DNA of 36,450 nt from Clostridia bacterium (GTDB lineage Bacteria; Bacillota; Clostridia; Oscillospirales; Acutalibacteraceae). Under the pieces are notes generated by a model. The model did not search any database. It had not been told where the DNA came from and saw nothing but the letters and a program-made list of their open reading frames with translations. The position numbers and the translations under genes are program-made. This document shows, piece by piece, positions 1 through 36,450 of this stretch (positions within the stretch are counted from its first letter, which is position 1; every line of letters begins with the position of its first letter). The stretch lies in the NCBI GenBank assembly GCA_017454815.1, contig JAFTCG010000025.1, forward strand, positions 1 to 36,450, read 5' to 3'.

Positions 1-2
1 CG

Positions 3-59
3 GCATTAGGAATTAATGCCGCCGCTTCTGCATTTTCTTTTTTGGAGAAGAATATTTAA
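3..59 (+). CDS. Possible 3' tail of an upstream gene (left-truncated)
   Basis: One forward frame is open from the window edge to a TAA at 57-59 and would encode a short tail ending in ...FSFLEKNI. It is too short to assign to a family. A perfect 7-bp inverted repeat (GGCATTA at 2-8, TAATGCC at 14-20) lies within it. The next promoter starts at 62, which fits this being the end of a preceding gene. It may equally be chance open frame. Confidence 0.3.
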   Translation, partial: ALGINAAASAFSFLEKNI

Positions 60-61
60 TC

Positions 62-90
62 TTGAAAAAGCTTGTTATTTGTGATACAAT
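62..90 (+). promoter_or_regulatory. Sigma-A promoter of mntP and tRNA-Arg
   Basis: TTGAAA at 62-67 and TACAAT at 85-90 are separated by exactly 17 bp. Transcription would start near 97, giving a short leader before mntP. No yybP-ykoY manganese riboswitch is recognisable in this leader. Confidence 0.75.
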
Positions 91-131
91 GGCGTGGTAG
101 ATTCAAAAGGAATTCGGGTGTTCTCGTCTTT

Positions 132-701
132 ATGACTTTTACGGAAATTTTGCTCCTGGCTGTCGGTCTTTCTGCGGACGCTTTTTCGGTCGCGGTTTGC
201 AAAGGGCTTTCGACGAAAAAGTTTTCGCCGAAAATGAGCGTTATAGTCGGACTTTGGTTCGGTTTTTTCCAGGCGCTGATGCCGGCGATCGGATATTTTC
301 TCGGCTCTGCTTTTGTAAGATATATCGAAAAATTTGACCATTGGATCGCTTTCGTTTTGCTGGCGATGATCGGCGTAAACATGATCAGGGAGTCGTTTTC
401 AAAAGACGAAGACGACGCCGACAGTTCGCTTTCTTTCTCGTCCATGCTCCCTCTTGCCGTCGCAACGAGCATCGACGCGCTTGCGGTCGGCGTTGCTCCG
501 CTCGCGACCCTCGGGATCGGCTTGAACAAGGTTCTCCTTTGCATCGCATTGATCGGCGTGACGACGTTTTTGCTTTCCGCCGTCGGCGTGAAGATCGGCA
601 ACAAGTTCGGCAGCAAATATAAATCAAAAGCCGAATTCATCGGAGGGCTTGTGCTTATCGCCCTCGGAGCAAAGATCCTGATCGAGCATCTTTTCTTTTA
701 G
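132..701 (+). CDS. mntP: Manganese efflux pump MntP
   Basis: A small integral membrane exporter of Mn(II) in the MntP/YebN family, expected in the cytoplasmic membrane with six transmembrane segments. The 189-residue length matches the family (about 188). The two internally repeated halves each carry the conserved acidic motif: GLSADAFSVAVCKG near the N-terminus and TSIDALAVGVA in the middle. ATG at 132 is chosen because the protein then begins MTFTEILLLAVGLSADAF like its homologues; the frame stays open upstream to a TTG at 72 that overlaps the promoter. The ribosome site is weak (GGGTG at 116-120). The gene ends 15 bp before tRNA-Arg, so the two are probably co-transcribed. Confidence 0.93.
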   Translation: MTFTEILLLAVGLSADAFSVAVCKGLSTKKFSPKMSVIVGLWFGFFQALMPAIGYFLGSAFVRYIEKFDHWIAFVLLAMIGVNMIRESFSKDEDDADSSLSFSSMLPLAVATSIDALAVGVAPLATLGIGLNKVLLCIALIGVTTFLLSAVGVKIGNKFGSKYKSKAEFIGGLVLIALGAKILIEHLFF

Positions 702-716
702 AAGATAATAATATTT

Positions 717-793
717 CCGCCCGTGGCGCAGCCGGATAACGCAGCAGATTCCGATTCTGAAGATCGGGGGTTCGAATCCCTTCGGGCGGGCCA
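717..793 (+). tRNA. tRNA-Arg, anticodon CCG
   Basis: A full cloverleaf can be drawn by hand. The acceptor stem CCGCCCG (717-723) pairs perfectly with CGGGCGG (783-789), position 73 is G (790), and CCA is encoded at 791-793. The D arm is GCG/CGC with a C-A mismatch at 13-22. The anticodon loop TTCCGAT (749-755) carries U33 and anticodon CCG at 751-753, closed by GCAGA/TCTGA with a G-A mismatch at 27-43. The variable loop is 5 nt. The T arm is GGGGG-TTCGAAT-CCCTT with two G-U pairs. It reads CGG codons. Starting with C1-G72 is uncommon for tRNA-Arg. Confidence 0.93.
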
Positions 794-794
794 A

Positions 795-837
795 CCAAAA
801 AGCGTCTTTTGTCAGGTAGACAAAAGACGCTTTTTGG
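795..837 (+). terminator. Strong bidirectional terminator after tRNA-Arg
   Basis: A perfect 19-bp inverted repeat, 795-813 with 819-837, has a 5-nt loop (AGGTA). It has five A on the left arm and five T on the right arm, so it can stop transcription in either direction. It begins directly after the tRNA CCA end. Confidence 0.9.
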
Positions 838-930
838 AATAATGTTTGCCTCTTGCGCACACATAATTGTTGAGGCATTCGTGCTCAAATCAAATTCTTC
901 ATCCTTGAATCTTGTCCCGATGAATATTCG

Positions 931-960
931 ACCCCGATTTGGAATAAGAATAAACGGGGT
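931..960 (+). promoter_or_regulatory. Hairpin that could mask the tspO ribosome site
   Basis: ACCCCG (931-936) pairs with CGGGGT (955-960), and TTT (938-940) with AAA (952-954), leaving one bulged A and an 11-nt loop. The right arm contains the GGGGTG of the tspO Shine-Dalgarno (956-961). Translational control is an inference from this geometry. Confidence 0.35.
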
Positions 961-966
961 GATAAA

Positions 967-1443
967 ATGACAATCAATTCAAAAATCGACAAAAAACAGC
1001 TCGCCGTCAACATCGCAGTTCCTCTCGGCTTGGGGTTGATCTCATCCCTGCTGACAAAAAACGGGATGAAAGAGTTCGCTTCGATCAATCAGCCGCCGCT
1101 GACTCCGCCGCCGTGGGTGTTTGCCGTTGCGTGGACTATTCTTTATATCCTGATGGGAATTTCGTCCTATATCATCAAAACCCATGACAAGGATCCGGCC
1201 AAAAACGCTTCTGCGTTCTATACGCTCCAGCTTGCAGTCAATTTGACCTGGCCGCTGATATTCTTCGGCGCGAAGGCGTATCTTTTCGCGTTTATCTGGC
1301 TGCTGATCCTTTGGGTGCTCAGCGCAGTGATGGTCTTCCTCTTTTGGAAGATCGACAAAACCGCGGCTGTGCTTCAGATACCGTATCTCATCTGGCTGAC
1401 TTTTGCGGCGTATCTGAACTTCGGAGTTTACGTCCTCAACTGA
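967..1443 (+). CDS. tspO: TspO/MBR family membrane protein
   Basis: A five-helix membrane protein of the TspO/MBR (tryptophan-rich sensory protein) family, which binds porphyrins and related tetrapyrroles; its role in anaerobic Firmicutes is not settled. The 158 residues match the family. Hallmarks are visible: PPLTPPPWVFAVAWTILY with LMG after helix 1, NLTWPLIFFG in the middle, and PYLIWLTFAAYLNF near the C-terminus. The ATG at 967 follows GGGGTGAT (956-963) closely. The gene stands alone, with no clear sigma-A promoter visible upstream. It lies between the tRNA terminator and the thiT riboswitch. Confidence 0.9.
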   Translation: MTINSKIDKKQLAVNIAVPLGLGLISSLLTKNGMKEFASINQPPLTPPPWVFAVAWTILYILMGISSYIIKTHDKDPAKNASAFYTLQLAVNLTWPLIFFGAKAYLFAFIWLLILWVLSAVMVFLFWKIDKTAAVLQIPYLIWLTFAAYLNFGVYVLN

Positions 1444-1449
1444 AAACCC

Positions 1450-1478
1450 TTGACAACAAAAGTCCAAAGTAGTATAAT
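1450..1478 (+). promoter_or_regulatory. Perfect-consensus promoter of the thiT riboswitch
   Basis: TTGACA (1450-1455), 17 bp, TATAAT (1473-1478): both hexamers match the sigma-A consensus exactly. The start site would be near 1485, just before the TPP aptamer. It begins 7 bp past the tspO stop codon. Confidence 0.9.
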
Positions 1479-1496
1479 CACTTTTGTCAAGTGAAT

Positions 1497-1594
1497 AGTT
1501 TCGCAGGGGTGCTGATGAATTTCGGCTGAGATTAAGGCTATTATTTCGCCTTTGACCCTTAGACCTGATCCGGGCAATGCCGGCGTAGGAAGAG
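1497..1594 (+). promoter_or_regulatory. TPP (THI-box) riboswitch
   Basis: The conserved aptamer blocks occur in order: GGGGTGC (1506-1512), GGCTGAGA (1524-1531), ACCCTT (1555-1560), then GACCTGATCCGGG (1562-1574) and GCCGGCGTAGGA ending near 1590. Thiamine pyrophosphate binding should favour the downstream terminator and shut off thiT. The gene downstream is a thiamine transporter, which independently supports the call. Confidence 0.95.
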
Positions 1595-1601
1595 TTAAAA
1601 A

Positions 1602-1643
1602 AATAACGCCTTGCGAGAACTTTTCGCAGGCGTATTATTTTTT
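1602..1643 (+). terminator. Riboswitch-controlled intrinsic terminator
   Basis: AATAACGCC-T-TGCGA (about 1602-1615) folds onto TCGCA-GGCGT-ATT (about 1624-1637), and a T-run follows (1638-1643). It lies between the TPP aptamer and the thiT ribosome site. The 3' arm repeats nine bases (TTTCGCAGG) also found at the 5' edge of the aptamer, which suggests an anti-terminator. Confidence 0.85.
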
Positions 1644-1660
1644 CCTTGGAGGTCTGTTCG

Positions 1661-2224
1661 ATGAACAAAAAAACTCAAAAACTCGCTTTCAGCGCGATAA
1701 TGCTTGCCATGTCGATCGTGCTGAACTTCATCCCCATCTACAAGATGCCGATGGGCGGCGAAGTCACTTTGCTGAGCATGTTGCCGATCTGCTTTGTTTC
1801 GGTCAGATACGGCTTGAAGCAGGGACTTTTCACCTCGTTTGTCTATTCCCTGTTCCAACTCGTCATGGGAATTGCCGGCGGCAACGTGTTCGTCTACACA
1901 AAGACGATCTCCGCTGTCACGATTTGCGTTGTGTTTGACTATCTTGTTCCTTTCACCGCTTTGGGGCTTGCGGGCGTTTTTCGCAAAAAAGGCAACGCCG
2001 GCATAATCGGTGGAGTTGCGCTCGCGGTATTCATCAGGTTCGTTTGCCACTATGTTACAGGCGTTGTGATCTGGGGACAGTGGGCGGAAAACATGAGCAA
2101 ATATCTCTATTCCCTCATTTACAACGGACAGTATATGCTGCCGGAACTGATCCTGACCTGCATCGGCGTATCGATCCTCGTCAACGTCAAACCGATAAGA
2201 AAAATGCTTCTTGCATCGGAGTAG
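1661..2224 (+). CDS. thiT: Thiamine ECF transporter substrate-binding protein ThiT
   Basis: The membrane S-component that binds thiamine and docks with the shared ECF energizing module (EcfA, EcfA', EcfT, not in this window). The 187 residues match ThiT (about 182). Family motifs are present: KMPMGGEVTLLSMLPI after helix 1, VFDYLVPF, the aromatic thiamine-site segment VVIWGQWAENMSKY, and LIYNGQYMLPELIL. ATG at 1661 follows GGAGGT (1648-1653) by 7 nt. A TTG at 1646 in the same frame overlaps that ribosome site and is rejected. Expression is controlled by the TPP riboswitch. Confidence 0.95.
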   Translation: MNKKTQKLAFSAIMLAMSIVLNFIPIYKMPMGGEVTLLSMLPICFVSVRYGLKQGLFTSFVYSLFQLVMGIAGGNVFVYTKTISAVTICVVFDYLVPFTALGLAGVFRKKGNAGIIGGVALAVFIRFVCHYVTGVVIWGQWAENMSKYLYSLIYNGQYMLPELILTCIGVSILVNVKPIRKMLLASE

Positions 2225-2239
2225 AATATTCAAGAAAAA

Positions 2240-2268
2240 TGAGCCACCGGCTTTTTCCCGGTGGCTCA
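2240..2268. terminator. Bidirectional terminator between thiT and mgsA
   Basis: TGAGCCACCGG (2240-2250) pairs perfectly with CCGGTGGCTCA (2258-2268) around a 7-nt loop. The minus-strand side is followed by a T-run (A-run at 2235-2239), so it best serves mgsA. The plus side has only a loose T-rich tail for thiT. Confidence 0.85.
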
Positions 2269-2278
2269 AGATTTTATA

Positions 2279-2695
2279 TCATTTTCTGTTTTTGGGATTG
2301 ACGATGTCGCGCCAATCGAGGTCGCCCCTTTCGAGCGCATGGATGAGGGCTTCGGCAGTTGCAATATTTGTCGCAACGGGGATATTATGAACATCGCAAA
2401 GTCTGAGGATCTGTTCCTGAGTCTCATCCTCCAGTTTTGAATTAACAACCAACGGATCTCTGAACATCAAAAGCAGGTCGATCTCATTGCAGCCAATCCT
2501 TGCGGCAATCTGCTGATCTCCTCCCTGGGTTCCGCCGAGGAAACGAGCGACTTTCAGCCCTGTTGCATCGGAAACCATCTTGCCAGTAGTTCCTGTGGCG
2601 CAAAGATTGTGATGGCTCAAAACGCCACAATATGCAATACAAAATTGAGTCATGAGTTCTTTTTTTGCGTCGTTTGCAATAAGTGCTATATTCAA
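2279..2695 (-). CDS. mgsA: Methylglyoxal synthase-like protein (atypical active site)
   Basis: MgsA converts dihydroxyacetone phosphate to methylglyoxal plus phosphate. The 138-residue length matches the Bacillus enzyme (137). Much of the family signature is kept: LCATGTTGK, GGDQQIAARIG (catalytic Asp), FRDPL and NIPVATNIATAEALI. Two features deviate. The N-terminal AHD motif reads AND, so the substrate-binding His is Asn. The loop equivalent to PHDPDV (His98 and Asp101 in E. coli) is replaced by a differently sized segment without His. It may be an inactive or repurposed MGS-fold protein. The start is TTG at 2695, placed by GAGGAG and the family N-terminus MNIALIA. It has its own promoter and terminator. 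Confidence 0.8.
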   Translation of the reverse strand: MNIALIANDAKKELMTQFCIAYCGVLSHHNLCATGTTGKMVSDATGLKVARFLGGTQGGDQQIAARIGCNEIDLLLMFRDPLVVNSKLEDETQEQILRLCDVHNIPVATNIATAEALIHALERGDLDWRDIVNPKNRK

Positions 2696-2728
2696 AACAA
2701 TCACTCCTCTCGCGATGAATACTCTATC

Positions 2729-2757
2729 ATTATATAACAACCGTCAACAAAATTCAA
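2729..2757 (-). promoter_or_regulatory. Promoter of the mgsA-like gene
   Basis: On the minus strand TTGAAT (2757-2752), 17 bp, TATAAT (2734-2729). A second TTGACG inside the spacer is only 7 bp from the -10 and cannot be its -35. Confidence 0.75.
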
Positions 2758-2763
2758 TAGTTA

Positions 2764-2796
2764 TTTGCTCACTTTAACTGTGTTTTTGCTCACTTT
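2764..2796 (-). repeat. Two 12-bp direct repeats upstream of the mgsA promoter
   Basis: TTTGCTCACTTT occurs at 2764-2775 and 2785-2796, a period of 21 bp or two helical turns. They lie 7 bp upstream of the mgsA -35 box, as an activator or repressor site would. On the minus strand each reads AAAGTGAGCAAA. The cognate regulator is unknown. Confidence 0.5.
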
Positions 2797-2828
2797 CGCT
2801 ACTTTTTTGTTGTTTGTTAAAAGAATGG

Positions 2829-3554
2829 TTATTTAATAAACTTCAATCTGACTTCTTTGCCCGTAATTCTTTCGGCAATGCGTTCAAAACTTCTCTGAGG
2901 TTTTTTCCTCAGCGAGAAACCGTTTTTCCCCATTGACACGAGCGCGATTTCGCCGTCGAACGGCACAACTCCGATCAGCCTGACCATTGTCTCGTCGATC
3001 ACGCTGTCGACGTTGAGGTTTTTCTTCCCTGCGGAAAGTTTGGTGATCATTTTGTTGATTATCAGCCGGACGTCGGAAAGCCCGAGAGTCCGCATCTCCG
3101 AAGCGGCGACACCTGCGCTTCTGACGCAAACGTCCTCGGGGTTGGAGACGACGATCCCTCTGTCGGCGCATGCGGACGCAATGCGGAAGAATTTGCCGAG
3201 GCCTGCCGGGGCATCCATCAGGATATAATCGTAGCCTTCGTCAAAAGAATCTATCATCCCGGCGACCGTTTCCTGCGAAAATCCCTCGTCTTTTTTCGGT
3301 GCGCAAAGGAGATCCACGCCGTTCACGGCGATAATCGCATCCTCTTTTTCACAGCGCGAAAGGAGAATGTCGCCCCAATTGTACACGACTTCATTCTCAA
3401 CTCCGAAAATCACGTCAAGGCTGGGCAGTGAAACGTCGAAATCAACGGCTAAGACCTTTTTGTCCATCTGCGCGAGGGCAGTTGCAACGCCCACAACGCA
3501 GGTGGATTTTCCTACGCCTCCCTTTCCGGAGGCAACAACGATTTTTTCTGCCAC
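2829..3554 (-). CDS. MinD/ParA-family ATPase
   Basis: A deviant-Walker P-loop ATPase of 241 residues. It has KGGVGKST (Walker A, about residues 11-18), the switch segment VDFDVSLPSLDVIFG (MinD-like rather than Mrp-like), and Walker B ILMDAPAGLGK. The C-terminal 20 residues are basic and could form a membrane-targeting helix as in MinD. The start is GTG at 3554, 5 nt after GGAGG, giving the N-terminus M-AEKIVVASGKGG; the frame is open upstream into smc. It follows smc by 22 bp, so it is likely co-transcribed. It could act in division-site or chromosome positioning; no MinC or MinE lies nearby. FlhG-like or generic ParA functions cannot be excluded. Confidence 0.85.
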   Translation of the reverse strand: MAEKIVVASGKGGVGKSTCVVGVATALAQMDKKVLAVDFDVSLPSLDVIFGVENEVVYNWGDILLSRCEKEDAIIAVNGVDLLCAPKKDEGFSQETVAGMIDSFDEGYDYILMDAPAGLGKFFRIASACADRGIVVSNPEDVCVRSAGVAASEMRTLGLSDVRLIINKMITKLSAGKKNLNVDSVIDETMVRLIGVVPFDGEIALVSMGKNGFSLRKKPQRSFERIAERITGKEVRLKFIK

Positions 3555-3576
3555 GGAATCATCCTCCAAAAATATA

Positions 3577-6500
3577 TTAAGCAAGTCCCATTTTCTTCGC
3601 CATTTCAGCCGTTTTCAGCTCGAGCATCTTGCTGACGCCCTCCTCCTGCATTGTAACGCCGTAGAGCATATCTGCTTCTTCCATCGTGCCTCTGCGGTGA
3701 GTTATCAGGATGAACTGAGTGTTCTTCGTCATCCTGCGAACATACTGCGCATACCTTGTGACGTTTACGTCATCGAGAGCGGCTTCAACTTCGTCAAACA
3801 CGCAAAACGGCGCCGGCGTGACCTTCAAAATTGCAAACAGCAAAGCTATCGCCGAAAGTCCCTTTTCGCCGCCCGAAAGCAGGTCGATATTTTTTACGTT
3901 CTTGCCCGGCGGCTGAACTTTGATCTCGATATTGCTTTCGAGAACGTCGAGCTCGTCTTCCAAAACGAGTTGCGCTTTTCCTCCGCCGAATAGCTCGGAG
4001 AAAGTCTCGCCGAAATATGAATTGATCCTTGCAAACTGTTCCCTGAACTGCTCGCTCATTTTTCCGGTCAGCTCATTGATAAGCTTCAGGAGCTCGTCCC
4101 TGGATTTTTCGATGTCTTCGATCTGGCCTTTCATGAATTCGTATCGTTGGCTGACCTCGTCATACTCCTCAATCGCGTCCACGTTGACGCTGCCCAGGGC
4201 GCGGATCTTGCTTTTGATCTCGTTCAAAGTCCTTGAAGCCTCTGCGACGTCCTCGATCACGATCCCGAGCGCTTGCGCATCGCTTTTTGAGAGCTGATAC
4301 TCGTCATAGAGTTTGTTGACGGTGTCGGTATATTCCTTTTCGATCGCCGCTTTTCTCTCCTCGAGCCTTGCGTTTTCTCCGCTGAGTTTTTCTCTGTCTT
4401 CGTGGAGCTGTCTTTCCTTCCGGCGGTATTCGTTCACCCTGCTGTCGCATCTGTCGCGTCTGCTGATGAGCTCGGCGATCTCTTCTTTTGAATTGCCTGT
4501 CCTCGTGCGAAGCTTTCCGGCTTCTTCCTCCAGCGAGGCAATGTGCTCCAAAACGTCGACGTTGGCTTTTTTCAGCTGTTCGATCTCTTCTTCGAGAGCC
4601 ATTTTTCTCTCGTTTCCGTCGCCGGCGCTCAATTTCAGGTCTTCTATCGAGCGGCGTTTTGAGTCGATATCCTTGTTGAGAGCGAGAATGTCGAGGTTGA
4701 TCTCATTTTCACGCTTGCCGAGATCGTCGCCCGAGGCAGCAAGCTTTTCGCGGTCGCTCGACTTTGCGTCGATCCGGGCTCTGACGGCGTTGAGCTGTTG
4801 AGAAAGTTCCTCGATCTGCGCCGCGCTTTCCTTGGAAGCCTTGGTGAAAATGTCAAGCCTTGCTTTTGAAGACTGCTGCTCCTCGCGCAGTTCGTCAAGC
4901 CCGTTCTTTACAGTCTCAAACTGTCCGAGAGTCAGTTTCAAGGAGCTTTCCTTCCTGATTATATCCTCCTGGACACGAAGCAGGTCAGCCTGTGCGGCGG
5001 AAAGAGTGCCCTCCGAAAGGGCAAGATCCTCGTTGACGAGCTTGTATTCCGCGCGCAATTTTTCGAGCTCTTTTTCAAACTCCTTGATTTGGGAATTGAG
5101 CTTTTCGATCTCGTTGAGACGGCTGAGCATTCCCGAGTTCTGGCCTCTGGAACCGCCCGTCATGGAACCACCCGTGTTGATGACCTGACCGTCGAGGGTC
5201 ACTATCTTGAATTTGTATGAGTATTTTTTGGCTATTGCGATGGCGCAGTCCATATCCTGCGCAACGGCGATATGTCCGAGCTGGTATTTGATGATCTCGT
5301 CGTATTTTGCGTCATATTTAACAAGCCTATCCGCCATGTCCACAAAACCGTATTCGTCGTCCAGATTTCTCTCCTGAAACGGCTTTGATTTGATGGCTGT
5401 CAGCGGAAGGAATGTCGCCCTGCCCAGACGGTTTTCCTTGAGGAAGCTTATGGCTCGCTTGGCGTCGTTTTCGGTCTCGGTCACAATATGCTGGATCGAA
5501 GCTCCGAGAGCCGTTTCGACCGCAACAGCATATTCTTCGTCAACGGTAATAAGCTGAGAAAGCGGAGCGTGGATACCTCTCAAAGCTTCACGCTTTGTCT
5601 GCTTCATGACTGCCTTTACGCTGCCGGAATAGCCCTCCATGTTCTTTTCAAGGTCATCGAGCATCTTGACCCTTGACTGTTTTCTATGTAAATCAAACTC
5701 GAGGGTTTCGATTTTTTCTTTGAGTTTTTCGCTTTTTTCACGTCTTGAGTTTGCTTTCATCTCATAGCCCGAGATGCTGTTTTTGATTTCAAGCTCATTT
5801 GACCTGATCTCCTCAAGCTCTTTTTTCTGCAGGTTTGACTTTTGCTCGATCTCGTCGCAGATCGCCTGCCTGGACGAAAGCATCTCCTCGACGGTGTTCG
5901 ACCTTGAGAGGATCTCATCTATGGACGATTCCGCAGTTGATTGTTTTATCCTTTGTTCGCTGATCTCGACCGTGAGCAGCTCAACGCTTTGGGACATTTT
6001 CAATATCTCATCTGCGAATGCGTCGTTTTCGAGCCTGATCTTCGTGATCTCCGACACAGCCTGCGCGAGCTCAAGCTTTTTTTGTTCGATCTCTTTTTGG
6101 AGATTTTCGATGTCTTCTTCTTCGCTGCTGATCCTCTCGTTGATGTGCGCCCTCGTGTCCGAGAGAGTGTCGATATCTTTTTTGATCCTCTCGATCGTGT
6201 CCTCGTTGTGCGAGATGGTGCTCTTTTCAACGGCGATCTCCCCGTCGAGCTTCGACGCCTGTTCTTCAAGGGACATATTGCTCTGGTGGATGAAATCGAT
6301 CGATGCCGTGATATCTCTGCTCTGTCCGGCAGTTTCTTCGATTTCACGGTTAAGCCTCTCTATCTCCTCGCTGACTTCCTCGTAGTGAGCCTTTGCCGCA
6401 GTGAGTTTGTCCTCCTGGAGCTTGAGGTTGTTCTTCGATTTTTCGATCGTATGGAGCCAAAGACCTATCTCAAGATCTTTTTTTTCGGCGGAAAGAACGA

Positions 6501-7152
6501 GGAATTTCTGCGCCTTTTCTTTCTGAGTTTTAAGCGGTCCGACGCGGCTTTCAAGCTCGCCGAGAATATCTTTTAGCCTGACAAGGTTTTCCTGCGCCTG
6601 TTCAAGCTTCCTCGTGGCGTCGGTTCTTCTGTATCTGAAATGAGATATACCTGCGGCTTCTTCGAGCATCTCTCTCCTTTTGGACGACTTGGATGAGATG
6701 AGCTCGGCGACCTTTCCCTGGCTGACCATGGAATAGCCGTCGCGTCCGAGACCTGTGTCCATAAACAGCTCGTGGACGTCCCTGAGCCTCACGCCTTCTC
6801 CGTTAAGGAGATACTCGCTCTCGCCCGAACGGTAAAACCTTCTCGTGACGGTAACCTCGTCCTCTTCGCAGTTGTTGAGCGTTCTGTCCTTGTTGTCGAG
6901 GGTAAGGCTGACCTCGGCAAAGCCGTGGGATCTTCTGCCCGTTGCGTTGCCGCTGAAAATAACGTCCTCCATTTTGGAGCCGCGCAAACTTTTTGAGGAC
7001 TGCTCTCCGAGAACCCAGCGCACGGCGTCGGCAATGTTGCTCTTGCCGCTTCCGTTGGGTCCCACTACACCCGTGATGCCGCTTTGCAGTTTCAAAACGG
7101 TCTTGTCCGGGAACGATTTAAAGCCCTGCATTTCAATTGATTTCAAAATCAT
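3577..7152 (-). CDS. smc: Chromosome segregation/condensin protein SMC
   Basis: The core ATPase of bacterial condensin; with ScpA and ScpB it compacts and individualises origins. The 1191 residues match the family. The N-terminal head has Walker A GPNGSGKSN (31-39) and the KMEDVIFSG segment. Coiled coils (about 165-505 and 690-1020) flank a hinge around 510-680 that contains MTGGSRG. The C-terminal head has the ABC signature LLSGGEK (1091-1097) and Walker B FCVFDEVEAALDD. Its ATG overlaps the stop of the upstream radical SAM gene by 4 bp (ATGA). The usual downstream partner ftsY is absent here, and a MinD-like gene takes its place. Confidence 0.97.
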   Translation of the reverse strand: MILKSIEMQGFKSFPDKTVLKLQSGITGVVGPNGSGKSNIADAVRWVLGEQSSKSLRGSKMEDVIFSGNATGRRSHGFAEVSLTLDNKDRTLNNCEEDEVTVTRRFYRSGESEYLLNGEGVRLRDVHELFMDTGLGRDGYSMVSQGKVAELISSKSSKRREMLEEAAGISHFRYRRTDATRKLEQAQENLVRLKDILGELESRVGPLKTQKEKAQKFLVLSAEKKDLEIGLWLHTIEKSKNNLKLQEDKLTAAKAHYEEVSEEIERLNREIEETAGQSRDITASIDFIHQSNMSLEEQASKLDGEIAVEKSTISHNEDTIERIKKDIDTLSDTRAHINERISSEEEDIENLQKEIEQKKLELAQAVSEITKIRLENDAFADEILKMSQSVELLTVEISEQRIKQSTAESSIDEILSRSNTVEEMLSSRQAICDEIEQKSNLQKKELEEIRSNELEIKNSISGYEMKANSRREKSEKLKEKIETLEFDLHRKQSRVKMLDDLEKNMEGYSGSVKAVMKQTKREALRGIHAPLSQLITVDEEYAVAVETALGASIQHIVTETENDAKRAISFLKENRLGRATFLPLTAIKSKPFQERNLDDEYGFVDMADRLVKYDAKYDEIIKYQLGHIAVAQDMDCAIAIAKKYSYKFKIVTLDGQVINTGGSMTGGSRGQNSGMLSRLNEIEKLNSQIKEFEKELEKLRAEYKLVNEDLALSEGTLSAAQADLLRVQEDIIRKESSLKLTLGQFETVKNGLDELREEQQSSKARLDIFTKASKESAAQIEELSQQLNAVRARIDAKSSDREKLAASGDDLGKRENEINLDILALNKDIDSKRRSIEDLKLSAGDGNERKMALEEEIEQLKKANVDVLEHIASLEEEAGKLRTRTGNSKEEIAELISRRDRCDSRVNEYRRKERQLHEDREKLSGENARLEERKAAIEKEYTDTVNKLYDEYQLSKSDAQALGIVIEDVAEASRTLNEIKSKIRALGSVNVDAIEEYDEVSQRYEFMKGQIEDIEKSRDELLKLINELTGKMSEQFREQFARINSYFGETFSELFGGGKAQLVLEDELDVLESNIEIKVQPPGKNVKNIDLLSGGEKGLSAIALLFAILKVTPAPFCVFDEVEAALDDVNVTRYAQYVRRMTKNTQFILITHRRGTMEEADMLYGVTMQEEGVSKMLELKTAEMAKKMGLA

Positions 7153-8150
7153 ATCTGTTCCTCAACTTTCACTTCAAATCTGCCGACGTCTGCCGAAGCG
7201 GAAACTTTCGCAGAGTACCCGCTCTGACGCAGAAGATCCAGATTGCTCCTTTTCTGCCCGATAACGGATGAAACGGCGGAGGGCGCCGTTTTGATCAAAA
7301 CATTTCCTTTTTTTATATTATTCTTCTCAATATATTCGAGCGTTTTCCTCAGATAAATCCTGCTTTCGCAAAGCTGCCTGAACGCAGGATGGTAAAACCC
7401 TGCGACATAACCTTCTTCAACGTTGCCGCCGGAGTGAAGCCCCATCCTGATGACGGGGATACCGTTTTCATGAAACATCAGCAGCAGCTTGGCGCAAAGC
7501 TCAACAGTCTCGTCGTCGCTCATGAGCTTGTATTCGCCGCTCCTGTAAAGGGAGCAAAGCTCTGTGTTTTCCAGCACAACGGTGGGGTAGATCCTGACCG
7601 TGTCGGGAAAAAGCGAGATGAGCTTTTCGGCGGTTTTAATGTCTTTTTCATAGCTTGATTTATAAAGCCCGGTCATCATCTGATGCCCGACCTCAAAGCC
7701 GTATTTTTTCAGCAGTTCGGTCGATTCTTCGATATCCCTGACGGTGTGCCCTCTTTTGTTCGCGGCGAGGACCTCGTTGTCCGTGCTCTGACATCCGAGC
7801 TCAACCGAGGTGACCAGGTTTTCTTTCAGAATGTCGCATATCTCCTCGTCGATCGCGTCGGGTCGGGTTGAGACCCTTATGCCCTTGAACGTCCCCCGCA
7901 AAACGTATTTTTTTGCGCTTTGGAGCAGGCAAATCATCTGTCCCCTGTCGATGGCGGTAAAGCTTCCGCCGAAAAAGGCGATCTCTCCCTCGCCTTCGGG
8001 GGATGACTCCACTGCGATCCTGACCGCCTTATCCACGTCTTCGGGCGTGATGCTTTTGAGCTGACCGGATATACTTTTTTGGTTGCAAAAAGTGCATTGG
8101 TGCGGGCAACCTGCGTGCGGCACAAAAAGCCCTACGTTAAATCTTTTCAA
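7149..8150 (-). CDS. Elp3-like radical SAM protein
   Basis: A 333-residue radical SAM enzyme related to the catalytic half of Elp3 (COG1243), without the acetyltransferase domain. The [4Fe-4S]/SAM motif is CxxxCxxC at Cys15, Cys19 and Cys22 (GCPHQCTFCNQ), followed by FFGGSFTAI, the Elp3-type SAM-contacting motif. VSTRPDAID and ELGCQSTDNEVL are further core motifs. The gene overlaps rnc upstream and smc downstream by 4 bp each, so the three are translationally coupled. An Elp3-like radical SAM gene between rnc and smc is common in Clostridia; its substrate is not established. Confidence 0.88.
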   Translation of the reverse strand: MKRFNVGLFVPHAGCPHQCTFCNQKSISGQLKSITPEDVDKAVRIAVESSPEGEGEIAFFGGSFTAIDRGQMICLLQSAKKYVLRGTFKGIRVSTRPDAIDEEICDILKENLVTSVELGCQSTDNEVLAANKRGHTVRDIEESTELLKKYGFEVGHQMMTGLYKSSYEKDIKTAEKLISLFPDTVRIYPTVVLENTELCSLYRSGEYKLMSDDETVELCAKLLLMFHENGIPVIRMGLHSGGNVEEGYVAGFYHPAFRQLCESRIYLRKTLEYIEKNNIKKGNVLIKTAPSAVSSVIGQKRSNLDLLRQSGYSAKVSASADVGRFEVKVEEQI

Positions 8151-8824
8151 AGCCCCATCAGCTCTAACGCTTCGCGAGCCGCCTCCTGCTCCGCGTTCTT
8201 TTTGCTTTTGCCCTTGCCTCTGCCGATGACGTTGCTGTTGAGGTGGACTTCAACCTCAAAGCTCTTGTCGTGGTCGGGGCCGGATTCATCGACGATGATA
8301 TATTCAAGAGTCTCTTCGGGATTTTTCTGGACTATTTCCTGCAAAGTGGTTTTATAATCTTTAAATGAGCCGTGTTTTTCCGAAAGCCGCTCAACAAAAC
8401 GCAGGACAAATTTCCTCGCTTCTTCGATCCCGCCGTCGAGGTAGATCGCCGCGATCACGGCTTCAAACGCGTCCGCATTGATGGACGGACGCTGTCTCCC
8501 GCCGGTACGTTCCTCGCCTTTGCCGAGCTTGAGATATTTGCCCAGCTCGATCTGGTCTGCAAAGGACGAAAGCGTTTTTTCGCAAACCGTCGAAGCCCTG
8601 AGCTTCGTCAGCTCGCCCTCGGGCAGGCTGAAGTTGTGGAAATAATAATCCGCCGTGATGATCCCAAGCACGGAGTCGCCGAGGAATTCAAGCCTTTCGT
8701 TGCTCTCCTCGTTGTTGTGCCTTTCGTTCACGTAGGAAGAATGCGACAGCGCACGGTTGAGATATTCACGGTTTTTGAAGCTGTAGCCAATCTTTTTTTC
8801 CAGGTTTTCGATCTCCATTTTCAT
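8147..8824 (-). CDS. rnc: Ribonuclease III
   Basis: A dsRNA-specific endonuclease that processes rRNA precursors and some mRNAs. It has 225 residues with the signature ERLEFLGDSVL (catalytic Glu43 and Asp50), the second acidic motif ADAFEAVIAAIYLD, and a C-terminal double-stranded RNA-binding domain (about 155-223, ending in KKNAEQEAAREAL). ATG at 8824 overlaps the trmFO stop by one base (TGATG). An ATG two codons later (8818) sits at better distance from AAGGGA and is an alternative. It is part of the topA-to-smc gene run. Confidence 0.96.
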   Translation of the reverse strand: MKMEIENLEKKIGYSFKNREYLNRALSHSSYVNERHNNEESNERLEFLGDSVLGIITADYYFHNFSLPEGELTKLRASTVCEKTLSSFADQIELGKYLKLGKGEERTGGRQRPSINADAFEAVIAAIYLDGGIEEARKFVLRFVERLSEKHGSFKDYKTTLQEIVQKNPEETLEYIIVDESGPDHDKSFEVEVHLNSNVIGRGKGKSKKNAEQEAAREALELMGL

Positions 8825-10137
8825 CAAATCCCTTCGGCAATAGTTCTTACGAGTTTCAGCCCTCTTTCCGAGAGAGCGGCATATCTCAGCTTTTTGTCTC
8901 TGATTTTTTCTCCAAGCGGCGGGAGCACTCCGAAGTTGGCTCCCATTGGCTGGAAAGCTTCAACGGCTTCGTTGCTGACGTATCTTGAAAGCGCACCGAT
9001 CATTGATTCTAACGGCAAAACCAGGCTTTCTTTCCCTTCAAGACGACGCACGGCGTTGATCCCCGCCATGATCCCACTCGATGCGGATTCCATATAACCT
9101 TCCACGCCGGTTATCTGACCGGCGAAGAACAGGTTTTCCCTTCCCCTGACGGAAAAGTCGGGGTTAAGCATCTTCGGCGAATTCAGAAAAGTATTCCTGT
9201 GCATCACGCCATAGCGCAAAAACTCGGCGTTTTTGAGCGCAGGTATCATGGAGAAAACTCTCTTCTGCTCGGAAAACTTCAGGTTTGTCTGAAAGCCGAC
9301 GAGATTATAAGCGTCGCCCGCCACGTTTTCCTTTCTCAGCTGAAGCACAGCCCACGGCCTGCGGCCTGTTTTCGGGTCTGTCAATCCGACCGGTTTCATC
9401 GGCCCGAAGCGAAGGGTATCCTGCCCTCTTGAAGCCATGATCTCGACCGGCATACAGCCCTCGTAGACGTTTTTTTTCTTCTCAAACTCGTGAAGCTCCG
9501 CCCTTTCGGCAGAGATCAGCGCAGAATAAAACGCTTCATATTCCTCTTTGTTCATCGGGCAGTTGATATAGTCGTCGCTGTCGCCGCGATCATACCTCGA
9601 CTGGCAAAAAGCTTTGGTCATATCAATGCTCTCTGCGCTCACGATCGGCGCCGCGGCGTCGAAAAAGCTGAGGCTGCCGCCGAATTTTTCCCTTATGTCG
9701 GTCGCCAGAGAGTCCGAAGCCAGAGGCCCTGCCGCAACGATCACGATACCATCGTCGGGTATTTTTTCGACTTCCCGATGATGAACATTTATCAACGGTT
9801 CAGCCTCTATTACATCGGTAACCATTTCGGAAAACCTATCACGGTCGACCGCAAGGGCGCCGCCCGCCGGAACGCGGCATTTTTCGGCGCATTCGATCAA
9901 CAGCGAGCCGAGGAGTCTCATCTCCTCCTTGAGCATTCCCGCGGCGGATTCCGTCCGCATGGCTTTCAGCGAATTCGAGCAGACAAGCTCCGCATATTTT
10001 GAAGTCTTATGAGCGGGGGTCATCTTCCCGGGGCGCATCTCAAAAAGATCGACACGGTATCCGCGTTTTGCGATCTGCCACGCCGCTTCGACTCCGGCGA
10101 GCCCCGCTCCGATAACAGTGATATTATTCTTCGTCAT
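8824..10137 (-). CDS. trmFO: Methylenetetrahydrofolate-tRNA-(uracil-54) methyltransferase TrmFO
   Basis: A flavoenzyme that makes ribothymidine at U54 of tRNA, using methylene-tetrahydrofolate as carbon donor and FADH2 as reductant. The 437 residues match the family. The N-terminal FAD-binding GAGLAG is at 10-15. LVCSNSLKA places Cys53 at the same number as the reactive Cys53 of the Bacillus enzyme, and GCMPVEIMASRG carries the second conserved cysteine. FFAGQITGVEGYMESA is the C-terminal FAD motif. The ATG lies 14 bp inside the end of topA, so translation is coupled. The topA-trmFO order is typical of Firmicutes. Confidence 0.97.
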   Translation of the reverse strand: MTKNNITVIGAGLAGVEAAWQIAKRGYRVDLFEMRPGKMTPAHKTSKYAELVCSNSLKAMRTESAAGMLKEEMRLLGSLLIECAEKCRVPAGGALAVDRDRFSEMVTDVIEAEPLINVHHREVEKIPDDGIVIVAAGPLASDSLATDIREKFGGSLSFFDAAAPIVSAESIDMTKAFCQSRYDRGDSDDYINCPMNKEEYEAFYSALISAERAELHEFEKKKNVYEGCMPVEIMASRGQDTLRFGPMKPVGLTDPKTGRRPWAVLQLRKENVAGDAYNLVGFQTNLKFSEQKRVFSMIPALKNAEFLRYGVMHRNTFLNSPKMLNPDFSVRGRENLFFAGQITGVEGYMESASSGIMAGINAVRRLEGKESLVLPLESMIGALSRYVSNEAVEAFQPMGANFGVLPPLGEKIRDKKLRYAALSERGLKLVRTIAEGI

Positions 10138-12232
10138 TTTTCTTTTTCTTCGAGGAGGTTTTTTTGTAGTCGCAATCGGGCGAAAGGCATGACGTTGCGC
10201 CTTTTGCGCCCTTGAAGAGCGATTTTCCGCATTTCGGACAGATTTCCGAAGTCGGTTTGTCCCATGTCATGAAGTTGCACTGCGGCCAGTTTGAGCAGCC
10301 GAAGAAAGTGTAACCTTTTTTGGATTTTCTCTCGATAACTTCGCCGCCGCACAGCGGACATTTTGCGGTCGTTTTGATCACGAGCGGCTTGGTATTTTTG
10401 CACTCCGGGTAGCCCGGGCAAGCGAGAAATTTCCCGAATCTGCCGGTCTTTATAATCATCATCCTGCCGCACTTGTCGCACGGTATATCGGTCTTATCTT
10501 CCTCAAGCTCGATTTTTACGCCCTGCATATCGTCCTTCGCCTTTTTCAGCGTTGCGTCAAAATCCTCGTAGAAGTCACGCAGCATTTGCTTGTAGTCCTC
10601 TTCGCCCTTGTCAACTTCGTCGAGGTGTTCTTCCATCGAGGCTGTGTACTTGACGTTGACGATGTTGGGGAACTTGTCTTCAAGGAGCTTTGTCAACGCT
10701 TCCCCAAGTTCAGTCGGAACGAGCGATTTCGCCTGACGTTTGACGTACTCTCTCTTTGTGATGGTCGTCATGATCGTGGCGTAAGTGCTCGGGCGGCCGA
10801 CGCCGTTTTCTTCGAGCGTTTTAATGAGCGAAGCTTCTGTATATCTTGCGGGCGGCTGAGTGAAATGCTGGTTGCCGACAAGCTCTTTGAGCTTCACGTT
10901 TTCGTCCGCTTTAAGGTCAGGCAGAATGTTTTCCTTCTCCTGGGAATCTTCCTTGACTTCATACAAAACCGTAAATCCGTCAAATTTTACGCTGTGTCCC
11001 GTTGCGTTGAAGATGCAGTATCCGTCGTCGTTTTCTTTTTGAGCGCGGATGTCGACCTTGACTGTGTTGAGCACGCAATTTGACATCAGCGAAGCGACAA
11101 ACCTCTGCCAGATGAGAGAATAGATCTTGAACTGATCGGGCGTAAGACTCGATTTTACTCTTTCGGGGGTGAGATTTACCGAAGTCGGTCTGATCGCCTC
11201 ATGTCCGTCCTGGGCATTGTTCCTTGATTTATAGTAACGTCTTTTTTCGGGAAGATATTTTTGGCCGTAGTTTTCTATGATATAGCTCTCCGCCTGCGCT
11301 CTCGCCTCTTCGGAGATCCTCAGCGAGTCGGTTCTCATGTAGGTGATAAGACCTGTTGCGCCGATGCCTTCGACTTCGATACCTTCGTAGAGCTCCTGGG
11401 CGACCCTCATCGTCCTCTGCGCCTGGAAGTTGAGCCTTTTCGAAGCTTCCTGCTGGAGAGTTGAGGTGATGAAAGGCGGCACGGGGCTTTTCTGCTTTGT
11501 GCCCTTTTTCACGTCCTGGACAATGTAAGAAGCTCCGTCAAGCCTGTTGAGATACTTGTCGGACTGTTCTTTGGAAGTGATTTTGACTTTGCCGTTTTCG
11601 TCGGACACGAGCGACGCTTTGAAAACTTTTCTCGCCTGAGAGATGAACTTTGCGTCCATTGTCCAGTATTCCTCTGCGACGAATTTTCTGATCTCTTCTT
11701 CGCGGTCAACGATGAGCCTCACCGCAACGCTCTGCACACGTCCGGCGGAGAGGCCTCTCCTGATTTTCTGCGAAACGAAGGGGCTGAGCTTGTAGCCGAC
11801 AAGACGGTCAAGTATTCTCCTGGCCTGCTGCGCGTTCACAAGATCCATGTCGACTTTTCTCGGGGCAGCCATGCCTGCCGTAACGCCGCTCTTTGTTATC
11901 TCGTTGAAGGTGACCCTGTTGTCGTCGTCCAGATCGAGGTCGAGGACTCCGGCGAGATGCCATGAGATCGCCTCTCCTTCGCGGTCAGGGTCGGCGGCAA
12001 GATAGACTTTTTCGCTCTCGGAAGCCTTCTGCTTCAATTCTTTCACGAGCTTCTCTTTGCCTTTTATGATGGCATATTTCGGCTCAAAATCGTTGTTGAC
12101 GTCAACGCTCAGCTTTGCCGACGGCAAATCACGGACATGGCCCATCGAAGCGATAACATCGTATCCTTTTCCGAGATATTTCTTTATATTCTTTGCCTTT
12201 GCAGGCGACTCTACTATAACTAATTTGGACAT
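10124..12232 (-). CDS. topA: DNA topoisomerase I
   Basis: A type IA topoisomerase that relaxes negative supercoils. It has 702 residues from the ATG at 12232, chosen because AAGGA lies 8 nt upstream and the protein then starts MSKLVIVESPAKAKNI; the ATG at 12238 is too close to that site. The TOPRIM domain covers about 1-115 (DPDREGEAISWH). The active-site tyrosine is Tyr298 in ITYMRTDSLR. Three C-terminal zinc ribbons follow: CDKCGRM...CPGYPEC, CPLCGGE...CSNWPQC and CPKCGKS...CLSPDC. The tail is lysine-rich. It sits 45 bp after dprA, the usual Firmicutes dprA-topA-trmFO order. Confidence 0.97.
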   Translation of the reverse strand: MSKLVIVESPAKAKNIKKYLGKGYDVIASMGHVRDLPSAKLSVDVNNDFEPKYAIIKGKEKLVKELKQKASESEKVYLAADPDREGEAISWHLAGVLDLDLDDDNRVTFNEITKSGVTAGMAAPRKVDMDLVNAQQARRILDRLVGYKLSPFVSQKIRRGLSAGRVQSVAVRLIVDREEEIRKFVAEEYWTMDAKFISQARKVFKASLVSDENGKVKITSKEQSDKYLNRLDGASYIVQDVKKGTKQKSPVPPFITSTLQQEASKRLNFQAQRTMRVAQELYEGIEVEGIGATGLITYMRTDSLRISEEARAQAESYIIENYGQKYLPEKRRYYKSRNNAQDGHEAIRPTSVNLTPERVKSSLTPDQFKIYSLIWQRFVASLMSNCVLNTVKVDIRAQKENDDGYCIFNATGHSVKFDGFTVLYEVKEDSQEKENILPDLKADENVKLKELVGNQHFTQPPARYTEASLIKTLEENGVGRPSTYATIMTTITKREYVKRQAKSLVPTELGEALTKLLEDKFPNIVNVKYTASMEEHLDEVDKGEEDYKQMLRDFYEDFDATLKKAKDDMQGVKIELEEDKTDIPCDKCGRMMIIKTGRFGKFLACPGYPECKNTKPLVIKTTAKCPLCGGEVIERKSKKGYTFFGCSNWPQCNFMTWDKPTSEICPKCGKSLFKGAKGATSCLSPDCDYKKTSSKKKKNDEE

Positions 12233-12277
12233 TTTCATTATCCTTCCGAAAAATTATATGGTTGGCAGTTTGGATAT

Positions 12278-13525
12278 TTACTTTTTTTTATAAATATTTC
12301 CGCCCTGACTTTTTATTATACCTGAAACTTCAAGCATAGTCAATGCCGTAAGTATTTCCGGCATCGAAACGCCTGTTTTTTCAAAAACCGAATCAGCGTC
12401 TGCGCATCCTCCTGCGATAGCTTCGTATACGGCCATTTCTGTTTCGCCCAACCATGCGGGCAGTTCCTCCTTATCGCTGTCGGAGTCGCTCGCGGGCGGG
12501 ATTTCCTCGAGCTCCTTTTTGCTGACGCCGGCGTTCTTGTTCTTTGTCACAACAACTTTGTCTGCGCCGTATTTTATGATCGAATAGTCGATCTTTTGGC
12601 CTTCTTCGTTCAGCAGATCGGATTCAACTTTATCCCATTTGACAAGATCGGTGTGTACGGCGGAAAACTGTCCGAGAATATCAAGCGAAGAAAACACGGG
12701 GATCGCGCCGTCCCTTATAAGTCCGACGGTCCCGAGGTGGATAAAGCTTGCCGCATTCCCGGGAACCGCAAAAACTTCTCTGCCGTATTCCGCCGCCAGA
12801 TTGGCGGTGATGAGAGAGCCGCTTTTTGCCGCCGCTTCAACGACGACGGTTCCCATGCCTAAAGCCGCAATGATCCTGTTCCTGATCGGGAAATTGATCG
12901 CCTTGACTCCCGCCGACGGGGGATATTCGCTGATGACGGCGCCTTTTTCCATGATGTCGTCCCTGATGATGTTGATCCCGTCGCGATAGTTGGCATTGAA
13001 CCCGCAGGCGATCACGGCGATCGTGCTGCCTCCCTCGCTCAAAACTCCGAGATGGGCGGCGCTGTCAATGCCGAGCGCACCTCCGCTCACGACGATAACT
13101 CCGGCGCGGCAAAGCGACGCCGCAAGGCTGCCCGCCATCCTGACGCCTTCGTCCGAAGCTCTTCGTGCTCCGACGATCGAGATCGTCATCTTGTCTTTCA
13201 TGCACTCTATGTTCCCCAGGGTATACAAAACGAGCGGATAGTTCGGCATACACATCAGAGCTTCAGGGTATTTTGCATTGTCGGGAGTAATGATCCCGCA
13301 GCCGATATCTTCGCATTCGGTTATAACTTTCTCGGCTTTGGCAAGACTTTTGTCGGACAGCTTGCCGATCTGCGCAGGCGTGAACGCCCCAGAGTAAACA
13401 AGCTGTTCATGCTTTGCGTCGAAGACGGCTTTCGGGTTTCCGAAATAGGCGATCCCTTCGTCAACCTTTGCTCCGCTCCCAAGGCAGAGCTGAAGCCAGA
13501 TCCAATAAACAGTCATCTCATTCAT
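12278..13525 (-). CDS. dprA: DNA processing protein DprA
   Basis: It loads RecA onto incoming single-stranded DNA during transformation and is widely conserved in non-competent bacteria as well. It has 415 residues. The Rossmann-like DprA core has SIVGARRASDEG and VVSGGALGIDSAAH (single-stranded DNA pocket), then ISEYPP, FPIRNRIIAALG and EAAAKSGSLITANLAAEYGR. A C-terminal winged-helix domain ends the protein (about 355-412). The ATG at 13525 overlaps the upstream methyltransferase stop by 4 bp. A linker of about 40 acidic residues (ASDSDSDKEE) joins core and winged helix. Confidence 0.95.
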   Translation of the reverse strand: MNEMTVYWIWLQLCLGSGAKVDEGIAYFGNPKAVFDAKHEQLVYSGAFTPAQIGKLSDKSLAKAEKVITECEDIGCGIITPDNAKYPEALMCMPNYPLVLYTLGNIECMKDKMTISIVGARRASDEGVRMAGSLAASLCRAGVIVVSGGALGIDSAAHLGVLSEGGSTIAVIACGFNANYRDGINIIRDDIMEKGAVISEYPPSAGVKAINFPIRNRIIAALGMGTVVVEAAAKSGSLITANLAAEYGREVFAVPGNAASFIHLGTVGLIRDGAIPVFSSLDILGQFSAVHTDLVKWDKVESDLLNEEGQKIDYSIIKYGADKVVVTKNKNAGVSKKELEEIPPASDSDSDKEELPAWLGETEMAVYEAIAGGCADADSVFEKTGVSMPEILTALTMLEVSGIIKSQGGNIYKKK

Positions 13526-14307
13526 CGAAGCATCTCCCACATTGTAATGCATGCGGCGGCAGAAGCGTTAAGAGACTGCGCCCTGCCGAGCATGGGGATC
13601 GTGATCCTTTCAAAGCAGGTTTCGATCACTTCTTTGCTCACGCCGTTGCCTTCGTTTCCGATCACGCAGATCGACCCGTTGCCGAAGCTGACGTCCGTGA
13701 TTTTCATGGCGTCCCTGTCCGTCACGGTTGCAAAGGTTTTGAACCCTGCCTCGTTTTGACGTTTCAAAAAGTCTACTGCGTCGTCGACAAGCCCAATGTC
13801 GAGTCTGAACAAAGCTCCCATCGAGCCGCGCAAAACCTTGGGGTTGAAAACGTCGCAGCAGCCGCAGAGGATCGCAGCGTCGATCCCGAGAGCCTCCGCA
13901 GTTCTGCAAACGGTGCCGAGATTCGACGGATCCTGAACGTTTTCGAGGAAGATATATTTTCCGCTCTTTGAAAGAGCGATCCCATCCGTGACGTTGTCGC
14001 ACCTTTTGCAAACGCAAAGCACGCCCTGCGGCGAGCCTGTGTCGGAAATTTTGGAGAATATCTCCTGCGAAACTTCATAGCTTGCATCGGAAGCGGCAAT
14101 GATTTTTCCCACCTCGTCGTGGTGTTTTGCGCTGATGTTTTCGGTCAGAAAGGTCTGTTCGATCCCGACGCCGCTCAGCACTGCGTCGAGGCAAATTCTG
14201 AGGCCTTCAATGCAGAAAAGCCCCTGTTCTTTTCTGAACGAGGACGACGAAACGAGCTTTGAAACATTTTTGATTTTGGGGTTGGTTTTAGAAACGATCT
14301 TTTCCAA
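13522..14307 (-). CDS. SPOUT (TrmH/SpoU) family RNA 2'-O-methyltransferase
   Basis: A 261-residue SAM-dependent ribose methyltransferase. The N-terminal substrate-binding domain (SKTNPKIKNVSKL...GLFCIEG) resembles the rRNA methyltransferase group. The knotted SPOUT catalytic domain has motif 1 ENVQDPSNLGTVCRTAEA, motif 2 CVIGNEGNGVS and motif 3 IPMLGRAQSLNASAAA. The start is TTG at 14307, because GGAGTGA lies at the right distance and the family usually begins M-x-I-x-S-K-x-N-P. A GTG at 14316 in frame lies within that ribosome site and is less likely. It overlaps dprA by 4 bp. The target nucleotide is unknown. Confidence 0.9.
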   Translation of the reverse strand: MEKIVSKTNPKIKNVSKLVSSSSFRKEQGLFCIEGLRICLDAVLSGVGIEQTFLTENISAKHHDEVGKIIAASDASYEVSQEIFSKISDTGSPQGVLCVCKRCDNVTDGIALSKSGKYIFLENVQDPSNLGTVCRTAEALGIDAAILCGCCDVFNPKVLRGSMGALFRLDIGLVDDAVDFLKRQNEAGFKTFATVTDRDAMKITDVSFGNGSICVIGNEGNGVSKEVIETCFERITIPMLGRAQSLNASAAACITMWEMLR

Positions 14308-14325
14308 TTTTCTCACTCCGCGAGA

Positions 14326-14368
14326 GATTCAAAAAATACATTAACGCCCGCGGGCATACCACGGGCGT
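14326..14368 (-). terminator. Terminator of the infC-rpmI-rplT operon
   Basis: On the minus strand ACGCCCGTGG folds onto CCGCGGGCGT (arms 14359-14368 and 14344-14353) with a 5-nt loop and one G-U pair, then TTAATGTATTTTTTG. It lies 13 bp past the rplT stop. No separate promoter is clear for the methyltransferase gene downstream, so read-through may feed it. Confidence 0.85.
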
Positions 14369-14380
14369 ACTTATAACTTA

Positions 14381-14737
14381 TTACTTGAGAGCCTCTTTGG
14401 CTTTTTCTGTCAAAGCTGTGAAGGCAGCAGGATCGGCGATCGCGATCTCGGAAAGCATCTTGCGGTTGAGCGTGATTCCGGCTTTTTTAAGTCCGTTCAT
14501 GAACGTTGAATAGTTCATGTCGTTGAGCTTGCAAGCGGCGGAAATCCTTGTGATCCAGATTCTTCTGAAGTCGCGTTTTTTCTGTTTGCGTCCGATGTAA
14601 GCGTACTGACCGGATTTCATCACGGCCTGTTTTGCCGTTTTAAAGAGCTTGCTCTTTGAGCCGTAGTAGCCTTTAGCTGCTTTGAGAACTTTATTTCTTC
14701 TTTTGCGAGTCATTGTCGCGCCTTTAATTCGTGCCAT
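14381..14737 (-). CDS. rplT: 50S ribosomal protein L20
   Basis: A 118-residue assembly protein of the large ribosomal subunit, also a translational or transcriptional repressor of its own operon in Firmicutes. The family N-terminus [19 protein letters not shown] and the [20 protein letters not shown] segment are present. A GGAGGT ribosome site lies 8 nt upstream of the ATG. It is the last gene of the infC-rpmI-rplT operon and is followed by a terminator. Confidence 0.98.
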
Positions 14738-14777
14738 TATTTATTACCTCCATTAAATACTTGAACGGCTTACATTA

Positions 14778-14975
14778 TTATTTGTAAGGAATAAGTCTTT
14801 TGATCTGCTTCTGGTTTGTTACGTCGGCGACAGAAGTCTTGCGAAGATTCCTCTTGCGCTTTGTGGACTTTTTGTTCAATATGTGTGATTTGTAGGCATG
14901 AGCACGGATCGGCTTGCCGTTTTTTGACATTTTGAATCTTTTCTTTGCACCGCTGTGGGTTTTAATTTTAGGCAT
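14778..14975 (-). CDS. rpmI: 50S ribosomal protein L35
   Basis: A 65-residue basic protein of the large subunit. It begins [17 protein letters not shown] and ends KRLIPYK, both typical of L35. It sits between infC (20 bp upstream) and rplT (40 bp downstream), with a GGAGG ribosome site. Confidence 0.98.
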
Positions 14976-14995
14976 TTTTATATCCTCCTTAAATA

Positions 14996-15517
14996 TTACT
15001 TACCTGTTTTGGGGGCAAGGAACATCATCATATTCCTGCCTTCGACTTTGGCGGGTTTTTCGATGCTTCCCACCTCGGAGCAGGCCTCGGCAAATCTCTG
15101 CATCGGATCAAAGCCGTATTCGGTGTGAGCCATCTCACGGCCTTTGAAGCGGATGACGACTTTGACTTTTTTGCCTGACTCCAGGAATTTTTTGGCGTGA
15201 TTCGCTTTAGTATTGAAATCGTGCGTATCAATGTTGAGAGAAAGCTGGATCTCCTTCGTCTCGATAATGCGCTGGTTTTTCTTGGCTTCCTTTTTCTTCT
15301 TGGACTGTTCAAAGCGGTATTTGTCGTAGTCCATGATCTTGCAAACCGGCGGTTTGGCGGTGGGAGCGATTTTTACCAGATCAAGTTCTCTTTCGGCGGC
15401 AGCCTCAAGCGCCTGAGCGGCGGACATGATACCAAGCTGTTCACCGTTGTCGGTCACGACTCGAACTTCTTTGTCGCGGATTTCCTCATTGATTTGCAGT
15501 TCGTTGTTACTAATCAC
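14996..15517 (-). CDS. infC: Translation initiation factor IF-3
   Basis: IF-3 binds the 30S subunit, prevents subunit joining and proofreads start codons. It has 173 residues. The N-terminal domain is [20 protein letters not shown], with [21 protein letters not shown] leading to the linker; the C-terminal domain has [19 protein letters not shown] and a conserved [10 protein letters not shown]. The start is GTG at 15517, 5 nt after GGAGG. The next codon is ATT (15514), a start used by infC in several bacteria, at a spacing of 8 nt, so ATT initiation is a real alternative. The frame extends upstream to 15556 but overlaps the ribosome site. Confidence 0.95.
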
Positions 15518-15662
15518 GAACACCTCCAAAAGAATTATACAAAAACAAAAACGCAAGCAAAAGCCTGCGTCAATACATACCAGTACCGAATCCGTACCGA
15601 AAATATTGACCTACGCAGGTTATACCCCGCAGGCGAGAGCCTTTCGCTTCTGCTTCTTTGTA
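15518..15662 (-). promoter_or_regulatory. L20-type regulatory leader of infC-rpmI-rplT
   Basis: The transcript from the promoter at 15669-15697 has about 145 nt before infC. It contains an intrinsic terminator just upstream of the infC ribosome site. An earlier segment, ACCTGCGT (15620-15613), is complementary to the terminator's 5' arm ACGCAGGC (15570-15563) and would form an anti-terminator. In Firmicutes this operon is autoregulated by L20 through such an attenuator. The match to that family is by position and logic, not by a covariance search. Confidence 0.75.
15541..15570 (-). terminator. Attenuator terminator in the infC leader
   Basis: On the minus strand ACGCAGGC (15570-15563) pairs with GCTTGCGT (15558-15551) around TTTT with one G-U pair, followed by a T-rich run (15550-15541). 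It ends about 12 nt before the infC Shine-Dalgarno. Confidence 0.85.
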
Positions 15663-15668
15663 TAGGGT

Positions 15669-15697
15669 ATGTTACCACAATCTCCTGCGTTTGTCAA
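15669..15697 (-). promoter_or_regulatory. Promoter of infC-rpmI-rplT
   Basis: On the minus strand TTGACA (15697-15692), 17 bp, TAACAT (15674-15669). Confidence 0.85.
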
Positions 15698-15716
15698 TAG
15701 TTTTTTTAATGTTTTT

Positions 15717-15750
15717 TCAAAAAACTCTCCGCCCGAGATCAGGCGGAGAG
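15717..15750 (-). terminator. Terminator of the AIM24-family gene
   Basis: On the minus strand CTCTCCGCC (15750-15742) pairs perfectly with GGCGGAGAG (15733-15725) around 8 nt, followed by six T. It ends just before the infC promoter. Confidence 0.9.
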
Positions 15751-15774
15751 CCGAATGCGAAGTCTGACCGACGA

Positions 15775-16458
15775 TCAGTTGCTGCTGCCTGTTGCGATGT
15801 AGGGAGAGATCGCGCCTGCGACCGCAGAGATCGGCATGGACTGGAGAATGACTTTTCCGGGGCCGGTAATGACCGTGTTGAAGAAGCCCTCGCCGCCCAG
15901 AAGCTTATTCTTTACGCCTTTGACCGACTGGATGTCATATTTGCACGTTGCCGACATCGCCGCAAGGTTGCCCGTGCTGACGACGATCTGCTGACCGGGC
16001 TGGAGGTCGTATTCTGCCGCGCTGCCGTCGATCTCAAGGAATACCATTCCTCTGCCGCTCGCCTTCTGGAGGACAAAGCCCTCGCCGCCGAAGAAGCCTG
16101 CGCCGACTTTTTTGGAGAACGAAACCGCCGTTTCAACGGTGACGTCGCTCGCAAGATATGCGTGTTTCTGGAAAACAATGTCGTTGCCTCCTGAAACGTC
16201 GAACGCCATTATCGAGCCGGGGAAGCTCGAAGCGATCGCGATCATTCCGTTGCCGTTAGCGGTGTAAACGTTTCTGAACATCTTTTCGCCCGAGAACATT
16301 CTTCCGACCATTTTGCCGAAGCCGCCGTCGGAAGTTGTCTCCATGCTGAGGTTGGGCGTCATCCATGACATTCCGCCGCCTTCAACAAGCAGTTTTTCGC
16401 CGCTTTCAAGGTGGCAGTAGAGGACGGGTAAGCTTTCGCCTTTGATTTCGTAATTCAT
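15775..16458 (-). CDS. AIM24 / TIGR00266 family protein
   Basis: A 227-residue, glycine-rich beta protein of the AIM24 family (Pfam AIM24, TIGR00266), whose molecular role in bacteria is unknown. The repeated beta-strand pattern is visible: LLVEGGGMSWMTPNL near the N-terminus, SSFPGSIMAFDVSGG, then KKVGAGFFGGEGFVLQ and KNKLLGGEGFFNTVITGPG. The last is the family hallmark near the C-terminus. ATG at 16458 follows AAAGGAAA; the frame continues upstream to 16533 but crosses the promoter and is rejected. It is a single-gene unit with its own promoter and terminator, divergent from hppA. Confidence 0.88.
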   Translation of the reverse strand: MNYEIKGESLPVLYCHLESGEKLLVEGGGMSWMTPNLSMETTSDGGFGKMVGRMFSGEKMFRNVYTANGNGMIAIASSFPGSIMAFDVSGGNDIVFQKHAYLASDVTVETAVSFSKKVGAGFFGGEGFVLQKASGRGMVFLEIDGSAAEYDLQPGQQIVVSTGNLAAMSATCKYDIQSVKGVKNKLLGGEGFFNTVITGPGKVILQSMPISAVAGAISPYIATGSSN

Positions 16459-16503
16459 AACAATATTTCCTTTCAAAAATGATGATTGATGTTTGCTGAA
16501 ACA

Positions 16504-16532
16504 ATTATACCACAAGTGTTTTTCTATTTCCA
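16504..16532 (-). promoter_or_regulatory. Promoter of the AIM24-family gene
   Basis: On the minus strand TGGAAA (16532-16527), 17 bp, then TATAAT (16509-16504) with an extended -10 (TGG before TATAAT). Confidence 0.7.
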
Positions 16533-16558
16533 CTATATTCTCAAAAAAAATATCAAAA

Positions 16559-16584
16559 TTTACAAATTCATACTTTTTTGTAAA
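16559..16584. promoter_or_regulatory. 8-bp inverted repeat between AIM24 gene and hppA
   Basis: TTTACAAA (16559-16566) and TTTGTAAA (16577-16584) form a perfect inverted repeat with a 10-bp gap, about 34 bp upstream of the hppA -35. The form is that of an operator for a dimeric regulator; none is identified. Confidence 0.3.
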
Positions 16585-16606
16585 CCGATTTTTGTTGCAT
16601 TGATTA

Positions 16607-16624
16607 TTGTTAAAACCTTGACAA
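16607..16624. promoter_or_regulatory. Candidate Rex operator at the hppA promoter
   Basis: TTGTTAA (16607-16613), 4 bp, TTGACAA (16618-16624). The Gram-positive Rex consensus is TTGTTAANNNNTTAACAA, so this matches 13 of 14 specified bases. The right half is the hppA -35 box, so bound Rex would block RNA polymerase. Rex releases DNA when NADH is high. No rex gene is in the window; this is a motif match only. Confidence 0.5.
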
Positions 16625-16646
16625 ATTGCCGTTTTTGTTTTAATAT
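16618..16646 (+). promoter_or_regulatory. Promoter of hppA
   Basis: TTGACA (16618-16623), 17 bp, TAATAT (16641-16646). Transcription would start near 16653, leaving about 40 nt before the ATG with AGGAGG at 16680. Confidence 0.85.
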
Positions 16647-16692
16647 ATATATTACGCTAAAATATTGAAAAGTAAAAAAGGAGGAATAATTT

Positions 16693-18783
16693 ATGGAAAA
16701 TATCATCAATAACTACCTGCCGTTCGTGACTCTGGTTGGTTCCGTTATTGCTCTGATCTTTGCTCTCTTCACTGCAAAGAAGATCATGAAGTATTCTGAA
16801 GGAAACGAAAAAATGCAGAAGATCTCGGCGTCCATTCGCAAAGGAGCTAATGCTTACCTCAAAAGGCAGTACAGCATTGTGTCCGTTTTCTTTGCGTTCA
16901 TGTTCGTTGTGCTCTGCGTTATGGCTGCCTGCGGGCTTCTGACGTGGTTTGTACCGTTTGCGTTTGTAACGGGTGGATTCTTCTCGGGTCTTTCCGGCTT
17001 CGTAGGTATGAAGATCGCCACGCTCTCCAACAGCCGTACCGCTAACGCCTGCATTTCCAGTCTCAATAAAGGCTTGAGGGTCGCTTTCTCTGCGGGCTCG
17101 GTCATGGGCTTCACGGTCGTCGGGCTCGGACTTCTTGACATTTCCGTATGGTTTATTCTCCTCAAATTCGTGTTCAAGCTTCCCGTCGACGAGATCACAA
17201 GCGCTATGCTCACTTTCGGCATGGGCGCTTCCTCGATGGCTCTTTTCGCAAGAGTAGGCGGCGGTATTTTCACTAAAGCTGCCGACGTAGGCGCAGACCT
17301 CGTCGGTAAGGTCGAAGCGGGCATCCCCGAAGACGATCCCCGTAACCCCGCTGTTATCGCCGACAACGTGGGCGATAACGTAGGCGACGTTGCAGGTATG
17401 GGCGCCGACCTCTATGAAAGCTATGTCGGTTCCGTTATCTCCGCTTCCGCCCTGGGCGTTACTGCTTTTGGAGAAATGAAGGCCATGGCGCTCCCGATGG
17501 TTATGGCGGCGCTGGGTATCATCGCTTCGATAATCGGTTCTTTCCTCGTTCGAACGAGCGAAAAAGCTTCCCAGAAACAGCTTCTCAAAGCTCTTTCCAG
17601 AGGCACCAACACCAGCGCGATCATCATCGCAGTTCTCGCTCTGCCGCTCACATATTACATCCTCGGCACAGTCAGATACTATTTCGCAATTCTTGCAGGT
17701 CTTGTTGCGGGCGTTCTTATCGGTAAAGCCACCGAATATTTCACGTCCGACACATATAGACCCACCAAGAAGCTTTCCGACACAAGTAAGACCGGCGCAG
17801 CCACGATCATCATCGGCGGTATCAGCCTCGGTATGCTTTCAACGGTAGTTCCGATCATCATAGTCGGAGCTTGTATCCTCATCGCTTTCTTTGTCAGCGG
17901 CGGAACGGTCAGCAACCCCGATCACGGTCTTTACGGTATCGCTCTTGCGGCTGTCGGAATGCTCTCGACGCTCGGCATCACCCTTGCAACAGACGCTTAC
18001 GGTCCCGTTGCCGATAACGCAGGCGGTATTGCTGAGATGTCCGGCCTTGATCCCGAAGTCAGAGAGAGAACTGATGCTCTCGACTCCCTTGGCAACACAA
18101 CAGCTGCCACAGGTAAAGGCTTTGCGATCGGCTCTGCAGCCCTTACGGCTCTTGCGCTCGTCGCTTCCTACATCAACAAGGTCAACACGGTTTCGGGCGG
18201 AAGTGCCGACAAATCTTTCGACATCATGAACCCGATCGTTCTTGTCGGTCTGTTCATCGGCGCTTGCCTTCCGTTCATCTTTGCGGCTCTCACAATGGAT
18301 TCCGTCGGCAAAGCCGCTCAGTCCGTTGTTATCGAAGTCCGCAGACAGTTTAAAGAGATCGTCGGTCTCATGGACGGAAAAGCTGAGCCGGATTACGCTT
18401 CCTGCGTTGACCTTTGCACACGTTCGAGCCTTAAAGAGATGATCCTTCCGACGATCGTCGCGATCGTAACTCCCATTGCCGTGGGACTTCTCCTCGGCTA
18501 CAAAGGCGTTGTCGGACTTCTTGCAGGCGCAACAGCTTCCGGTTTCCTGATGGCGATCTTCATGTCCAACTCCGGCGGCGCATGGGATAACGCGAAGAAA
18601 TATATCGAAAGCGGCGTTCACGGCGGCAAAGGCAGCGACGCTCACAAAGCAGCCGTCGTAGGCGACACGGTCGGCGATCCTTTTAAAGACACTTCAGGTC
18701 CCTCCATCAACATCCTCATCAAGCTTCTTTCGATGGTCTCCATCGTCTTTGCAGCTCTCGTATATAACTTCCACCTGCTTTGA
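16693..18783 (+). CDS. hppA: Membrane-bound ion-pumping pyrophosphatase
   Basis: It hydrolyses cytoplasmic pyrophosphate and pumps H+ or Na+ across the membrane. The 696 residues with about 16 transmembrane helices match the family. Substrate and Mg2+ motifs are present: DVGADLVGKVEAGIPEDDP (198-216), ADNVGDNVGDVAGMGADLYE, and the C-terminal GDTVGDPFKDTSGPS. In GNTTAATGKG the residues Ala471 and Gly474 replace the Lys and Thr of K+-independent enzymes, so this belongs to the K+-dependent subclass. Whether it pumps Na+ or H+ was not resolved from sequence. The gene is monocistronic, with a good promoter, a strong ribosome site and a terminator. Recovering energy from pyrophosphate fits a low-energy fermenter. 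Confidence 0.97.
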   Translation: MENIINNYLPFVTLVGSVIALIFALFTAKKIMKYSEGNEKMQKISASIRKGANAYLKRQYSIVSVFFAFMFVVLCVMAACGLLTWFVPFAFVTGGFFSGLSGFVGMKIATLSNSRTANACISSLNKGLRVAFSAGSVMGFTVVGLGLLDISVWFILLKFVFKLPVDEITSAMLTFGMGASSMALFARVGGGIFTKAADVGADLVGKVEAGIPEDDPRNPAVIADNVGDNVGDVAGMGADLYESYVGSVISASALGVTAFGEMKAMALPMVMAALGIIASIIGSFLVRTSEKASQKQLLKALSRGTNTSAIIIAVLALPLTYYILGTVRYYFAILAGLVAGVLIGKATEYFTSDTYRPTKKLSDTSKTGAATIIIGGISLGMLSTVVPIIIVGACILIAFFVSGGTVSNPDHGLYGIALAAVGMLSTLGITLATDAYGPVADNAGGIAEMSGLDPEVRERTDALDSLGNTTAATGKGFAIGSAALTALALVASYINKVNTVSGGSADKSFDIMNPIVLVGLFIGACLPFIFAALTMDSVGKAAQSVVIEVRRQFKEIVGLMDGKAEPDYASCVDLCTRSSLKEMILPTIVAIVTPIAVGLLLGYKGVVGLLAGATASGFLMAIFMSNSGGAWDNAKKYIESGVHGGKGSDAHKAAVVGDTVGDPFKDTSGPSINILIKLLSMVSIVFAALVYNFHLL

Positions 18784-18797
18784 TCTGTAAACATTAT

Positions 18798-18827
18798 AAC
18801 ACCCGGGAAAACCCCGGGTGTTTTTTT
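18798..18827 (+). terminator. Terminator of hppA
   Basis: AACACCCGGG (18798-18807) pairs with CCCGGGTGTT (18813-18822) around 5 nt and runs into seven T (18821-18827). Confidence 0.95.
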
Positions 18828-18844
18828 GTTGCCGTTCAGACTGT

Positions 18845-18880
18845 CAAAAGGCAAGAGCGCCCGAGAAAAACTCAAGCGCT
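18845..18880 (-). terminator. Terminator of the first radical SAM gene
   Basis: On the minus strand AGCGCTTGAG (18880-18871) pairs with CTCGGGCGCT (18865-18856) around TTTTT with two G-U pairs. The tail CTTGCCTTTTG is only moderately T-rich. Confidence 0.6.
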
Positions 18881-18885
18881 TATTT

Positions 18886-20793
18886 TTATTCGTACGCTAT
18901 TTCGATCTCGTCCTTCTTGTAAACTGTAGCTTCTTTTCTTTTTCCGTACCATAATATGTCACGAGCATATTCGAATACATCATCGAAGACTCTCGCCGGC
19001 GTTATTATGATCTTGTTTTTTATCTTTTTTAACGGCCTATATTCATTTGAATAAACATCATCAAAATATGTTGAAAAATCGTATCTCAACTCAACCGAGT
19101 GTTTCTCTTCAAAAGGTTTTCTGAGCATAGCTGTTTGGTATTTTATCAAATCCTCAAATATGTCAACAGGAACATCAAACTGTGCCATATAACGGGTGAG
19201 CTCTTTCATTGAATTGTCAAAATCCATAACAGTTTCAAGGAATACAGCCTCCTCAAACTGCCATTGCAAATCACCCATTTTAGGATTATAGTAGTTTCTT
19301 CCGTCCTTCAGACAGTTATCGTGCCTTGTCTTTATATCTCTCCAAACACGTCCCAAATTGCTGTCGGAAGCAAGAAGAAAATCAATAAGCCCTGAATAGA
19401 AATCATAATAATCTGCAATTTTTTCTGCAAAAAGAAAAATAGCAAACAATCTCAACAGAGGAAATATGTGATACCCCTGTATACAATAGGAGAATAGGTT
19501 TGACATCGCCCAATCGTTCTTGTCCATTGTTTTTGTAGACCCAATCAGATATGAATACTCGGAAACCTCGTCTTCTTTTGGCCTTGTATGGCTTATTTGA
19601 TAAGGCACAACGATTTGTTGAATCTCGTGCTTTTTCATGTATTCCGGATCTGCCAGCGGTGAATTCGGCAGTATCTCGCACATATAGATATAAATGGAAC
19701 TGTGCTGACCGTTAGCAATAAGGGTGCAAATACCCCTACGAAAACTCTCGTATGTTTCCCCCGGCAGTCCAAGAATAAACTCAGAGTAGACTTTTATCCC
19801 TGCATCGTTGTATTTTTTTATCAGCTCAGAAAAATGGTCAAGGTCCAGATTTTTCCTTCCTATATTCTTCAGCACCTCGGGATTAAGCGACTGATAGGAA
19901 ATGGTTGCACCCTTGTCCATGTTGACTTCATTGAGCTTTTTGCAGATTTGGAAAACCCTGTCGATGCTGTTTTTTTCGTTGTTGACTCTGAAAAACTGCG
20001 GGTTGCCGTATTTTTTCTTTGCGTCAACGAGCATATCAACAATTTCAAGATCTCTTTCAAAGAGTCCGAAATTTGAATCCCCGCACCAGATGTAGGGTAC
20101 TTTGTTTTCTGCAATCCATAGTATTTCCGCTTGAATCTTTTCGATGGGAAAAAGCCTCATCCTTTTTCCATGAGTCCAGTCGCAATAGGCGCAGGAATAA
20201 GGGCATCCCCTGTTTGTTTCCAAAACGGTGTTGAATTCAAAATCAGGGTAGTGTTTAACGATCGAATCAAATACTCCGGAAGTGAACGGCGACGGGAACG
20301 TCGAAAGATCGCCGACACAGCCCTGCGGTGTTTTGATTATTTCTCCGTTATTTCGATAAGCTATTGAATGCACCTCGTCAATTTTACCCTCCGGGAGCTT
20401 CTTGAGCAGCTCGGCAAAGGTCTCCTCGCCTTCGCCAAAGAACAAAACGTCAATATAATCTTCATTTCTCAAAAAAGCATCGTTCGTTCCGACGCTGTGT
20501 CCGCCAAAAGCAATAATGCATTCGGGATATTTCTCTTTAACGCGTTTTGCGAGTGCTTTGTTGTATTGAGTGTTCCAAACATTGCAGGAAAAAGCCGCAA
20601 TATACGGATCCGTTATTCTCGAAAGTGCAAAATCCAGTTTATCTCTCGTAAAAATGATCTCAGGAAACTGATACTCGGAAGATATTTCGGGATGTTTAAG
20701 ACAATTTGCAACGATAGTTCCGACGCCATACGGCAAATAATATGAATTGCCGAAGTTGGCGCCGATTTGAACGAAATAAACCTTTTTCTTCAT
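18886..20793 (-). CDS. B12-binding-type radical SAM protein, copy 1
   Basis: A 635-residue protein of the COG1032 type. The N-terminal Rossmann-like cobalamin-binding region (about 1-140) has AFSCNVWNTQYNKALAKRVK, FGGHSVG and the class hallmark FFGEGEETFAELL; the classical DxHxxG cobalamin-ligand motif is absent. The radical SAM core carries Cys197, Cys201 and Cys204 (GCPYSCAYCDWTHGKR). LGLPGETYESF follows, and then a C-terminal region of about 250 residues with no domain I recognise, ending in WYGKRKEATVYKKDEIEI. The gene is divergent from a GT2-like gene. A close paralogue with the same neighbour starts at 23689. The reaction is unknown; methylation or rearrangement of a glycan or lipid is plausible. 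Confidence 0.85.
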   Translation of the reverse strand: MKKKVYFVQIGANFGNSYYLPYGVGTIVANCLKHPEISSEYQFPEIIFTRDKLDFALSRITDPYIAAFSCNVWNTQYNKALAKRVKEKYPECIIAFGGHSVGTNDAFLRNEDYIDVLFFGEGEETFAELLKKLPEGKIDEVHSIAYRNNGEIIKTPQGCVGDLSTFPSPFTSGVFDSIVKHYPDFEFNTVLETNRGCPYSCAYCDWTHGKRMRLFPIEKIQAEILWIAENKVPYIWCGDSNFGLFERDLEIVDMLVDAKKKYGNPQFFRVNNEKNSIDRVFQICKKLNEVNMDKGATISYQSLNPEVLKNIGRKNLDLDHFSELIKKYNDAGIKVYSEFILGLPGETYESFRRGICTLIANGQHSSIYIYMCEILPNSPLADPEYMKKHEIQQIVVPYQISHTRPKEDEVSEYSYLIGSTKTMDKNDWAMSNLFSYCIQGYHIFPLLRLFAIFLFAEKIADYYDFYSGLIDFLLASDSNLGRVWRDIKTRHDNCLKDGRNYYNPKMGDLQWQFEEAVFLETVMDFDNSMKELTRYMAQFDVPVDIFEDLIKYQTAMLRKPFEEKHSVELRYDFSTYFDDVYSNEYRPLKKIKNKIIITPARVFDDVFEYARDILWYGKRKEATVYKKDEIEIAYE

Positions 20794-20827
20794 CGAAATC
20801 CTGTCCTTTCCTGCATGCTCACTTGTT

Positions 20828-20856
20828 ATTATACATCATTATCCCATATATTGCAA
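20828..20856 (-). promoter_or_regulatory. Promoter of radical SAM copy 1
   Basis: On the minus strand TTGCAA (20856-20851), 17 bp, TATAAT (20833-20828). Copy 2 uses the same TTGCAA -35. Confidence 0.65.
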
Positions 20857-20894
20857 CTTGATTATTGCATTTTAGCGCCGTTATATTATAATGT

Positions 20895-20923
20895 TTGACT
20901 TTTCACGCCGGATGTGTCATAAT
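20895..20923 (+). promoter_or_regulatory. Promoter of GT2-like gene, copy 1
   Basis: TTGACT (20895-20900), 17 bp, CATAAT (20918-20923) with an extended TG upstream of the -10. It points away from the radical SAM promoter; the two -35 boxes are 38 bp apart. Confidence 0.65.
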
Positions 20924-20955
20924 ATTTTTTGATCAACAAACTAATGGAGTATATA

Positions 20956-21732
20956 ATGTGTACTTTTGACAAATTGACAATAATCGTTACTGCTTCAAAC
21001 GAGAAAAGCTCGTTGGGAGAAACGTTGAGAAAATTGGCTGAACTTTGCGATCCAAAGGATATTGCAGAAGTTATTGTTTTTCTTAAATCGGAAAACTGCT
21101 CGGCAAAATCGGATTATGAAAAAACGTTACAAGATTTATGTTTCCCCTTTCCTATCAGATCATATATCCAGACGATTCCAGGATATGCGGAAATGTTTTA
21201 TGAAGCTCCTACGCTTGTTCATTCTTCCCATTTTTTATGCATAGGCGCCGATCTTGAAATGGATCCTGATTCAATACCTGCCCTGATAGAAACCAGCAAA
21301 GCAAACCCCGAAGCGATCGTATGCGCTTCAAAGTTTGCCAAAGGATCAACAAGAGAGGGCTACGGTTTTTTTCATATGATAGCCGTCCGTTTCGTGAATT
21401 TTATTGTGAGAAAAATTATCGGTTCTAACGGAACAGAACTATTTTCAACCGTTGAAATACACCCTACCAAAACCCATTTTGAAATGAATTTTTCAAGCGA
21501 TCCGAGATCATTTTACGGTTTTACAATAAAACAAGTAATTTGCGGCGTCCCTTACATCGAGATCCCCACGAAATATGTCAAAAACAATAAAGAAAAAACC
21601 AATTTCGGAACCTTTGACTACCTTAAGCTCACCCTCCCGCTTATTGATGCTGCGATAAGATTAAAAATTGAAAAGATCAAAAACGATCGCAAAAACAAAC
21701 AAGAGAAGAAAAAGAAGAAAAGCACCCTGTGA
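20956..21732 (+). CDS. GT2-like glycosyltransferase, copy 1
   Basis: A 258-residue soluble GT-A fold protein resembling polyprenyl-phosphate glycosyltransferases (DPM1/ArnC type). KLTIIVTASNEKSSLGETLRKL is the nucleotide-binding start. GADLEMDPDSIPALI (from residue 97) corresponds to the metal-binding DxD region, and VNFIVRKIIGS resembles the acceptor-side segment of DPM synthases. There are no transmembrane helices; the C-terminal 20 residues are very rich in lysine and may contact membrane or nucleic acid. ATG at 20956 is placed by GGAG at 20946-20949; the upstream in-frame extension to 20929 overlaps the promoter region. The sugar donor and acceptor are unknown. Confidence 0.75.
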   Translation: MCTFDKLTIIVTASNEKSSLGETLRKLAELCDPKDIAEVIVFLKSENCSAKSDYEKTLQDLCFPFPIRSYIQTIPGYAEMFYEAPTLVHSSHFLCIGADLEMDPDSIPALIETSKANPEAIVCASKFAKGSTREGYGFFHMIAVRFVNFIVRKIIGSNGTELFSTVEIHPTKTHFEMNFSSDPRSFYGFTIKQVICGVPYIEIPTKYVKNNKEKTNFGTFDYLKLTLPLIDAAIRLKIEKIKNDRKNKQEKKKKKSTL

Positions 21733-21744
21733 TTCCGGGTGCTT
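21720..21744. terminator. Shared terminator between convergent GT2 copy 1 and radical SAM copy 2
   Basis: AAGCACCC (21720-21727) pairs with GGGTGCTT (21737-21744) around 9 nt. The hairpin includes the GT2 stop codon. The minus-strand side runs into TTTTCTTCTTTTTC, so it terminates the radical SAM gene better than the GT2 gene. Confidence 0.7.
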
Positions 21745-21775
21745 CGTTATATAATAATCGGATTTGTTTTGACGC

Positions 21776-23689
21776 TCACTGCTCATGCAGAATTTCAATT
21801 TCATCGTTCTTGTAGCTTGAGGCCTCGTTTCTTCTTCCGTACCAAACAACTTCGCGGGCGTAGGTCTCGAAGTCTTCAAACGACCTTTTCGGAGTTATTT
21901 TTATTGTCGTCTTTGCGGCTTGCAAAGGCAGACTGTTCTTGTTTTTTATGTTTTCAAAAAAGTTCGGGAAGTCGTATTTCAGGCGAACGGTGTTTTCTTT
22001 CCCGCCTGCGTCCCTGACCAGCGCCATCTGGTATTTTATCAGATCGTCGAGAACGTCCCGTTCGATACCATACCGTTCAAGATACGGCTTAAGCTCGGTA
22101 AAAGTCGATTCAAGGTCGTACACCGCCTGCAAAAACAATCCCTCTTCATAGGTCCAATTCGTGTTGCCGATTCTTGGGTCGGAATAAGCCTTTCCTTCTT
22201 TGAGGGAATTGTCCAGCCTGGATTTCATGTCTTTCAAAACATTTCCGATAACCCCGGATGAAGCCAGCAGATACTCTGCCAAGCCCGAATAAAACTTAAA
22301 ATAATCCGCTTTCTTTTCGTTGTAAAGATAGATCGCGATGAATCTTAACAGCGGGAAAGTATGAAATCCCAATGCGCACACCGAAAATAGATTGGATCTG
22401 ACCCAGTCGTCCTTGTCCATTGAATAAGTCGATCGGATAAGCTCGGAATACTCTTCAACCTCTTCCGACGAGTTTGCCATGCCGTGATAGTTTCTGTATT
22501 TGACTTTCACGGTTTCGATTTTATATTTCGCCATATAATCGGGGCTTGCCATCAAGGCGATCGGTAGTATCTCGCACAGATAGACGCAGATCGTATGATG
22601 TTCGCCGTTCTCAAAAAGCGCACAGATGCCTTTGCAAAAGCTCTCGTACGTTTCGCCGGGAAGCCCGAGAATCAGCTCGGAATACGTCGGTATGCCTGCC
22701 TCGGAATACCTTTTCATCAAGCTCGAAAAATGTTCAAGCGTCAGGTTTTTTCTTCCGATATTTTCAAGCGCTTCGGGGCAAAGTGTCTGGAAAGACATGG
22801 TAACGCCCTTGTCCATTCCGTGCTCGTTGAGCTTCTTGCACACTTCAAAAACACGGTCGTCGCTGTTCTTGTCATAGTTGACCCTGAGCACCTGAGGATA
22901 TGAGCATTGCTGCTTTTTTTCGACCAGATAATCAACAATCTCAAGATCCCTTTTGAATAATCCGAAGTTTGAATCGCTGCAATAGACAAAACAGATTTTG
23001 TGTTCCGCCATCCAGTCTATCTCGGCTCTGATTTTCTCCATCGGGAAAAACCGCGTTCTTCTGCCGTGAGTCCATTCGCAGTAGGCGCAGGAATACGGAC
23101 AACCGCGGTTTGTTTCAATAACAACGTCCAGCTGATAATCTTTGTATTTTTCAACGATCGAATCAAAAACCCCTGTCGTATACGGCGAGGGAAGCTCCAA
23201 AAGATCCTCGACGCAGCCCTTTGGAGTGATAAAAATCTCACCGTCTTTTCTGTATGCGACCGATTTTACTTCGCCCAATTTGCCCTCGGGAAGCTTTTTG
23301 AGCATCTCGGCGAAAGCGGTCTCACCCTCGCCGATGATGGTAATGTCGATATATTCCTCTTCCTGAAGCAACATGTCGTCCTCGCCCGCGCTGTGCCCTC
23401 CGAAGACGATAACGCATCCGGGATATTTCTCTTTTACACGTTTTGCGAGCGCCTTATTGTATTCTATGTTCCACACGTTGCACGAAAAAGCTACCATATA
23501 CGGCTCGACGATTCTTGCAAGCGCGTCGTCGAGTTTGTCTCTTGTGAACAGTATTTCGGGGAAATTGTATTGAGAAGATATTTCGGGATATTTCAGGCAA
23601 TTTGCAATAATAGCGCCGGCGGCATAAGGAATATATATTGTTTTCCCGTAGCTGCTGCCCAGCTGCACAAAATAAACATTCTTCTTCAT
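21776..23689 (-). CDS. B12-binding-type radical SAM protein, copy 2
   Basis: A 637-residue paralogue of the protein at 18886-20793, alike over the full length. The N-terminal region has AFSCNVWNIEYNKALAKRVK, FGGHSAG and IIGEGETAFAEML. The radical SAM cysteines are again Cys197, Cys201 and Cys204 (GCPYSCAYCEWTHGRR). LGLPGETYESF and the C-terminal tail WYGRRNEASSYKNDEIEI are conserved. Start ATG at 23689 with GGAGG upstream. The few changes near the active site (CDW to CEW) suggest a related but perhaps distinct substrate. It is divergent from its own GT2-like gene. Function is unassigned. Confidence 0.85.
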   Translation of the reverse strand: MKKNVYFVQLGSSYGKTIYIPYAAGAIIANCLKYPEISSQYNFPEILFTRDKLDDALARIVEPYMVAFSCNVWNIEYNKALAKRVKEKYPGCVIVFGGHSAGEDDMLLQEEEYIDITIIGEGETAFAEMLKKLPEGKLGEVKSVAYRKDGEIFITPKGCVEDLLELPSPYTTGVFDSIVEKYKDYQLDVVIETNRGCPYSCAYCEWTHGRRTRFFPMEKIRAEIDWMAEHKICFVYCSDSNFGLFKRDLEIVDYLVEKKQQCSYPQVLRVNYDKNSDDRVFEVCKKLNEHGMDKGVTMSFQTLCPEALENIGRKNLTLEHFSSLMKRYSEAGIPTYSELILGLPGETYESFCKGICALFENGEHHTICVYLCEILPIALMASPDYMAKYKIETVKVKYRNYHGMANSSEEVEEYSELIRSTYSMDKDDWVRSNLFSVCALGFHTFPLLRFIAIYLYNEKKADYFKFYSGLAEYLLASSGVIGNVLKDMKSRLDNSLKEGKAYSDPRIGNTNWTYEEGLFLQAVYDLESTFTELKPYLERYGIERDVLDDLIKYQMALVRDAGGKENTVRLKYDFPNFFENIKNKNSLPLQAAKTTIKITPKRSFEDFETYAREVVWYGRRNEASSYKNDEIEILHEQ

Positions 23690-23737
23690 CCCTGACCTCC
23701 GACGACTGTTCCTGCGTAAACATTGCCTACCTGTATT

Positions 23738-23766
23738 ATTTTACTATATTTTGCCTTGTTTTGCAA
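23738..23766 (-). promoter_or_regulatory. Promoter of radical SAM copy 2
   Basis: On the minus strand TTGCAA (23766-23761), 17 bp, TAAAAT (23743-23738). It is the same -35 hexamer and spacing as copy 1. Confidence 0.65.
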
Positions 23767-23808
23767 CCGCAAATCGTTTTGAAATCGGGCAAACTTCTTC
23801 AATATGAT

Positions 23809-23837
23809 TTGACATTTCGGACTTCTTATGCAATAAT
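23809..23837 (+). promoter_or_regulatory. Promoter of GT2-like gene, copy 2
   Basis: TTGACA (23809-23814), 17 bp, AATAAT (23832-23837) with an extended TG. A perfect 8-bp palindrome GTGTACAC (23841-23848) lies at the expected transcription start. Confidence 0.65.
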
Positions 23838-23868
23838 AAAGTGTACACATGTTGCATGGAGCGTTGAT

Positions 23869-24636
23869 ATGATAAGTTTTGAAAAACTGACGATAGTGGT
23901 TATGGCGTCAAACGAGCAGGATCTGCTCAGAGAAACCCTGAAGCTACTCTCCCGGCTGTGCGACCCAAAAGATATTGAAGAAATAATCGTTTTTCTCAAA
24001 TCCGAGGATTGCCCCGCAAAATCAGAATATGATAGGATAGTTTCGGAGGGCTTCGTTCCCTTCCCGATGAGGGATTACATCCAGACCATCCATGGCTTTG
24101 ACCAGATGTTTTATGAAGCTCCGAGGCTTGTTGAATCATCCCATTTCCTGCTCATCGGAGCGGATCTCGAAATGGATCCCCATTCTGTCCCCGAAATGAT
24201 AAGAAAATCCAAGGAAAACCCCGGCGCGATCGTTTGCGCCTCAAAGTTTGCCGAAGGATCTTCAAGGGAAAAATACGGTTTCCTGCATATGTTATGTGTA
24301 CGTTTTGTGAATTTTGTCGTCGGAAAGATTATTCACTCCGATGCTACCGAAATACTTGCAACGTTCCAGATCTATCCCACCGAAATTCACAGAAAAATGA
24401 ATTTTGTAAGCGAAACGAGAGCTTACTACAGCTTTACGATCAAGCCGATCGTTTACGGGGTCGATTATATCGAAATACCCACAAAATACGTGTGCAGAGA
24501 TGAAGGGATCTCCAACCTCGGTCTGTTGCATTACATGAAAATGGGATTCATGTTTATCGACACGGCGCACCGGCACAAAGCCGAGAAAAAGCGGGAAGAC
24601 AAGCTCTCAAAGAAAAACCGAATACAAAAGCAATAA
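23869..24636 (+). CDS. GT2-like glycosyltransferase, copy 2
   Basis: A 255-residue paralogue of the protein at 20956-21732. KLTIVVMASNEQDLLRETLKLL opens the GT-A fold, and GADLEMDPHSVPEMI again starts at residue 97. FAEGSSREKYGF, VNFVVGKIIHS and DYIEIPTKYV are shared with copy 1. The C-terminus is basic (HRHKAEKKREDKLSKKN). ATG at 23869 has GGAG 8 nt upstream; the open frame extends far upstream to 23638 across the divergent promoters and is rejected. The consistent pairing with a radical SAM gene suggests the two act on one pathway, perhaps on a lipid-linked sugar. Confidence 0.75.
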   Translation: MISFEKLTIVVMASNEQDLLRETLKLLSRLCDPKDIEEIIVFLKSEDCPAKSEYDRIVSEGFVPFPMRDYIQTIHGFDQMFYEAPRLVESSHFLLIGADLEMDPHSVPEMIRKSKENPGAIVCASKFAEGSSREKYGFLHMLCVRFVNFVVGKIIHSDATEILATFQIYPTEIHRKMNFVSETRAYYSFTIKPIVYGVDYIEIPTKYVCRDEGISNLGLLHYMKMGFMFIDTAHRHKAEKKREDKLSKKNRIQKQ

Positions 24637-24688
24637 AAAAACCGCATCTGCAAATGGGCTTCCCATAAACAGATGCGGATCGTTTTTT
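24635..24688. terminator. Bidirectional terminator, GT2 copy 2 and ABC permease
   Basis: CCGCATCTG (24642-24650) pairs with CAGATGCGG (24670-24678). The loop holds a second small hairpin, ATGGG-CTT-CCCAT. T-runs follow on both strands (24682-24688 on plus; the A-run at 24635-24641 on minus). Confidence 0.9.
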
Positions 24689-24691
24689 GTT

Positions 24692-25516
24692 TCAGCGAAG
24701 ATTAATTTTCTTCGACATCAGATGATTTGTCGCAAAGAACATTCCGATCGACAGGATAATCTGGAGGATCAGTCCGCCAAGTCCGAACGTGTTTGAAACT
24801 TCGTTCATACTCTTGAACGCAAGCTTCAAGCCGTCGCCGCTGATGAACAATGACAGCGGGAAATAAACCATAACAAGCGAAGAAACGATTTGGATGACGA
24901 TATATACCGCCACAAAAATCAGTATTCCTCCGAAGAATCCGAGCTTGTTGAACGGCTTGACGTTGGAAAGCGTCATCGAGAAGAAGACTTCCGCAACGAT
25001 CACCAATATCGTGATAAAGCCGTAGACCAGAGCCGCCGCAATGACCTTTGCTATCGCCGAAGCGGTCGGAACTCCTCCGCTTGACGTCATCGCAGAAATC
25101 ATATCAAGCAATTCGTCAAAATCTGCGCCGAGGCTCTCGCCGAGCTTCGCTTTCGCATACCAGATTATTCCGACGACCGTTCCGACAAGGATCAAATAGC
25201 TGATCGCAAGCCATGAAAAAGAAACGATCGCCTTGGAAAGGAGAATATCATTCGACTTTGCAGGGAGAGTGTAGCTCAGATATCCCTGATCGCTGTAAAG
25301 CGACTTGTTGAAATAGTTCATCATGATAATCGTTGTGATCAGAACAAGCCCCATGACCATAACAACGAAAGAGAAAGAGCCGATGAACTTCAAAAACTTG
25401 ATATTAAACAGATAAGATAACGCCGTCACTGCAAACGAGATGAACGCTATGAGGTAGACGACAAGCATCGAATGCGCGCTGCCGATAAAATCATGCTTAA
25501 TCAATTTCCCAAGCAA
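24692..25516 (-). CDS. ABC transporter permease
   Basis: A 274-residue membrane protein with about six hydrophobic segments and no conserved catalytic motif. It is the membrane partner of the ATPase encoded just upstream. YSDQGYLSYTLPAKSNDILLSKAI is characteristic of Firmicutes permeases of the BcrB/ABC-2-like group (only short parts cited: SYTLPAKS, LLSKAI). The start is TTG at 25516, since GGAGGTG lies 9 nt upstream and the protein then begins MLGKLIKHDF; the frame continues to 25546 inside the ATPase gene. It overlaps that gene by 20 bp. The substrate is unknown; export or peptide-stress roles are possible. Confidence 0.8.
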   Translation of the reverse strand: MLGKLIKHDFIGSAHSMLVVYLIAFISFAVTALSYLFNIKFLKFIGSFSFVVMVMGLVLITTIIMMNYFNKSLYSDQGYLSYTLPAKSNDILLSKAIVSFSWLAISYLILVGTVVGIIWYAKAKLGESLGADFDELLDMISAMTSSGGVPTASAIAKVIAAALVYGFITILVIVAEVFFSMTLSNVKPFNKLGFFGGILIFVAVYIVIQIVSSLVMVYFPLSLFISGDGLKLAFKSMNEVSNTFGLGGLILQIILSIGMFFATNHLMSKKINLR

Positions 25517-26237
25517 ATCGGAACACCTCCTTAAACAAGTCTTCAACGGTTTTTCCTTCGTCCGTTATCACATTTGCGTCGGTATCGACAAGCACGTTGC
25601 CGTTGCCGATCATCAGAACGTGGTCGAACGCTCTTTCAACGTCATGGATGAGATGAGTTGACATTATGACCGTTGCATCTTTTGCATAGTTTTTCATGAT
25701 GACGTCAAGAATGTATGACCTTGAAGCGGGGTCAACGCCGCCCAGCGGCTCATCGAGAACGTACATCTTCGCGTTCCTGCTCATTACAAGGATGAGCTGG
25801 AGCTTTTCCTGCTGACCTTTGGACATCGTCTTGATTTTCTGATCCATCGAAAGGTTGAAGTGCTGTATCATCTGCGCAGCTTTTTCCTTGTCGAAATCCT
25901 CATAAAAATCAGCGAAGTATTTCAGCGCGTCCTTCGGTTTCATCCATTCGGCAAGATACGTCCTTTCGGGCATATATGCAACGATCTTCTTGGATTCGAC
26001 CCCCGGCCTTTTGCCGTTAATGAGGACTTCGCCGGTGTAGTCGTTGATAAGTCCGGTAAGAATTTTCAAAAGAGACGTTTTTCCGCAGCCGTTAGGTCCC
26101 AGAAGACCGATGAACTGTCCCCTCTTGAATTTAAGAGAAACGTCCCTCAAAACCTGGTTTGAACCGTAGGATTTGCTCAGATGATTTATCTCAACGATAT
26201 AATCATCTCTCTGAAAAACTGTATTCCGGTTTTCCAA
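25497..26237 (-). CDS. ABC transporter ATP-binding protein
   Basis: A 246-residue ABC-2-type ATPase. Walker A GPNGCGKT is at residues 47-54. The signature motif is MSKGQQEKL, an SKGQQ variant of LSGGQ common in this subgroup. Walker B is MYVLDEPLGGVDP and the switch His is in MSTHLIHDVE. The start is TTG at 26237 with GGAGGG 6 nt upstream. The first 12 residues precede the usual fold start YIVEINHLSKSYG. It has its own promoter and is translated together with the permease. No GntR-type regulator is adjacent. Confidence 0.93.
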   Translation of the reverse strand: MENRNTVFQRDDYIVEINHLSKSYGSNQVLRDVSLKFKRGQFIGLLGPNGCGKTSLLKILTGLINDYTGEVLINGKRPGVESKKIVAYMPERTYLAEWMKPKDALKYFADFYEDFDKEKAAQMIQHFNLSMDQKIKTMSKGQQEKLQLILVMSRNAKMYVLDEPLGGVDPASRSYILDVIMKNYAKDATVIMSTHLIHDVERAFDHVLMIGNGNVLVDTDANVITDEGKTVEDLFKEVFRFAWEID

Positions 26238-26267
26238 ATCTTTTCCCTCCCCATTCGAGATGGTATT

Positions 26268-26296
26268 ATTATCTCAAAGACAAGCGTTTATTTCAA
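26268..26296 (-). promoter_or_regulatory. Promoter of the ABC transporter operon
   Basis: On the minus strand TTGAAA (26296-26291), 17 bp, GATAAT (26273-26268). Confidence 0.7.
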
Positions 26297-26334
26297 CGAT
26301 TTTGAGTAAATGAATTGTGAATAATATGTAAACA

Positions 26335-26850
26335 TCACTTTGTGGTGCTGCCGAAGCCGCCGTTCCTGACGCTCGTCACGTCATCGTCTTCAGTAATTCC
26401 AAAGGGCGTAAAAATCCCCTGCGCAAAGCCGTCGCCTTTTTTCACGAAAACGGTTTTGCCCTCGTTGGTGTCGTTCGTGATCTTGATGAAGATATGCCCT
26501 TCGTTGTCGGAATTGAAGTAGTCGCTGTCGATGATGCCGACGGTGTTGTTGAGCTGAAGCCTGAACTTGAAGCCCAGCCCGCTGCGCGGATAGATCGCGA
26601 GCACCCAGCCGTCGTTTATCTTCGCCCTGACGCCGGTAGGGATCTTTGCCGTTTCGCCGGGTTTCAGCTCAATGTCGACAGGGGCGTAAAAATCATATCC
26701 CGCAGAGCCGGAAGTCGCCCTCCGGGGCAGTTTTATCTCATCATAGACTTCTTTTTCTATGACGCTGTCGCTTTCCTCGCCGTATACGTCACAAAAAGCT
26801 TTTTTAAATTCTTCAAAGCTGACTTTCAGAAATTTTGCAATTCTTTCCAT
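26335..26850 (-). CDS. dut: dUTP diphosphatase family protein
   Basis: It hydrolyses dUTP to dUMP and pyrophosphate, keeping uracil out of DNA and feeding dTMP synthesis. It has 171 residues with the five trimeric dUTPase motifs in order: SAGYDFYAP, PRSGLGF, VGIIDSDY (catalytic Asp), FAQGIF and RNGGFGSTTK. Between DSDY and GHIFIKITN there is a short insertion (FNSDNE) compared with the E. coli type, and about 50 residues precede motif 1. The start is ATG at 26850 with AGGAGA upstream; the frame extends to 26892 into the MITE-like element. No clear terminator follows. The pyrophosphate made is a substrate for hppA. Confidence 0.92.
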   Translation of the reverse strand: MERIAKFLKVSFEEFKKAFCDVYGEESDSVIEKEVYDEIKLPRRATSGSAGYDFYAPVDIELKPGETAKIPTGVRAKINDGWVLAIYPRSGLGFKFRLQLNNTVGIIDSDYFNSDNEGHIFIKITNDTNEGKTVFVKKGDGFAQGIFTPFGITEDDDVTSVRNGGFGSTTK

Positions 26851-26880
26851 CGTATTTCTCCTGCTTTGATATTCTAAACG

Positions 26881-27099
26881 GGGCTGTCGCATTTAGATGA
26901 AGACGACGTTTTCTTCTCTTGAAGGCTGTACATTAGTACGCCGAGGGAGAAAAAACGTCGAAAAAAGAAACATAATTGGGGTAAGGACAAGCCCTTTCGA
27001 ATCATTAAGACAATTGGGTACGGATTTTCGTTTCCGTACCCTGTCTTTATTTTACGTTATATTTCTTTTCTTTTTGTTCTTCGCTAAATGCGACAGCCT
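26881..27099. mobile_element. MITE-like element with 15-bp terminal inverted repeats
   Basis: GGCTGTCGCATTTAG (26882-26896) and its exact reverse complement (27084-27098) bound a non-coding segment of about 219 bp. Inside are two long hairpins. The first is 26904-26918 with 26947-26960 plus an inner GTAC-ATTA-GTAC stem. The second is 27007-27012/27042-27047 plus GGGTACGGA (27016-27024) with TCCGTACCC (27033-27041). No transposase frame is present. The ends recall those I associate with IS1182-type elements, but this is unsure. No target-site duplication is clear. It separates hndD from dut and may end the hydrogenase transcript. Confidence 0.6.
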
Positions 27100-27119
27100 C
27101 ATTTTGTTCTAACAATTGA

Positions 27120-28871
27120 TTACTTGTTATACAGCGATCTCTTAACGTAGGACGTATGGAGGATCTCATGCGACTTGTGGCTTCCGGGCTCTCCGAAGAA
27201 CTCATCATATACCATCTTGATGGCGGGGTTATCCTGAGATTTTCTGAGAGGAAGGTCAAGGTCTGCTTCGTAGATCGCTTTTGCTCTGAGAGCCTTGAGA
27301 TCGTTGAAGTTGCGTACCGAAGCCGGCTGAGTGGGCTGACCGCCGCCGTTGACGCATCCGCCGGGGCACGCCATGATCTCGACGAAAGTATAGTCGCTCT
27401 TGCCGTCTCTGATGTCTTCCATGATCTTCTGGGCGTTCTTCAGACCGCTTGCGGCAGCAACCTTGATCTTAAGGCCTGCAACGTCGTATTCGGCTTCCTT
27501 GATGCCCTTTGTTCCGCGGACTTCCTTGAAGTCGACGTTGTCGAGTTTTTCGCCTGTAATGGCTTCGACCGCATATCTGAGAGCTGCTTCCATAACGCCG
27601 CCCGTTGCGCCGAAGATGACGCCTGCGCCGGAGCCTTCGCCGATGGGCGAGTCAAACTGCTCGTCGGGGAGAAGGTTGAAGTTGATGCCTGCCGTCTGGA
27701 TCATTCTTGCAAGCTCTCTCGTTGTGAGAGAGATATCAACGTCCGGATAGCCTGCCGCAGACTGGTCGTCACGCTTGTTTTCAAACTTCTTTGCTGTGCA
27801 GGGCATGATAGCAACGACTACCATCTTTGCAGGGTCGATGCCGTATTTCTGCGCATACCACGTCTTCATCGTTGCGCCGAACATCTGCTGGGGAGATTTA
27901 CAGCTTGAAAGGTGGTCAAGCTGATCCGGGAAATAATGCTCGCAATATTTTACCCAACCGGGTGAGCAGGAAGTGATCATCGGGAGAGTTCCGCCCTTTG
28001 TCACTCTTTCGATAAGCTCTGTTGCCTCTTCCATGATGGTGAGGTCAGCGGAGAAGTCGGTGTCGAAAACTTTGTCGAATCCGAGCCTTCTGAGAGCTGC
28101 CGCCATCTTGTAAGTAACGTTGGTGCCTACGGGAAGGCCGAAAGCTTCGCCGAGAGTTACACGGATGGACGGAGCTGTGTTGACGATAACGAACTTGTCG
28201 GGATCCTGGATAGCCGCAAATACTTCGGCTGTCTGATCCTTTTCGTACAATGCGCCGACGGGGCAGGCAACGATGCACTGGCCGCAGGAAACGCAGGAGT
28301 AATTGTCGATATCCATTTCAAACGCAGAGCCGATATGGGTGTCCATACCTCTTGCGTTAGCGCCGATGACGGAGATAGCCTGGTTGTCGCAGGCGGCAAC
28401 GCAGCGGCGGCAGAGGATACATTTGTTGTTGTCTCTGATCATGTGCGGAGCGCTTTCGTCAAGCTCATAAGTGGGCTTAAAGCCGTCGAACTTGCCTTCA
28501 TCGTCAACGCCGTACTCTTTGCAGAGTTTCTGAAGCTCGCAGTTTCCGCTCCTGATGCAGGAAAGGCATTTTCTTGCGTGAGTGGAGAGGATGAGCTGGA
28601 GAGTAGTTTTTCTCGATTGACGGATCTTTTCGGTGTTGGTGAAAACTTCCATTCCCTCGTTTACGGGGAACACGCAGGCGGAAACAAGCCTGTTGCCTCT
28701 GGGGCCTGCGACTTCGACCATGCAGAAACGGCATGCGCCGATCTCGTTCATGTCTTTAAGGAAGCAAAGCGTCGGGATCTCAATGCCTGCAATTCTTACG
28801 GCTTCAAGGATGGTGCTTCCTGCCGGTACGCTGTAATCAATACCGTTGATTTTAATGTTTACGTTTTCCAT
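27120..28871 (-). CDS. hndD: [FeFe] hydrogenase catalytic subunit (HndD/HydA, group A)
   Basis: It makes or oxidises H2 at an H-cluster as part of an electron-bifurcating NAD- and ferredoxin-linked complex. The 583 residues show the trimeric/tetrameric enzyme layout. A [2Fe-2S] domain comes first (Cys36, 47, 50, 66), then a His-ligated [4Fe-4S] (HARKCLSCIRSGNC). A two-[4Fe-4S] ferredoxin domain follows (CILCRRCVAAC, CVSCGQCIVACP). H-cluster motifs are L1 TSCSPGW (Cys302), L2 MPCTAKKFE (Cys358) and L3 ACPGGCVNGGG (Cys502 and Cys506). L1 has Ser where many enzymes have a second Cys. The C-terminal small-subunit region ends near HTSYVKR. ATG at 28871 follows AAAGGAGAG. Last gene of the hydrogenase operon. 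Confidence 0.96.
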   Translation of the reverse strand: MENVNIKINGIDYSVPAGSTILEAVRIAGIEIPTLCFLKDMNEIGACRFCMVEVAGPRGNRLVSACVFPVNEGMEVFTNTEKIRQSRKTTLQLILSTHARKCLSCIRSGNCELQKLCKEYGVDDEGKFDGFKPTYELDESAPHMIRDNNKCILCRRCVAACDNQAISVIGANARGMDTHIGSAFEMDIDNYSCVSCGQCIVACPVGALYEKDQTAEVFAAIQDPDKFVIVNTAPSIRVTLGEAFGLPVGTNVTYKMAAALRRLGFDKVFDTDFSADLTIMEEATELIERVTKGGTLPMITSCSPGWVKYCEHYFPDQLDHLSSCKSPQQMFGATMKTWYAQKYGIDPAKMVVVAIMPCTAKKFENKRDDQSAAGYPDVDISLTTRELARMIQTAGINFNLLPDEQFDSPIGEGSGAGVIFGATGGVMEAALRYAVEAITGEKLDNVDFKEVRGTKGIKEAEYDVAGLKIKVAAASGLKNAQKIMEDIRDGKSDYTFVEIMACPGGCVNGGGQPTQPASVRNFNDLKALRAKAIYEADLDLPLRKSQDNPAIKMVYDEFFGEPGSHKSHEILHTSYVKRSLYNK

Positions 28872-28889
28872 TATTGCACTCTCCTTTCC

Positions 28890-30692
28890 TTAACCTTTGC
28901 TGATTGCGCCGAATTTGCAGTTGTCCATACAAACGCCGCACTTGATACATTTTGAAGTGTCGATAACATGGGGTTCTTTTACGCTGCCGCTGATCGCGCC
29001 GACGGGACATTTTCTCGCGCAAAGCGTGCATCCCTTACACTTGTCCGGATCGATCTTGTAGCTGAGAAGGGCTTTACAAACGCCTGCGGGGCATTTTTTG
29101 TCAACGACGTGAGCAATGTATTCGTCCTTGAAGAAACGAAGCGTTGCAAGCACGGGGTTGGGAGCTGTCTGTCCGAGACCGCACAGCGAGTTTTCTTTAA
29201 TGTAGTAAGCGAGTTTTTCAAGCTCATCGAGGTCTTCGAGAGTGGCTTTGCCCTCTGTGATCTTGTCGAGCATTTCGAGCATTCTTCTCGTGCCGATTCG
29301 GCAGGGAGAACATTTTCCGCATGATTCGTCAACAGTGAAGTTGAGGAAGAATTTTGCGATGTCGACCATACAGTTGTCTTCGTCCATGACTATAAGTCCG
29401 CCGGAACCCATCATACAGCCGATAGCCGTAAGGTTGTCGTAGTCGATCTCGGTGTCCATGAGGGAGGCCGGGATACATCCGCCGGAAGGTCCGCCCGTCT
29501 GAGCCGCCTTGAACTTCTTGCCGTTGGGAACGCCGCCGCCGATGACTTCGATGATGTCGCGAAGCGTTGTTCCCATGGGGATCTCAACAAGACCTGTGTT
29601 CTTGATCTTTCCGCCGAGGGCGAAAACTTTAGTGCCCTTCGATCTTTCGGTACCCATGGAGTTAAAGAACTCTGCGCCCTTGAAGATGATCTGGGGGATA
29701 TTTGCGAACGTTTCAACGTTGTTTTCTGTGGTGGGTTTGCCGAAGAGACCTTTTACTGCCGGATAAGGCGGACGGGGTCTGGGCTCGCCGCGGTTGCCTT
29801 CAATAGAGGTCATGAGAGCAGTTTCTTCGCCGCAAACGAATGCGCCTGCGCCAAGACGGACGTGAAGATCGAAGTCAAATCCGGAGTCGAAGATGTTTTT
29901 GCCGAGGAGTCCATATTCACGGGCGTCGGCAATAGCTTTCTTGAGCCTTGCAACAGCTATAGGATATTCCGCACGAACGTAGATATAGCCTTCGGTCGCG
30001 CCTGTGGCATAACCGCAAATCGCCATAGCTTCGATAATGCAGTGCGGGTCGCCTTCAAGAACGGAACGATCCATGAATGCGCCCGGGTCGCCTTCGTCGG
30101 CGTTGCAGACAACGTACTTCTGGTCAGCCTGGTTCTTGGAAGTGAATTCCCATTTCATGCCTGTCGGGAATCCGCCGCCGCCTCTGCCGCGAAGTCCGGA
30201 ATCCTTGACAACCTTGATGACGTCTTCGGGAGTCATTTCCGTCAGAACTTTGCCCAGAGCAGCATAGCCGTCCATCGCTATGTATTCATCAATGCTTTCG
30301 GGATTGATAACGCCACAGTTGCGAAGCGCAACTCTCTTCTGAGCTTTGTAGAAAGTTGTGTCGTTGAGCGAGATGTTTTTCAACTGCTCTTCGTCAACTT
30401 CATATCCAACGTCTGTGTAGGCAAGGCGCTCGACAACTCTGCCCTTGAGAAGATGTTCGGAAACAATTTCCTCAACGTCTTCTTTCTTGACCTTGCTGTA
30501 GAACGTGCCGTCGGGATAAACGATAACGACAGGGCCGAGAGCGCAAAGTCCGAAACAACCTGTTTTTACGACTTTGATTTCCTCGGTAAGGCCTTTTGCG
30601 TCGATCTGGGAAGTAAATTCCTCAACCAGCGCGCCGCTTCCGGATGACGTGCAGCCTGTTCCGCCGCATATCAACACCTGAGAACGAATCAT
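28890..30692 (-). CDS. hndC: NADH-binding flavoprotein subunit of hydrogenase (HndC/HydB, NuoF-like)
   Basis: It binds FMN and NAD(H) and is the site of flavin-based bifurcation in this complex. It has 600 residues. An N-terminal thioredoxin-like [2Fe-2S] domain (CGGTGCTSSGSG, KTGCFGLCALGP) is followed by the NuoF core. That core has GLRGRGGGGFPTGMKW and CNADEGDPGAFMDR for the FMN and NADH sites, RPPYPAVKGLFGKPTTENN, and the [4Fe-4S] motif ESCGKCSPCRIGT. A C-terminal two-[4Fe-4S] ferredoxin domain (CKGCTLCARKCP, CIKCGVCMDNC) is typical of the hydrogenase version and absent from complex I NuoF. ATG at 30692 follows GGAGGT. It is 18 bp upstream of hndD. Confidence 0.96.
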   Translation of the reverse strand: MIRSQVLICGGTGCTSSGSGALVEEFTSQIDAKGLTEEIKVVKTGCFGLCALGPVVIVYPDGTFYSKVKKEDVEEIVSEHLLKGRVVERLAYTDVGYEVDEEQLKNISLNDTTFYKAQKRVALRNCGVINPESIDEYIAMDGYAALGKVLTEMTPEDVIKVVKDSGLRGRGGGGFPTGMKWEFTSKNQADQKYVVCNADEGDPGAFMDRSVLEGDPHCIIEAMAICGYATGATEGYIYVRAEYPIAVARLKKAIADAREYGLLGKNIFDSGFDFDLHVRLGAGAFVCGEETALMTSIEGNRGEPRPRPPYPAVKGLFGKPTTENNVETFANIPQIIFKGAEFFNSMGTERSKGTKVFALGGKIKNTGLVEIPMGTTLRDIIEVIGGGVPNGKKFKAAQTGGPSGGCIPASLMDTEIDYDNLTAIGCMMGSGGLIVMDEDNCMVDIAKFFLNFTVDESCGKCSPCRIGTRRMLEMLDKITEGKATLEDLDELEKLAYYIKENSLCGLGQTAPNPVLATLRFFKDEYIAHVVDKKCPAGVCKALLSYKIDPDKCKGCTLCARKCPVGAISGSVKEPHVIDTSKCIKCGVCMDNCKFGAISKG

Positions 30693-30714
30693 AATTTATA
30701 CCTCCAAGAATAAT

Positions 30715-31080
30715 TTACACGTTTGTTATTGCATATTCGGCAACAGGTTTGCCGCCTTTAAGATGCTGTTCGATGACTTTCTTTGCCTTTTCGGGATCCA
30801 TGTGGGCGTAGGTGACTTTGTCCTTGTCCGCTTCAAAGATCTCAACGATAGGCTCGAACTGGCAAACGCCGATGCAGCCTGTCTGAGTTACGGTGACTTT
30901 GTCGGCAAGTCCCGCCTCGTTCACGCCTTCGACAAAAGCGTTGAGAACAGGTCTGGCTCCCGCCGCGATACCGCACGTTGCCATACCGACGACCACTCTG
31001 ATTTCTCCGCTTCCTTCACGGAGGTTAACTTTGTTTTGCATTTTTTCTCTTATTGCTGCAAGCTCAGCTAAAGATTTCAT
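30715..31080 (-). CDS. hndB: Thioredoxin-like [2Fe-2S] subunit of hydrogenase (HndB)
   Basis: A 121-residue thioredoxin-fold ferredoxin that relays electrons in the Hnd-type hydrogenase. Cysteines lie in ATCGIAAGA and QTGCIGVCQFEP, the four-cysteine pattern of this family. Start ATG at 31080 with AAAGGAAGGG upstream. It is preceded by the only sizeable gap inside the operon (105 bp), which holds TATAACC repeats, so hndB-hndC-hndD may have extra regulation of their own. Confidence 0.92.
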   Translation of the reverse strand: MKSLAELAAIREKMQNKVNLREGSGEIRVVVGMATCGIAAGARPVLNAFVEGVNEAGLADKVTVTQTGCIGVCQFEPIVEIFEADKDKVTYAHMDPEKAKKVIEQHLKGGKPVAEYAITNV

Positions 31081-31136
31081 ACTGCATACCCTTCCTTTGT
31101 TAGTTTTGTTATATAGGCATAAGCCTGATTTTTAAT

Positions 31137-31211
31137 TATAACCTATTTAAATATAACCTGATAAATTATAAACCGATTTGCTTTATTAACTTATTTGATC
31201 GTAACCGATTT
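31137..31211. repeat. Degenerate TATAACC direct repeats upstream of hndB
   Basis: TATAACC at 31137-31143 and 31152-31158, and TATAAACC at 31167-31174, have a period of 15 bp. Weaker copies follow: TATTAACTTATTT at 31184-31196, and AACCGATTT at 31203-31211, which also occurs at 31171-31179. On the minus strand they give TATAAT-like boxes, but no good -35 partner is visible. The last copy lies in the end of the upstream gene. Confidence 0.4.
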
Positions 31212-31752
31212 CATTATACTGTTCTTCAAGATAACTTTTGATCCAGCAGATCACTTCAAAGTTGTCGAGCGGAACGTCGCCGAGAACGGCTTTGAGTTCT
31301 TCGGTGTCGAGACACACCTCGTTTTCGTCGATCGTGTGCGAGAAAATCCAGCGAATATCGGGGCTTCCCTGGATCAGCGTCACGACAGTCGAAACGATGT
31401 CGCCCAAAACGGTGAAGTCGATGTGGTTCTTGAAAAACAGGGCGGAGATCGTCGTGCCGTGGTCTTCCGGAGAATCCTCGATGGTTTTGGATACGATCGT
31501 AAGCTCCCCTTGCGTCTGCTCCGCTGCGAGTTTAAAAAGCGGGATCCCCATGCCGACCTTTCTCGTCGTTCGCGTCGTACAGAACGGATCCTGCACGTTT
31601 CTGAGAAACTCCTCGCTCATCCCACAGCCGTTGTCAACAATGGAGATTGTGAGCTTTTCGGGCATTTCGTTGAGAATGATCTCGATTTTATCTGCTCCTG
31701 CCTTGACAGAGTTCTGAGCTATGTCAAGGATGTTCAATGACAGTTCCTTCAA
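31186..31752 (-). CDS. GHKL-type ATP-binding protein
   Basis: A 188-residue protein with a HATPase fold and no histidine-phosphorylation domain. The N-box is NILDIAQNSVKAGAD, the G1 box is VDNGCGM, and G2 is VGMGIPLFK. It could be an anti-sigma-type kinase or a stand-alone ATPase module. The start is TTG at 31752 overlapping the PHP gene stop by 4 bp, with GGTGG 7 nt upstream. It belongs to the six-gene regulatory-looking block inside the hydrogenase operon. Its partner and substrate are unknown. Confidence 0.82.
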   Translation of the reverse strand: MKELSLNILDIAQNSVKAGADKIEIILNEMPEKLTISIVDNGCGMSEEFLRNVQDPFCTTRTTRKVGMGIPLFKLAAEQTQGELTIVSKTIEDSPEDHGTTISALFFKNHIDFTVLGDIVSTVVTLIQGSPDIRWIFSHTIDENEVCLDTEELKAVLGDVPLDNFEVICWIKSYLEEQYNEIGYDQIS

Positions 31753-32492
31753 CCGTCTACCACCGTCCTGAGAATTCTGAAGATTTCTTTCCTCACTTTT
31801 TCGCTGCTGTATGGCTCATCTTCAACGTCAAAATATCCTCTCTTGTCCTGTATGCCCCAGATGAAATGAGCGTCGGACGAAACAAGAATGCGCTTGTCTT
31901 TGAGGTTTTCGTACTTTTCGCAGTATTCTTCGATTTTGTTTTCGTTGTAGAATTCTGCGCAATTGAAGCCGTATTCCTGCGGAAAAACGCCGAGAGTTGC
32001 GATGATCCCGTTTGCCTCGCGGTCGACGTGAGCAGGATATGCGACCCCTCCGAAGCGTTCGACCTCCTGCCTTGCGTTGTCGATCGTGATCTGCGTTGCG
32101 TTCGACAGGAAGTAGTCTTCCTGACCGATCACGTTGTCTTCGCCGTCCATTATGAGCTGTTGTCCGAAGACGTCAACTTTGTTTTTTATCTTTATCCTCC
32201 GGCTGTCGACGTACTCATCGAAAGCCATCGCGTCCTCGAGCTCCTCAAAAAGGCAGACAACGTGGATATCCTCCGCTGTCGTCAGCTCCATGCCGGCGAC
32301 GGGGATAATGCCGTGCTTTTTCGCCGCCTGAAAAAAAGCGGGACAGTTTTTTGAAGTGTTGTGATCCGTCAGCGCCATCACGTTTACGCCCGCAAGCGTT
32401 GCGACAGCCGCAATGTTGTTCGGCGTCATGTCGTTGTCGGCGCACGGCGACAGGCAGGAATGGATGTGAAAATCGTAGTAGTACCTGTTCAT
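31749..32492 (-). CDS. PHP-domain phosphoesterase
   Basis: A 247-residue member of the PHP metal-dependent phosphoesterase superfamily. The metal-binding motifs are all present: DFHIHSCLSP (HxH), LTDHNTS, GMELTT, YPAHVDR and SSDAHFIWGI. Related PHP proteins hydrolyse nucleotide or sugar phosphates; the substrate here is unknown. ATG at 32492 overlaps the DRTGG gene stop by 4 bp, and its own stop overlaps the GHKL gene. The location suggests it may remove a phosphate-containing signal or act on a protein partner. Confidence 0.88.
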   Translation of the reverse strand: MNRYYYDFHIHSCLSPCADNDMTPNNIAAVATLAGVNVMALTDHNTSKNCPAFFQAAKKHGIIPVAGMELTTAEDIHVVCLFEELEDAMAFDEYVDSRRIKIKNKVDVFGQQLIMDGEDNVIGQEDYFLSNATQITIDNARQEVERFGGVAYPAHVDREANGIIATLGVFPQEYGFNCAEFYNENKIEEYCEKYENLKDKRILVSSDAHFIWGIQDKRGYFDVEDEPYSSEKVRKEIFRILRTVVDG

Positions 32493-32815
32493 ATCAGATC
32501 GGAGATTTCCGCAGCCAGATCAAAAGCCGATTTGTCGCTTTGGAGAACGTTTATCTCTTTAAGTTTTGCGGTGTTGACGACGTTTTCGTCAAGCTGAACG
32601 CCCTCTGCGAGCACAATGCACGCGACGTCAGTGAGCGAAGCAACAGCGATGATGTTCATGTTCGACATGATCGTGATCCAGACGTTGCCGCTCTGAGCCT
32701 TACCCATAACCCAACTGAGCAGATCTCCAACGTAACCGCCTTCGATCTCTCGTTCGGGATCGGCAAGGCAAACAGCTTTGAGGTTAAGTTCGTTTTTCAG
32801 CTTTTCAACCGTCAT
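32489..32815 (-). CDS. DRTGG-domain protein, copy 1
   Basis: A 108-residue single-domain protein resembling the DRTGG domain found in some phosphotransacetylases and CBS proteins, probably a ligand-binding or regulatory module. It contains EIEGGYVGDLLSWVMG and ASLTDVACIVLAEG. A second, diverged copy lies at 34531-34884 in the same operon. Start ATG at 32815 is inside the end of the hydrogenase-like gene (11-bp overlap), so translation is coupled. Confidence 0.72.
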   Translation of the reverse strand: MTVEKLKNELNLKAVCLADPEREIEGGYVGDLLSWVMGKAQSGNVWITIMSNMNIIAVASLTDVACIVLAEGVQLDENVVNTAKLKEINVLQSDKSAFDLAAEISDLI

Positions 32816-34082
32816 TTTCTTCTTCCTTTTCCCTGATATGCTTATAGAGGACGCACTCGGCTTTGTCGCTTATGGTTCCTTTCACAAGATCCTCTGCAAA
32901 AGCTCTGCACGTCGGGGAGCCGCAAGCTCCGCAGTCGATTCCGGGGAGCTCCTCCCTGATCTGCTTGATCTGGGCGAGCATTTTCATCGACTTTGCAAAG
33001 TTGTCGCTGAGCCTTGAGATGGGAACATAGTCCGGCATCTGCTCTATCAGATAATCCTCGGGGATAAACGTCTGGCCGTCAGGTATTTTGTTGAGCGACA
33101 CGGGCATATATCTCTTCAGCGAGATCAGCCTGGTCTTTGCGATGAACGGGTTTTCTATCGTCAGCGCACCGCCGACGCAGCCGCCGATACAGGCGTTGAG
33201 TTCGACAAATTCGAGCTGGGGCGGGATGTTGCCGTTTTCAAGCTGGTCAAGGATCTTGATGGCGTTCCTGATTCCATCGGCAGCAAGGTAGTTGTCGTTG
33301 AAAATCGCCGATGACTCGCCGCCGCTCGTTGCCCAGCCGATACCGATCATACCGGCTTCCGAAGAAGTGTCGGAGGAAGGCATATCGTTCATCACTCCGA
33401 TGAGCGAAAAATAAATGTCGCTCATCGAAAGCACAACGTCTATCTCGCTCTTGTAGTTGCCGAAGCCGTTCTTTATGTAGCTGACCTTTGCGGGACAAGG
33501 GGAAATGAAGTAGACGCAGATATCCTCGTCCTTAAGGTCAGGATTTTTTTCTTTTGCTCTGATGCGAGCGTCATGAGCCGCGACCTCCATCGGAGGCAGC
33601 ATCGGCAGAATGTTGTCTTTAAGATAAGGAAATCTCAAAGTGATAAGCCTGACTATTGCGGGGCACGCCGAGCTGATAACAGGCTTTTTGATGCCCTCTG
33701 TTTTGAGGTAAAGCCTTGTGTAAGCGGAGACAAGTTCGGCGCTTTTTGCGACCTCATAAACCTCGTCAAAGCCGAGATCCTTCAAGCCCTGGAGCACAAT
33801 GTCGACGTCCTCAAGTCTTTCAAACTGCCCGAACATCGAGGGCGGAACGATGGCGATCTTGAACCTTTTGTCGTGGAAATTTTCGAGCTTGCTGTATCTG
33901 ACCTTTTTGGCTTTGTGCGGGCAAACTCTGACGCATTCTCCGCAGTCTATGCAGCGCTCGGGATTGATCTGCGCGTGGCCGTCGCGGACTCTGATCGCCT
34001 CGGTCGGACAGTGGCGCAGGCAAGTCGTGCATCCCGTGCACTTGCTTTTGTCAAGCGTTACGGAATGTTCATATACATTCAT
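32805..34082 (-). CDS. [FeFe]-hydrogenase-like protein, probable sensor type
   Basis: A 425-residue protein. Two N-terminal [4Fe-4S] motifs (Cys15, 18, 21, 25 and Cys44, 47, 50, 54) are followed by an H-cluster domain. Its L1 reads SSACPAI (Ala139-Cys140), L2 SPCPAKV (Cys196) and L3 NACIGGCVGG (Cys298 and Cys302). All four expected cluster-ligand cysteines are kept, but the proton-relay cysteine before Cys140 is Ala, as in slow, sensory-type (group C-like) enzymes. No PAS domain is present. The C-terminus carries a CGACGSPTCRAFA iron-sulfur motif. It likely senses H2 or redox state for the hydrogenase, but a structural or assembly role is possible. Start ATG at 34082 with GGTGA upstream. Confidence 0.85.
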   Translation of the reverse strand: MNVYEHSVTLDKSKCTGCTTCLRHCPTEAIRVRDGHAQINPERCIDCGECVRVCPHKAKKVRYSKLENFHDKRFKIAIVPPSMFGQFERLEDVDIVLQGLKDLGFDEVYEVAKSAELVSAYTRLYLKTEGIKKPVISSACPAIVRLITLRFPYLKDNILPMLPPMEVAAHDARIRAKEKNPDLKDEDICVYFISPCPAKVSYIKNGFGNYKSEIDVVLSMSDIYFSLIGVMNDMPSSDTSSEAGMIGIGWATSGGESSAIFNDNYLAADGIRNAIKILDQLENGNIPPQLEFVELNACIGGCVGGALTIENPFIAKTRLISLKRYMPVSLNKIPDGQTFIPEDYLIEQMPDYVPISRLSDNFAKSMKMLAQIKQIREELPGIDCGACGSPTCRAFAEDLVKGTISDKAECVLYKHIREKEEENDG

Positions 34083-34105
34083 ATTTTTTCACCAATTTTT
34101 GCTGT

Positions 34106-34534
34106 TCAGCCGGGGATGTTGACGATCATCCTGACCTTCGTTCCCACGCCGACAACAGAGTCGATATACATTTCATCGGTGTATTTTTTCATATTCGGAA
34201 GACCCATTCCCGCGCCGAAACCGAGCGAGCGGATGTTCTCCTTCGCTGTGGAATAACCCTCCTGCATGGCAAGGTCGATATCCTTTATTCCGGGGCCGTG
34301 GTCTTCAAGAATAATCTCGATTTTATCTTCATACAAGTTGATGTCGGCAACACCGCCGTGCGCATGGATGACCATGTTGATCTCGCCTTCATACATGGCG
34401 ATGGAAACCTGCCTGATGATCTCAGCCGGCAAGCCAAGCCTGCGCAGTTCCTTTTTCACGCTAACAGACGACTGTCCCGCAGACGTGAAATCGGTTCCGT
34501 CAACTTCGTAATGGAAATTAAGTATCTCACTCAT
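34106..34534 (-). CDS. Anti-sigma/RsbW-like GHKL ATPase
   Basis: A 142-residue protein with the RsbW/RsbT-type HATPase fold. The N-box is YEGEINMVIHAHGG, G1 is EDHGPGI, and G2 is GAGMGLPNM. It resembles serine-kinase anti-sigma factors, suggesting phosphorylation of a partner or sequestering of a sigma factor. ATG at 34534 overlaps the DRTGG copy 2 stop by 4 bp. An ECF-type sigma gene lies about 1.3 kb away at the right end; a link is only positional. Confidence 0.85.
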   Translation of the reverse strand: MSEILNFHYEVDGTDFTSAGQSSVSVKKELRRLGLPAEIIRQVSIAMYEGEINMVIHAHGGVADINLYEDKIEIILEDHGPGIKDIDLAMQEGYSTAKENIRSLGFGAGMGLPNMKKYTDEMYIDSVVGVGTKVRMIVNIPG

Positions 34535-34884
34535 ATCTTTTTACCGTTGCCTATAAGGCCGTTGACGTAAAGCGTTCCGCAAGCCTCATAGAGCCTCTTT
34601 TCAGTTTTCATCAGCACAATGCCACTGTCTTTGGCAAGCTCGATCATTTCCTCGTTGGGGGATTTTGACCTGACAAAAACGATGCAAACCATGTCCATCA
34701 TTTCCGCAGTCCTGATCACCTGGGAATTCACGAGTCCCGTAAGCAGCACAGCCTGGTCTTTGACGTAAGCCAGAACGTCGCTCATCATGTCGCTTCCGCA
34801 AGCGGAGTAGACGTGTTTTCCGAGGCTTTCCTCGCCGCATACGACCTGTGCGTCAAGCAACTGCTGTATATCTTGAATCTTCAT
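34531..34884 (-). CDS. DRTGG-domain protein, copy 2
   Basis: A 117-residue protein related to the DRTGG protein at 32489-32815. It has GSDMMSDVLAYVKDQAVLLTG and MMDMVCIVFVRSKSP-type segments (short parts: SDMMSDVL, VCIVFVRS). It has no enzyme motif. ATG at 34884 follows AGGGTGA. It comes 33 bp after hndA and is translationally coupled to the RsbW-like gene. Probably a regulatory ligand-binding domain. Confidence 0.72.
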   Translation of the reverse strand: MKIQDIQQLLDAQVVCGEESLGKHVYSACGSDMMSDVLAYVKDQAVLLTGLVNSQVIRTAEMMDMVCIVFVRSKSPNEEMIELAKDSGIVLMKTEKRLYEACGTLYVNGLIGNGKKI

Positions 34885-34916
34885 CTTAAATCGTCACCCT
34901 GTCTTATGTCCCGAAA

Positions 34917-35411
34917 TCAGTTGTATTTGCCCAGAATGGCGGGAACGTCGTCTGCGGTGATAGTGCCGTAAACGTCGTCGTTGATCGTCATAACGGGAGC
35001 AAGACCGCACGCTCCGATGCAGCGGCATGCTTCAACAGAGAATTTTCCGTCGTCGGTGCATTCGCCGGGGTCGATGCCCAGCGTCTCAACGATTTTGTCA
35101 AGAACCTGCTGGGAACCTTTTACATAGCACGCGGTTCCCAGGCAAACGGAGATGTTGTACTCGCCCTTCGGAGACAGCGCAAACTGAGCGTAGAAGGTTG
35201 CAACGCCGTAGACTTTTTCGATCGGCACGTTCATACCCTCGGCTATCATCGCCTGAACTTCAAACGGAAGATAACCGTAGATGTCCTGAGCTTCCTGCAT
35301 TACGTGCATGAGCTGGCTTTTATCGTTGCGGTTTTCTTTGATAACCTCTTTGAGCTTTGCTTCCTGTTCAGGTGTTCCCTTGAACGGGATCTTGCTGATT
35401 TTCTTGATCAT
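34917..35411 (-). CDS. hndA: NuoE-like [2Fe-2S] subunit of hydrogenase (HndA)
   Basis: A 164-residue thioredoxin-fold [2Fe-2S] protein of the complex I 24-kDa family, the fourth subunit of the Hnd-type hydrogenase. The helical N-terminus has HVMQEAQDIYGYLPFEV and the family motif YGVATFYAQF. The cluster cysteines are in CLGTACYVKG and CRCIGACGLAP. ATG at 35411 has GGGAGG upstream. It is the first gene of the operon; six other genes separate it from hndB, an unusual separation for subunits of one complex. Confidence 0.95.
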   Translation of the reverse strand: MIKKISKIPFKGTPEQEAKLKEVIKENRNDKSQLMHVMQEAQDIYGYLPFEVQAMIAEGMNVPIEKVYGVATFYAQFALSPKGEYNISVCLGTACYVKGSQQVLDKIVETLGIDPGECTDDGKFSVEACRCIGACGLAPVMTINDDVYGTITADDVPAILGKYN

Positions 35412-35500
35412 TCAGCTTTTCCTCCCTTGATGGTGTTAAAAATATCGTCATAAGCAGACAGATATTGTTAAAATATAATCATACTTATGCATTCTAATAT

Positions 35501-35529
35501 AATATAACAAAAAAAGACCGTTTTGTCTA
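35501..35529 (-). promoter_or_regulatory. Promoter of the hydrogenase operon
   Basis: On the minus strand TAGACA (35529-35524), 17 bp, TATATT (35506-35501). The leader to hndA is about 80 nt. A TTGTTAA half-site (35465-35471) resembles half of a Rex operator, but the other half is poor. Confidence 0.6.
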
Positions 35530-35673
35530 TACAAAAATGAAAATATTTCGCCATTGGCAACATTTTTTTCGTTTTTTTTACTCGATTTTGCATAATTATC
35601 ATCTATCGCGGCTTTTTGACACCGTATTTTTTAAACCGACAAGCGTCGGGCGACTTTTAAACCATATTTTTTG
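35530..35673. other. AT-rich intergenic stretch with no gene
   Basis: Part of the 404-bp gap between hndA and the sigma-factor gene. It holds runs of T and a small perfect hairpin, CCGAC-AAGC-GTCGG (35636-35649). A lone TTGACA at 35616-35621 has no matching -10. Nothing coding is seen. Confidence 0.5.
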
Positions 35674-35702
35674 TTGACATTTTTATCGCTTTAGGATATA
35701 CT
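35674..35702 (+). promoter_or_regulatory. Promoter of the sigma-factor gene
   Basis: TTGACA (35674-35679), 17 bp, TATACT (35697-35702). The leader is about 107 nt and contains the short inverted repeat GGCG-CAAGGT-CGCC. Confidence 0.8.
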
Positions 35703-35815
35703 ACATTCAGCAGCGGAAATGTCCTTCTCTACGGGCCGAACTGCTTTTTTTATTACGGGCGCAAGGTCGCCGGGCAAACTTTTTTCAAACGCTTTTTGAA
35801 AGTTGGGTGGAAAAC

Positions 35816-36450
35816 ATGCAGAACATAAATTTCGAGCAAACCATCAGCGCCGCCATCGAAGGAAACGAAACGGCATTTCGCAAGCTTTACGATATTTCGA
35901 GCGGCAAGGCTTACTATGCGGCTCTGTGCGTCACGAAAAGCGAGAAGGACGCCGTGAACATAATCCAGACCTCGTACTCCACCATGCGCGACAGACTGCC
36001 GAGGCTCAAATATCCCGAGATGTTTGAAAACTGGTTTTACAGGATCGTATGCAGATGCATTTACGATCACATCATCCGCCGGAATTCTGCGCTTTTTGAC
36101 AGCTTCAACCGTCTTGATCCGTCCGAATTTGACGACGAATTGTACGGTACATATTCCCCTTCCACCGAGCCGGAAACAGCGCAGAACGACAGAGTCATGG
36201 TCACAAAGATCCTCGACCATCTCCCCCTTGACCGCAGGATCTGTTTTTTGATGTACTATTATTTCAAGATGAACATCACCGAGATCGCAACCGTCATCTC
36301 GGTCGACGAGACCATCGTCGCTCACTTTGTCAACGAGGGCAAAAAAATCGTGAAGGCGAACGTCAACAACGTCCTTTCTTCGCAAAACAGAGTGCTGAAC
36401 TGTTCCCCCGTCGTTTTTTATTGCGCGGTGCTATGCAGCTGCACTTCGCA
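35816..36450 (+). CDS. ECF-type RNA polymerase sigma factor (runs off the right edge)
   Basis: An open frame from ATG at 35816 with no stop before the window end (211 codons seen). GGGTGG lies 6 nt upstream. Sigma region 2 is recognisable: FRKLYDISSGKAYYAALCVT, then NIIQTSYSTMRDRL and FENWFYRIVCRC. Region 4 is HLPLDRRICFLMYYYFKMN with the helix-turn-helix NITEIATVISVDETIVAHFV. After region 4 the frame continues past residue 185 with a hydrophobic stretch (SPVVFYCAVLC), suggesting a C-terminal transmembrane or extension domain. Such fusions act as self-contained membrane-linked sigma factors. The regulon is unknown. Confidence 0.82.
   Translation, partial: MQNINFEQTISAAIEGNETAFRKLYDISSGKAYYAALCVTKSEKDAVNIIQTSYSTMRDRLPRLKYPEMFENWFYRIVCRCIYDHIIRRNSALFDSFNRLDPSEFDDELYGTYSPSTEPETAQNDRVMVTKILDHLPLDRRICFLMYYYFKMNITEIATVISVDETIVAHFVNEGKKIVKANVNNVLSSQNRVLNCSPVVFYCAVLCSCTS

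Follow-up and report, generated by a model that had tools for sequence, protein, structure and literature searches.

A duplicated radical SAM and glycosyltransferase gene pair that may build an unusual surface sugar

TokK and ThnK are cobalamin-dependent radical SAM methylases of carbapenem pathways, and CysS is the cystobactamid methylase. Passages of PMC13331322 and PMC12846815 place Trp76 of TokK and Trp75 of CysS below the cobalt, and the latter source describes a C-terminal domain of CysS that contributes to the substrate cavity. The window, which is the whole 36,450-nucleotide stretch of DNA analysed here, holds two adjacent units (Table 1), each combining an enzyme of this type (rSAM1 or rSAM2) with a small glycosyltransferase resembling dolichyl-phosphate-mannose synthase (DPMS; GTa or GTb). 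This pairing may build an unusual surface sugar. Tentatively, and with slightly less than even confidence, we read each unit as a two-enzyme module that makes such a sugar and loads it for a surface glycan. An earlier reading of the sequence alone (hereafter the sequence-only reading) knew of no named system of such composition. None was found in the literature searched, most subscription journals lying outside it, and the text of PMC9692996 had no match for sugar terms.

Table 1 Features of the two rSAM and GT units and their surroundings in the window
Feature	Coordinates	Strand	Remarks
rSAM1, cobalamin-dependent radical SAM enzyme of the TokK/CysS type, 635 aa	18886..20793	-	Trp73, Cys197/201/204, Trp206
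Divergent spacer, module 1	20794..20955	.	promoter-like sites, consensus matches only
Promoter-like TTGCAA-17-TATAAT, points to rSAM1	20856-20828	-	consensus match
Promoter-like TTGACT-17-CATAAT, points to GTa	20895-20923	+	consensus match
GTa, divergent DPMS-like GT2, 258 aa	20956..21732	+	
rSAM2, in-paralogue of rSAM1, 637 aa	21776..23689	-	
Divergent spacer, module 2	23690..23868	.	promoter-like sites, consensus matches only
Promoter-like TTGCAA-17-TAAAAT, points to rSAM2	23766-23738	-	consensus match
Promoter-like TTGACA-17-AATAAT, points to GTb	23809-23837	+	consensus match
GTb, in-paralogue of GTa, 255 aa	23869..24636	+	
Terminator-like stem, 10-11 pairs, between H+-pyrophosphatase gene and module	18798..18822	.	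T-tail on + reading

The open reading frame list agreed with the sequence-only reading that both units are full length, and the motifs given there for the paralogues were confirmed as well, with Cys197/201/204 in both rSAMs and GADLEMDP from residue 97. The list starts the GT frames at upstream TTG codons (20929 for GTa and 23638 for GTb); alignment with relatives, together with a GGAG lying upstream, points to 20956 and 23869, respectively, as the starts. Promoter-like pairs occupy corresponding places in both spacers, but the spacer sequences are scarcely more alike than shuffled ones: their local alignment scored 16, a value reached by 40 of 500 shuffles. Control by a cobalamin riboswitch was set aside, since the window and four related loci gave no match at gathering score. 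A TPP riboswitch and a tRNA are present elsewhere in the window.

Both rSAM1 and rSAM2 scored above the Pfam Radical_SAM cutoff, and against Pfam B12-binding (cutoff 32.1) rSAM2 reached 36.6 bits and rSAM1 30.0, just below. A profile of the rSAM family matched TokK over positions 4-582 (E 9.2e-149) and CysS with an E of 1.4e-81. The rSAM1 model (pLDDT 88.1) gave TM scores of 0.89/0.86 against TokK and 0.77/0.78 against CysS; it superposes on TokK over the full length, including the N-terminal cobalamin-binding Rossmann domain and the C-terminal cavity-forming domain (TM 0.89 on the query, 679-682 TokK alignment columns). Of 133 family copies, 132 retain the three Cys of the CxxxCxxC [4Fe-4S] motif and the remaining one has a gap. 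Trp73, which is placed opposite TokK Trp76 by profile alignment, is occupied by Trp in 130 of these copies (2 gaps, 1 Tyr). By family profile and predicted structure, the rSAM is thus assigned to the TokK/CysS type of class-1 cobalamin-dependent radical SAM enzymes, which sharpens the correct but broader "B12-type" label of the sequence-only reading. The best NCBIfam match was NF033712, the KedN5 family of methylcobalamin-dependent radical SAM C-methyltransferases (E 2e-71 and 2e-74), and membership in it was rejected at 241 and 251 bits against a curated cutoff of 700; among the matches listed, none of the four window proteins reached an NCBIfam cutoff.

The two GTs passed Pfam Glycos_transf_2 weakly (29.7 and 25.5, cutoff 23.3). 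By profile, and by fold through a low-confidence model (pLDDT 62.8), the closest solved GT2 proteins are DPMS, ArnC and GtrB: the best PDB profile match is the DPM synthase 5mlz (E 4.2e-19, positions 6-233) with ArnC next, and all three ranked within the first eight in two comparisons of the model. This resemblance to polyprenyl-phosphate glycosyltransferases fits an earlier guess at a lipid-linked glycan. The DAD motif of DPMS is incomplete, with the second Asp in 21 of 21 family rows and the first in 1 of 21; D-x-D/E is kept in 15 of the 21. The R..G.S residues near the C-terminus are kept in GTb and missing in GTa, and the five residues invariant in the family are present in both. In 35 of 40 GTs, GTa and GTb included, no run of 19 residues exceeded hydropathy 1.6, taken as a sign of a transmembrane helix; C-terminal membrane helices are missing in some DPM1 proteins. 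Because the first Asp of DAD is mostly missing, the GT is described as a divergent DPMS-like GT2, one that may work like DPMS rather than a proven member of that type.

These departures also bear on an alternative in which the GT is an ordinary GT2 that extends a growing glycan with the modified sugar, the window pair possibly being a pathway remnant. Its support comes from the incomplete DAD motif (20 of 21 rows lack the first Asp), the loss of R..G.S from GTa, the 35 of 40 GTs without a membrane part, the GT model's pLDDT of 62.8 and the failure to recognise pathway genes beside the window modules. However, no other profile match comes near that to DPMS (E 4e-19, positions 6-233), and both window GTs are full length and keep the five invariant residues despite long divergence, so that we regard this alternative as unlikely.

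The tandem copy arose long ago, when the entire module was duplicated. Identity is 57.6% between rSAM1 and rSAM2 (635 aligned residues) and 57.3% between GTa and GTb (255), and third-position identities of 41% (rSAM pair) and 44% (GT pair) indicate that the duplication is old; the 63-64% nucleotide identity of the copies rules out an assembly artefact or a very recent duplication. In the gene trees of both families, of which the rSAM tree was built with FastTree and without bootstrap, the window copies are sisters and join the same module of one other genome (G270). The agreement of the two trees indicates that the pair was duplicated as a unit, and it excludes the separate origins of the two copies that the sequence-only reading had set as its refutation. 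The same reading held that the pair was retained together with its promoters; the retained promoters come down to consensus sites.

Across 300 genomes of the same family, the rSAM family was found in 33, a count that may be too low because three to four candidates were scored per genome, and the GT family in 31. Both occurred in 29 genomes, the rSAM only in 4, the GT only in 2 and neither in 265 (n = 300; Fisher 1e-33), the two surveys being assumed to cover the same draw of 300 genomes from their identical settings and matching handles. The 156 rSAM relatives are spread over 36 genomes, 35 of them of one family, with as many as 10 copies in one genome, often as tandem arrays. Of 44 GT matches, at least 39 lie within 3 kb of an rSAM, a lower bound because 90 of the 156 rSAM places were used; the other 5 had no rSAM nearby among those 90. 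GT and rSAM homologues therefore usually adjoin, the opposite of the rarity that had been named as refuting a shared module. GT distances correlate with those of the adjacent rSAM (Mantel r 0.51, 30 pairs, 0/5000 permutations), and in 21 rows the correlation was 0.65 with the adjacent rSAM versus 0.34 (sd 0.08) with another rSAM of the same stretch; these distances are plain fractions of differing residues, and GTa and GTb were hand-matched to their divergent partners. Co-occurrence and co-divergence together rule out chance neighbours. The divergent arrangement seen in the window is not general, as only 7 of 40 GTs show it, with GTa assigned to its divergent partner, and 29 of 40 lie on the same strand as the nearest rSAM. 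Several rSAM copies are common in this system, and the 1:1 pair is its small form. In three genera, the module site lies 4-5 kb upstream of dprA. At E 1e-20, none of 50,697 phage records matched rSAM1, which speaks against carriage by phages; plasmid records gave 14 matches, with identities of at most 32%.

Many relatives lie among sugar genes. Outside the window, 11 stretches contain the rSAM subclade to which the window copies belong, and 9 of them carry NTP-transferase, SDR or cupin genes, compared with 2 of the 33 that lack this subclade (p 4e-6). Subclade rows were taken from the rSAM tree for this count, and a single doubtful C3 frame in L045 was left out, a choice that counts against the reading. 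The commonest recognised families among 132 neighbours were Epimerase (14), RmlD (14), NTP transferase (5) and GHMP kinase (4); this set represents 132 of 149 genes, the remainder being 7 that are FKP-like and 10 that are partial or doubtful, and genes in related loci are longest-ORF calls that include some antisense frames. The relatives' kinase is HddA-like, their nucleotidyltransferase is fused to a GmhB-like phosphatase, and an FKP-like fusion occurs in other relatives' clusters. In Azospirillum, a TokK-like gene lies inside a glycan cluster. Sugar-activation groups (C1/C3/C4/C5) were absent from 23 of 45 rSAM stretches, and multi-spanning membrane groups (C0/C6) were present in 21 of the 45. 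Around the window modules, a Pfam scan of 20 neighbours recognised no sugar or glycan gene. A search of the rest of this genome, whose MAG-like assembly is 79.7% complete, gave neither the FKP-like protein nor membrane family C0. A multi-spanning protein at 24692-25546, beside the window modules, matches no Pfam family.

This gene context weighs on two further alternatives. In one of them, the target of the rSAM is a lipid rather than a sugar: it would methylate or otherwise change either the polyprenyl carrier or some membrane lipid, and the GT would glycosylate the result to a modified glycolipid. The GT's nearest solved relatives do use polyprenyl phosphates, the rSAMs have weak NCBIfam matches to the HpnR, HpnJ and ladderane-type families of cobalamin rSAM enzymes acting on hopanoids and other lipids, and a group of CrtI-like FAD oxidoreductases occurs in 3 stretches. 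Yet nucleotide-sugar genes are the commonest recognised neighbours and a single lipid poorly explains several paralogues per array, which makes a lipid target improbable. A comparably small likelihood attaches to a diffusible antibiotic-like glycoside, whose small-molecule scaffold would be methylated by the rSAM and glycosylated by the GT. Such a product would suit the role of TokK and CysS, the relatives with known function, in making antibiotics (passages of PMC12846815), the adenylation-domain genes beside the Streptomyces and Sinorhizobium homologues (among three examined of the 14 plasmid matches) and the patchy distribution (33 of 300 family genomes), but the commonest 25 of 111 neighbour families include no NRPS, PKS or carrier-protein family, the GT is DPMS-like, and C0/C6 membrane groups accompany 21 of 45 stretches. 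It is still less probable that the rSAM epimerises, dehydrates or ring-contracts the sugar instead of methylating it, reactions known from certain other cobalamin or radical SAM enzymes: the class-1 cobalamin enzyme OxsB is a non-methylase (passages of PMC13331322) and profile matches to OxsB and AprD4 exist, but these are weak, the methylases TokK and CysS are far closer (E 9e-149 and 1e-81) than OxsB (E 8e-9), and the Trp expected under the cobalt is the one of TokK and CysS.

In the preferred two-enzyme module, the iron-sulphur cluster of the rSAM would cleave SAM, and the 5'-deoxyadenosyl radical would take a hydrogen off an unactivated carbon. Methylcobalamin would deliver the methyl group and be re-methylated by a second SAM. 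The GT, soluble or membrane-peripheral, would take the nucleotide-linked sugar and load it onto a polyprenyl phosphate, and multi-spanning membrane proteins would build a cell-surface glycan from the lipid-linked sugar. We infer C-methylation as the reaction, a sugar as the substrate, polyprenyl phosphate as the acceptor and a surface glycan as the product. Within one pathway, the two copies probably differ in the sugar or the position that they modify, which would account for their number. Several points count against the module: 4 of the 33 rSAM genomes are without the GT, 5 of 44 GT matches had no rSAM nearby among the places used, 23 of 45 stretches show no sugar-activation group, no sugar gene was recognised beside the window modules, and the GT departs from the expected motifs. 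In addition, the structures of TokK and CysS hold pantetheine-linked small molecules and not sugars, to judge by the structure titles and by passages of PMC12846815, and two of the relatives examined lie beside adenylation-domain genes. A bolder extension, which we consider speculative and rather unlikely, is a modular B12-driven code of surface sugars. Banks of rSAMs (up to 10 per genome, mostly old separate lineages) would C-methylate different unactivated carbons, a dedicated DPMS-like GT would load each product, and the resulting glycans would be hyper-C-methylated and hydrophobic, with modules swapped at a fixed address upstream of dprA, like antigen loci.

Compared with known systems, the rSAM is like TokK in profile over most of the length, fold, CxxxCxxC, the Trp under the cobalt and the C-terminal domain, but it shares only 29-30% identity in structural alignment, and the arrays combine rSAMs with a DPMS-like GT, often with sugar genes and with no beta-lactam cluster. 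It shares the architecture and axial Trp of CysS, whereas the identity of rSAM1 to CysS is 21-22% in structural alignment, and we know of no sugar-gene context for CysS. The substrate of CysS is an aryl ether on pantetheine, according to a passage of PMC12846815. With the KedN5 family (NF033712), the match extends in its best stretches over residues 58-380 and 20-399 only. The GT has its best sequence-profile and fold matches in PfDPMS 5mlz and in ArnC/GtrB, but differs from them in mostly lacking the first Asp of DAD and a TM segment and in its pairing with a radical SAM enzyme. The relatives' neighbours match the GDP-heptose pathway (HddA-, GmhB- and HddC-like) and FKP fucose salvage, although HddA, HddC and FKP fall below curated cutoffs, the score for the GmhB_yaeD model TIGR00213 passes its cutoff narrowly (150.3 vs 149.6), and none of these genes was recognised beside the window modules. 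The family would offer enzymologists new cobalamin radical enzymes, with natural series of paralogues in which site choice can be studied, and it predicts, testably, B12-dependent C-methylated envelope sugars in a little-known bacterial family, sugars not predictable from known pathways. Whereas the TokK-type enzymes characterised so far come from antibiotic pathways, the relatives described here lie mostly near a lipid-carrier-type GT, which suggests that the same chemistry serves another purpose in them.

The two genes of the module, a B12-type radical SAM gene (rSAM1 or rSAM2) and its adjoining GT2-like gene (GTa or GTb), were duplicated jointly in the window, which comes from a 1.7-Mb assembly that is 79.7% complete. 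The protein identity is 57.6% with 2 gap columns between rSAM1 and rSAM2 (64% at the nucleotide level) and 57.3% with 3 gap columns between GTa and GTb (63%), and the motif positions given in the sequence-only reading agree with those located here in both paralogue pairs. That reading also asked whether the copies had co-diverged, and both gene trees place them together: GTa and GTb are sisters (100/100) joined by the GT of locus L107 from genome G270 (100/97), and rSAM1 and rSAM2 are sisters (99) joined by its module partner, the L107 rSAM (100). Past L107 the match of partners is less simple: the GTs closest to those of the window come from other genomes than the closest rSAMs. The distance matrices of 30 adjacent rSAM-GT pairs were correlated (Mantel r 0.51, 0/5000 permutations; r 0.52 with the window left out). 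For 21 rows with a further rSAM in the stretch, the correlation was 0.65 with the adjacent rSAM versus 0.34 (sd 0.08, 41 draws) with a random other rSAM, indicating that a GT follows its own rSAM over and above genome kinship. By consensus matching, both spacers contain promoter-like pairs pointing in both directions, TTGCAA-17-TATAAT or TAAAAT towards rSAM and TTGACT/A-17-CATAAT/AATAAT with TG towards GT; aligned to each other, the spacers scored scarcely above shuffled sequences. Module 1 genes have a lower G+C content (0.40 and 0.38) than module 2 genes (0.46 and 0.44) and than the window (0.485); the intervals compared are 20794-21732 and 21776-24636. Blocks of hydrogenase/Nuo-like genes such as that in the window are common in fermentative anaerobes.

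Positions of features in the window and in stretches (L-numbers) from relatives
Feature	Stretch	Positions	Strand
tRNA	Window	717-790	
TPP riboswitch (at gathering score)	Window	1495-1608	
Homologues of the L108 minD-like and mgsA-like genes	Window	2279-3584	
Intervals of the dprA and module comparison	Window	12278-13552 and 18886-20793	
Membrane H+-pyrophosphatase gene, flanking the module block on one side	Window	16693-18783	
rSAM1	Window	18886-20793	-
GTa	Window	20956-21732	+
rSAM2	Window	21776-23689	-
GTb	Window	23869-24636	+
ABC-transporter ATPase gene and multi-spanning partner, flanking the block on the other side	Window	24692-26237	
[FeFe]-hydrogenase, NuoF/NuoE-like, PHP and histidine-kinase-like ATPase genes	Window	27120-34534	
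Interval of the dprA and module comparison	L109	2432-9924	
Interval of the dprA and module comparison	L112	11244-19050	
Region of the second rSAM-GT pair of G270	L108	8521-18301	
CrtI-like FAD oxidoreductase group	L101	6906-9478	
CrtI-like FAD oxidoreductase group	L102	15731-18273	
CrtI-like FAD oxidoreductase group	L106	1262-2794	
Azospirillum TokK-like gene	L127	11935-13974	

The pairing of rSAM and GT put forward from the sequence also holds across the family of the window. Among 60 near genomes (own included), rSAM occurred in 8 and GT in 5, all within those 8; among 300 genomes of the family, rSAM occurred in 33, GT in 31 and both in 29 (Fisher p 1e-33). The two GT-only genomes gave weak GT matches lying on a long branch of their own, and strict coupling is weakened by four genomes with rSAM and without GT (G004, G019, G540 and G622). 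Altogether, 36 rSAM-positive genomes held 156 rSAM copies, and 31 of them had GT matches. At least 39 of the 44 GT matches lay less than 3 kb from an rSAM, 33 of them within 500 bases; of the other five, four were on contigs without a listed rSAM and one shared a contig with an rSAM at a distance of 20 kb. In the fetched stretches, 29 of 40 GTs were on the same strand as the nearest rSAM, 4 had no rSAM in the stretch and 7 were divergent, including both window GTs, each counted with its divergent partner. Beyond the family rSAM is rare: own genome aside, it was found in 1/393 genomes of the order sample (G270, itself a family member), 1/390 of the class sample and 0/397 of the phylum sample.

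rSAM is a cobalamin-dependent radical SAM enzyme of the type of TokK and CysS, methylases of antibiotic pathways. A profile of 31 family members matched TokK over positions 4-582 (E 9.2e-149) and CysS (E 1.4e-81), followed by OxsB (8e-9) and AprD4 (2e-8), and an rSAM1 model built from 8 sequences (pLDDT 88.1) superposed on TokK with TM 0.89/0.86 and on CysS with TM 0.77/0.78. According to PMC13331322 and PMC12846815, a Trp is placed under the cobalt, Trp76 in TokK and Trp75 in CysS. At the aligned position, Trp73 here, 130 of 133 family copies have Trp, 2 a gap and 1 Tyr, and the three cluster cysteines occur in 132/133. The nearest curated family, the NCBIfam KedN5 model, scored far under its cutoff. 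Methylation is the expected reaction.

The GT is DPMS-like (dolichyl-phosphate mannose synthase), short of a proven DPMS. Pfam gave a weak match to Glycos_transf_2 and nothing further, and a 21-member profile ranked DPMS first (E 4.2e-19) and ArnC second; with a low-confidence model from 3 sequences (pLDDT 62.8), DPMS, ArnC and GtrB were among the top eight ranks of Foldseek and VIA-align. E16, Q72, H92, D99 and E202 are invariant in 21/21 rows and D-x-D/E is kept in 15/21, whereas only 1/21 rows has the first Asp of the DPMS DAD motif, the R..G.S residues near the C-terminus are found in GTb but not GTa, and 35/40 GTs have no membrane part.

The 49 stretches (window counted) contain 0-6 rSAM copies each, with as many as 6 in a row on one strand, and array members fall mostly in distinct clades common to several genomes, as would be expected if each had a separate job. 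Recurrent neighbors were FKP-like fusions or HddA-like kinases (C1, 16 stretches), nucleotidyltransferases (C3, 11), frequently as fusions with a GmhB-like phosphatase, SDR enzymes (C4, 10) and cupins (C5, 8). Also recurrent were multi-spanning membrane proteins, most of which lack a Pfam family (C0, 21; C6, 6), and proteins of ~460-680 aa from a second family of radical SAM enzymes (C2), present 25 times across 14 stretches; Pfam B12-binding matches some of these C2 proteins. C2 genes are interleaved with GT and TokK-like copies in L035, L094, L095, L097, L100, L101, L102, L125 and others. A joint scan of 132 neighbor proteins gave Epimerase 14, NTP transferase 5, cupin 5 and GHMP kinase 4. 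C3, C4 or C5 was present in 9/11 other stretches with the rSAM subclade of the window versus 2/33 without it, tying this subclade to surroundings of nucleotide-sugar type. Two membrane proteins, one of them C0, flank the closest module, L107, together with a C2 radical SAM, an NTP transferase and an additional GT2. Against sugar-type surroundings, 23/45 rSAM stretches, the window among them, have none of C1, C3, C4 and C5. The CrtI-like group in three clusters was unexpected for a pure sugar pathway; in two, the CrtI-like gene adjoins a gene grouped with a 2Fe-2S ferredoxin-domain protein. Beyond the bacterial family of the window, on plasmid p2 of Azospirillum sp. TSA2s (NZ_CP039644.1), a TokK-like gene annotated just 'radical SAM protein', whose product covers 98% of rSAM1, neighbors glycosyltransferases, a GDP-mannose dehydratase and an epimerase, whereas the Streptomyces and Sinorhizobium relatives examined adjoin adenylation-domain genes; the wider rSAM family therefore seems to be used in pathways of either type.

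Three rSAM stretches have dprA in view (window, G557 and G546), and in each of them an rSAM-GT module is placed upstream of it at a distance of 4.3-5.3 kb; these represent three genera, and their rSAMs come from different clades. From these three cases, a fixed site for module swapping is a possible lead. The second rSAM-GT pair of G270 has minD-like and mgsA-like genes close by; these names were given by eye from the sequence.

For the module itself, we infer substrate, reaction, acceptor and end product as follows. rSAM, using two SAM and cobalamin, would methylate a sugar, or its activated form, at an unactivated carbon, GT would load the sugar onto polyprenyl phosphate, and the membrane proteins would carry the lipid-linked sugar into a surface glycan. 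This whole chain is tentative, plausible though slightly more doubtful than assured; readings with a lipid as target, a natural product, a non-methylase rSAM or an ordinary GT are each less likely alternatives. No paper pairing a TokK-type rSAM with a DPMS-like GT was found in a literature thin on subscription journals. Both enzyme types are already known; what is new is the occurrence of TokK-type enzymes as paralogue arrays with a dedicated DPMS-like GT.
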